DNA of 38,379 nucleotides from Acidobacteria bacterium 13_1_20CM_3_53_8 (GTDB lineage Bacteria > Acidobacteriota > Blastocatellia > Pyrinomonadales > Pyrinomonadaceae). The position numbers and the translations under genes were made by a program. The notes under the pieces are model-generated. The model ran no database searches and was not told the DNA's origin. It saw only the letters and a list, made by a program, of their open reading frames with translations. The DNA is taken from NCBI GenBank assembly GCA_001920415.1, contig MNJR01000071.1, positions 1-38,379 on the forward strand, read 5' to 3'. Shown here one piece after another: positions 1-38,379 of the stretch (positions are counted from its first letter, which is position 1; the number at the start of each line of letters is the position of its first letter).

Positions 1-2
1 TC

Positions 3-977
3 ACTGCCGGGTTGATGCACAACGTCACCTCGATTCTTATCATGACGCCGGTGATCATCAGGCTGTGCGCATCGTATCAGGTGCCGTCGCGCTGGATTTT
101 GAGCGCGGCGCTCATTGCCAGCAACCTGGGCGGATTTTCAACGCGCTGGGGCGACACGCCAAACATCATAGAGTCCGCGACGTGGGGCTTGGGCGCAGGC
201 GACTTCATGCGCGAGGTGCTACCCGCGAACTTGATCGTGCTGGCGGCGCTGATTACGGTTGCCACGTTCCTAACTCAACGCGGAATCACCAAACGTAGCC
301 GACAGGCGGGCGCAACTCAGGTGCCGTTCTATACCTTGCAGGTCGCGCAGACCGCAGCGGATTGGAAAAAAGCGAAAGCAGACCTTGCCATTGATCGCCG
401 CCTGTTGTTGATCGGTCTAGGCTCGCTAATCTTTTTTATCGTGTTGCAATTGCTCTTCCCGAAACTAGACATCGCCATCGGTGCTATCACAATCGTCATG
501 GCAGTTTTGTTAGAGCGAAAAAAAGAGCGCTATCACACGCTCACCTCGCTGGGCTTTGACGTTTATCTAGCCTTCGCCGCCATCTTCGTTCTCGCTGGCT
601 GTGTCTCGAATTCGTGGATTGGCAACACGCTTCACGAGCAACTCATAGCCGCTAAGGCCGCGCCCTGGGGCATCGCCGTGACTGGCTATTTCGGCACGAC
701 CTTTACAGAAGCTGCCTCGTGGGCGACTGCCGTTTCCAGTTCCATTTTTCAACTTGATCCATCTCATGCTGCGGCATGGGCGCTCGGCGGCGGAATTTGC
801 GCCGGAAGTAGTTCGCTGGTCACGGCTGCGTCAGCCGGGATTATTCTGGCAGAGGAAAGTCAGCGCTTTAACGATCCTGAGCACGCTATCAATTTCCGCC
901 GTTATCTTGCTTTCGGTCTGCCGTTCTCGCTCTTCATGCTAGTTTTTTACAGCCTCTATTTCACGTTCGTGCGTTAG
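3..977 (+). CDS. ArsB/NhaD/SLC13-type anion or Na+/H+ permease, 5'-truncated by window edge
   Basis: The frame is open to the left edge, so the N-terminal half lies outside the window; about 325 residues are seen. The protein is an integral inner-membrane transporter of the ion-transporter superfamily that includes ArsB, NhaD and SLC13 carriers. Visible hallmarks are the HNVTSILIMTPV helix near the start, matching the DNVT helix of this superfamily, the following SNLGGFSTRWGDTPN substrate loop, and a late helix with GGGICAGSSSLVTAASAG. About seven further hydrophobic segments follow. Substrate cannot be assigned from half a protein; arsenite, dicarboxylate, sulfate or sodium are all possible. 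Ten bases separate its stop from the ABC gene, suggesting co-transcription. Confidence 0.82.
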   Translation, partial: TAGLMHNVTSILIMTPVIIRLCASYQVPSRWILSAALIASNLGGFSTRWGDTPNIIESATWGLGAGDFMREVLPANLIVLAALITVATFLTQRGITKRSRQAGATQVPFYTLQVAQTAADWKKAKADLAIDRRLLLIGLGSLIFFIVLQLLFPKLDIAIGAITIVMAVLLERKKERYHTLTSLGFDVYLAFAAIFVLAGCVSNSWIGNTLHEQLIAAKAAPWGIAVTGYFGTTFTEAASWATAVSSSIFQLDPSHAAAWALGGGICAGSSSLVTAASAGIILAEESQRFNDPEHAINFRRYLAFGLPFSLFMLVFYSLYFTFVR

Positions 978-987
978 TTCGTCAAAC

Positions 988-2757
988 ATGGCCCAGCAAC
1001 CCCCTAAAGCCAAACCGGCACCATTCTTGGGCGACCTCGCAGTCGTCTGGAAAAGCCGTCGGCAGATATGGCGGCTTCTTTCGCGCGCTGACAAGATAGG
1101 CTTTGGCTCAGGCCTACTCATCATGGCGGCAATCGCTTTTCTTGAAAACCAGATTCCTCTGCTCTTGGGAAATTTTTTTGACGGCGTAAAGAACGTTGCG
1201 GCGCAACCGGAGGTGCTCAGGGCCACAGTGTTTCGCGCGCTGGCAATCCTCACTGCGCTTTACCTTGGGAAAGAGTCTTTGCAACTCGTGCGACGCTGGA
1301 TGGTAAGTCGCACCAACACGCGCATAGAAGCCGAGACGACCGTAAGACTCGTCGGTCATCTTCTCAAGATTGATCTGGGTGCGCTCGCGCGTGAGCGCGT
1401 AGGATCATTGCATGGCCGCATATCGCGCAGCGTCGAAGGCTTCGTAAAATTCTTGCGCGTCGTCTTAGCCGACTTTCTTCCAGCGTTGCTCACCGCAGGA
1501 GTGGCGATCTATTACGGCCTCACTACGAACTGGAAAGTCGGTCTCGTCATGATTAGCGTCATGCCGGTCTCTCTGATAATTACGATCTGGCAGGTCAGCT
1601 CGCAGAAGGGCATTCGTCAAAGTCTCTTACGCGCGAAAGAAGATTTGGACGGGACGGTCGTCGAGCAATTGGGTGGCCTGGAATACGTCCGGGCGGCCAA
1701 CACTTATGCGGCGGAAGTGAAGCGCATAGAGACGGCTGCGGAAGCGCGGCGTGCGCGCGAGATGAAACACGGTCAGGCAATGGCGCGATTCGATTGGGCC
1801 AAATCAGTCAACGAAGGGCTTTTTCACGTGGCGATAATAGGCTACGCCATCGTGCTCGCTTCTCATGGAGAGATTGACTACGGCAAGGTGATTACGTTCT
1901 CGCTGCTATACCTCAACATCGCGCGCCCTCTGAAGGAAGTGCACCGCATTCTAGACGAGACCTACGATAGCAGCCAGCAAGTAAGTGTGCTGTTGGAGAT
2001 GTTAGGCCAGCCTGTGGACAAATCTTTTGGAGTCGTTACTATGCGTCCCCCTCGGCTGGACGGCAGCATTCCGTTGCTGGAATGTCAGGACTTGGTCGCC
2101 GATTACACTACGCCCGACGGTGACGCTAGGCGCATCCTCAACGGATTGACGCTGGAAATTCGTCAGGGACAAACCATAGGCATCGCCGGTCGCTCCGGCT
2201 CTGGAAAAGTCTTAGTGGGCGGAGTGCCTATCAATGTTCTCTCGCGCGAAGACATTGGAAAAACCATAGGCTACGTCAGCCAGGTGCCATTTGTTTTTTC
2301 GGGAACGGTCGCGGAAAACATAGCCTACGGCTGCGGCGCGACTACTTTGGATAAAATTCAGGACGCAGCCAGCCAAGCACACATCCACGAAGAAATTCTA
2401 CAGATGCCACAGGGCTATGACACCCTACTGACCGAACGCGGCGGCAACCTGTCTGGCGGCCAGCGCCAGCGCATCGCTTTAGCGCGCATGTTCCTAAAGA
2501 ACCCGCCCGTCCTCATACTTGATGAAGGAACTTCCGCACTAGACAATATCAGCGAGCGTCAGGTGCGCGCCGCCATCGAACACGCGCGCCAAACGCGCAC
2601 CGTCATCATGGTCGCCCACCGCTTGTCCACTCTTAATGAAACAGATTGCATCTTCGTCTTCGATCAAGGCCGCGTCGTCGAACAAGGCGCCTTCGATGAC
2701 CTTGTAGCAAAGAACGGCGTCTTCTCCGAACTCGTGCGTAGTGCCGAGGCCACCTGA
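988..2757 (+). CDS. ABC exporter, fused permease/ATPase, with Walker A segment partly deleted
   Basis: A 589-residue half-transporter: an N-terminal six-helix exporter permease (about residues 40-330) fused to a nucleotide-binding domain (about 365-585). The NBD has a Q-loop YVSQ, signature LSGGQ (488-492), Walker B VLILDE (D512, E513) and switch histidine in VAHRLST (H544). Walker A is abnormal. GRSGSGK (401-407) runs straight into VLVGGVPI, whereas the family has Ser/Thr after the Lys, a helix and a loop before the equivalent strand. About 16-17 residues are missing in frame, including the Mg-coordinating Ser/Thr. The reading frame is otherwise intact. ATP hydrolysis would be expected to fail unless it pairs with another NBD. 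It follows the permease by 10 bases and the phosphoesterase follows by 16. No clear Shine-Dalgarno precedes ATG 988. Confidence 0.88.
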   Translation: MAQQPPKAKPAPFLGDLAVVWKSRRQIWRLLSRADKIGFGSGLLIMAAIAFLENQIPLLLGNFFDGVKNVAAQPEVLRATVFRALAILTALYLGKESLQLVRRWMVSRTNTRIEAETTVRLVGHLLKIDLGALARERVGSLHGRISRSVEGFVKFLRVVLADFLPALLTAGVAIYYGLTTNWKVGLVMISVMPVSLIITIWQVSSQKGIRQSLLRAKEDLDGTVVEQLGGLEYVRAANTYAAEVKRIETAAEARRAREMKHGQAMARFDWAKSVNEGLFHVAIIGYAIVLASHGEIDYGKVITFSLLYLNIARPLKEVHRILDETYDSSQQVSVLLEMLGQPVDKSFGVVTMRPPRLDGSIPLLECQDLVADYTTPDGDARRILNGLTLEIRQGQTIGIAGRSGSGKVLVGGVPINVLSREDIGKTIGYVSQVPFVFSGTVAENIAYGCGATTLDKIQDAASQAHIHEEILQMPQGYDTLLTERGGNLSGGQRQRIALARMFLKNPPVLILDEGTSALDNISERQVRAAIEHARQTRTVIMVAHRLSTLNETDCIFVFDQGRVVEQGAFDDLVAKNGVFSELVRSAEAT

Positions 2758-2773
2758 AGGAGGTAATCAAATA

Positions 2774-3829
2774 ATGAGCACAAAACCAGTCGTCTTCGTT
2801 TGGTCAGGCGATCTACATCTAGAATTCCCCGACCGCCCGAATTACCAGACCGCTATGTGGATGGTGGATGAAATTAATGAACTGATTAAGCCGGACTTTG
2901 TTCAGTTTCCCGGCGACAACGTGCAGCACGCACGCGAAAATGAATGGGAACTCTTCAAAAACGTGACGAGCAAATTGAAGATGCCGTTCCACGCCCTTGT
3001 AGGCGATCACGATGCGCATCACGATCCCGGTTGTCACTCGTATCAGGCGCGATTGGGCGCGACCTACAACGCTTTCACCGTCGGAGGCTATCGTTTCATC
3101 TGTCTGAACACGAACCAGTATAAGCCTGTGGGCTTAAGCGAAGAGCAGGTGATATGGTTTCGCTATGAAGTGGAAGCTGCGCGCGCACGCGATGAGCGCG
3201 TAATCGTTTTCCAGCATCATTACCCTTTCAAAGTTTGTGAATATTTCGACGGGCCTGGCCTGGAAGAGTGGCGCGAGGTTATGCAGACACGTCCCATCAC
3301 TGCGCTTTTCTCCGGGCACACACACTACGGACAGATGGCAAACGATGGTCGCAACGTTTACGTCACGACGCGATCAGTCGGCGACCCGGAAGGTGGGCCA
3401 GCCGGTTACGCCATCGTTCATCTTGATGATGAGGATATGGCAGTCACCCATCGAAGTCGTGAAGACCTTGGCCCAATCGCACTGATTACGCATCCGCGAC
3501 GGGTCATCCTGGCAACAAAGCCTGCGCATATCGTTACCGGGCCAACCGAATGCCACGCGCGTGGATGGTCTGCCGCGCCGGTCACCTCGGCTCAGGCGCG
3601 CATAGATGAAGGAGCCTGGGGTGATATGCGAGAGACTGATGAGATGATGTGGAGTTTCCTAATCCCCGGCGACATGCTGGCAAAAGGCGAGCATACATTG
3701 GAAGTGCGTCTAACCGACGAAAACAAAGACGAAGGAACAGATCACATTACTTTCATGTGCGATCTTTCGGGGCGATTCACTGCTTATCCGATGGTCGAGC
3801 CGGTAGTGAAGGGAACGAATTACTGCTGA
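2774..3829 (+). CDS. Calcineurin-like metallophosphoesterase
   Basis: A 351-residue cytoplasmic protein with no signal peptide. It carries the ordered metal-binding motifs of the calcineurin-like phosphoesterase superfamily: D13-x-H15 (SGDLH), GDN (47-49), GDHD (77-80, in place of the usual GNHD), HHYP, and GHTH near residue 184. These ligate a di-metal centre that cleaves phosphomono- or diesters. The last ~100 residues form a beta-rich tail of unknown role. The start at 2774 was chosen because AAGGAGG ends about ten bases upstream; a longer in-frame start at 2741 lacks such a site and would overlap the ABC gene. Substrate unknown; the position suggests co-expression with the transporter. 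GDHD rather than GNHD removes the usual Asn ligand, replaced by Asp. Confidence 0.85.
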   Translation: MSTKPVVFVWSGDLHLEFPDRPNYQTAMWMVDEINELIKPDFVQFPGDNVQHARENEWELFKNVTSKLKMPFHALVGDHDAHHDPGCHSYQARLGATYNAFTVGGYRFICLNTNQYKPVGLSEEQVIWFRYEVEAARARDERVIVFQHHYPFKVCEYFDGPGLEEWREVMQTRPITALFSGHTHYGQMANDGRNVYVTTRSVGDPEGGPAGYAIVHLDDEDMAVTHRSREDLGPIALITHPRRVILATKPAHIVTGPTECHARGWSAAPVTSAQARIDEGAWGDMRETDEMMWSFLIPGDMLAKGEHTLEVRLTDENKDEGTDHITFMCDLSGRFTAYPMVEPVVKGTNYC

Positions 3830-3861
3830 AAACAGCAGATACTTCACTGCTCGCAATCAGT

Positions 3862-3914
3862 GGAGGGCGATTTCCGAAGCGTCCAGGCGGTTTGGAAATC
3901 GCCCCTCCTTTTCT
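3862..3914 (+). terminator. Rho-independent-like terminator hairpin
   Basis: A stem of about 14 bp (GGAGGGCGATTTCC paired with GGAAATCGCCCCTCC, one bulge) closes a roughly 18-base loop and is followed by TTTTCT. It sits 33 bases after the phosphoesterase stop and would end the first operon. Confidence 0.65.
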
Positions 3915-3991
3915 ATAGCGCGCATGATGAGTGCCGAACAAACACGCTCCCACAAAATAATACCGAGTAGCAGTAATAAGAAAGGACATGT

Positions 3992-4233
3992 TGTCCACTA
4001 ATACCAGATTGCAAAACAAAATAAGGAAGAGCGGGGGCAAGCCCGCCTTCCCAACCTATGAGGTTATGGGAGTTTAGAGTTTAAATTCCAAAGCTCAAGA
4101 TTATTAATCTCACTGGTATGGAAGGCGGGCTTGCCCCCGCTCTTCCTTCCTTATTTTATTGTGCAATTCGGTATAAATCACGAAACGGCCCGAAGAAGAT
4201 TGCTTTTAGTTTCGTGTGATTTAGTGAATCATC
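3992..4233. repeat. Older palindromic repeat interrupted by a miniature element
   Basis: The left arm TGTCCACTAA and right arm GTTTCGTGTGATTTAGTG are complementary if the intervening 4002-4173 element and one TAA copy are removed, giving CCACTAAATCACGAAAC against GTTTCGTGTGATTTAGTG. The same arms, TTCGTGT and GTGGA, recur at 20.7, 22.4, 31.4 and 34.1 kb. Confidence 0.55.
4002..4173. mobile_element. MITE-like element, TACCRG family copy 1 (172 bp, TAA duplication)
   Basis: The terminal inverted repeats are TACCAGATTGCA at the left and TGCAATTCGGTA at the right, followed inward by AAAATAAGG / CCTTATTTTA and a near-perfect 27-bp inner palindrome built on GGAAGGCGGGCTTGCC. It is flanked on both sides by TAA (3999-4001 and 4174-4176), read as a 3-bp target duplication. 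It encodes no protein, so it would move only with a transposase supplied elsewhere. Its core differs from the two other copies, which share the same ends. Confidence 0.65.
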
Positions 4234-4526
4234 TCCCTCTCTCTTTTCATTGCATCTATGTATAGCTCGCAACCTTTGCGCACTCGAAACGGTTGAAGTG
4301 TGAGACAAAAGCACAACGCGACTGCGCTCTCTTCTCACACATTCAATTCTCATTGTTGCTCACACGCATAAACGTGCCGCTTTTCCTTGCACTTCAAGAC
4401 GCCATGCTTCGGCATGTCCATTGCCCTATAGCCAATCGCAGCACATTCACTGATCGAAAGTCGGTGAGCTTGGCCTGCCGGACGCGCCCATTTAGGGCTT
4501 CCGCACTTTGGAAAGGAGTAAGAATC
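4234..4526. other. Intergenic leader upstream of the two-component operon
   Basis: About 290 bases with no convincing gene. Any in-frame extension of the downstream gene into this stretch lacks a ribosome binding site. It presumably contains the operon promoter, but I see no clear sigma-70 pair and no GG-N10-GC sigma-54 site. Confidence 0.4.
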
Positions 4527-5294
4527 ATGTCTCTATTCAGCAAACGTAATCTCCTTGTGGGCATCATTGCCTTTATTATCGGTAGCGGGGCTTATGCAGC
4601 CATCTGGGGGATGCCCGGGTTTCTGACGCGCAGCGCCACAGTTAAAAGTCAGGTCGCTGCATATCTGCTCGATGACAGAAGCGCTGTCAACGGGCTGCTG
4701 CTCACAAGCGGCGACCAGTTGCATTTTAGCCCACAAACAGGTGAAGCGGTCGCGGCGCAAATAAAGGTCGGCGACGAAGTAACTGCGACGGGGCATGCTG
4801 GAACAAAATCGAATTACGGACGCGAACTTCGCGTCGAACAGATTTCTGCGAACGGACGCACTATCACCGAAGCCGAGCATGGGCCAAAGCATCCGCCTGA
4901 GCCGCATGACAGACGTGGGCCTAAAGCCGCTGATGAACGACCCGCTCCGCCGGACGCGCACGCGCAAAGTGAGGCAAGGATGGAGACGAATGTCGCGCCG
5001 AGCAGCGACGCAGATGCTAACCAAACTCAGACGACGCAGCCGGAGACGTTCAAAGCTTCTGGTACAATCCAAACCCATCTTGTCAACGGTCACGGCGATG
5101 TTGACGGCCTTATCTTGTCGAGCGGAGAGCAGATGCGATTTTCGCCAAAGGTCGGCAAGCTTGTAGTCGCCGCTGAGCAGGGCGCAGACACTCTAGTGAG
5201 CGTCGAGGGCGCAGTCGTGCGCGGGCGAAGCGGCACTATAGTGCGCCCGTCGCTAATTACGGTTGGCAACCAAACTATCGCACTGGGGCGATGA
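4527..5294 (+). CDS. Exported or membrane-anchored protein with two homologous beta-rich domains
   Basis: A 255-residue protein. The start at 4527 follows GAAAGGAGT by about seven bases. Residues 8-26 form a signal anchor (LLVGIIAFIIGSGAYAAIW). Two homologous segments follow, about 38-95 and 173-235. Each contains the pattern G-L-x-L-x-SG-[DE]-Q-[LM]-[HR]-FSP followed by a V-G-x-x-V-x-G-like turn, suggesting duplicated OB-fold or DUF5666-like domains. A hydrophilic, His/Pro-rich linker (HGPKHPPEPHDRRGPK and beyond) separates them and might bind metal. No catalytic motif is visible. As first gene of the kinase/regulator operon, it may act at the envelope with the sensor, but this is inference. 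The exact family is not recognised. Confidence 0.68.
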   Translation: MSLFSKRNLLVGIIAFIIGSGAYAAIWGMPGFLTRSATVKSQVAAYLLDDRSAVNGLLLTSGDQLHFSPQTGEAVAAQIKVGDEVTATGHAGTKSNYGRELRVEQISANGRTITEAEHGPKHPPEPHDRRGPKAADERPAPPDAHAQSEARMETNVAPSSDADANQTQTTQPETFKASGTIQTHLVNGHGDVDGLILSSGEQMRFSPKVGKLVVAAEQGADTLVSVEGAVVRGRSGTIVRPSLITVGNQTIALGR

Positions 5295-5393
5295 CCGTAG
5301 ACGTGCGGCCAAAAGAAGCGAAGGCAGCGCTTATTGAAGTATTGACAGGATGGACAGTGAGGCACGAGCATACCGTTCAACCAAGGACAGAAA

Positions 5394-7097
5394 ATGACGA
5401 CGCTTGATGCGATTAGAAAGATGAGTTTGCGAACGCGGTTGAGCGTGCTGGCCGCGTTCGCGCTCATCGCGCTCCTCGTAGCCTTCTTCGTCGCGTGGCG
5501 TTTGGCACGCGCTACGGAAACATTCGCTCTACGTCAGGCCGACTCTTCACTACACGCAGCGGCGCGCGATCTGGCGCGCGCGTTTTATGCTCATCCGTCA
5601 GGTTATCAAACCATTGAAGAGGCAGCGGCTCCGCCTGACCGCCCGGCAGCGCCTCGTGATGAAGGCCATCGCGAACGCCCGTTGCCTCCACATGTGAGAA
5701 CGCTCTTTGCCGCGTATAGGGATCCGCTCTCAAGACTCACGGCCATCACGCTTCATCGTTTTCCTGAGACGGCTGGAGGCTTCTACCGCGCCACAGACGG
5801 CGCGCTCGTCGGCAGCGCTTTCCCTGCAAACGCAGGAACAGGCGGCGACATGGTATTACCCTCGTATGTGGCCGATATGATTCGCGCGTTGGCAAAGCAG
5901 GCGAATGAAACCGGAGCGCCTGCAACACGCACGGTTCAAGCGGGAAGCGACCGTATCATCATCGTCGCCTACCCTGTGCAATCGGACAACTCTGAGGTTA
6001 ATGGCGTCTCATCGCGTACAGACGTAGATTCATCGAACACAATCGCGGCGGCGTGGGTTATGCAACGGCTCTCGAACATCACGGGCGTTTCTGACAAAGC
6101 TAATCTGACCGCGCTCGCGTTGCTTATCTTGAGCATCATCGCGGTCAGCGGGTTAGCTCTGACGACTGTCAGAGACTTACGCTCTGGCGTGTGGGGGATT
6201 GAGCAGGGACTGACAGGTCTCACCGATGATCTCAGTAAACAGATCACGCCGCCTATGACGCCTGAACTCTCGCGGATTACAGTGGCTATCAATCATCTGG
6301 CCGATTCATTGCGCATCAACCTCGCGCGTCAGGCAGAACTTGAACGTGACCTGCGGCGCAGTGAAAGACTCTCTGCCTTGGGTCGTCTCGTCGCAGGGGT
6401 CGCGCATGAGGTACGCAATCCACTGGCGGCGATCAAGCTCAAAGTCCAGATGGCGCGCCGCGCGGGGAATGCGCCTGATAGCTTAGACTCTACTTTCCGC
6501 GTCATCACCGAAGAGATAGATCGGCTGGACACGCTCGTTCGTCGCCTACTGGAATTCAATCGCACACAGCCGCTCGAACAAAGCAGTCTTGATCTGTGCG
6601 AACTTGTACGACGTCGCGTCGCGCTCTTCAATGATATAGCCGAGCGCGGGGGCGTGAAGATTGAAATTCGTCTCTCTAAAGATGCTGTGATGGTCAAAGG
6701 TGACGCAGAGCGTCTGGCGCAGGTGCTTGATAACCTGATCAAGAATGCGCTCTCTGCTATGCCAGATGGCGGAAGGCTCACGATCAGTTGTGAGGCCGCG
6801 ACTTCTGAAGACGGACTTGCGTTGGCTCGTCTCTCAGTCGAGGACGTGGGGCGCGGCATCCCCAAGGAAGATCATGAGCGCATCTTTGAGCCATTCTTTA
6901 CGGCGCGCGCGACGGGCACAGGGTTAGGACTGGCAATCGCGCGCGAGATAGTAGAGGCGCATGGCGGACGTATCAACTTAGTCAGTCGCGAAGGGGGCGG
7001 CGCGCTATTCCAGATCGAGTTGCCACAGAGGGCACAGGCTGAAGACTATGAACAATTCGATAAACGGTCGGGTGATGAATCGGAGGGTGCGCAATGA
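5394..7097 (+). CDS. Membrane sensor histidine kinase
   Basis: A 567-residue kinase. TM1 is about residues 17-38 and TM2 about 237-258, enclosing a ~200-residue periplasmic sensor region that contains a Pro/Arg-rich stretch (PPDRPAAPRDEGHRERP). A HAMP-like linker follows, then a HisKA domain with the phospho-acceptor H338 in GVAHEVRNP. The HATPase domain has its N-box at N451 (NLIKNAL), G1 DVGRGIP and G2 GTGLGLAI. All catalytic boxes look intact. It would autophosphorylate and pass phosphate to the NtrC-type regulator two genes downstream. ATG 5394 follows AAGGA. The stop overlaps the next start by four bases (ATGA), implying translational coupling. The signal sensed is unknown. Confidence 0.92.
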   Translation: MTTLDAIRKMSLRTRLSVLAAFALIALLVAFFVAWRLARATETFALRQADSSLHAAARDLARAFYAHPSGYQTIEEAAAPPDRPAAPRDEGHRERPLPPHVRTLFAAYRDPLSRLTAITLHRFPETAGGFYRATDGALVGSAFPANAGTGGDMVLPSYVADMIRALAKQANETGAPATRTVQAGSDRIIIVAYPVQSDNSEVNGVSSRTDVDSSNTIAAAWVMQRLSNITGVSDKANLTALALLILSIIAVSGLALTTVRDLRSGVWGIEQGLTGLTDDLSKQITPPMTPELSRITVAINHLADSLRINLARQAELERDLRRSERLSALGRLVAGVAHEVRNPLAAIKLKVQMARRAGNAPDSLDSTFRVITEEIDRLDTLVRRLLEFNRTQPLEQSSLDLCELVRRRVALFNDIAERGGVKIEIRLSKDAVMVKGDAERLAQVLDNLIKNALSAMPDGGRLTISCEAATSEDGLALARLSVEDVGRGIPKEDHERIFEPFFTARATGTGLGLAIAREIVEAHGGRINLVSREGGGALFQIELPQRAQAEDYEQFDKRSGDESEGAQ

Positions 7098-7420
7098 AGA
7101 CGGTCATCCTGCTCATCATCTCGAACCTTTTTATGACCATAGCGTGGTATGGTCATCTGAAGTATAAAGAGAAGCCTATAGTCTGGGTGATCTTGATTAG
7201 CTGGTCTGTGGCGCTCTTTGAATACATCTTTCAGATTCCGGCCAACCGCATAGGCTCTCAGACGTTCAGCGTCACGCAGTTGAAGATCATGCAGGAGTGC
7301 ATTACTCTGTTGGTCTTTACCGTAATCGCGTATTTTCTATTTGATCAAACGCTCAGGTGGAATAACGTAGTCTCCTACGCGCTCATTGTCGGGGCGGTCT
7401 TTTTCTCGTTCGCATTTTAG
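7094..7420 (+). CDS. DUF486 family small membrane protein
   Basis: A 108-residue, four-helix membrane protein. Segments are roughly residues 3-20, 28-46, 68-86 and 90-107, with the conserved N-terminal NLFMTIAWYGHLK and central EYIFQIPANRIG patterns of the DUF486 family, which resembles the drug/metabolite transporter fold. Function is unknown for the family. It begins inside the kinase stop codon (ATGA overlap) and ends four bases before the regulator start, so it is wedged between kinase and regulator in one transcript. That position hints at an accessory role in signal input or in the response, but nothing in the sequence proves it. Confidence 0.8.
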   Translation: MKTVILLIISNLFMTIAWYGHLKYKEKPIVWVILISWSVALFEYIFQIPANRIGSQTFSVTQLKIMQECITLLVFTVIAYFLFDQTLRWNNVVSYALIVGAVFFSFAF

Positions 7421-7424
7421 CAAG

Positions 7425-8765
7425 ATGAAAGAAGACGCGGCACAAGTTCTTATCGTTGATGACGAGACAAATTTGCGAGAGAGTCTCGCCGAGTTGGTCG
7501 AAAGCGAAGGTTGGCGCGCATCACAAGCGGCCAACGGCGAGGAGGCAATTCGAATGTTGCGCGCGGGCGCGATGAAACCGGATGTCGTGTTCCTGGATAT
7601 ACGAATGCCCAAGCTGGACGGACTCGGCGTGCTGCGCTTAATTCAGGAGGAGAAGTTAACAAACGCGCCGGTTGTCATCATCAGCGCTTTCGGCGATAGC
7701 TCAAAGATGATAGAGGCTATGAGGCTGGGCGCTTATGACTACATCACCAAGCCTCTCGATCTGGATGAAACAATCGCCACTCTACATCGCGCCGCAGAGC
7801 AGCGACGGCTCAACCGCGAAGCGGAAGCGTTGCGCCTACACGGTTCTACAAGCGAGAGCGCAAAAGAGATTGCGTCGCCTGACCGTCAGTTCGAGATGTT
7901 AGGAGTGAGCCGCGCTATGCGCGACATTTTCAAACAAATCGGGCGTGTAGCAGCGACCGATGCGACGCTTCTAATCACTGGAGAATCGGGAACGGGCAAG
8001 GAACTGGTAGCGCGTGCCGTACATCAACATTCGGCGCGCTCGCGCTCGCCCTTCGTCGCCGTCAACTGTGGCGCATTGCCTGAAAATTTGGTCGAAGCGG
8101 AACTCTTCGGCCACGAGCGCGGCGCGTTCACTGGTGCGGAACGTCAGAAGAAAGGGCGCTTTGAACTAGCCCACACGGGCACGCTCTTTCTAGACGAGGT
8201 CGGAGAACTGAGTCTGGCGGCGCAGGTGAAGCTACTGCGCGCCGTAGAGTCACGCCGCTTCGAGCGCGTCGGCGGAACTGAGACCGTAGGCGTTGACGTC
8301 TATCGCCTGAACGTGATCGAACTGCGTTTGCCGCCGCTCAGAGAGCGGCTCGCAGACGTGCCGCAACTGGCCGAATCATTTCTCGAACGCGCCGTCGCAC
8401 GCCACGCGCTCAAGACTAAAACCTTATCGCCCGCCGCGCTACGCGAACTGCTTGCTTACTCTTGGCCCGGCAACGTGCGCGAACTCGAAAACATAATTGA
8501 GCGTGCCGCCGTTACTTCCAATGGCGAAGTCATCCTGCCTGAGCATCTGTTCAGCGCCAGTCACACTACGGCAACCATTGCGTCTCAAAGCGCCGAAAGC
8601 AATCTGTTTGAGCTTCCTTTCCACAGTGCGGTCGCCGCGCTCGAACGCGAGTTGATACGGCGCGCGCTCGAAGCAGCGGGTGGTAATCGTGCAGAGGCTG
8701 CGCGTCTGCTCGGAATCAATCGCCGTTTGCTATACTCTAAAATGGAAGAACACCGGCTTACTTAA
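7425..8765 (+). CDS. NtrC-family sigma-54 response regulator lacking sensor-I / arginine-finger segment
   Basis: A 446-residue regulator. The receiver domain (1-125) has acidic pocket D12/D13, phospho-acceptor D58 and K109. The AAA+ domain (about 155-385) has Walker A GESGTGKE (186-193), the sigma-54-contacting GAFTGA loop (233-238) and Walker B LFLDE. A Fis-type HTH occupies the last ~42 residues (GNRAEAARLLGINRRLLY). After VGVDV (ending at V292) the sequence jumps directly to YRLNVIELRLPPLRER. The family normally has about 23-24 residues here, holding the sensor-I ATN and the REDL arginine-finger region. The frame is kept. ATPase-driven open-complex formation is therefore doubtful. ATG 7425 was chosen because the receiver starts immediately after it; the upstream extension overlaps DUF486. 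Confidence 0.9.
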   Translation: MKEDAAQVLIVDDETNLRESLAELVESEGWRASQAANGEEAIRMLRAGAMKPDVVFLDIRMPKLDGLGVLRLIQEEKLTNAPVVIISAFGDSSKMIEAMRLGAYDYITKPLDLDETIATLHRAAEQRRLNREAEALRLHGSTSESAKEIASPDRQFEMLGVSRAMRDIFKQIGRVAATDATLLITGESGTGKELVARAVHQHSARSRSPFVAVNCGALPENLVEAELFGHERGAFTGAERQKKGRFELAHTGTLFLDEVGELSLAAQVKLLRAVESRRFERVGGTETVGVDVYRLNVIELRLPPLRERLADVPQLAESFLERAVARHALKTKTLSPAALRELLAYSWPGNVRELENIIERAAVTSNGEVILPEHLFSASHTTATIASQSAESNLFELPFHSAVAALERELIRRALEAAGGNRAEAARLLGINRRLLYSKMEEHRLT

Positions 8766-8808
8766 CAAGGGATGTAGGATTATCTGACAGCGTGCCCGTC
8801 CGAGGCAG

Positions 8809-9201
8809 ATGATGATCAGAGAAATAGTTCAAACCTTGAAAGAGTTCAATTGGCGACAATGGCTGGTGCTCGCCGCCTTCCTCTTCATCATAGGATTTAC
8901 AGGGCATCGCGCTTATCTCTTCGCGCGCGACGCCATTTATTGGCACTACCATCAGGATGAGCAGATTCGCGGGTGGATGAATGTTGACTATGTGGCGCAC
9001 TCTTATCGTGTGCCTCCTCATGTTCTTTATCAAGCGCTTGATCTTCCGCACAGGCCGCCGGACAGGCGACCCTTGAGCGAGATAGCGCGAGAGCAGCATC
9101 GTTCGATGGACGAAGTCAGGGCGATACTGCAAGACGCTATTATTCACGCTCGACCGCCGTACCCGCCTCCTCCTCCACCGGATAAGGGAGGGCCGCCGTG
9201 A
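8809..9201 (+). CDS. Small single-pass membrane protein with proline-rich tail, unknown function
   Basis: A 130-residue protein with a hydrophobic helix at about residues 18-37 (QWLVLAAFLFIIGFTGHRAY). A soluble domain follows: a region with RVPPHVLYQALDLP, and IAREQHRSMDEVRAILQDAI, which resembles a short helix-turn-helix-like or coiled segment. The C-terminus is a Pro-rich tail (PPYPPPPPPDKGG). No enzyme motif is visible. The stop overlaps the next gene's GTG by four bases, so it is translationally coupled to the DedA protein, and partnership with it is likely. A second ATG one codon in (8812) is equally possible as start. Confidence 0.7.
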   Translation: MMIREIVQTLKEFNWRQWLVLAAFLFIIGFTGHRAYLFARDAIYWHYHQDEQIRGWMNVDYVAHSYRVPPHVLYQALDLPHRPPDRRPLSEIAREQHRSMDEVRAILQDAIIHARPPYPPPPPPDKGGPP

Positions 9202-9848
9202 CAGAACAACTTTTAGGGTTGCTCTCGACCTATGGCTTGCCTGCGCTCTTTATCATCTTGACCATAGCCTCTGCGGGCATGCCCTTCCCCGTCACGCTGT
9301 TGCTGATTATCTCTGGCTCTTTCGCCGCGCAGGGCGAGTTGGTCTTATGGAAAGTGCTGGTTGTGTGCAGCGCGGGCGCGGTCGCCGGTGACCAGATTGG
9401 TTACTGGCTAGGTCGCTGGGGCGGTCGTAAACTCGTTCATCGCCTTGCGGAACGTTTCGGCGGCGTGGAAATGATTATGCGCGCCGAAGCATTTAACAAA
9501 CGTTGGGGCAGCGTGGCGGTTTTCTTGAGCCGTTGGCTGGTGACGCCGCTCGGCCCGTGGCTCAACCTGACGAGCGGCATCTCCAAGTATTCGTGGCCTC
9601 GTTTTCTTTTCTGGGACGTGTCGGGCGAAGTGCTGTGGGTCGTGCTCTACGCGGGTCTTGGCTACATCTTCAACGACCGCGTGGGGGCATTGGCCGATCT
9701 GTTAGGCAACCTTACATGGGTAATAGTCGGCGTCATAGCGGCGGGTATACTGGGGTGGAAACTGCTTCAGTATTTTCGCGGTGGCGGCGAGTCGTCGGAG
9801 AAAACAAAGGTTGCGACAGAGGCTTACTCAACCGCGACTGAGGGTTGA
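9198..9848 (+). CDS. DedA family (SNARE-associated/VTT domain) membrane protein
   Basis: A 216-residue multi-pass inner-membrane protein. It shows the N-terminal re-entrant segment (SAGMPFPVTLLLIISG), GDQIGYWLGRWGGR, and the DedA signature around FLSRWLVTPLGPWLNLTSGISKYSW with conserved Arg and Gly/Pro. DedA proteins are implicated in undecaprenyl-phosphate or phospholipid flipping across the membrane and in envelope stress tolerance. The GTG start lies in a GTGA overlap with the preceding gene. It is the last gene of the kinase/regulator operon, which supports an envelope-related role for the whole unit. The C-terminal ~25 residues are hydrophilic and variable. Confidence 0.88.
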   Translation: MTEQLLGLLSTYGLPALFIILTIASAGMPFPVTLLLIISGSFAAQGELVLWKVLVVCSAGAVAGDQIGYWLGRWGGRKLVHRLAERFGGVEMIMRAEAFNKRWGSVAVFLSRWLVTPLGPWLNLTSGISKYSWPRFLFWDVSGEVLWVVLYAGLGYIFNDRVGALADLLGNLTWVIVGVIAAGILGWKLLQYFRGGGESSEKTKVATEAYSTATEG

Positions 9849-9850
9849 GT
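9826..9850 (+). terminator. Weak hairpin at end of DedA gene
   Basis: ACTCAACC (9826-9833) pairs with GGTTGAGT (9843-9850) across a nine-base loop and covers the stop codon. No T-run follows, so termination here is only possible, not shown. The opposing DUF4097 gene ends at 9935. Confidence 0.3.
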
Positions 9851-9934
9851 TGCAAGAAAATGTTATAAGCGCAAGCTGCGGCAGCCGCCAACTTTTTGGC
9901 ATTCCTCTCTTGCTAATCTGCTTTCTCACTTCTT

Positions 9935-11230
9935 TCAATTACAACTTGACATTGCATTCGGCGCGACACGGCTGAGTTTGACCAATCCTTCAAAAGAATC
10001 GAGCGTTATTTGCGCGCGCCCGTCGCCGAAGCGACCGACTGTGCGGTGGTTGAGTGCGCCGCTTTCAGACGACTGTTTGATTTTCAACGGGAAATCGTTC
10101 TCAATAGTCCCACGATAAGTCGAAAGAGCGGCGGTGAATCCCTGATTATTGGCTGGCAAGGTCATCTCTACGCTACCCGACATTGATTTCAAATAGTAGC
10201 GCCCGTCCTGCCGGACTGCGCCCGTGAAGTGAACGCTGCTGTTCGCGGCGTTCGCGTCAACGTCGCCGCCAACTCTTACAAGCTCTATTGGCCCATCTGT
10301 GTTAGCCACGTCAACTCGACCGCGCGCGCACCTGATTTCGATTGCTCCATTGATTGAAAGAGCGCGCACGTCTGCGCCCGCGTTCTTCACGCGAATGCTC
10401 CCGCTCGTTGTAACCACGTCAACGAGGCCGCTCGCCTGCTCGACCTGTACGTTGCCGCTGCGCGTGCGCACCTCGACCGCTCCTACCTGCTTCAAGACGA
10501 TTGAGCTTCGGTCGCCGCTTATAGTGAGCGGCGTCGTTATGCCCGTCACCTCAACGTCGCTTCGCACTACTTTAATCACGTCAATCTCCGTGTTGCGCGG
10601 CAGTTTTACTTCCAGATGAATTTCAAACGGACGCGACAGCGCCATAGACATCTGTGCGGGCAGCGCGGGCGTTGGAACTGGTGTTGGCGAAGGTTGCGGA
10701 GTCGGCGTCGTGTTTGGAGTAGGTGGCATGTTGCTCGCGGGCGGCATTTGAGGCAATTCGAAAGAGCGCATCTCACGCTCTTCGCGTCGCTCCTGCCTCT
10801 CTGCGCGACGCGCTTCCATAGCCTCACGCCGTATCTCTGCTCCTTCGCGCCGCATTTCGAGCATGTCTGACTGTAGGCTGTCACTGTCCGCGTAATCTGC
10901 TTTTAGGGCTAGTACAGTTCCAGACGAAGTGCTATCTGTCCAGACTCTGACCATCTCCGTTCCGCGCTCGCTCACGGCGATCGCCTCTATTGTGTCACCG
11001 TCCCAGCCCGTTACGGTGATGCGCCCCGTCGTGCGGTTTCCTAGAAACACTTTGTTGCCTCGCTCAATCCGCACGCGGACTCGACCAGACGAATCACGCT
11101 CGACGACCGGGGCATCAGTCGCAGCAGTAGTTTGCGCTACAGCGTTTTGCCGCGCCGTTGTATTCATTTGCGCCAACCAGCAAATAGAGCAGAGCGAGAT
11201 TAAGAATATTTTCAAAACTCTTTTATTCAT
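9935..11230 (-). CDS. Secreted DUF4097-type beta-repeat protein
   Basis: A 431-residue protein with an N-terminal signal peptide (KIFLISLCSICWLAQM). A charged Arg/Glu-rich helix (about 120-160), a Pro/Thr-rich spacer, and a C-terminal beta-helical repeat domain follow. Repeats such as VEVRTRSGNVQVEQASG, VDVVTTSGSIRVKNAG and VDVANTDGPIELVRVGG are typical of DUF4097 'putative adhesin' domains. The start at 11230 was chosen for spacing to AAGAGAG; ATG 11236 abuts that site. It is the last gene of the sigma/anti-sigma operon, and such proteins often accompany ECF systems in Acidobacteriota. Its role is likely extracytoplasmic but unknown. Confidence 0.82.
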   Translation of the reverse strand: MNKRVLKIFLISLCSICWLAQMNTTARQNAVAQTTAATDAPVVERDSSGRVRVRIERGNKVFLGNRTTGRITVTGWDGDTIEAIAVSERGTEMVRVWTDSTSSGTVLALKADYADSDSLQSDMLEMRREGAEIRREAMEARRAERQERREEREMRSFELPQMPPASNMPPTPNTTPTPQPSPTPVPTPALPAQMSMALSRPFEIHLEVKLPRNTEIDVIKVVRSDVEVTGITTPLTISGDRSSIVLKQVGAVEVRTRSGNVQVEQASGLVDVVTTSGSIRVKNAGADVRALSINGAIEIRCARGRVDVANTDGPIELVRVGGDVDANAANSSVHFTGAVRQDGRYYLKSMSGSVEMTLPANNQGFTAALSTYRGTIENDFPLKIKQSSESGALNHRTVGRFGDGRAQITLDSFEGLVKLSRVAPNAMSSCN

Positions 11231-11267
11231 ACTCATCTCTCTTAACGTCAAGCAATTTTCGTCAAAC

Positions 11268-12167
11268 TCAATAGCCGCCAATCTCTCTCAAAACTTCCAC
11301 CTTTTTCGCGTAAGCCGTGAGCATGTATTGCACTGCGACAGGGTCTTCGGGGTGCTCTCGTACGGCGCGGCGTGTGCCCACGATGGTGCGATCAATCGCT
11401 GCTAGAGTTTGATCGAAGCGAGCCAAAGTTTCTGGGTCAAGCTGCCTGCGGCGGCGATTAACGTCACGTGATAGTAGCTGAATAGCCGCAACGTATTTCT
11501 GCTCCGCTTCGCGCACAAGTTCGTCCGGTGTGCGCGCGCGATGAGCGACCCTTTGCGACGCACGAGCAGCATTCCTAGACGCGAGATTCGCCGTCTCGTT
11601 GCCACCGGCTCGTTCATTACGTCTCTGTTTCTTAAGAACACTTTTGGCACTCTGATTTCTGTTCCCTTCCTCCTCATCCTGTCGTGCCTCATTTGGCGCG
11701 GACGCCGCTTCCGATGCCGCGCCGCTCTGTTGGACAGCCGCCTCCTCGCGCGATGGTTCGACTGCGGCTGGCTCGCGAACTGCAACCATCGAAGGCGCGC
11801 TCATGTATCTCATTACACCGATGGTCACGATGATGGCTATGAATATGAGGGCGGCTGTGAGTGGAAGACTGAAGCGCGCAGTGCTGAAAAGTGAAATGAG
11901 CTTTTCGCGCAGTCGTTCCTGTTTTTTGTAGCCTTGCTCCCAACGCTCTTCCGCCAGCGCCTTGCGCACGCCAGCCCACAGCGCTGGTGTCACCTCCACT
12001 TCGTGCTTGTAACGCGAATAGATTTCCTGCTCGTCAATCAACTCGCTGTGTGCTGCGGCGCAACGAGAGCACGATGCAAGATGGGCGGCAACTCTTCCGG
12101 CCAACTCCTTTTGCAACTCGCCGTCAAAATATTCTTCGAGCCTCGTCAGGCAATCTTCACACTTCAT
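11268..12167 (-). CDS. Anti-sigma factor with N-terminal zinc finger (zf-HC2)
   Basis: A 299-residue membrane protein. An N-terminal putative zinc-finger domain (CEDCLTRLEEYFDGEL and HLASCSRC, the H-x3-C-x2-C motif of ZAS-type anti-sigma factors) is cytoplasmic. One TM helix lies at about residues 100-120 (LPLTAALIFIAIIVTIGVM). An Ala/Glu/Arg-rich periplasmic region with a possible coiled coil follows. It should hold the adjacent sigma factor inactive. ATG 12167 follows GGAGG, and the gene overlaps the sigma stop by 11 bases, typical of translationally coupled sigma/anti-sigma pairs. A longer frame from 12218 lies within the sigma gene and was not used. Confidence 0.85.
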   Translation of the reverse strand: MKCEDCLTRLEEYFDGELQKELAGRVAAHLASCSRCAAAHSELIDEQEIYSRYKHEVEVTPALWAGVRKALAEERWEQGYKKQERLREKLISLFSTARFSLPLTAALIFIAIIVTIGVMRYMSAPSMVAVREPAAVEPSREEAAVQQSGAASEAASAPNEARQDEEEGNRNQSAKSVLKKQRRNERAGGNETANLASRNAARASQRVAHRARTPDELVREAEQKYVAAIQLLSRDVNRRRRQLDPETLARFDQTLAAIDRTIVGTRRAVREHPEDPVAVQYMLTAYAKKVEVLREIGGY

Positions 12168-12723
12168 GGCCTGCCTCCAGGTACGGGCGTATGCGGCGTC
12201 GCATCTCTGCGCGGGCACGGTGCAAATCTGTCTTTAGCTTGGCGATTGTGAAGCCAGTGATCGCGGCTATCTCATCATAGCTCTTATGGTGAAATATCTT
12301 CAGAATGAAAACCAAGCGTTTGTCCTCGTCCAGACTCTGAAGCGCCGCGCGCATAACCCGCTGCAACTCTTTGTCGAGCAGTATGCCAGCAGGCGAAGGC
12401 TGATTATCGCTCATCGCCAAAACTCGCTCGTCGTCAATAAGCGTTTCGCGCTCTCGTCTTGGGTGAGAGCGAAGCGATTCTCGCGCGACGTTCTTCGCTA
12501 TGCCGAAGAGCCACACGCCGAAGCGACGCTCGTCGCGCAGCGCGCTCAAGTTTTTATAGGCTCGCACGAAAGTCTCTTGCGTTAACTCTTCGGCAAGCGC
12601 GCGTTCCCCCACCATATCGTAGATGAATGCGAGCAGGGGGCGAGCGTACCGCTCGAAGATCATGCGGAAGGCATCTTCGTCGCCACGGCGTGCGCGCACA
12701 ACAAGAGAATCGGAACCGCTCAT
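12157..12723 (-). CDS. ECF-family RNA polymerase sigma factor
   Basis: About 188 residues. Region 2 (AFRMIFERYARPLLAFIYDMVG, then AEELTQETFVRAYKNL and WLFGIAKNVARE) and region 4 (DKRLVFILKIFHHKSYDEIAAITGF, then KTDLHRARAEMRR) are both recognisable as an ECF sigma-70 protein. It would redirect RNA polymerase on release from the zinc-finger anti-sigma factor encoded directly downstream. ATG 12723 with GGAG five bases upstream gives the usual ECF length. In-frame starts at 12792 (ATG touching GGGAGGA) and 12801 (TTG) would add 23-26 residues without family similarity. No autoregulatory promoter could be identified upstream. Confidence 0.9.
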   Translation of the reverse strand: MSGSDSLVVRARRGDEDAFRMIFERYARPLLAFIYDMVGERALAEELTQETFVRAYKNLSALRDERRFGVWLFGIAKNVARESLRSHPRRERETLIDDERVLAMSDNQPSPAGILLDKELQRVMRAALQSLDEDKRLVFILKIFHHKSYDEIAAITGFTIAKLKTDLHRARAEMRRRIRPYLEAGHEV

Positions 12724-12812
12724 GGTAGCTCCGTCACACACGTCCGGCTCTCTCGCCAGCCGCAACACATCCATCGTCAGCCGCTCTGACATTCCTCCCA
12801 AGTTAAAACAGA

Positions 12813-13017
12813 TTTAGAGACCATTTCAAAACCCCTTAGCGTTCTTCTTAGCGTCTTAGCGAGCTTAAGCATTTCCCTTTGCGCCTTTGCGTGAAACTCC
12901 AACTCGCATCAATCATGAGCTTTAATAGAATTGAGGTTTCTCGCAAAGGCGCAAAGATAAGAGCAAAGCTCGCAAAGAGTTGGGCAGCTGCTACAGGTTC
13001 GGAAACGCGCTTTTAGA
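12813..13017. repeat. CTTTGCGCCTTTGCG palindromic element, copy 1
   Basis: A roughly 205-bp inverted repeat. Ends are TTAGAGACCATTTCAAAA and a partly matching CGCGCTTTTAGA. Inner arms are CTTTGCGCCTTTGCGTGA and TCGCAAAGGCGCAAAG, separated by a TGAGCTTTAATAGAATT-type loop. Copies 2 and 3 lie at 24.2 and 26.0 kb. It fills the gap between the TPR gene end and the sigma gene start and encodes nothing. Confidence 0.7.
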
Positions 13018-13027
13018 CTGCAATCAT

Positions 13028-13906
13028 CTACCTGCCGCGCAAATCCAGAATCAAGCCTCCGTAGATTCCTCCGTAAAGCTCTCTAGCCAGTATTGGGTCT
13101 AGGCGCTTGAGCATGTTGTACTCTTCGAGCGCGCGCTCCCTTCGATTGAGCGCGAGACTGAGCATCGCTAGGTTGTAGCGCGCGTCCGAATAATTGGGAT
13201 TTATCCGAACTGCTTCCAGAAAAGAGTCGAACGCCTTACTGCGCTGGCCTAACCTGTAATAGGCCACGCCCAAACTGTTGCGCGCTTGCGCGTCCCCTAG
13301 GCTTAACTGAATCACACGCTTCAACTCTTCGACTGCCTCTGCCAATCGCGCAGTCTCGGCGTAGACCAATGCCATGTTTTTGTGCGCCTCTACAAAGGTG
13401 GGCGCGAGGTGAACTGCCTCCTGACAATAAGTATCGGCTGCGCTCGCGCGTCCCATTTCAAGATATACAGCGCAGAGGTCGTTGTGCGCCATTGCGTAAC
13501 GAGGTTGCAGTTTGATGGCTCTTTTGAGCGAATCAACAGCCTCCGCTAATCTGCCTAGCCTGTAATACTCGTCACCCAGATTGCGGTGCGCCGCCGCTAG
13601 ATTTGGATTCAAACTTATAGCTTGACTGAAAGCTTCAATGGCTTGTGCGTGCCGATTGATTCGCGCGCAAGCTGCGCCCAGATCGTTAAAGGCCTCTGCG
13701 TAACCGGGTCGCAAACCGATGGCTTGTCTAAAAGCTTCTACGGCCTCCTCGTAGCGTTCAGATTGGAAAAGCTCTATGCCACGGTTGCGATAACGTGTTG
13801 ATGCTTCTGCCTGATTAGCGCCGCTTTGCCCCGCAGTCCACTTCGCCAGAGAAAAGCTCACCGCCAGGGCTAGAACCATCACGGCAATTTTCGCTGCTCC
13901 TATCAT
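13028..13906 (-). CDS. Tetratricopeptide repeat protein with signal peptide
   Basis: A 292-residue protein. A signal peptide or anchor (IAVMVLALAVSFSLA) is followed by about seven consecutive 34-residue TPR units from residue ~38 to ~275, with clear W/L-G-Y-A-F-A-P-type periodicity (for example AEAFNDLGAACARINRHAQA and AAAHRNLGDEYYRLGRLAEA). TPR arrays make protein-protein contacts; no enzymatic domain is present. It is probably periplasmic. The start at 13906 follows AAGGGGTGAG. It stands apart from its neighbours, with a repeat element downstream and a 127-bp gap upstream. Its binding partner is unknown. Confidence 0.85.
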   Translation of the reverse strand: MIGAAKIAVMVLALAVSFSLAKWTAGQSGANQAEASTRYRNRGIELFQSERYEEAVEAFRQAIGLRPGYAEAFNDLGAACARINRHAQAIEAFSQAISLNPNLAAAHRNLGDEYYRLGRLAEAVDSLKRAIKLQPRYAMAHNDLCAVYLEMGRASAADTYCQEAVHLAPTFVEAHKNMALVYAETARLAEAVEELKRVIQLSLGDAQARNSLGVAYYRLGQRSKAFDSFLEAVRINPNYSDARYNLAMLSLALNRRERALEEYNMLKRLDPILARELYGGIYGGLILDLRGR

Positions 13907-14033
13907 CGCTCACCCCTTCGGCCATGCGACGCCTCCTGCATAGTTAGTGGCGCGAGCAATGAAAAGGTTTCAGCTTTTCTAGAAAAATTTAGGGAAGATG
14001 GTGGAAGGGCGACCGCGAGTTAGGCATTTGACG

Positions 14034-15173
14034 TTACAGCAGCAGCGTCTCTACACGATGTGCGTGAACCATCTCTTCACACGGTGACCACGCGAAGACC
14101 GTGAAGCGACCGTCTTGTGACGCCACCAGCGCGATGGAGTCACGCTGATCCTGTACGAACTGCGCAGCAGATAGATGCCGGGTTCCGCCAAATTGTACTG
14201 GATGGACGATTGAGGCCACGCCACCAACAATCGGCTCCGTCACGACCACCTGTTCAATCTGTGCGCCACCATCGCGCCGACCGATCTTCGCGCCGAACGC
14301 GAGCAACTCATACTGACTGCTTATCACGGTTGCGCCGTCCACTGCGGTCAGGCCAGCAATAGCTTCAACAGCATCAAGTAGCGCCTCCTGCCACAGACGC
14401 CTGTTCCTCATCTCCTCGCCCTGTCGCATAAGATCGGCTAGTTCGGAGTATGGAGGTGCGACAGAGTATGCGATGGGATGCACGATTGACTCCTGCCACG
14501 CTTCAGAGCCTTGTGGAACGACCAGGAGGCTTCCGCCTCTACTGTGCGCGCGCATGGAGGCGGCCAATTGTATGAGCACGTTCACAGAGTCTGAATCGGA
14601 GTCAGGCGAACCGAAGTCGAGTAGCGACGTAAGAAGGGCAGGGCAATCGGGCAGGCTCGCGCCCTCTTCGTCCACCACCTTGATCTGGTCGCCTTTGAGC
14701 ACTACTACGTTGACGAACTTGCTTGGCTCCTGGCCTCTGCGGTACTTGACGACCAGCAGTCCGGGTTCGATAACTTCCAACACTAAGCAGAGCTTAGGAA
14801 TAGTGCGCGTGGTTCCCCACACGCTCAGTTGGTCTAGGTCGCGCCAGATGCCCAGATGTATACCGGGGCGCTCCACGGCAGGCGCGAGTCTGGATAAGGT
14901 TGTAGGGGTGAGCGGAAGAACATGCTCGAACAAGAGCGGCTGCCCGGCCTGATTGGGCGGCAGATATGCTAGCGATATCTTCGGCGAGTAACCTTCTTCG
15001 CGCCGTAGGCTAGCCCAGAACGCAGCATCTATGATCGCTTCTATTGCTTGAGCGTCTGGTTGTGGTGCCAGTTCTTGCTGTATGTGCCGTCGCACCTCTG
15101 CGCGATAGCGATTGAAGTGTGCCTGCACAGTTGCGGCTACCGCACGGGCAGCAGGGTATGAGGGTTCTGTCAT
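14034..15173 (-). CDS. DACNV sensor plus divergent DisA_N (diadenylate cyclase-like) domain protein
   Basis: A 379-residue soluble protein. The N-terminal ~240 residues resemble the DACNV 'probable sensor' domain, and the C-terminal ~115 resemble the DisA_N/DAC fold that makes cyclic di-AMP. Two DAC hallmarks are visible: D279-G280-A281 (VDGATVISS) and a GTRH motif at 330-333, followed by DSIALVASQDGRFTVFAW. The third residue of the usual RHR is Leu334, so catalysis is uncertain. DACNV proteins have been proposed as nucleotide cyclases with attached sensors; my family call rests on motif recall, not a search. It is a single gene, leftward, with GAGG about 12 bases before ATG 15173. Confidence 0.6.
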   Translation of the reverse strand: MTEPSYPAARAVAATVQAHFNRYRAEVRRHIQQELAPQPDAQAIEAIIDAAFWASLRREEGYSPKISLAYLPPNQAGQPLLFEHVLPLTPTTLSRLAPAVERPGIHLGIWRDLDQLSVWGTTRTIPKLCLVLEVIEPGLLVVKYRRGQEPSKFVNVVVLKGDQIKVVDEEGASLPDCPALLTSLLDFGSPDSDSDSVNVLIQLAASMRAHSRGGSLLVVPQGSEAWQESIVHPIAYSVAPPYSELADLMRQGEEMRNRRLWQEALLDAVEAIAGLTAVDGATVISSQYELLAFGAKIGRRDGGAQIEQVVVTEPIVGGVASIVHPVQFGGTRHLSAAQFVQDQRDSIALVASQDGRFTVFAWSPCEEMVHAHRVETLLL

Positions 15174-15385
15174 AGCTTAATGACCTCGATCATTTCGGTA
15201 CGTAGTAGCTGGCTGACTACTCATTTAACATAAGGCCAGCCGCTAGATGCTGTTAAAATAATCCTTTTCGCCTATTGAGCGATAGGCGCGCGAGCTGGTT
15301 AACTCGATTGCGCGTACAGGTAAACCGAAGAAGAGACATGTAAGTTGATGTCCTTATATTCATCAAGGAAAGTGAGCAAGAGCTT

Positions 15386-15919
15386 ATGTGTTCAGTTATA
15401 ACTCATCCGGTTGTCCCACTGGCGCTTTCCGTCTTCCTGCCTGAAGGAACTTCCTCGTCCGCGTTACTCATTGCCGGAGCCGTCTGCTCTGTTATCCCAG
15501 ACCTGGACGTGATCGGCTTCAGCTTCGGCATAAGCTACGGCGACATGCTGGGTCACCGCGGCCTCAGCCACTCTATATCCTTTGCTGTAGTCCTTGCCAC
15601 GCTGCTCACCTTAACACTGTTCCGCGATGCTCACGCCAATCATTTCGTAGTCTTCCTATTCTTATTCTTATCAACTTTATCGCATCCACTGTTGGACGCG
15701 CTAACGAACGGCGGGCTGGGCGTGGCTCTATTTGCCCCGTTCAGCAACGAGAGGTATTTCTTTCCATGGAGGCCTATAGAGGTATCACCGATAGGAGTAG
15801 GCAGTTTCCTCTCAGCAAGAGGATTGCAAGTGCTGTGGAGTGAGTTTAAATGGGTATGGCTGCCTTCGTCTGTAGTATTTGCCGTAGGACAGATTATTCG
15901 GCGCTATGTCTATTCATAG
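15386..15919 (+). CDS. YdjM-like membrane-bound metal-dependent hydrolase
   Basis: A 177-residue multi-pass membrane protein of the YdjM/YfhO-like family of predicted inner-membrane metal-dependent hydrolases (PF04307 type). The family metal-binding pattern is visible: an N-terminal THPVVPLAL, D-L-D in IPDLDVIGF, HRGLSHS near residue 57, and SHPLLDALTNGG near 102. It has about four to five hydrophobic helices. Substrate is unknown; homologues are often LexA-regulated or phospholipase-like in annotation. A purine-rich AAGGAAAG lies about 15 bases upstream of ATG 15386. It is divergent from the DACNV gene, with a 212-bp gap between them. Confidence 0.78.
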   Translation: MCSVITHPVVPLALSVFLPEGTSSSALLIAGAVCSVIPDLDVIGFSFGISYGDMLGHRGLSHSISFAVVLATLLTLTLFRDAHANHFVVFLFLFLSTLSHPLLDALTNGGLGVALFAPFSNERYFFPWRPIEVSPIGVGSFLSARGLQVLWSEFKWVWLPSSVVFAVGQIIRRYVYS

Positions 15920-16043
15920 ACGGTCTGCAAGATTATCAATGGATAGCCGCCAGAGTAAAAAGTCTAGTGGAAAGCTTCCGGTAGATAGGTCTTCGAGAAG
16001 TTTTGCTTTAAACGCCCGCGCTCGGTCTTTCCCTGTAGATCAA

Positions 16044-16424
16044 TTATCTCTTACTGCGCCATTTAGTCTTACTTTGATGATGCGCCTGCTTTAGAGCTGG
16101 GCCGAGTCTTGCCTCCACAGCCTCACGTATCTCATCAGCATGATCATCTGTCAGCCGAGGCTTTCTTGAACGGGCGGTTTCCGCCTGCGTAGATAGGAGC
16201 GCTTTCAACAGGGAGGAGCTATTCTTATTGGCCTCTAAGGAGAACGGCTTGCATTTCTGACAATGCGGTAATAGGCGCATCTGGCCGAGCATGTGACGGG
16301 TGAAGAGACCCCCTTCAGGAATCTCATCACCACACGCCGCACAGAGTAGTGTCCTAAGAGCGCGGTAGACAGGCTCATTACCTTCGATGGTATGACCAAC
16401 TATCTCACTGATGCCCTTCTTCAT
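16044..16424 (-). CDS. Small zinc-ribbon-like protein, unknown function
   Basis: A 126-residue hydrophilic protein. Residues 28-60 hold two CxxC pairs, CAACGDEIPEGG and CQKC, with an intervening HMLGQMRLLPHC, consistent with a treble-clef or zinc-ribbon fold. The rest is charged and ends in a basic tail (HHQSKTKWRSKR) that could contact nucleic acid. No strong Shine-Dalgarno is visible before ATG 16424. The Cys spacing and lack of low-complexity shadow features support a real gene, but function is unknown. Confidence 0.5.
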   Translation of the reverse strand: MKKGISEIVGHTIEGNEPVYRALRTLLCAACGDEIPEGGLFTRHMLGQMRLLPHCQKCKPFSLEANKNSSSLLKALLSTQAETARSRKPRLTDDHADEIREAVEARLGPALKQAHHQSKTKWRSKR

Positions 16425-16818
16425 TTAACCAGGTAAGGTATCATGCCATGTCTGATAGCGGAATTCTAAAATAGGCATGTATCAAGATGCCATAGACTAT
16501 TGGCTCAGGAGTCATCACTTGTCTCGCTACTCTGATAGAATGCGCGGACAATCATGACAAAAGCAAAATTCTCCTCCTGCTCGTACTCTTCTTCGCTTCA
16601 TCTGATTATCAGCGAGTAGAAGCGTAGCACGAGTCCGACTAACAATATCGGCGTCTTGCCCATTTCTTGCATTAGAGACTAAGTTCTTGCCTTTTAGAAA
16701 GTTGCGATAGTATTATCAACCTCGACACGCGTTATTCATCTATGGGCTAGAGTCATGTTGGAGTCTTCTATTCCAACGACGGTTTAACTTACCTTGTTCT
16801 CACACTAACAGGAGATTA
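16425..16818. other. Intergenic region upstream of the ferritin-like/MNIO cluster
   Basis: About 390 bases with no gene. Apart from the candidate promoter at 16687-16716 I see no repeat, operator or hairpin of note. Confidence 0.5.
16687..16716 (+). promoter_or_regulatory. Candidate sigma-70 promoter for the ferritin-like/MNIO operon
   Basis: TTGCCT (16687-16692) and TATTAT (16711-16716) are separated by 18 bases, about 100 bases before the ATG at 16819. This is only a sequence match to the consensus; such matches occur by chance in AT-rich gaps. Confidence 0.35.
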
Positions 16819-18819
16819 ATGAAAGCCATGGAAACTTTTCAACGGCCAGAGCTAAAAGAGCGCGCACCCGAAAACAAAGACCTGGACGCAGCCGCATTGC
16901 AGGCCATAGCACAGGCAGCCATCAACGTGGAACTATTTACCATTCCCCTATACATGGTCTCTCTGTTCTCGATTCAAGGGATGCACCAGATCACCAGTGG
17001 GGGAAATAATTTTTATCAAGGCAGGCTGTGGCCGGGCGCATCTCCGTCGCCTGATCCTGAGAACGATCCTGTCAACCCTACCAATGCTCTTGCGTTCAAC
17101 CATTTCTTCAGCGTCTTTATAGACGAGATGCTGCACCTGCAACTGGCCTCTAACATCGCCAAGGCTCTGGGCGTAATGCCGTCCTATACCAGCGACGCGT
17201 TGCAGGATAAAAATTACGGCTGGACTTGTTACGACAATACAACAGTTCTTCCGCACATCCTGGATTTTCAGGACACCATCGCCGGATACAACGACATCAA
17301 GGTGAAACTGGACGCGTTGACGCTGGAGCAGAACCGGCTCTTTCTGGCTATTGAAGAGAATGATGAGGATGCGAAAAGCATTATAGACCCGTCAAAAATA
17401 GGCAACTATTTTCCTTCCGTCCCGTTTGAAAACTGGAGCACGGGCGATACAGAGGCAAACCTCCCTATGTTCGGCACCATCGGCTGGATGTACAAATGCC
17501 TGTGGCAGTACATGGAGATAGTGTACACGGACAAAACCAGTCTGTTTGAATACGTCTTTAACCGTGGCACTCTGGAAAGAGACCTCTTTAATGCCCACAG
17601 CAGTTATCACAAGCCTGAGTATCCGTTGATGCCTACAATGGCGTCCGGCCAAATCATTGTACCGAGCGCTATGGAGAATATCCTTAAGATGATTAACGCC
17701 ATCACGGATCAGGGCGAAGGCTCAGGCGTAGCCCACTGGATCAGGATGATGCGAGGGCAAGTCGAATACGCGCCAGTCCAAGAGCAGTTTCAACCGAGCG
17801 AGGCCGCCTTAAATTTCGACTATCCAAACTACACAGACACAGGAATAGAGGATAATCCTTCGGGAGATACAGTCGCGCGAAGCGAAAACGGCGGGCTTGA
17901 CCATCACGATCGCTTCCTAGCTATCAATGCTCTGCTGGAGACTGGGAAGGTTGTCACATGGGATCAGTGGCACGCGAGCGGAAACCAGTGGACGGCTGAT
18001 ATGCTCAAGACTACCGGCTACGATTTGAACAAATGGCCATTGCCGTCCGCAGAGGATGTAGCAGCCGCGCTAAATAAGATGAAGGCGGACGCCAACAATT
18101 ACGAAACCTTCAGTCAGGTAGCCGCAGGTTCTATTGCGGGAATCACACGCGTGCTGTCCGACTTCTGGGCGAGTGAGACGACTTCATTTCCCAATCCTTC
18201 TATGTATGGGTCGGGCGATCGCGTCTCGATCTGTTGGGCTATCTTCGGACAATATCCTGACATCACGAAAGGAATAGTAGATAAGACGCCGGGCACTCTA
18301 TACCACGCTTGTCAGGCGTTGGACATTGACAGCCCGGATAACAGTTGCGCGCCCGTTGCGGTCTTTCACTCCTGTCGCGGCTCGAACGATTGCAAGGCAG
18401 AAGGAGGCTGCGGCTTTGTTCAGTTAGTGGGTGAAACCAAAGTCTTGTGCGGCATGAAGGTCTTGAAGGAAAATCTGAAGCCCGTCCCTCCCTTGCAGGG
18501 CATTCTCAAACTTTATAGTGCCCCTTCAGACAACACCTGCACAGGTTTTGGCGGCTGCGCCATCCCGATTTCGGCCTCTCAGTTGTATCCAGCGCCAGAC
18601 TCTTCCAATCCTAATAATGCAGGAACGATGGAAGTCTTCGATTTAGTACCTCCCACGCCCGTAAAACTGGGAAACATAGAATACTCTATGGGCGACAAGG
18701 TGTATGACATTGCATGGAACGCTTATATTGAGGTGCTGAAATCCCGCAATGTGAATCCTCTGCCTGAAAAGCCAACGGTGGATAGCGACCTGCGCCTTGC
18801 ATTTCCGCCATCAACTTGA
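16819..18819 (+). CDS. Ferritin-like (VioB/PF12902-type) protein with cysteine-rich C-terminal tail; candidate MNIO substrate
   Basis: A 666-residue protein. The N-terminal ~270 residues match the ferritin-like domain found in iminophenyl-pyruvate dimer synthases: AAINVELFTIPLYMVSLFSI, then FFSVFIDEMLHLQLASNIAKALG, which supply the Glu and ExxH ligands of a di-iron site. After a middle region, residues 498-580 carry eight Cys (498, 510, 519, 525, 531, 544, 574, 580). They include SCRGSNDCKAEGGCGF (518-533) and DNTCTGFGGCAIP (571-583), similar to the C-x5-C-x5-C core of bufferin-like peptides. There is no signal peptide. The start at 16819 follows AGGAGA. The MNIO oxidase gene begins 20 bases after the stop, so the tail is plausibly its modification target; this is inference. 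Alternatively it is an enzyme with structural metal sites. Confidence 0.8.
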   Translation: MKAMETFQRPELKERAPENKDLDAAALQAIAQAAINVELFTIPLYMVSLFSIQGMHQITSGGNNFYQGRLWPGASPSPDPENDPVNPTNALAFNHFFSVFIDEMLHLQLASNIAKALGVMPSYTSDALQDKNYGWTCYDNTTVLPHILDFQDTIAGYNDIKVKLDALTLEQNRLFLAIEENDEDAKSIIDPSKIGNYFPSVPFENWSTGDTEANLPMFGTIGWMYKCLWQYMEIVYTDKTSLFEYVFNRGTLERDLFNAHSSYHKPEYPLMPTMASGQIIVPSAMENILKMINAITDQGEGSGVAHWIRMMRGQVEYAPVQEQFQPSEAALNFDYPNYTDTGIEDNPSGDTVARSENGGLDHHDRFLAINALLETGKVVTWDQWHASGNQWTADMLKTTGYDLNKWPLPSAEDVAAALNKMKADANNYETFSQVAAGSIAGITRVLSDFWASETTSFPNPSMYGSGDRVSICWAIFGQYPDITKGIVDKTPGTLYHACQALDIDSPDNSCAPVAVFHSCRGSNDCKAEGGCGFVQLVGETKVLCGMKVLKENLKPVPPLQGILKLYSAPSDNTCTGFGGCAIPISASQLYPAPDSSNPNNAGTMEVFDLVPPTPVKLGNIEYSMGDKVYDIAWNAYIEVLKSRNVNPLPEKPTVDSDLRLAFPPST

Positions 18820-18839
18820 TTCAGGATTGACCTTTCGAA

Positions 18840-19760
18840 GTGCAGAATATCCAACACAAACGCCTGGGACTTCCCTTACTCGGCCTGGGCGTTGGTCTGC
18901 GAAACCAGCATTTCTCTTATCTGATGCGACACGAAGCGCAGGTGGATTGGTTTGAAATCATCAGTGAGAATTTCATGGATAATTTTGGCTATGCGCGCCA
19001 TGTACTGGAGCGCATAGCTGCAATCCGCCCAATCGTTATGCACGGGGTTTCGATGTCCATAGGGAGCACAGACCCTCTGGACTGGCACTACTTGAAAAGA
19101 CTGAAAGCGCTTGCAGAATTTGTTCAGCCCGTATGGATTTCAGATCATTTATGCTGGACGGGCGTTGCACACGTGAACACGCATGACCTTTTGCCCATGC
19201 CCCTGACTGAAGAAAGTCTAAGACATGTGATTGGCCGCGTCTGTGAGGTTCAAGACTTCTTGCAGCGACCTTTGATTTTGGAAAACCCTTCGACCTATCT
19301 TGAGTTCAAGGAGTCAACTATCACCGAATGGGATTTTCTGTCGGAGCTAGTGAGGGAGACAGGCTGCGGGCTTCTTCTAGACGTGAACAACGTCTATGTG
19401 TCCAGCTACAATCACGGCTACGACCCGGAGCATTACATCAGAAACCTTCCGTCCTCAAGCATAGTGCAAATCCATCTGGCAGGGCCGACCGATTGCGGAG
19501 GGTACATGGTAGACACTCACGATCAACCCGTGCCGACTCGCGTCTGGCATCTTTATAAACTTGCTCAGGAACTAACGGGCGGCGTAGCAACTCTTTTAGA
19601 GTGGGATGCAAACATCCCGGATTTCCCTGATCTGGTTGCGGAACTCCGAAAGGCCGAGGACGCGCTAAAAGGAATATTTCCTGATGCAGCGATTCATAAG
19701 TCCGGGGAAGCCGATGTTGTTTCCAATCCGGTAGATTTCCAGTTGTCTCTTAAACGATGA
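18840..19760 (+). CDS. DUF692/MNIO family multinuclear non-heme iron oxidase (BufB/MbnB-like)
   Basis: A 306-residue TIM-barrel enzyme of the MNIO family, whose members modify Cys or other residues of ribosomal peptides using two or three iron ions. All family ligand positions are visible: H68 (MHGVSMS), D102-H103 (SDHLCW), E148-N149 (LENPSTY), D181 with NN (LLDVNNVYV), H212 (QIHLAG), D225 and H227 (DTHDQP) and E254 (LLEWD). Length is typical. It starts with GTG at 18840, 20 bases after the ferritin-like gene and without a strong Shine-Dalgarno; no alternative start precedes the barrel. Its stop overlaps the DUF2063 start (ATGA). The likely substrate is the Cys-rich tail of the upstream protein. 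Confidence 0.93.
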
Positions 19761-20611
19761 CCGATCAACCCTTGAGCCTCTTGCAGCATTGGATGAAGAC
19801 TGTAGTTACCGAGCGCGGCAGTCTCAGTGAGAAATTGCAGTCGTCCTCCGAGCAGCATGGTTTGAGTATAGAGGACGTTGTGGCCGAAAAGCGTGGCCTT
19901 TCGGCCCAGACACGTCTCAGCATTTACACGAGCGGTTACGTGCTTCGGTTGCTTGACTGTATGAGGGCAGATTTTCCGGCACTGCGTAATTTTGTAGGCG
20001 ATTCTGTTTTCGATGCGTTTGCCAAAGCCTATATCATCAACAGGCCGCCGCGCTCTCCCAGTTTGTATGATCTGAGCGCAGACTTTCCGCAATTCCTGGA
20101 GGAGACAAAACCCCAGAAAAGTCCGCTTGATGCGCAACTGAGTAGCATGCTGGATTTACCCTCAGAGTTAGCCAGACTTGAGTGTGCGCGTGCAGAAGTT
20201 ATGCGCGCGCACGGCACTGAAAACGATACGGTGAGAGCGGAACCCTTTGCGCCATTCGCAATTTTTAATGAAGATATTACGCTTCAGGCTACGCCATGCT
20301 TGCGGCTGCTTGAGCTAAAATTTCCTCTGGTTGATTTTCTCAGAAGATCAGACCAGGGCGAGCGGCCTGAGCCTCCTACGCCACGAATCTCGTTTGCCGC
20401 GATAGGTCGGTCGAATTATCGCATACACATGGAGGAAGTCGCGCTCTGGCAACTTGCTTTCATGAAGGCTTGCGAGCATCCAACCTCCCTTTATTCAGCC
20501 GTGCAGCATGCTGCCCGTGAAAGCGGAAAAGAAACAGCTTCTGTGCTTGCTGAATTGGTGGTCTGGTTGCCGATTGCGATGGAGTTCGGATTCTTGCGCC
20601 AAGTCACCTGA
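19757..20611 (+). CDS. DUF2063 family partner protein of MNIO (BufC/HvfC-like)
   Basis: A 284-residue protein. The N-terminal ~100 residues match the DUF2063 helical domain: [39 protein letters not shown], then [19 protein letters not shown]. The remainder is the usual C-terminal domain of these proteins. In characterised MNIO systems this partner delivers or recognises the precursor peptide (RRE-like function, as in MbnC); the older label 'putative DNA-binding domain' is likely wrong. ATG 19757 overlaps the MNIO stop by four bases, so the two are translationally coupled and probably form a complex. A miniature element follows 57 bases downstream. Confidence 0.88.
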
Positions 20612-20668
20612 AAGATTCCTTTGAGAGAGTCTACGGCTAAGTACGCTGCCGCCCAATCCGGCAACTCA

Positions 20669-20817
20669 TACCGGATTGCAGAATACAATAAGGTCAAAAG
20701 ACCGCCCACGAAGACACACGCGCACGACACGAAGTCAGGAGTTAGGTTTCGTGTCGTGCGCGTGTGATGCGCGTGGATAGTCTTTTGCTGTACCTTATTT
20801 TATTCTGCAATCCGGTA
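20669..20817. mobile_element. MITE-like element, TACCRG family copy 2 (149 bp, TCA duplication)
   Basis: The ends are TACCGGATTGCAGAATA and TATTCTGCAATCCGGTA, with AATAAGG / CCTTATT inside, near-perfect over about 24 bp. The core is a second palindrome, ACACGCGCACGACACGAA against TTCGTGTCGTGCGCGTGT. TCA occurs immediately outside both ends (20666-20668 and 20818-20820), giving a 3-bp TNA target duplication. No coding capacity. Confidence 0.72.
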
Positions 20818-20884
20818 TCATTTAACCCGACCGTTCGATAGCGTGGCTTTCATGCTTATCTTTACAAATGTTGGTTGAATGCTC

Positions 20885-20917
20885 CATGCTCGGCGCGGAT
20901 TAATTCAAGCGTTAGAT
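20885..20917 (+). other. attC-like half site (integron recombination site remnant)
   Basis: GGCGCGGATTAATTCAAGC followed by GTTAGAT (20911-20917) closely resembles the 3' half of integron attC sites (L' box then R' box GTTRRRY). The expected 5' partner is only weakly present: ATTTAAC at 20820-20826 fits RYYYAAC, but the arms between do not pair well. The miniature element ending at 20817 may have damaged it. Confidence 0.4.
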
Positions 20918-20988
20918 TGCTCATGCTTGGCTACAACTGATGATTTCGTTAAACTGCACTTGAAGACTTCTGTGAAAGGTTTATAGAT

Positions 20989-21285
20989 ATGGCTAATGAA
21001 AATATAGAAAAGCAAATGGAATTCATTATTGAGCAGCAAGCGCAATTTGCCTCTAAAATGGGGCAACTTGAAGACATTGTTGCTCGTTTGGCGAATGCTG
21101 CGCTTGACCGATTTGAAGCCACAGATAAGCGGATTGATGATGTGGATGAGAGAATTTCAGCACTTGTTGACTCACAGATACGCACAGAAGAGAATGTGAA
21201 AAAGACGGATGAAAATCTCAGAAATCTAATTGCTGTAGTTGACCGTTATTTCGCTGAAGGTCGTAATGGACATTCTGAAGAGTAG
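20989..21285 (+). CDS. Small coiled-coil protein, possible integron cassette gene
   Basis: A 98-residue, all-alpha, acidic protein with heptad-like periodicity through residues 5-85 (for example MEFIIEQQAQFASKMGQLED and RIDDVDERISALVDSQIR). This suggests an elongated coiled coil; no catalytic motif and no TM segment. Similar small coiled-coil proteins are common as orphan genes. The gene is visibly AT-richer than the MNIO genes before it. An attC-like half site lies upstream and a better attC-like site lies downstream, the arrangement of a gene cassette. AAAGG lies about 11 bases before the start. Confidence 0.65.
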   Translation: MANENIEKQMEFIIEQQAQFASKMGQLEDIVARLANAALDRFEATDKRIDDVDERISALVDSQIRTEENVKKTDENLRNLIAVVDRYFAEGRNGHSEE

Positions 21286-21339
21286 GACAAATTCAGACGG
21301 AATATAACCAATTCGCGCACTTCTACTGTAACCCGCAAT

Positions 21340-21441
21340 CTAATAACTCACTCAACCGGAGCGCGAATAGCATCGCTTTTATGCGCGAGACTTGAATCTA
21401 TTGGCGGTGTCTCCGCGCCCGGTTAATTTAATCGTTATAGG
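21340..21441 (+). other. attC-like integron recombination site
   Basis: The 5' part TAATAACTCACTCAACCGG and 3' part CCGGTTAATTTAATCGTTA form the outer arms of an imperfect palindrome. AACCGGAGCGCG pairs with CGCGCCCGGTT, and GTTATAG (21434-21440) stands at the R' position opposite TAATAAC. Length (~100 bases), arm layout and position between two small genes match integron attC sites. A short inner hairpin GCGCGAATAGCAT / ATGCGCG fills the loop. No integrase is in the window. Confidence 0.55.
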
Positions 21442-21471
21442 GCATAAATTTCATGGCGAAGAAGTAATAAA

Positions 21472-21894
21472 ATGAAACAATCAATTGTACATATAGCACT
21501 GGTTGTTAGAGATTATGATGAAGCAATAGAGTTTTATACGAAGAAACTCCATTTCACATTAGTTGAAAATACTTATCAGCCGGAGCAAGATAAGCGCTGG
21601 GTAGTGGTTTCTCCTACAGGATCGGTTGGAACTACATTATTGCTGGCTAGAGCTTCAAAACCGGAACAGGAATCTTTCGTTGGCAATCAGTCTGGCGGGC
21701 GAGTATTTCTATTTCTCAACACAGATGACTTTTGGAGGGACTACAATGAGATGATTTCTAAGGGAATAAAGTTTGTGAGAGAGCCTAAGAAAGAGAGTTA
21801 CGGTATGGTGGCTGTCTTTGAAGACTTGTATGGAAATCTATGGGATCTGCTAGAGCTTGATGAGGATCATCCAATCTTAAATCGAGCTATATAA
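21472..21894 (+). CDS. VOC superfamily (glyoxalase/bleomycin resistance-type) protein
   Basis: A 140-residue protein with the paired beta-alpha-beta-beta-beta modules of the vicinal oxygen chelate superfamily. H7 (IVHIALVVRDYDEAIEFYT) opens the first module, with a GGRVFLFLNTDDFWRDY segment opening the second and YGNLWDLLEL near the end providing the last metal-ligand region. Members include glyoxalases, dioxygenases and drug-binding proteins; the substrate here cannot be told. The ATG lies 31 bases after an attC-like site, and the gene is AT-richer than the flanking operons, both consistent with a captured cassette. VOC genes are frequent integron cargo. No strong Shine-Dalgarno. Confidence 0.85.
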   Translation: MKQSIVHIALVVRDYDEAIEFYTKKLHFTLVENTYQPEQDKRWVVVSPTGSVGTTLLLARASKPEQESFVGNQSGGRVFLFLNTDDFWRDYNEMISKGIKFVREPKKESYGMVAVFEDLYGNLWDLLELDEDHPILNRAI

Positions 21895-21976
21895 CACCTG
21901 ATTCAAATCCATCCAAATCAGTGAAAGATTCAGAATCTCAGCGCACACAATAGTCCGCATATTGAGAGGAGTGTCA

Positions 21977-22249
21977 ATGTCTAAAGCTGAGCAAACGACG
22001 GTTATCACATTACGCCAGCGGAAAATTCTAGATCAGTTGCAAGGCGGGATACGCACTTGGGACGAACTTCGCAAGCTGACAAAAATAAATGAAGAGGGGC
22101 TTGGCTTCACCATAGGAGAATTGCTGGACCTACGGAAGATTTGGACGCTTCAGAAGGGCGAGGTGCGTGTGTACGGGATAGAGAGAAGGACGGGGTTGGT
22201 GCCTAGATTCGCACATGAGCAGAGACGCTCTAGCGACCCACACATTTAA
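21977..22249 (+). CDS. Small winged-helix-like protein, unknown function
   Basis: A 90-residue protein. ILDQLQGGIRTWDELRKLTK, then LGFTIGELLDLRKIWTLQKG and VRVYGIERR, resembles a small winged helix-turn-helix: two helices followed by a beta hairpin. This suggests DNA binding, but no family was recognised. The start at 21977 was chosen because AGAGGAG lies about six bases upstream; a TTG at 21962 in the same frame lies before that site. It directly follows the VOC gene (82-bp gap) and could be part of the same acquired segment, but no attC-like site was found on its 3' side. Confidence 0.6.
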   Translation: MSKAEQTTVITLRQRKILDQLQGGIRTWDELRKLTKINEEGLGFTIGELLDLRKIWTLQKGEVRVYGIERRTGLVPRFAHEQRRSSDPHI

Positions 22250-22586
22250 CTGCAATTAAATCTCGCCCTATTGGTCTTGCCGCATCTACATAGTTTAATT
22301 GCCGGTGCGGCTTGTGCCTCAGAGTACATATCCAGGGTCTATTCATTGTCAGAGAAGAAAAGATGATCCACGCGCATCACACGAAGCAACACGAATCAGC
22401 AGTCTCTTCTTCGTGTAGTTTCGTGTGGTGCGCGTGGACTATTTTTTCTACGGTGAATAAATCCACGCTTATGACTGGGAATGAATAGAGCTTGGAGTAC
22501 ATATCTCTGATGCGCTGTACTTAGTGAGTCACCATCAGTATGCTGTGCGCTAGCGCCATTAATTCATCAAAGTTGGAACTCAATCC
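22250..22586. other. Intergenic region with degenerate palindrome
   Basis: No gene seen. It contains the repeat at 22359-22433 and two direct copies of GAGTACATATC (near 22321 and 22495) framing it. Confidence 0.5.
22359..22433. repeat. CCACGCGCATCACACG palindrome lacking TACCRG ends
   Basis: The arms TCCACGCGCATCACACGAA and TTCGTGTGGTGCGCGTGGA are near-complementary around a short loop containing further GTGT/ACAC pairs. This is the same core as in the elements at 20.7 and 31.4 kb, but without the TACCRGATTGCA termini, so it is either the autonomous core repeat or a decayed copy. Confidence 0.65.
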
Positions 22587-23102
22587 ATGCCCGATGATGT
22601 CTCCGCTCAACCCCTTACTCATTATCCTGCAGACTCGCCAAGATCGGTTAAAGGACTGCGCGCCATTGCTCTGTTCGAGGCAGGTAAGGGACTGCTGGTG
22701 CTATTCGTAGGACTTGGACTGCTCTCTCTTGTGCATAAGAATGTGCAGGCTCTTGCTGAAGAGGTAGTGCATCACTTTCATCTTAATCCTGCACACCATT
22801 ACCCTCGTGTATTGATTGACGCATGCACTCATATTAATGATTCGCGTCTGCGTTGGTTTGCCCTGGGTGCGGTTGCTTACTCTGTAATACGTTTTGTTGA
22901 GGCTTACGGATTGTGGCTCGTGCGCTCGTGGGCAGAATGGTTCGCTATAGTGTCAGGTGGACTGTATCTTCCGGTAGAGATATACGAACTCGTACGCCAT
23001 CCGTCACTCGTGAAAGCTGTAGTGCTCATCGTCAATGCGGCAATCGTTGCTTATTTAATCTTCGTTCGTTGGGACTTGAGACGGTCTTCAAGAAAGGGGT
23101 AA
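22587..23102 (+). CDS. DUF2127 family membrane protein
   Basis: A 171-residue protein with four hydrophobic segments (about 24-46, 85-105, 110-130 and 137-160). It carries the DUF2127 pattern: GLRAIALFEAGKGLLVL at the start, ALGAVAYSVIRFVEAYGLW in the middle, and LPVEIYELVRHPS before the last helix. Function of the family is unknown. The final codons (RSSRKG and stop) lie inside a polypurine inverted repeat, so the original C-terminus may have been altered by that repeat's insertion. No clear Shine-Dalgarno before ATG 22587. Confidence 0.82.
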   Translation: MPDDVSAQPLTHYPADSPRSVKGLRAIALFEAGKGLLVLFVGLGLLSLVHKNVQALAEEVVHHFHLNPAHHYPRVLIDACTHINDSRLRWFALGAVAYSVIRFVEAYGLWLVRSWAEWFAIVSGGLYLPVEIYELVRHPSLVKAVVLIVNAAIVAYLIFVRWDLRRSSRKG

Positions 23103-23233
23103 AAGGGAAAGGGGTAAAAGGGGAAGAGGGTAAAAGGGAAAAAGGAGAAGGCTGTTAATCATTCCCTTTCCTCTCTTACCCATTTCCCCTCTTTCCCTCT
23201 TCCCCCCTTCCCCTTTTACCCCTTTCTCAAGAA
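23087..23233. repeat. Polypurine/polypyrimidine inverted repeat
   Basis: A purine-only left half (repeats of GGGGTAAAAGGGAAA) and a pyrimidine-only right half (ending CCCCTTTTACCCCTTTC) are complementary, closing with TTCAAGAAAGGGG at the left and CCCCTTTCTCAAGAA at the right. It overlaps the end of the DUF2127 gene by 16 bases. It could form a long hairpin or triplex; it might also terminate transcription. Confidence 0.65.
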
Positions 23234-23465
23234 GTGGGAAGCATCGGTTGCGCTTCTGCGTTACTAAATCTTAGGGTTAAGATATGATAACGATTGAAGA
23301 GCGCGTCCAACAGATTGTAGTGGCGAATCGGAATGATGAGCAGGCGCGCGGTCTACAGAATTGCGCATGAGATACAGATGCTTCATGCGGCTCTCTGCCT
23401 GCGCCTGCTGATTTAGTTGATCGCAGTAGAGAAGCTTACTTGAAACGAACCGAGGAGGAGAAATT
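23234..23465. other. Intergenic, no supported gene
   Basis: Contains only a 28-codon open frame starting ATGATAACGATTGAAGAG near 23284, with no homology recognised. It may be a relic. Confidence 0.35.
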
Positions 23466-23846
23466 ATGCAGGGTGAAATTGAACGCAACCAGTGGAAGAC
23501 TTTTCTTGAGGAATTCAGCAAACGCAATCAACTGCGCCCCACTAGCCTTGAAATAATAGGAGGAGACATAGGCGCGCAGGAGGAGGAGAAATTCCTTCCC
23601 TTCATTGGCGCGAGCTTCGAGACCAAAGGCGAAGAAGCTGGAAGCGTAGAGATTATGCTTGGAGGTGAAACGGCAGCCGATTCAAGAGAGTTGACTCATA
23701 CGATCAGAAACGCGCAACGAATAGTGCCGATTGTCGGCATCAAAGGTCTTGAAGACGGTCTGGGAATCGAAGACAAAGACGGTGTGAAAACGCTATTGCG
23801 CTTTGAGACGCTGCCAGAGATTGAGGACACAACGTCGGCAGCATAG
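23466..23846 (+). CDS. DUF5335 family protein
   Basis: A 126-residue soluble protein that fits the small DUF5335 family: an N-terminal segment like IERNQWKTFLEEFSKRN, a central VEIMLGG, then DSRELTHTIRNAQRIVPI and a C-terminal DGVKTLLRFE. Function is unknown; the fold appears to be alpha/beta. A strong Shine-Dalgarno GAGGAGGAG sits about seven bases before ATG 23466. It stands alone between a repeat and a pseudogene fragment. Confidence 0.78.
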   Translation: MQGEIERNQWKTFLEEFSKRNQLRPTSLEIIGGDIGAQEEEKFLPFIGASFETKGEEAGSVEIMLGGETAADSRELTHTIRNAQRIVPIVGIKGLEDGLGIEDKDGVKTLLRFETLPEIEDTTSAA

Positions 23847-23888
23847 CGGGGAAGCAAACGGTCTCATCAGCCATCAGTCTTGGCTTCA

Positions 23889-24021
23889 TCGTCGCCAAAT
23901 TCAGCCTATGTCTTACGCGGAGGGCGCTACCGGATAACTTTCAATGGCGAGATTTACAACTTCTGCGAATTGCGCGATGAGTTGGAGTTGCGTTGGTGGC
24001 CTTCTGTAGTGCTCTGGCTCT
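23889..24021 (+). pseudogene. Remnant of asparagine synthase (glutamine amidotransferase domain)
   Basis: One frame reads AYVLRGGRYRITFNGEIYNF then CELRDELE before running into unrelated residues and a stop. FNGEIYN-x-x-ELR is the signature of the N-terminal glutaminase domain of AsnB-type asparagine synthases (normally ~600 residues). There is no start, no N-terminal Cys and no synthetase domain nearby, so this is a short relic. An ORF on the opposite strand (23913-24128) overlaps it. Confidence 0.6.
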
Positions 24022-24128
24022 GACCGCTCCTCACGATCAACGGCGTCATTTGTTCTTCCCTCTTCAAAGTTCTTGCGTGCCGCCGCCACGTCCGCATCGA
24101 ATTCAATCTTCTTCTTATCGAGTGACAT
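23913..24128 (-). CDS. Possible small hypothetical protein overlapping the asnB relic
   Basis: A 71-residue hydrophilic frame starting ATG 24128 with GAGGA about six bases upstream. The first half (MSLDKKKIEFDADVAAARKN) looks like a helical, charged protein, but the C-terminal third is antisense to the asparagine-synthase remnant, so the true gene may once have ended differently. No homology recognised. Confidence 0.3.
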   Translation of the reverse strand: MSLDKKKIEFDADVAAARKNFEEGRTNDAVDREERSEPEHYRRPPTQLQLIAQFAEVVNLAIESYPVAPSA

Positions 24129-24172
24129 AGAAAAGTCCTCATCATCTTCCGCGCGCCACAAGTAACCCTATA

Positions 24173-24359
24173 CTAAGAGGTCATTTCAAAACCTCCTTTG
24201 CGAGCTTATCTCTTATCCTTGCGCCTTTGCGTGAACCTTCAATCCTCTCTAGCTTGAGCTTCATTAGAATTGATGGTTCTCGCAAAGGCGCAAAGATAAA
24301 TACTTAAGCTCGCAAACGGGTTGAGCTATTTATAAAGGGATTTGAAAATGCGCTCTAAG
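24173..24359. repeat. CTTTGCGCCTTTGCG palindromic element, copy 2
   Basis: Ends CTAAGAGGTCATTTCAAAA and TTTGAAAATGCGCTCTAAG are inverted copies. Inner arms are CTTGCGCCTTTGCGTGAA and TCTCGCAAAGGCGCAAAG around a loop with TAGCTTGAGCTTCATTAG. Same family as 12.8 and 26.0 kb. Confidence 0.75.
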
Positions 24360-24467
24360 ATTCCGACCATGTATGCGAAAAGACGATCGCCCCTTGTGAT
24401 TCACAAAACCCGATTAGTGAAGCGGAAAAGGTGCGCATAGACGTTTGAGCGAAACTAACGCTTCATC

Positions 24468-25784
24468 TTAGTTGGTTGGCATTCCAGACTGATAAACCGA
24501 CATGACTGCTTCAAGCATCTTTTCATTGTTAGCGTAACGCGACAAATCGTAGCAACCGAGCGGGTCTTCCAGCACATGATAAAGACACCTGTTGCAGTGA
24601 GTGCAAGGTTTGTCTGTAGGTTTGCCCTGCGCGAAGAGTTCGGGCAAATTATTGTTGGCGATAAGTCCACGCGCAATAGCCACAGCATCGCACATCCCGC
24701 TCTCAATAGCATCTCGTATGACTTGAGCAGTTTGAAAGCCGCCAGTACATAACACAGGCACGCTCACATTTTGCTTGATCGCCTTAGCGGCCTGAAGATT
24801 GTTGCCCTCTATGGCCTCTCCCTGATCTCTGGTCCAAAGCAGTCGGATGATTGGCCGCAGGAGACTGTAGCGTGCCATCACATAGTTGGGAAATGTTTTC
24901 TTCCCGCTATCTATAATCGGATAGACTCTTTTAATAACATCGAGCGGGAGACCGCCTCTTGGGTTGCGCGGATGTGGGAAACTGCTACCGCTTGAGACGT
25001 GTATGGCATCAACGCCCTCGGCTTCAAGAAGCTTGCAGATTTGAATACTATCTTCTATGGTGTTGCCTTTCTTCTTCCAAAAGAAGACGGCATTGTTGTA
25101 ATCAATCCCGTTGAGTTTCACCTGTAAATGAAAATCCGTTCCCACCTCTTTGCGTATGGCGCGTATAATTTCAAGCAGAAATCGCGCGCGGTTTGCTACT
25201 GACCCGCCGTATTCATCCTTACGGTTATTGATTCCTGAGCTAAGGAATTGCGTAATTAGATAACCGTTTGCGCCGTGAAGCTCGATTCCGTCAAGGCCAG
25301 CCTCGCGTACGCGCCTTGCTGCCTCTGCAAGTTGACCAATTACTGATTGAATCTCAGCAGCCGTCATGGCTCGGCACAGAAATCCGCTGAACGGTTCTGT
25401 CGTGCCGGTTGAACTCAACGTAGGCATCTCAAGATTATCAACGCCCTTAAAATCCATCTGGCGACCTGCGTGATTTAGTTGCAAGATGTACTTGCAATCG
25501 TATTCATGAACCTTCTCGCCGACCGCGCGCCAGAATGGAATCTGCTCGTCTCTGTGTATGGTGGCGTAATTGGGGACATGGCGGCCTGCGACCGATACGG
25601 CTACGAACGATGAGATGATAGCGCCCGCGCCGCCGCGCGCGAATTTCTCTTCCCAATTAATTCGCGTCTGCGTGCCGGAACCATCATAGTTATCGAACCT
25701 GCCGGAAATGCTGGAACGCAGGATACGATTCTTAACAACCAGATTGCGAAATTTAAGAGGTTCAAAAAGAATGTCGGATGCCAT
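24468..25784 (-). CDS. Old Yellow Enzyme-family NADH:flavin oxidoreductase
   Basis: A 438-residue FMN-dependent TIM barrel: LFEPLKFRNLVVKNRILRSS at the N-terminus, LQLNHAGRQ, GLDGIELHGANGYLITQFLS with the catalytic-type H and N, NNRKDEYGGSVANRARF, then VPVLCTGGF and AIARGLIAN for phosphate binding. Near the C-terminus, CTHCNRC and a later Cys (LGCYD) resemble the 4Fe-4S ligands of 2,4-dienoyl-CoA reductase-type enzymes, but the downstream FAD/NAD domains of those enzymes are absent. Substrate unknown; enone or dienoyl reduction is likely. ATG 25784 follows AAAGGAGC; a 50-residue upstream extension has no family similarity. Confidence 0.88.
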   Translation of the reverse strand: MASDILFEPLKFRNLVVKNRILRSSISGRFDNYDGSGTQTRINWEEKFARGGAGAIISSFVAVSVAGRHVPNYATIHRDEQIPFWRAVGEKVHEYDCKYILQLNHAGRQMDFKGVDNLEMPTLSSTGTTEPFSGFLCRAMTAAEIQSVIGQLAEAARRVREAGLDGIELHGANGYLITQFLSSGINNRKDEYGGSVANRARFLLEIIRAIRKEVGTDFHLQVKLNGIDYNNAVFFWKKKGNTIEDSIQICKLLEAEGVDAIHVSSGSSFPHPRNPRGGLPLDVIKRVYPIIDSGKKTFPNYVMARYSLLRPIIRLLWTRDQGEAIEGNNLQAAKAIKQNVSVPVLCTGGFQTAQVIRDAIESGMCDAVAIARGLIANNNLPELFAQGKPTDKPCTHCNRCLYHVLEDPLGCYDLSRYANNEKMLEAVMSVYQSGMPTN

Positions 25785-25969
25785 TGCTTTGCTCCTTTCA
25801 ATGAGACGAATCGTTAATAACGGGGACGGACAAGTGCGATTCAATACCGGGTTAGTTGAGGCTCGCGGAAGATGCTCCGTTGAGCGGGCCTGCGAGAGCG
25901 AAAGCAAGATATTCGCGTGCGAAGGCGTTGTCAATAGATAGAAGCTATTTAAACACCTGAAGCACTATC

Positions 25970-26118
25970 AACGCTTAGCGAGCTTAAGCATTTTCCTTTG
26001 CGCCTTTGCGTGAAACTGCAACTATCTCTAGCTTGAGCTTCAAGAGAGTTGCATGTTCTCGCAAAGGCGCAAAGTTAAAGACTTAAGCTCGCTAAGGTAT
26101 TTTGAAACGCGCTCTAAG
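25970..26118. repeat. CTTTGCGCCTTTGCG palindromic element, copy 3
   Basis: Inner arms CTTTGCGCCTTTGCGTGAA and TTCTCGCAAAGGCGCAAAG, flanked by CTTAGCGAGCTTAAG / CTTAAGCTCGCTAAG. The right end TTTTGAAACGCGCTCTAAG matches copy 2, but the left TTTCAAAA terminus is missing, so this copy is truncated. Confidence 0.7.
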
Positions 26119-26186
26119 TTTTTGAAGTAAGGCGCACTCAAATAAAAGAGCGAGGCAGACGCTTTATGTGCATGCACCAATTTTTA

Positions 26187-26213
26187 TTGACAAGCAACCG
26201 CATTGACTATAAT
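26187..26213 (+). promoter_or_regulatory. Near-consensus sigma-70 promoter upstream of phosphoesterase/oxidase operon
   Basis: TTGACA (26187-26192) and TATAAT (26208-26213) are both perfect consensus hexamers, but the spacer is 15 bases, shorter than the optimal 17. It lies 380 bases before ATG 26593. Confidence 0.45.
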
Positions 26214-26592
26214 CTTTCCCTGCTTTAACGCTAATTTATTCAGAGCTTTTTCCACAGGCTCTCTTCACTCTTTAACCTACTATGGCGTGACCAAGAGCAG
26301 CTTCGCATAATCGGCACATTCCGAAATAATCTTCGACCAAGGGTTATATACACCGAGTTGCACTCTTGTTGAAATAAGAAGGGACTCTCACAGCAGCGCA
26401 TGAAGTGGCTGGATAGGAAGGCGATTCAATCCTCTATACCTTGAAAGAAAATTTTTCAGAGTCCCAAGGCAAGCCAGACCATTTTATGTAGAGCTATTTT
26501 CATAAAACTTGCTGCCCGTTATCACGTGCGCCAATGGATTGTTGATTGGCACATTCCTCTAACGCTCTAAGATTGTGAAGGGAGATCAGGCA

Positions 26593-29211
26593 ATGTCAGA
26601 AGATTTATCCTCGAACGCTCCAGCCGGGATGCCGGAAGGTATTCCGCCAAAACCTGACCCGAAAGACTTCGAGCCGCCAGTCGCCTGGCTCTTCGGTCGT
26701 CAATTAATCGCCAATCTCAAGTGGATACTGCTCTACACAGCATTCAAGGGCAAGCTGGACGCGCGTGATTGGATGAAGGCCAACATTATTCCCCATGCTC
26801 GCTCTTCAAACGAGATTGAAGAATTCTGGCGTGGGTCGCATGAAGATAGCAGGGCTGAGGGAAATGGCCTACATGAATCAGAAGAGGAGTTCTGGTTCGA
26901 TTATATAGCCGATAGTGGCGATGGGCAGAGGGCTGTCTACAGCATAGCTTACCTGTGTATGAGCGATCTGGCTGTGAAGAAAGAGCCGCAGCTTGGCGAG
27001 AAGGTTGAATTCATCTTACGACCTGACGGCGCGAAGCTGGAAGCAGTGACGATGCTTCTGCCGCGCGGAGCGTTTCTATTTGTAGGAGGCGACACAAGCT
27101 ATCACATAGCGGACTACGCCAATCTGGCCGACCGTCTTCAGAACCCATTCTGCTGGGCTGCACGTGACCTCTTCAAGAAAAATGCGGAGAGCGTGATGAG
27201 CAGCCGTTACCGTCTGCTCTTAGGCATTCCGGGCAACCATGACTATTACGATGCGCTGGATGGATTCAACCGCCAGTTTCGTCGCCCTTCGGCAGGAGAG
27301 GGAATGCCGGAAGGCTGGCGGCAACCGCAGCTTGCGCTTCCCACATTCAGGCGCATTCAGGAAGCCAGTTATCTGGCCTTGCGTCTGCCCTTCGATTGGT
27401 GGTTCTGGGGAATGGACACAGAAGAGGGCGAAATTGATTACCGCCAGGAGGAGTTTTTCAGATACATTCAGGCGGAATATGTTCCAACGCGGCTGATCGT
27501 CGCCACGCCTGAGCCTACAACGGTTTTCGGAAAATATGCCGGAGAAGATGAGAGCCAATCGAAAACGTTTGCAGCGCTTGGGCTGGAACGCCCCTTCCTG
27601 AAGAATCCTGAGCCTATGGGCGAAGGGAAGTGTCGTCTGGATTTGTCAGGTGACGTTCACCACTATGCCAGACATTGGGGTCTTCCGGCAGGAGCAGACG
27701 GAGCGAGCAATTATGCTTCCGTCATGTCCGGCGGCGGCGGAGCTTTTTTTCATCCCTCTCACACTACCATTAAAGAACTAAAGCCGGAGGTCATCTATCC
27801 TCTGCCGAAGGATTCGCGCAGAGAGGTCGCAGACCAACTCTTCAAGATAAGAAATATCTTTAAGGGCGGTTATGTCTGGCTAGCAGGTTTTATAATAGCC
27901 TTCTCTCTATTCTTCGCCGCGTCCTTTCCGCAGAGCAGCCGGGATGCAATTGATAGCTTCCCGCTCTTTATCAAGTTGGGAATTTCGTCAGGCCTTTCCC
28001 CACAATCGCCGCTTCCGCCCACAGTTAAGCAGATGCCTAGAAACCCCTGGTGGACTAATTCGCAGCCTGCTCCAACGGGTTACTGGATGGCAATGTTTTC
28101 GATTGTCCTGTCGCTAATACTTCTCGGCGCGGCGCTCTATTATTCATCAAGACTCTTCAAGAAAGAGTATGACCCAACTTGGAAGCATAAAAAGAGGGAG
28201 GTGACAGAGGGACAACGCATTATTCTCTGGACGATTGTGTTCCTCTCTTTCCTGAGTCTTGCCTTCGGCATTCTTGGCTTTCACGCACCCCAAAGCGAGG
28301 AAGTTCTTACGCGCTTCGGTCATAGCCTTATTATATTTGCCGCGCTTGCATGGTCTGTCTTAGCAGTTATAGAAAGCGTATGGTATTCAGAATGGCTCTT
28401 TGAAGAGGTCTATTATGGAAACCTGAAGCCTTGGCATTACTGGCCTGTCTGGGTTTTGAATATTATGTCCCTGCTTGGTTTTGGCTCCTCTCTCTGGTTC
28501 TTTGGAAGACAGGAGTCATCCTTTCTCATCTCGGACATTGGTTTGGTAATAGTTCTTTTGCTAGTCGGCGGCGGTCTGGTCTTCTTCGCATATTCTACGG
28601 GCGGGAATCTCAAAAAAGGAGCGGGTAAATTTGCTTTCCTTCTACTGGGAGCCTCACACGCTCTCGTCCAACTATTTGTTCCTTTTCTACTCGTCAGGAA
28701 AGGCAATCTGCTATTGGCTCCGCTGGCCGCGCTCATTCTCGTACTTATATTTAAGTATATAGGGAGAGCGCTGGCTAAAAGCGAGAACGGTTGGCCGCTT
28801 GCAATAGCATGGATAGTTTTCAGCGCATTGTTGCTCGTCACTCCTTTCGTCATGGACGTTACAACCCCTCCTAATATCCCCGGAATCATTCCTCATATCT
28901 TTAATGATGGGTTGATAAATGTGGGGGATAACCATCTGACTCAGTTTCTACTCTGTTTCTATGCAGGGGCAATCGGCGCGTTCATGAGTTGCGTGCTATT
29001 CGGCTGGTACCTAGCCGTCGCTCTGGCTTTCAACGGCCATAACAACGAGGCTGGCGGAGCGGCAAGAATAGAAGGGTTCAAAGAGTTCATTCGTTTCCGC
29101 CTGACTCCTAAAGGTCTTACGGGATATGTGATTGGGATGGATGAGCCGAGCACGGACGGAGAAAAACTTCAGCCGAAGATTGTAGATATTTTTCGTATAT
29201 CTAATCTTTAA
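26593..29211 (+). CDS. Metallophosphoesterase fused to a ten-helix membrane domain
   Basis: An 872-residue protein. Residues ~150-400 hold calcineurin-like phosphoesterase motifs: GGD (D167), GNHD (214-217) and GDVHHY (D354, H356, H357), followed by a GGGGAFFHPS loop. A clear first D-x-H motif is not evident. From ~425 to ~840 ten TM helices follow (the first GGYVWLAGFIIAFSLFFAAS), with long loops after helices 1 and 2. The catalytic domain precedes the membrane part and should be cytoplasmic, as no signal peptide is present. Substrate unknown; a lipid phosphate or lipid-linked substrate is plausible. ATG 26593 follows AAGGGAG. The lactone oxidase follows after 31 bases, suggesting an operon. 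Confidence 0.8.
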   Translation: MSEDLSSNAPAGMPEGIPPKPDPKDFEPPVAWLFGRQLIANLKWILLYTAFKGKLDARDWMKANIIPHARSSNEIEEFWRGSHEDSRAEGNGLHESEEEFWFDYIADSGDGQRAVYSIAYLCMSDLAVKKEPQLGEKVEFILRPDGAKLEAVTMLLPRGAFLFVGGDTSYHIADYANLADRLQNPFCWAARDLFKKNAESVMSSRYRLLLGIPGNHDYYDALDGFNRQFRRPSAGEGMPEGWRQPQLALPTFRRIQEASYLALRLPFDWWFWGMDTEEGEIDYRQEEFFRYIQAEYVPTRLIVATPEPTTVFGKYAGEDESQSKTFAALGLERPFLKNPEPMGEGKCRLDLSGDVHHYARHWGLPAGADGASNYASVMSGGGGAFFHPSHTTIKELKPEVIYPLPKDSRREVADQLFKIRNIFKGGYVWLAGFIIAFSLFFAASFPQSSRDAIDSFPLFIKLGISSGLSPQSPLPPTVKQMPRNPWWTNSQPAPTGYWMAMFSIVLSLILLGAALYYSSRLFKKEYDPTWKHKKREVTEGQRIILWTIVFLSFLSLAFGILGFHAPQSEEVLTRFGHSLIIFAALAWSVLAVIESVWYSEWLFEEVYYGNLKPWHYWPVWVLNIMSLLGFGSSLWFFGRQESSFLISDIGLVIVLLLVGGGLVFFAYSTGGNLKKGAGKFAFLLLGASHALVQLFVPFLLVRKGNLLLAPLAALILVLIFKYIGRALAKSENGWPLAIAWIVFSALLLVTPFVMDVTTPPNIPGIIPHIFNDGLINVGDNHLTQFLLCFYAGAIGAFMSCVLFGWYLAVALAFNGHNNEAGGAARIEGFKEFIRFRLTPKGLTGYVIGMDEPSTDGEKLQPKIVDIFRISNL

Positions 29212-29242
29212 ATTCTGATCTGCTGGCAGAAAGGAGAGAGCT

Positions 29243-30640
29243 ATGAAGCGTCGAGGCTACTTCTATGTCGCGCTTGCGACCACGCTCAATATAATAATTT
29301 ATGCTTTGACGCTCGGACGCTATCTATGGCTCGAAGGACGAGTAAGTGGTGGCGTCTTTCGTAATTGGGGCAGACGATACCGCTATCGTCCCAAAAATTT
29401 TGTTAAGCCGACGACTGAGGAAGAGATCGTTGCGCTGGTTAGGAGTGCTAAGGGCGTTAGGTTCTACGGGGCAGCGCATTCTTTCAATAACGGAGTAGTA
29501 GCGGACCATACGCTTGTCTCGCTAGATAATTATAAGGGCGTGCTCTGGAAGAACCTTGAAACCAAACAGGTCGCTTTCAAAGGTGGAACGCGAATAAGAG
29601 AGTGCGCGGCGTTGCTGTTGGACGAAGGGCTGGCCTTCGGCGCGCTGCCTTCGCACGATGCGCAGAGCATCGCAGGCATTATCTCTACGGACGTTCATGG
29701 AACTGGCAGGGATTGGGGATTTGTAAGCGATGAGGTTGTCAGTTTTAAGCTCATAGACGGCAAGGGCGTTGTACACGAATGCGAGCCAGAGGACGATCTT
29801 TTCAAAACGGCTATAGGAGGTATAGGAGCACCGGGCATCATCTCGGAAGTAGTAGTGCAAGCGGTCACGCGCTTCAACATCGAGCAGAAAGTCGAAATGT
29901 CTAACCTCCCTTTCGTCCGGGAAAATTTCGACCGTCTGTTTGACGAGAACGAGCACATGAGCCTTTATCTTTTTCCGTTCACGGACAGATGCCAGATAAA
30001 CACTTGGAATAGTACGGAGAAGAGAAGATCGTTTCTGGATCGTCTCAGAGAGTTCCTGAGTATTTCAAAGGACGCACTGCTTTCGGCATGGTTCGGAGGC
30101 TTTATGGCAAATACAGGATTGCTGCCCAAGCTTTCCTCGCTCTCCTATAGTTTCAAACGAGGGACAGACCTTGTTATGGAGAGCAACAAAGCCTTCAACC
30201 GGACAATCTATCCTCTGCATCAAGAATTAGAGTTCACCATACCTTTTGAAAAAACCTTTGAGATGTGCCGACGCTTTATCAAGCTTTTTGAGGATATGTA
30301 CAGAGCGGAAAAATTACCCTATGCGCTTTTCGAGATACGTTTCACTCCGGCGGGTCATGACCGCACGCTTATTGGAGCAGGACGCGAGCGTCGCTCCACA
30401 TGGATTAATCTTGTGCTCAACGATTCAAACGGCTTCGAGCGATATTACGCCGCAGCCGAAGACTTGATGAGAGAGGTTGACGCGCGTCCTCATATGGGAA
30501 AATACTGCCAGAGCTTCACCAAAGACGACATGATGAGACTACACCAGCAGCACTTCACAAAATTCCTGCAAATAGCAAAGCAGCACGACCCTGAAGGCAA
30601 GTTCGTTGGCGACTTCACGCGGCGAGTCTTCTGGGATTAA
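29243..30640 (+). CDS. D-arabinono-1,4-lactone oxidase / L-gulonolactone oxidase-type FAD enzyme
   Basis: A 465-residue enzyme of the VAO/PCMH flavoprotein superfamily. After a hydrophobic N-terminal segment (FYVALATTLNIIIYALTLG, probable membrane anchor), the FAD-binding domain contains KPTTEEEIVALVRSA, GAAHSFNNG (H79 may bind FAD covalently), and SIAGIISTDVHGTGRDWG for the pyrophosphate. The C-terminal ALO domain includes FEIRFTPAGHDRTLIGAGR and ends HDPEGKFVGDFTRRVF. It would oxidise an aldonolactone or related polyol, passing electrons to O2 or a carrier. AAAGGAGAG precedes ATG 29243. It is co-encoded with the membrane phosphoesterase, hinting at a shared sugar-lactone or glycolipid pathway. 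Confidence 0.88.
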   Translation: MKRRGYFYVALATTLNIIIYALTLGRYLWLEGRVSGGVFRNWGRRYRYRPKNFVKPTTEEEIVALVRSAKGVRFYGAAHSFNNGVVADHTLVSLDNYKGVLWKNLETKQVAFKGGTRIRECAALLLDEGLAFGALPSHDAQSIAGIISTDVHGTGRDWGFVSDEVVSFKLIDGKGVVHECEPEDDLFKTAIGGIGAPGIISEVVVQAVTRFNIEQKVEMSNLPFVRENFDRLFDENEHMSLYLFPFTDRCQINTWNSTEKRRSFLDRLREFLSISKDALLSAWFGGFMANTGLLPKLSSLSYSFKRGTDLVMESNKAFNRTIYPLHQELEFTIPFEKTFEMCRRFIKLFEDMYRAEKLPYALFEIRFTPAGHDRTLIGAGRERRSTWINLVLNDSNGFERYYAAAEDLMREVDARPHMGKYCQSFTKDDMMRLHQQHFTKFLQIAKQHDPEGKFVGDFTRRVFWD

Positions 30641-30823
30641 AAGCCGTGTGGGTTTGATAGATAATCGTTTACGAACAACTCGGCTGGGATTAGTCCGAGC
30701 CACTCGCTTACTATCCGTGTGATAGTTGGTTTCAGACAGGTGCTGATGAGTCTTGAGTTCTTGTTTTCGAGTACGTCCAACCTGTTGCTTATTCTATATT
30801 TGTCTGAGAAAACCGAGCGCAAA

Positions 30824-31330
30824 TCATTGCTCCACTTTCATCTCTCCAATAGTCAGTTCCAGCAAATCTTCGCCGATAGCGAAACTGTGCCGCATATACA
30901 GAGAGCGGCTGCGCTCTGTGGGCCACAGTATTATTGCGTGTACATTGCGCGCCTTGCACCAACGAAACGCGACAGACAGAAGGCGCGAGCCTATGCCACG
31001 TCCACGCGCATCTTCTATAAGATAGAAGTTCGTAAGATAAGCGAAGTATTCTGACTCAGACCTTGGGTTCGGAATTTTTTCAATGACCTGCACCCAGACG
31101 TGGCCGACGAGCGCTTGATCCAACTCGGCTATCCAACATTGCCATGAACTACTTTCCCGCAAGTGTTCTTCCATCCAAAGCCTACAACGCTCTACAAACT
31201 CATCTTCGTTCTCGCTCACATGGCCTGTACTTGCGCGAAAAGCGTATCGAAACTTTGCTAGCTGAAGGGCATCTGCTTTCGTAGCAGGTCGAATGCTGAC
31301 GCCGCCCGGATTCTCTGATTTCTCAACCAT
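30824..31330 (-). CDS. GNAT family N-acetyltransferase
   Basis: A 168-residue GNAT fold: SIRPATKADALQLAKFRYAF at the N-terminus, the acetyl-CoA binding motif A in YLIEDARGRGIGSRLLSVAF (R/Q-x-x-G-x-G), and the C-terminal ARNVHAIILWPTERSRSLYM with RHSFAIGEDLLEL. Substrate unknown (small amine or protein N-terminus). ATG 31330 was chosen; the longer frame to 31378 would begin inside the adjacent miniature element. No strong Shine-Dalgarno. It is read leftward, between two rightward operons. Confidence 0.85.
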   Translation of the reverse strand: MVEKSENPGGVSIRPATKADALQLAKFRYAFRASTGHVSENEDEFVERCRLWMEEHLRESSSWQCWIAELDQALVGHVWVQVIEKIPNPRSESEYFAYLTNFYLIEDARGRGIGSRLLSVAFRWCKARNVHAIILWPTERSRSLYMRHSFAIGEDLLELTIGEMKVEQ

Positions 31331-31365
31331 GACTATATTTGAAAGATAGCTTAACAGAGAGATGA

Positions 31366-31512
31366 TACCAGATTGCACAATAAAATAAGGAGAACAGATT
31401 ATCCACGCGCATCACACGCGCACGACACTAAACATAGCGCCTGACTTCGTGTTGTTTCGCGTGTCTTCGTGGACAGCTTTTGCTGAATCTTATTTTATTC
31501 TGCAATCTGGTA
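31366..31512. mobile_element. MITE-like element, TACCRG family copy 3 (147 bp)
   Basis: The ends are TACCAGATTGCACAATA and TATTCTGCAATCTGGTA, then AAAATAAGG / TCTTATTTTA. The core has CCACGCGCATCACACG and CGTGTTGTTTCGCGTG arms like copy 2. Flanks are TGA on the left and TAA on the right, one base apart from a perfect TNA duplication. It begins 35 bases upstream of the GNAT start. Confidence 0.7.
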
Positions 31513-31827
31513 TAAGAGGCGGCATGACAACTTCTACGAACGCGCGCGCCTGCCAACATGGTTTCGCAGATACGCCTTCGCGCGTGCCTCTCATCAATAT
31601 TGACGGGAGACGCAGCGCGCAGGTTATGTGGAATCGTCGTCGAGCAGGATAATTCGAGCGTTAGATATCTTCTCTTTTTCGAGATGCGTAGAATGATTGA
31701 GATTCGTTGCTCTGCTCCATAACTATGGAGCGAGTCAGGCGAAACAGAGACTTGAGGTGTAGAAACAAGAGTGGTTCAAGTCTCCTCTCTTCATACGCAA
31801 TATCGAAACAAGAGTGGTATGGCTCGC
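31513..31827. other. Intergenic region with short direct and inverted repeats
   Basis: No supported gene. GAAACAAGAGTGGT occurs twice about 44 bases apart (near 31763 and 31804), and AGAGACTTGA / TCAAGTCTCC forms a hairpin overlapping the first copy. A lone GTTAGAT preceded by AATTCGAGC at 31651-31666 resembles an attC 3' end. Confidence 0.4.
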
Positions 31828-32061
31828 TTACGCTTTGACCAACCCCTTAGTTATATTCCGCTGCCAGGCCTCATAGTTCTTGACGCGCCGCTTCGCCTGC
31901 TTCTTCGTCAGGTTCATCTTCAGCGCGACGTAGGCTATTCGCTCCGTGCGATCTTTCTTCTGGTCGTAGGGGTCGCCTTTCGCTTCCTTGTAAAATCTAT
32001 AAGCTCGCTCCCACTCCGCTTTGATTTCCCGCGTAGCTTGCTCACCTCTCAATTCAGCCAT
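31828..32061 (-). CDS. Small basic helical protein, unknown function
   Basis: A 77-residue, Lys/Arg-rich, mostly helical protein (for example REIKAEWERAYRFYKEAKG and TKKQAKRRVKNYEAWQ). The basic repeats suggest nucleic-acid binding, but no family is recognised. ATG 32061 was preferred because AAAGGAG lies about ten bases upstream; a GTG at 32118 would extend it by 19 residues. It is divergent from the response regulator gene. Confidence 0.55.
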   Translation of the reverse strand: MAELRGEQATREIKAEWERAYRFYKEAKGDPYDQKKDRTERIAYVALKMNLTKKQAKRRVKNYEAWQRNITKGLVKA

Positions 32062-32190
32062 TCCTGCTAATCTCCTTTTGAGTTGCCTAAGTATAGAATC
32101 AAAATCGTCTTGTTGCACCTTCCCGGCTGTGGTACTTTAATCATATTCCCCTCAAAGTTAAATTAACTCCCGACAGAAAGAATCATCAAG

Positions 32191-32574
32191 GTGCGCGAGG
32201 TGAATAATCGAACTGTCCTTGTGGTTGACGACCACGAAGATATACGCCAACTGATGCGTATGGTCTTACAGAGGAAGGGATGCGAAGTGGTCGAAGCCAC
32301 TAATGGAAGGGAAGCGGTTGAGATGGCCGGGCAAGTGAATCCCAACTTAATCCTTATGGACTTGAGTATGCCCGTAATGGACGGCTACGAGGCAACTCGC
32401 CGGATACACGAGCGAGCGGACTTGCACAGCATCCCTATTGTTGCGGTCTCCGCTTACTGTGACGCTCACAACAGACAAAAAGCCATGGCCGCAGGATGCG
32501 TGGAGTGCGTGGGTAAGCCCGTTGATTTCGGTTTGATTGACGGCATTCTGAAGAAGCACTTGCGCTTTCATTGA
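32191..32574 (+). CDS. Single-domain response regulator (CheY-like receiver)
   Basis: A 127-residue receiver domain only: acidic pair DD in VLVVDDHEDIRQLM, phospho-acceptor D57 (LILMDLSMPVMDG), conserved Ser (VAVSAYC) and K109 (CVGKPVDF). There is no output domain, so it acts by protein contact or as a phosphate shuttle. No kinase is adjacent. The start is GTG; 32191 or the second GTG at 32200 (with AAGG eight bases upstream) are both possible. Confidence 0.88.
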   Translation: MREVNNRTVLVVDDHEDIRQLMRMVLQRKGCEVVEATNGREAVEMAGQVNPNLILMDLSMPVMDGYEATRRIHERADLHSIPIVAVSAYCDAHNRQKAMAAGCVECVGKPVDFGLIDGILKKHLRFH

Positions 32575-32584
32575 CGACGCTGGT

Positions 32585-33262
32585 TCAAGGGGAAGTGCTG
32601 CTGCTGCTCCGCTTCGGCAACGCGAAAAAGATTGCCAGCAGCATGCAGAGAGCGAAACTGGCTAGGGCGCTGAAGAAAGCTACGACTAAAATGATCACAT
32701 ACATCAGCGGGCCGTAACGATATTGCTCTGTGATGCCACGCACCACAGCGCGGTCATGATTTTCATCCAACAGCCTGCCGCCGCCTGTAGCATATCGCCA
32801 GAGCAAGTTGTAGAGCACAGCTATGATGACATACGTGCCGCTATAAATAATCGCGGCCACGCGCGCCTCACCCGTCTGTATGTACTCCGCCAGTAAAGAT
32901 GTCGGAAACGGAACGAAGGTCACTCCCATCAAAAGCAGACCGTTGAGTATTAGAAACAGATGGTCGCTGCGCTTGATCTGCTTGAATAGCCTGTGGTGAT
33001 TAATCCACATCACCAAGATAGTGAGAAAGCTTGTGGCGAATCCTAAATATGCAGGCCATTGCCCGGCCAAGGCACGCGCAAGGTGTACGCCTACGGGCAA
33101 CTCTTGAACGCGCGGGACTTTAAGATCGAGCACGAGCAGCGTGATTGCTATGGCGAACACACCGTCGCTAAACGCCTCTATGCGTCCGGTCTCATATTTT
33201 TCTGCCTCTTTCTCTGGCTCGGTTACATAATCATTCATATACTCGCGCCGCTCCATAAACAT
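32585..33262 (-). CDS. TMEM175/DUF1211 family potassium channel-like protein
   Basis: A 225-residue membrane protein with about six TM helices. The signature RIEAFSDGVFAIAITLLVLDL in TM1 is the FSD motif of TMEM175 channels, and AIAITLLVL forms the hydrophobic pore-lining helix. Bacterial members are one six-helix unit that tetramerises to conduct K+. The C-terminus is a short Ser-rich tail. Starts at 33262, 33256 or 33238 are possible; GGAG lies about 11 bases before 33238. It is convergent with the response regulator, with stops ten bases apart. Confidence 0.85.
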   Translation of the reverse strand: MFMERREYMNDYVTEPEKEAEKYETGRIEAFSDGVFAIAITLLVLDLKVPRVQELPVGVHLARALAGQWPAYLGFATSFLTILVMWINHHRLFKQIKRSDHLFLILNGLLLMGVTFVPFPTSLLAEYIQTGEARVAAIIYSGTYVIIAVLYNLLWRYATGGGRLLDENHDRAVVRGITEQYRYGPLMYVIILVVAFFSALASFALCMLLAIFFALPKRSSSSTSP

Positions 33263-33330
33263 TCACACAGACCGCGAACATCATAACCCGAAAGATATAG
33301 AGCAATCAGCATGATTAAATGAAGGCAGTG

Positions 33331-33547
33331 TATAAATCCGCCGCGTCAGCGGCGCGAGTGAGTTTAGCCCGGCGTTTCAACGCCGGGAAAGACGATGCAA
33401 CAAAGACGCCGCGTCGCGTCAGCGACGTATGAATGTTAACACCCGATTCATGCGTCGCTGACGCGACGCGGCTTGGTAATGTTGATGGCTATCCCGGCGT
33501 TGAAACGCCGGGCTAAACTCAACCGCCGCTGACGCGGCGGATTTATA
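33331..33547. repeat. Large nested cruciform-type inverted repeat (217 bp)
   Basis: Three nested arm pairs: ATAAATCCGCCGCGTCAGCG / CGCTGACGCGGCGGATTTAT, GTTTAGCCCGGCGTTTCAA / TTGAAACGCCGGGCTAAAC, and GCCGCGTCGCGTCAGCGACG / CGTCGCTGACGCGACGCGGC, around a short centre. Each arm is itself palindromic (CCGGCGTTTCAACGCCGG). No coding capacity; it fills the 349-bp gap between the TMEM175 and ABM genes. Confidence 0.8.
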
Positions 33548-33611
33548 TGCGAGGTTCGATTAAAAGGCTGCCATAAATGGAGCGTTTACGTTATAACACT
33601 GTCAACTGAAA

Positions 33612-33914
33612 ATGGGAGTAACTAAAAGAGTGACAGTTCTGGCGCGCTTAAGAGCCAGAAGAGGAATGGAGGAGCAGGTGAAGCGCGAATGTCTAGCGCT
33701 GGTCGCTCCGTCCAGAGCCGAGCAGGGCTGCATAAATTACGACCTGCATCAGTCGGCAGACGATCGGACCGTTTTCATCTTCTATGAGAATTGGGAAAGC
33801 CATGAAGCTTTGGAGAGGCATTTAGAGTCGCAGCATTCGCTTCAGTTTGACGAGAGAACGAAAGGAATGCTGGCCGAGCCGGAAGAGATTACATTCTGGC
33901 AGATGATAAGTTAA
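33612..33914 (+). CDS. ABM-domain monooxygenase (YgiN-like putative quinol monooxygenase)
   Basis: A 100-residue single-domain protein of the antibiotic biosynthesis monooxygenase / dimeric alpha-beta barrel family: VTVLARLRARRGMEEQVKRE, then APSRAEQGCINYDLHQS, FIFYENWESHEALERHLES and the terminal PEEITFWQMI. Cofactor-free quinol or aromatic oxidation is typical, with a homodimer as the active form. Start ATG 33612 lacks a strong Shine-Dalgarno. It stands alone between two repeat elements. Confidence 0.88.
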   Translation: MGVTKRVTVLARLRARRGMEEQVKRECLALVAPSRAEQGCINYDLHQSADDRTVFIFYENWESHEALERHLESQHSLQFDERTKGMLAEPEEITFWQMIS

Positions 33915-33940
33915 ACCGCAGACGAGAGCGGTAAGAAACG

Positions 33941-34165
33941 ATCCACTATAGCGGTTCTCACTTGAATGCGACTCATGTCAGTACCGCCTGCGGTAGCGGG
34001 CGGGTCGTAGCCGCACCGATACCCGCCCGCTACCGCAGGCGGTACTGACCTGCATGCCTTGATCAGAGTGGTCGCACCCAAGTGAGAACCGCTATAAACC
34101 ACACGAAACTACACGAATAGAAGATTTCATTTCGTGTTATTTCGTGTGATTTAGTGGATAATCTT
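33941..34165. repeat. Older ATCCACTAAA palindrome hosting the TAGCGG element
   Basis: Joining GATCCAC (left) to TAAACCACACGAAAC (right of the element) restores an arm complementary to TTTCGTGTGATTTAGTGGAT (about 34138-34158). It is the same repeat family as at 3992-4233 and 22359-22433. Confidence 0.55.
33947..34096. mobile_element. MITE-like element, TAGCGGTTCTCACTTG family copy 1 (TA duplication)
   Basis: Terminal inverted repeats TATAGCGGTTCTCACTTG and CAAGTGAGAACCGCTATA (18 bp, perfect). An inner palindrome of GTACCGCCTGCGGTAGCGGG against its complement surrounds a short loop. Total 150 bp, non-coding. The outer TA on each side is best read as a TA target duplication, the type made by IS630/Tc1-mariner transposases; none is encoded here. 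Confidence 0.75.
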
Positions 34166-34376
34166 ATTACTATTTTTCCGTGCAAGCTGGGATTAAATCT
34201 TTGCCGTGAGCGCTTGGGTTTCCACTCAAGAACGACTGGTGCTGCTCGCTTCTCATCGTATGAGATTCTTTTGCGGCAAAGCCCTGCAAGAAACTTTGAT
34301 AACTCACGCCGCGCGGGATGCTTTTCGTTGAAAGCTATCCAGGCATCTGCACGGCTCAGGAAGAGATTTAGGGGCG

Positions 34377-35984
34377 ATGGCTAATATCGGAAGACAGCCT
34401 TGCGACGAAGGCGTCATCAGGTCTGGAAAACCTGCGACTCCTTGCAGTAAAGCGTCTGGCCCGTGGGTTCTAGCTGCGACCATTCTAGGCTCAAGCATGG
34501 CTTTCATTGACGGCACGGTCGTCAACGTAGCTCTGCCTGCGCTCCAAAGTAACTTGAATGCTACAGTGGTTGATGTTCAGTGGGTCGTAGAATCTTACGC
34601 GCTCTTTCTGGCCGCACTGCTTCTGGTTGGAGGCTCGCTCGGCGACCACTTCGGACGCCGTCTGGTTTTCATCATAGGGGTCGGTCTCTTCGCTCTCTCC
34701 TCAGTCTGGTGCGGCCTTGCCCCAAACATCAACCAGCTTATCATAGCGCGTGCCGTGCAAGGTGTGGGCGGCGCGCTGCTTGTCCCCGGAAGTCTTGCCA
34801 TAATCAGCGCCTCTTTCGACGAGGAGCGGCGCGGGCAGGCCATAGGAACATGGTCAGGCTTTACTGCAATCACGACCGCCTTCGGCCCCGTTCTAGGCGG
34901 CTGGTTAATCGAGCACGTCTCTTGGCGCGCAGTCTTCTTTCTTAATGTACCGCTAGCTGTGGTCGTGATTGTAATCTCTTTCTGGCACGTGCCGGAAAGC
35001 CGCGCGGCGCGTAAGAAAGCAGGATTGGATTGGCAGGGAGCCGCTCTGGCGACAGCAGGATTGGGAGGAGTGGTTTACGGATTGATAGAGTCTTCGCGTC
35101 TGGGCTTTACGCACAGGGCTGTTCTCTTCGCGCTCATCTGCGGTTGCCTTCTTTTAGCAGTATTTCTCATAGTCGAGGCTCGCAAGCGAAACGCTATGCT
35201 GCCGCTCACGCTCTTTCGCTCTAGAAATTTCAGTGGCGCAAACCTGCTCACGCTATTTTTATACACAGCACTGAGCGCGGTCTTCTTCTTCCTTCCGCTC
35301 AATCTAATACAGGTGCAGGGCTATTCCGCTACGGCAGCAGGAGCGGCCACGCTTCCATTCATCCTCATCATGTTTTCACTTTCGCGATGGTCTGGCGGGC
35401 TTATTAAACGCTACGGGGCGCGCCTTCCACTGGTCGTTGGCCCAATGATAGCCTCGCTTGGATTCCTGTTGTTCACTTTGCCGGAAACGGGCGGCAGCTA
35501 CTGGAAGACATTCTTCCCGGCGGTCGCCGTCTTAGGTTTAGGCATGGCTGTGAGCGTTGCGCCGCTGACGACGACAGTGATGGGATCGGTTGCGCAAGAG
35601 CGCGCCGGTGTAGCTTCGGGAATCAACAATGCGGTCTCGCGCACGGCTGGACTTCTAGCCATAGCCGCGCTCGGCATAGTGATGCTGCACGCGTTCAATT
35701 CAAGATTAGATCAACGCTTGAGCGCGCTAGATATTGCGCCCGAAGCGCGCGAGCTACTCGACGCGCAACGCTTCAAGCTCGCTGGAGCGGAAATTCCTGA
35801 TAATCTTAAGTCTCAAACGCAATCAGAATTGAAGCAGGCAATCGCGCTATCATTCGTTCACGGCTTCCGCATACTGATGTTGATTGCCGCTGCGCTCGCG
35901 CTCCTTAGCGCACTCGCCGCCTGGCTAATGATAGAAGGGAAACGAGCGCCTCGTTCTCTAGCAGAACAATCGTTCCCTGCTTGA
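34377..35984 (+). CDS. DHA2 (EmrB/QacA-type) MFS multidrug exporter, 14 TM helices
   Basis: A 535-residue major facilitator protein with about 14 TM helices, typical of DHA2 drug:H+ antiporters. TM1 has SSMAFIDGTVVNVALPAL with the conserved D; motif A is GGSLGDHFGRR after TM2; motif C is GPVLGGWL in TM5; and VAQERAGVASGINNAVSRTAG precedes a late helix. A ~60-residue loop lies before the last helix. It would export lipophilic drugs or dyes. AGGGGCG precedes ATG 34377. No adjacent membrane-fusion (EmrA) gene or TetR regulator is in the window. Confidence 0.92.
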   Translation: MANIGRQPCDEGVIRSGKPATPCSKASGPWVLAATILGSSMAFIDGTVVNVALPALQSNLNATVVDVQWVVESYALFLAALLLVGGSLGDHFGRRLVFIIGVGLFALSSVWCGLAPNINQLIIARAVQGVGGALLVPGSLAIISASFDEERRGQAIGTWSGFTAITTAFGPVLGGWLIEHVSWRAVFFLNVPLAVVVIVISFWHVPESRAARKKAGLDWQGAALATAGLGGVVYGLIESSRLGFTHRAVLFALICGCLLLAVFLIVEARKRNAMLPLTLFRSRNFSGANLLTLFLYTALSAVFFFLPLNLIQVQGYSATAAGAATLPFILIMFSLSRWSGGLIKRYGARLPLVVGPMIASLGFLLFTLPETGGSYWKTFFPAVAVLGLGMAVSVAPLTTTVMGSVAQERAGVASGINNAVSRTAGLLAIAALGIVMLHAFNSRLDQRLSALDIAPEARELLDAQRFKLAGAEIPDNLKSQTQSELKQAIALSFVHGFRILMLIAAALALLSALAAWLMIEGKRAPRSLAEQSFPA

Positions 35985-36098
35985 AGCTAGCAGTCAATAA
36001 GCGGCTCACGCCTAAATTTGTTCTGGCCCTGAATGAATCGGCCTTGCTTGCGATTGCTCTCGGTCTATACGAGGATTAGAATTTAATTAATGATGAGC

Positions 36099-36227
36099 AA
36101 GAAACAGTTTACAGTTTTTAGTTTTCAGTTTTCAGTAACTCGTTAGGCGAGGATTGTGCAATTGTCTGTTCAAGATTGAGCACTCATCCTTCTGAAAACT
36201 GAAAACTAAAAACTGTAAACTGCTCTT
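36099..36227. repeat. A/T-rich inverted repeat between MFS and SDR genes
   Basis: AAGAAACAGTTTACAGTTTT on the left is complementary to AAAACTGTAAACTGCTCTT on the right, with inner GTTTTCAGTTTTCAG / CTGAAAACTGAAAAC. The arms themselves consist of tandem CAGTTTT units. It lies 33 bases before the SDR start and may act as a terminator for the MFS gene. Confidence 0.6.
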
Positions 36228-36259
36228 ATCACTTATGGCGGTAAGGATTTGGAGGACTC

Positions 36260-37027
36260 ATGAAGAGATTGGAAGGGAAGTACATACTGATTACCGGAGC
36301 ATCGCAAGGGTTGGGGCGACAACTGGCGATTGATTATGCGCGAGAGGGCGCGAAGGGAATCTCTATCACGGCGAGGCGCAGTGGTGCGCTTGAAGAGGTC
36401 AGAGATAGAATCGGTGAAACCTCGCCTGACACACAGGTTGTTCTTATAGTCGCTGACCTGAGCCGACAGGACGACATAGAGCGCGTGGTGGCGACTACGC
36501 TGGCAGAGTTCAGTGGCCGCTTGGATGTTCTGGTCAACAACGCTTCAAGCATAGGGCCAACGCCGATGCCTTACTTGCTGGATTATCCGCTAGAAGATTT
36601 CCGCAGCGTGCTCGAAGTGAATCTAATCGCGCCCTACCTTCTGATTAAGAAGAGCCTGCCCGCGATGATAGAGCGCGGCGGCTCTATCATCAACGTGACG
36701 AGCGATGCGGGGCGCACGGGTTATCCGGGCTGGGGCGCTTACGGCATCTCTAAGTTCGGCATTGAAGGAATGTCAGAGACCTGGGCTGCGGAACTGGAAG
36801 AGAGCGGCGTAAGAATCAACTGGGTTGATCCGGGCAACATGAACACAGTGATGCACCGCGCCGCAGAGCCAGAGGAAGACCCTAACGAATGGGCCAACCC
36901 GGCTGATGTCACAGAAGTCTTCATCTACCTGGCGTCCGACGAATCTCGCGCCGTCAGCGGCAAGAGGTTCCAAGCGCAGGAAGAGAACTGGCGGAGGGAC
37001 GATGGAAGGGAGAGGGATGAGGGATGA
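36260..37027 (+). CDS. Short-chain dehydrogenase/reductase
   Basis: A 255-residue classical SDR with a Rossmann fold: nucleotide motif TGASQGLG (G13-G19), NNAS near residue 95, catalytic S148, Y161 and K165 (GAYGISK). ARRS after strand beta-2 suggests NADP preference. GGAGGACTC lies before ATG 36260. The last ~11 residues (RRDDGRERDEG) are encoded by a GGGATGA tandem repeat that also supplies the stop, so the natural C-terminus was probably altered by that repeat. Substrate unknown. Confidence 0.88.
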   Translation: MKRLEGKYILITGASQGLGRQLAIDYAREGAKGISITARRSGALEEVRDRIGETSPDTQVVLIVADLSRQDDIERVVATTLAEFSGRLDVLVNNASSIGPTPMPYLLDYPLEDFRSVLEVNLIAPYLLIKKSLPAMIERGGSIINVTSDAGRTGYPGWGAYGISKFGIEGMSETWAAELEESGVRINWVDPGNMNTVMHRAAEPEEDPNEWANPADVTEVFIYLASDESRAVSGKRFQAQEENWRRDDGRERDEG

Positions 37028-37096
37028 GGGATGAATAAGAAGGAGTGAAAGCGTCAACATGCAATTCATTCAACCTATTTCATCCCTCATCCCTTT
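37011..37096. repeat. GGGATGA inverted repeat between SDR and QueA-like genes
   Basis: GAGGGATGAGGGATGA (left) pairs with TCATCCCTCATCCCT (right) across about 55 bases. It covers the SDR stop and ends six bases before the next start, occupying the place where a Shine-Dalgarno should be. Confidence 0.6.
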
Positions 37097-37102
37097 ATTA
37101 TT

Positions 37103-38152
37103 ATGTCTGCACCTTTCTCATTTACGCTGCCGCCGGAGTTGGCGGCCAAAGAGCCGCCTGAGCGCAGAGGCATAGCGCGCGATCAAGTTCGCTTGATGGT
37201 CATTGACAGGCGGACAGGGCGAGTCATACACACGCGCTTTGACCATCTCAGTGAGTTTCTGCAACCCGGCGATCTGCTCGTCTTCAATACTAGCCGCACG
37301 CTCCCCGCTTCGCTCAAGGGTTGCGACGCGAAGGGCGGGCCGTGCATAGAGGTGCGGCTCGCTGAACATCTGCCGGACGGCTCATGGCTGGCGCTTCTTC
37401 TTTGCCAGAAGGGCGACCCGTTCTCCTGCGGCCTGCGCAAAGGGATGGAGATAAACTTCGGCGACCAGTTGACGGGCGTGGTTGACGAGCAGGACAAACG
37501 CATCCCGCGATTATGGAAAATTCGCTTCTCGAAATCCGGGGCCGAACTTGTGGATTCAATCTATCGTTTGGGTCAGCCTATACGTTACGAGTACGTTTCA
37601 GCGCCGTGGGATTTGGATTATTACCAGACCGTTTACGCCCAACAACCCGGCTCCGCCGAAATGCCTTCAGCCGGGCGCGCCTTCACTTGGAGACTCTTGC
37701 TAGACCTCAAACGTCAGGGCGTAGAGACAGCATATCTTGTGCTACACACAAGCCTCTCCTCATACATGGATGACGAATTGGACGCGCAACATCCTGCATC
37801 AGAAGAGGAGTATTTTATAAGCGAAGCGTCGGCTGAGAAGATCAACCGTGCGCACGCGCAGAGCCGTCGTGTCATTGCAGTAGGGACTACTGTGGTGCGC
37901 GCTCTGGAATCTGCCGGAGATGAAGAAGGAATCGTGCGACCCGGTCATGGCTATACCAGATTACGAATCACGTCAGAGTATGTACTGACCACAGTTGACA
38001 GTTTACTGACGGGTTTGCATGAGCCGGAAGCCAGTCACTTAGACCTTCTAACGGCTTTCCTTCCAGCCGAACAGATTCGCTCGGCTTATGAGGAAGCAGT
38101 ACGGCTAGGTTATTTATGGCATGAGTTCGGTGACCTGAATCTTATTGTGTAA
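37103..38152 (+). CDS. QueA-like S-adenosylmethionine:tRNA ribosyltransferase-isomerase family protein
   Basis: A 349-residue protein with QueA-family order: an N-terminal FTLPPELAAKEPPERRG, GDLLVFNTSRTLPASL, then YYQTVYAQQPGSAEMPSAG, an RVIAVGTTVVRALESAG segment and a C-terminal FGDLNLI. QueA transfers ribosyl from SAM to preQ1-tRNA to make epoxyqueuosine. Several hallmark residues differ: PSAGRAFT where QueA has PTAGLHFT, and GLHEPEASHLDLLTAF where QueA has NFHLPKSTLLMLVSAF. It may therefore be a divergent paralogue with another substrate. No Shine-Dalgarno precedes ATG 37103; the repeat ends just upstream. Confidence 0.82.
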   Translation: MSAPFSFTLPPELAAKEPPERRGIARDQVRLMVIDRRTGRVIHTRFDHLSEFLQPGDLLVFNTSRTLPASLKGCDAKGGPCIEVRLAEHLPDGSWLALLLCQKGDPFSCGLRKGMEINFGDQLTGVVDEQDKRIPRLWKIRFSKSGAELVDSIYRLGQPIRYEYVSAPWDLDYYQTVYAQQPGSAEMPSAGRAFTWRLLLDLKRQGVETAYLVLHTSLSSYMDDELDAQHPASEEEYFISEASAEKINRAHAQSRRVIAVGTTVVRALESAGDEEGIVRPGHGYTRLRITSEYVLTTVDSLLTGLHEPEASHLDLLTAFLPAEQIRSAYEEAVRLGYLWHEFGDLNLIV

Positions 38153-38379
38153 AGTTGGTCTTGAAAAGTAAGAGCGAACTATCCTAATGCTCTTTATGCA
38201 AAACCTACATGCGTAATCTGACGCCTTCTGCCTTCGGATTCACTTCTGGTTGGCTGCAATCCAGTTAAATAACGTGAGTTCGATATAAGACGAAGTGCGA
38301 GCAGGTGAATCATCCACTATAGCGGTTCTCACTTGAATGCGACTCATGTCAGTACCGCCTGCGGTAGCGGGCGGGTCGT
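38153..38379. other. Intergenic tail with second TAGCGG element
   Basis: No gene seen up to the window end. TATAGCGGTTCTCACTTG begins at 38318. Confidence 0.5.
38318..38379. mobile_element. MITE-like element, TAGCGGTTCTCACTTG family copy 2 (cut by window end)
   Basis: The first 62 bases match copy 1 exactly as far as seen, including the flank ATCCAC before TATAGCGG. The right end lies beyond the window. Confidence 0.7.

Follow-up and report, generated by a model that had tools for sequence, protein, structure and literature searches.

MNIO enzymes are known for the modification of peptides. The described system closest to the one reported here is Buf2, in which the substrate BufA2 is encoded together with BufB and BufC (MNIO-PME1; 'captophorins'); BufA2 is placed in the Cys-Lys substrate class (PMC13097082). 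Copper stress is where MNIO-DUF2063 pairs of the bufferin type act, DUF2063 partners correlate with precursors that carry signal peptides, and bufferin domains are found in fusions such as MerC-Buf1/2, Buf1-CytC-FGE and EGKC-EF-hand (PMC12452194). The published MerC and EF-hand fusions are membrane proteins, the Buf1/Buf2 fusions are called a few instances, and the main text of that paper does not mention a ferritin-like fusion (PMC12452194). Also described there is the adjamnio-I family, comprising proteins of 122-293 aa with 8-21 Cys, no signal peptide and a PME type 2 partner (PMC12452194, Table 2). A looser parallel comes from the LodA/LodB-type quinoprotein oxidases: the product of a neighbour gene has been proposed to modify the oxidase post-translationally and so mature it, and a PF12902 gene is located near LodA/LodB-type genes in fungal loci (PMC4417212). 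These are other proteins with other chemistry, and the parallel is by analogy only. No prior report of the system described below was found in the literature searched.

The window, a 38,379-nucleotide stretch of an acidobacterial genome (contig MNJR01000071.1), contains a three-gene set encoding a ferritin-like protein with a Cys-rich tail, an MNIO and a DUF2063 partner (Table 1). The gene order is that of Buf2 (substrate-MNIO-DUF2063), except that a ferritin-like protein of 666 aa, in which no signal peptide is apparent, takes the place of the substrate. The first two ORFs are separated by 20 nt (18820-18839) and an ATGA is common to the end of the MNIO gene and the start of the DUF2063 gene; the positions of the three genes, the gap and the overlap are all as originally described. 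A search of positions 15900-21500 against Rfam gave zero matches, and a promoter scan found 4 candidates where 3.5 were expected.

Table 1. Features of the three-gene locus (positions in the window)
Feature	Position	Strand	Details
666-aa protein	16819..18819	+	PF12902 ferritin-like body ~1-480, C-terminal Cys-rich module ~485-666; ORF, Pfam, homologues
PF12902 domain	16912..17733	+	residues 32-305; Pfam match
Cys module	18304..18594	+	residues 496-592; C498, C510, C519, C525, C531, C544, C574, C580 and H496, H517
Core C-x5-C-x5-C (C519-C531)	18373..18411	+	CRGSNDCKAEGGC
Conserved C-terminal segment	18691..18816	+	residues 625-666; first part aligns to C-terminal part of stand-alone Cys protein
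MNIO (PF05114)	18840..19760	+	GTG start; above NCBIfam MNIO_BufB cut-off
DUF2063 partner (PF09836)	19757..20611	+	PME type 1 in published scheme

The body of the 666-aa protein matches PF12902 at 72.3 bits (cut-off 22.3), which bears out its description as ferritin-like. In an alignment of 83 sequences (window included), E38, E103, H106, E300 and H362 are each present in 83/83; these residues are candidate di-iron ligands, H362 falling just outside the PF12902 match. The more specific label 'VioB-type' went too far: the VioB model TIGR04492 is unmatched, as is every NCBIfam family at E 0.01, and the ferritin tree sets the window protein apart from L122 and L123, both of which score above the VioB cut-off. 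The protein thus shares with VioB and other PF12902 proteins a ferritin-like domain above the Pfam cut-off, and differs from VioB in lacking a match to its model.

Besides the eight Cys of its module, the protein has Cys at positions 137, 227 and 472. The predicted cluster of eight Cys in residues 498-580, with C519-x5-C525-x5-C531 at its centre, is present as claimed. C498, C519, C525, C531, C574 and C580 are kept in 83/83 aligned sequences (window included), C510 in 81/83 and C544 in 79/83, so the pattern is not due to chance; of the two His of the module, H517 is found in 83/83 and H496 in 81/83. The pattern C.{5}C.{5}C occurs in 82/82 homologues. L127 and L128, divergent members found later, stand outside the 83-row conservation counts; in L128, His replaces C525.

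Both downstream genes were assigned to the predicted families, with scores above the Pfam cut-offs. The MNIO matches PF05114 at 353 bits (cut-off 25) and, as in Buf2, exceeds the BufB cut-off (NF050167, MNIO_BufB; 356.5 bits against 310). The partner matches PF09836 (PME type 1) at 65.9 bits (cut-off 27.2), with a weak match to HvfC that is below the cut-off (33.8 bits against 142). The His/Asp/Glu/Asn positions of the MNIO family are conserved, both among the homologues and when the protein is aligned to PDB 3bww. The claim that all iron ligands are present holds as far as the conservation of this set goes; which of these positions bind iron is our presumption.

From 162 relatives, the best 80 were taken as the close homologues considered here; they come from five phyla. 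Several loci share a genus, so locus counts are not independent. Two of the 80 (L016 and L017) duplicate the contigs of L010 and L011 and were dropped from the 83-row alignment. In these best 80 of 162, the tail core is present and the body-tail fusion is kept in every case; the MNIO gene is directly downstream in 78/80 and the DUF2063 gene in 77/80, and each miss falls at a contig end. The observation named beforehand as counting against the prediction, a Cys tail without a DUF692 neighbour, was looked for among these loci and did not refute it: an adjacent MNIO was found in 78 of them, and the other two stop at contig ends. The prediction that no short precursor is encoded also stands at the sensitivity used: in the 80 loci and the window, none of three Cys-module profiles finds, at E 1e-3, an ORF of at least 30 aa other than the ferritin gene, and in the window's own genome (95.9% complete) the separate-protein (A8) profile, at E up to 1, matches this tail only. 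Full-length family members are present in 3/97 relatives (own genome included), in addition to the divergent L012. A tail-profile search of 297 genomes of the window's phylum matched the window's genome alone, a first contig search with a single protein as query gave zero relatives, and a distant-homology search of E. coli genomes gave zero matches.

The relation between module and MNIO was examined in a census of 46 other strong PF12902 places, which left out the window, eight PF12902 members of discovery-set genomes and 25 weak partial rows (E 2.9e-6 or worse; 16 above the Pfam cut-off); the second match in G323 is the same ORF as the first. MNIO and DUF2063 genes accompany all 9 places with a Cys module, which is fused in 3 and separate in 6, but 0/37 of those without one (Fisher p 9e-10 for the 46 places). 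L143 and L144 are on contigs of approximately 3 kb that cannot show all neighbours, giving a stricter count of 0/35. The 37/46 places that have neither Cys module nor MNIO distinguish PF12902 proteins in general from the family described here. Two such MNIO-free proteins bear other redox modules C-terminally: L126 has a ferredoxin-like and two CDGSH modules, and L134 has FAD-oxidoreductase-like and Rieske-like stretches, both below equivalog cut-offs. In the ferritin tree (L162 excluded), MNIO linkage changes at least 4 times.

In the six split clusters, the Cys module is a separate protein of approximately 200 aa (192-238 aa, 11-14 Cys), encoded just before the MNIO. Three of the six adjoin a FAD amine or amino-acid oxidase and a TPP enzyme. 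By published description, the adjamnio-I family resembles this stand-alone Cys protein in size, Cys number and gene position; its partner, however, is PME type 2, whereas the three split-cluster partners tested are all above the PF09836 cut-off.

The stand-alone Cys protein also connects the tail to BufA2. Comparison by hhalign gave 97.9% for tail against stand-alone protein (98.4% over the 113 columns of a comparison that reached the C-terminus) and 94.6% for stand-alone protein against BufA2, while the direct comparison of tail and BufA2 was weak (40%, 13 columns); in each of the three profile comparisons, 0/100 column shuffles reached the observed score. The predicted 'bufferin-like' character of the tail is therefore supported through the intermediate, but only weakly by direct comparison. 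Because these profiles link the split module to most of the tail and to BufA2, the window protein looks like a fusion of an enzyme and an MNIO substrate. With Buf2 it also shares the C-x-G-x-N-x-C core. Differences from Buf2 are several. The tail is below the BufA2 cut-off (NF050166, 60 bits): the window tail is unmatched, 2/51 tails match weakly (best E 0.015), and a BufA2 profile search of 80 fused ORFs found none. The six Cys are kept in 83/83, but the Cys-Lys step at C525 is not general (of 82 homologues, 37 have K as the next residue, 21 have H, 13 have R and 11 have another residue). A Sec or lipoprotein signal peptide, a trait of BufA2, is not apparent from the N-termini and hydropathy: the peak 10-residue value in the first 30 aa is 0.88 for the window protein (median 0.68 and maximum 1.69 in 82 homologues), against 1.84-2.26 in three BufA2 proteins. 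Finally, in the MNIO tree the fused-type MNIOs lie outside the Buf2-linked clade (12 rows, one clade, 100/99). Like the published bufferin-domain fusions, an MNIO substrate domain appears joined to a larger protein; the present fusion differs in being a family found in five phyla.

The genomics strongly supports the original proposal of a di-iron domain and a predicted MNIO-modified metal-binding domain in one polypeptide, and the two neighbour genes probably convert the Cys-rich tail into a special metal-binding group. On balance, we favour a cytosolic ferritin-like metalloenzyme (PF12902) fused to an MNIO substrate of an extended Buf2-like type, which MNIO/DUF2063 would mature into an attached metal or redox site. 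In such a scheme, the BufB-class MNIO and its DUF2063/RRE-type partner would bind the C-terminal module and oxidise some of its conserved Cys, a step that we regard as quite likely. The product would most plausibly be 5-thiooxazoles, as in bufferins, although chances are about even that thiooxazole is indeed what is formed. The modified module would remain attached to the ferritin-like oxidase as a redox site or a site for a metal, probably copper. A role as a working metal/redox part of the enzyme is more likely for it than one as a secreted metallophore; that it serves the enzyme rather than only storing metal is a slightly less than even proposition. Counting against this explanation are the slight likeness of tail and BufA2, the Cys-Lys step in only 37/82, the lack of an apparent signal peptide, the patchy family, the His at C525 in L128 and the position of the fused-type MNIOs in their tree, as well as the report that FonBC, of another subfamily, left a NACKG variant unprocessed (PMC13097082).

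Neighbouring genes were surveyed as ORFs of at least 90 aa flanking the 80 loci, many of which extend less than 6 kb a side. Thirteen families recur in at least 5 of 80 loci and none in more than 8; no conserved fourth gene emerged in the flanks covered. Found across genera are a LysR regulator in 8 loci, an ABC-exporter type in 7 and a phosphatidylserine decarboxylase-like protein in 6; LrgA (8) and a glutamine cyclotransferase (7) are limited to one or two genera. Six Caulobacter loci have an RTX/serralysin-C-terminus protein upstream, while in Mucilaginibacter a PorP/SprF protein occurs in 5 loci and a cadherin-like protein likewise in 5. In 6 Bacteroidota loci there is, mostly upstream, a DyP-like match that is weak and below the cut-off (E 0.011).

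These surroundings bear on the alternatives. A cytosolic metal buffer, in which the modified tail would sequester copper and the body would oxidise or store iron or copper for detoxification, with no small-molecule substrate, would fit the copper-stress role of bufferin-type pairs, the fusions of bufferin domains to MerC and EF-hand domains (PMC12452194) and a core operon without metabolic genes. It is nonetheless unlikely: in the 13 recurrent families (12 of them scanned), no metal-resistance, DoxX or sigma-factor gene was recognised, the missing DoxX and sigma factor also setting the locus apart from Buf2, and three split clusters adjoin an amino-acid oxidase and a TPP enzyme. Less likely still is a RiPP-like arrangement with the ferritin-like body as tailoring oxidase and the MNIO-modified module as its substrate, which the fusion would supply in cis and the split clusters in trans. 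Split clusters do encode the Cys protein separately beside PF12902, MNIO and DUF2063 genes, and VioB belongs to PF12902. The ABC-exporter type, which recurs in 7/80 fused loci, would also fit. It and the RTX/serralysin family are the recurrent candidates for RiPP-type export or processing, neither near general; the former is in 7/80 loci only and on the opposite strand in 6/7. Moreover, the close homologues (best 80 of 162) all keep the fusion, and 37/46 census places are without such a substrate. An ordinary Zn or Fe-S domain, with the MNIO modifying another, unlinked protein or a small molecule, could draw on the Cys spacing and the two conserved His, a possible metal site, and on the Fe-S domains at the same place in L126, but is improbable given that MNIO tracks the Cys module (9/9 against 0/37) even as a separate gene and that no other module-like ORF was found in the 80 loci or own genome.

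If the favoured reading of an enzyme fused to its MNIO-matured module is taken one step further, MNIO and DUF2063 may, tentatively, be maturation factors that equip a catalytic ferritin-like oxidase with a protein-derived, thiooxazole-ligated metal/redox cofactor; the window family would receive it in cis, the split clusters in trans. A published survey of MNIOs points to proteins as further targets (PMC12452194), and the recurrence of this three-gene set in several phyla suggests that MNIO chemistry can mature a whole enzyme, not only small peptides. The present family is widely distributed, an enzyme is its likely substrate, and relatives of fused, split and substrate-free type form a natural comparison set; three questions thereby become directly testable, namely whether MNIOs can modify large folded proteins, whether the substrate of a DUF2063 partner must carry a signal peptide, and whether thiooxazoles can act as enzyme cofactors. 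If true, the modified module would be neither a peptide natural product nor a metal buffer, and the thiooxazole-ligated site would represent a new class of enzyme cofactor, made post-translationally, in the position that ferredoxin, CDGSH and Rieske-like domains occupy in L126 and L134.

The three-gene set of the window has the layout of the original prediction: a 666-aa PF12902 (ferritin-like) protein, an MNIO (DUF692, PF05114) that follows after 20 nt, and a DUF2063 gene overlapping that of the MNIO by ATGA. The eight Cys assigned to the C-terminal tail of the ferritin-like protein were likewise located, at residues 498-580. The MNIO scores 356.5 bits against a curated cut-off of 310 for the NCBIfam model MNIO_BufB, and thus belongs to a class named bufferin maturases; the DUF2063 protein exceeds the PF09836 cut-off. 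The palindromic element immediately 3' of the set (approximately 155 nt; outer arms of 32 nt, 91% complementary; inner arms of 19 nt, perfect) is dispersed through the window's own genome (57 BLAST matches, with each place counted on both strands) and resembles a MITE or REP-type repeat. The same genome encodes a second, different MNIO that reaches none of the curated MNIO subfamily cut-offs. A 134-aa Lys/Ala/Gly-rich open reading frame (ORF) with a GCPGCKSG motif lies upstream of this gene and a 201-aa ORF overlaps its end; the MNIO and the 134-aa ORF are possibly a new precursor pair.

Coordinates of the features described in the window and at related loci
Feature	Locus	Position	Strand
Ferritin-like (PF12902) gene with Cys-rich tail	window	16819-18819	+
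MNIO gene	window	18840-19760	+
DUF2063 gene	window	19757-20611	+
Palindromic element	window	20663-20823	
DACNV sensor domain protein with weak, sub-cut-off DisA-type DAC match	window	14034-15173	-
Second MNIO gene with its two neighbouring ORFs, own genome (contig C60)	L002	758-2837	-
Weakly DyP-peroxidase-like protein (E 0.011, sub-cut-off), directly upstream of ferritin-like gene	L026	4403-5983	
Large protein with RTX/serralysin C-terminus, upstream of ferritin-like gene	L036 (Caulobacter)	85-5820	
MNIO-free PF12902 protein with C-terminal 4Fe-4S ferredoxin-like and two CDGSH domains	L126	3217-5331	-
MNIO-free PF12902 protein with C-terminal FAD-oxidoreductase-like and Rieske-like stretch, below equivalog cut-offs	L134	4387-7641	+

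Searching genome_contigs with a five-sequence alignment yielded 162 relatives, the best 80 of which were kept. The patterns describe the ferritin domain rather than the tail, but the ranking of matches followed their similarity to the window protein; these 80 are thus near relatives, several of them sharing genera. Judged by record titles, they span Acidobacteriota, Ignavibacteriota, Bacteroidota, Pseudomonadota and Actinomycetota, and two genomes behind the Acidobacteria/Acidobacteriota contigs are of the same family as the window's genome. All of the best 80 carry a C-x-G-[ST]-N-x-C core, 78 have a same-strand MNIO directly downstream (median 29.5 nt, maximum 255 nt, from ferritin stop to MNIO match start), and 77 have the DUF2063 gene. 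The exceptions (L053 and L088, lacking both genes, and L034, lacking DUF2063) all end at contig ends. No further gene is shared by more than 8 of these 80 loci, and the three genes therefore look like the core. Two Pseudoalteromonas plasmid records, with two annotated features each, have the same gene order. The family of the weakly DyP-peroxidase-like protein recurs in six Bacteroidota loci, and the RTX/serralysin-type protein is encoded upstream of the ferritin-like gene at six Caulobacter loci. Close to the window the distribution of the fused family is patchy: the full-length protein occurs in 3 of 97 relatives' genomes (its own, G034 and G048), a further one (G019) encodes, in a matching three-gene set, a divergent protein with 28% identity, and a tail profile run against 297 genomes drawn from the phylum matched the window's genome only.

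The Cys-rich tail also exists as a separate protein. Four Bacteroidota loci are arranged as PF12902, Cys protein (192-218 aa), MNIO and DUF2063, and two Actinomycetota loci as Cys protein (238 and 205 aa), MNIO, DUF2063 and PF12902. Profile comparison relates the fused tail to the separate protein (97.9%, E 4.6e-13; 98.4%, E 7.3e-15 over 113 columns when the tail is extended to the C-terminus). Profiles trained on one form also find the other: that of the fused tail matches all six separate proteins and the fused L158 (E 2e-6 to 4e-4), and that of the separate proteins matches 56 of the 80 fused ORFs as well as the fused L127 (E 3e-7) and L128 (E 9e-8). The separate proteins, with the L158 tail, align in turn with ten sequences of the bufferin BufA2 (94.6%, E 7e-8, 33 columns), and the direct comparison of fused tail and BufA2 gives 40% over 13 columns; for the three pairings, the tail unextended, none of 100 column shuffles each reached the observed score. 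None of three separate proteins scanned exceeds a Pfam cut-off, and two scanned with NCBIfam match BufA2 below threshold (E 0.0005 and 0.0007). Against a bufferin label, however, a BufA2 profile matches none of the 80 fused ORFs, and the NCBIfam BufA2 model is touched by only 2 of 51 tails. By a crude hydropathy score, the ferritin-like proteins lack a hydrophobic N-terminus (0.88 for the window protein and a median of 0.68 for its homologues, against 1.84-2.26 for three BufA2).

Across 83 aligned sequences, C498, C519, C525, C531, C574, C580 and H517 are invariant, and C510, C544 and H496 are kept in 81, 79 and 81, respectively. Two members found later, one of which (L128) carries His instead of Cys at 525, lie outside these counts. 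C525 is followed by different residues in 82 homologues (Lys 37, His 21, Arg 13, Ala 8, Thr 2, Glu 1). E38, E103, H106, E300 and H362 of the ferritin part are invariant in the 83 sequences and would fit a di-iron site.

To tell whether MNIO goes with PF12902 or with the tail, PF12902 was searched in 8 handle genomes and samples of 185, 296, 296 and 297 genomes, and the neighbourhoods of 46 strong PF12902 places, none of them part of the discovery set, were inspected (25 weak partial rows were left out). Nine of these carry the Cys module by profile, inside the ferritin-like ORF in three (L127, L128, L158) and as a separate protein in six (L120, L131, L132, L133, L135, L141), and all nine have MNIO and DUF2063. 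Neither gene was found within about 4.5 kb of the 37 module-free places (strictly 0 of 35, as two are on very short contigs). The association has a Fisher p of 9e-10, the genomes not being independent.

In an MNIO tree of 43 rows, the Buf2-linked MNIOs form a single clade (support 100/99), outside which the fused-type MNIOs fall in a poorly resolved base; the Bacteroidota split MNIOs cluster with L158 and the divergent L012 (moderate support, 93/87). In a ferritin-domain tree of 67 rows, built from divergent helical domains and arbitrarily rooted, the main fused family, L012 and the split sets of Bacteroidota (with L158) and of Actinomycetota take separate positions, and the label "no MNIO" has to change four times even if only strongly supported branches are counted. 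Hence a PF12902 protein probably became associated with the Cys module and its MNIO, or lost this association, several times.

Three of the six split clusters (L131, L133, L135) adjoin a FAD amine or amino-acid oxidase and a TPP-dependent enzyme. The L133 oxidase matches PDB 7x7i (E 9e-152), that of L131 is an Amino_oxidase resembling the flavoprotein beside VioB of Janthinobacterium LM6 (E 1.4e-11), and that of L135 was assigned from its evident similarity to L133. These genes precede the cluster and possibly form a small-molecule pathway with the PF12902 protein, an arrangement reminiscent of VioA/VioB. Because of these neighbours, and of the other redox modules on the PF12902 proteins of L126 and L134, we infer that the Cys module serves the ferritin-like oxidase as a metal or redox part and is matured in place. 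Alternatively, the module may act as a metal buffer or be a RiPP-like substrate on which the ferritin domain acts.

The main text of PMC12452194 describes MNIO substrates, including bufferin fusions to MerC, cytochrome/FGE and EF-hand domains, and suggests proteins as possible MNIO substrates; the word "ferritin" is absent from it. DUF2063 partners are reported there to go with signal-peptide precursors, a correlation from which the present fused family appears to depart. A search of titles and the beginnings of abstracts in a collection of mainly open-access papers found no report linking DUF692/MNIO to ferritin-like proteins or to the PF12902/VioB domain. The central idea of the original prediction, a self-contained enzyme with an MNIO-modified tail, is well supported by comparative genomics, its chemistry and function being a proposal. 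On this genomic evidence, the system is a conserved putative enzyme-substrate fusion with split relatives, new among MNIO-DUF2063 systems.
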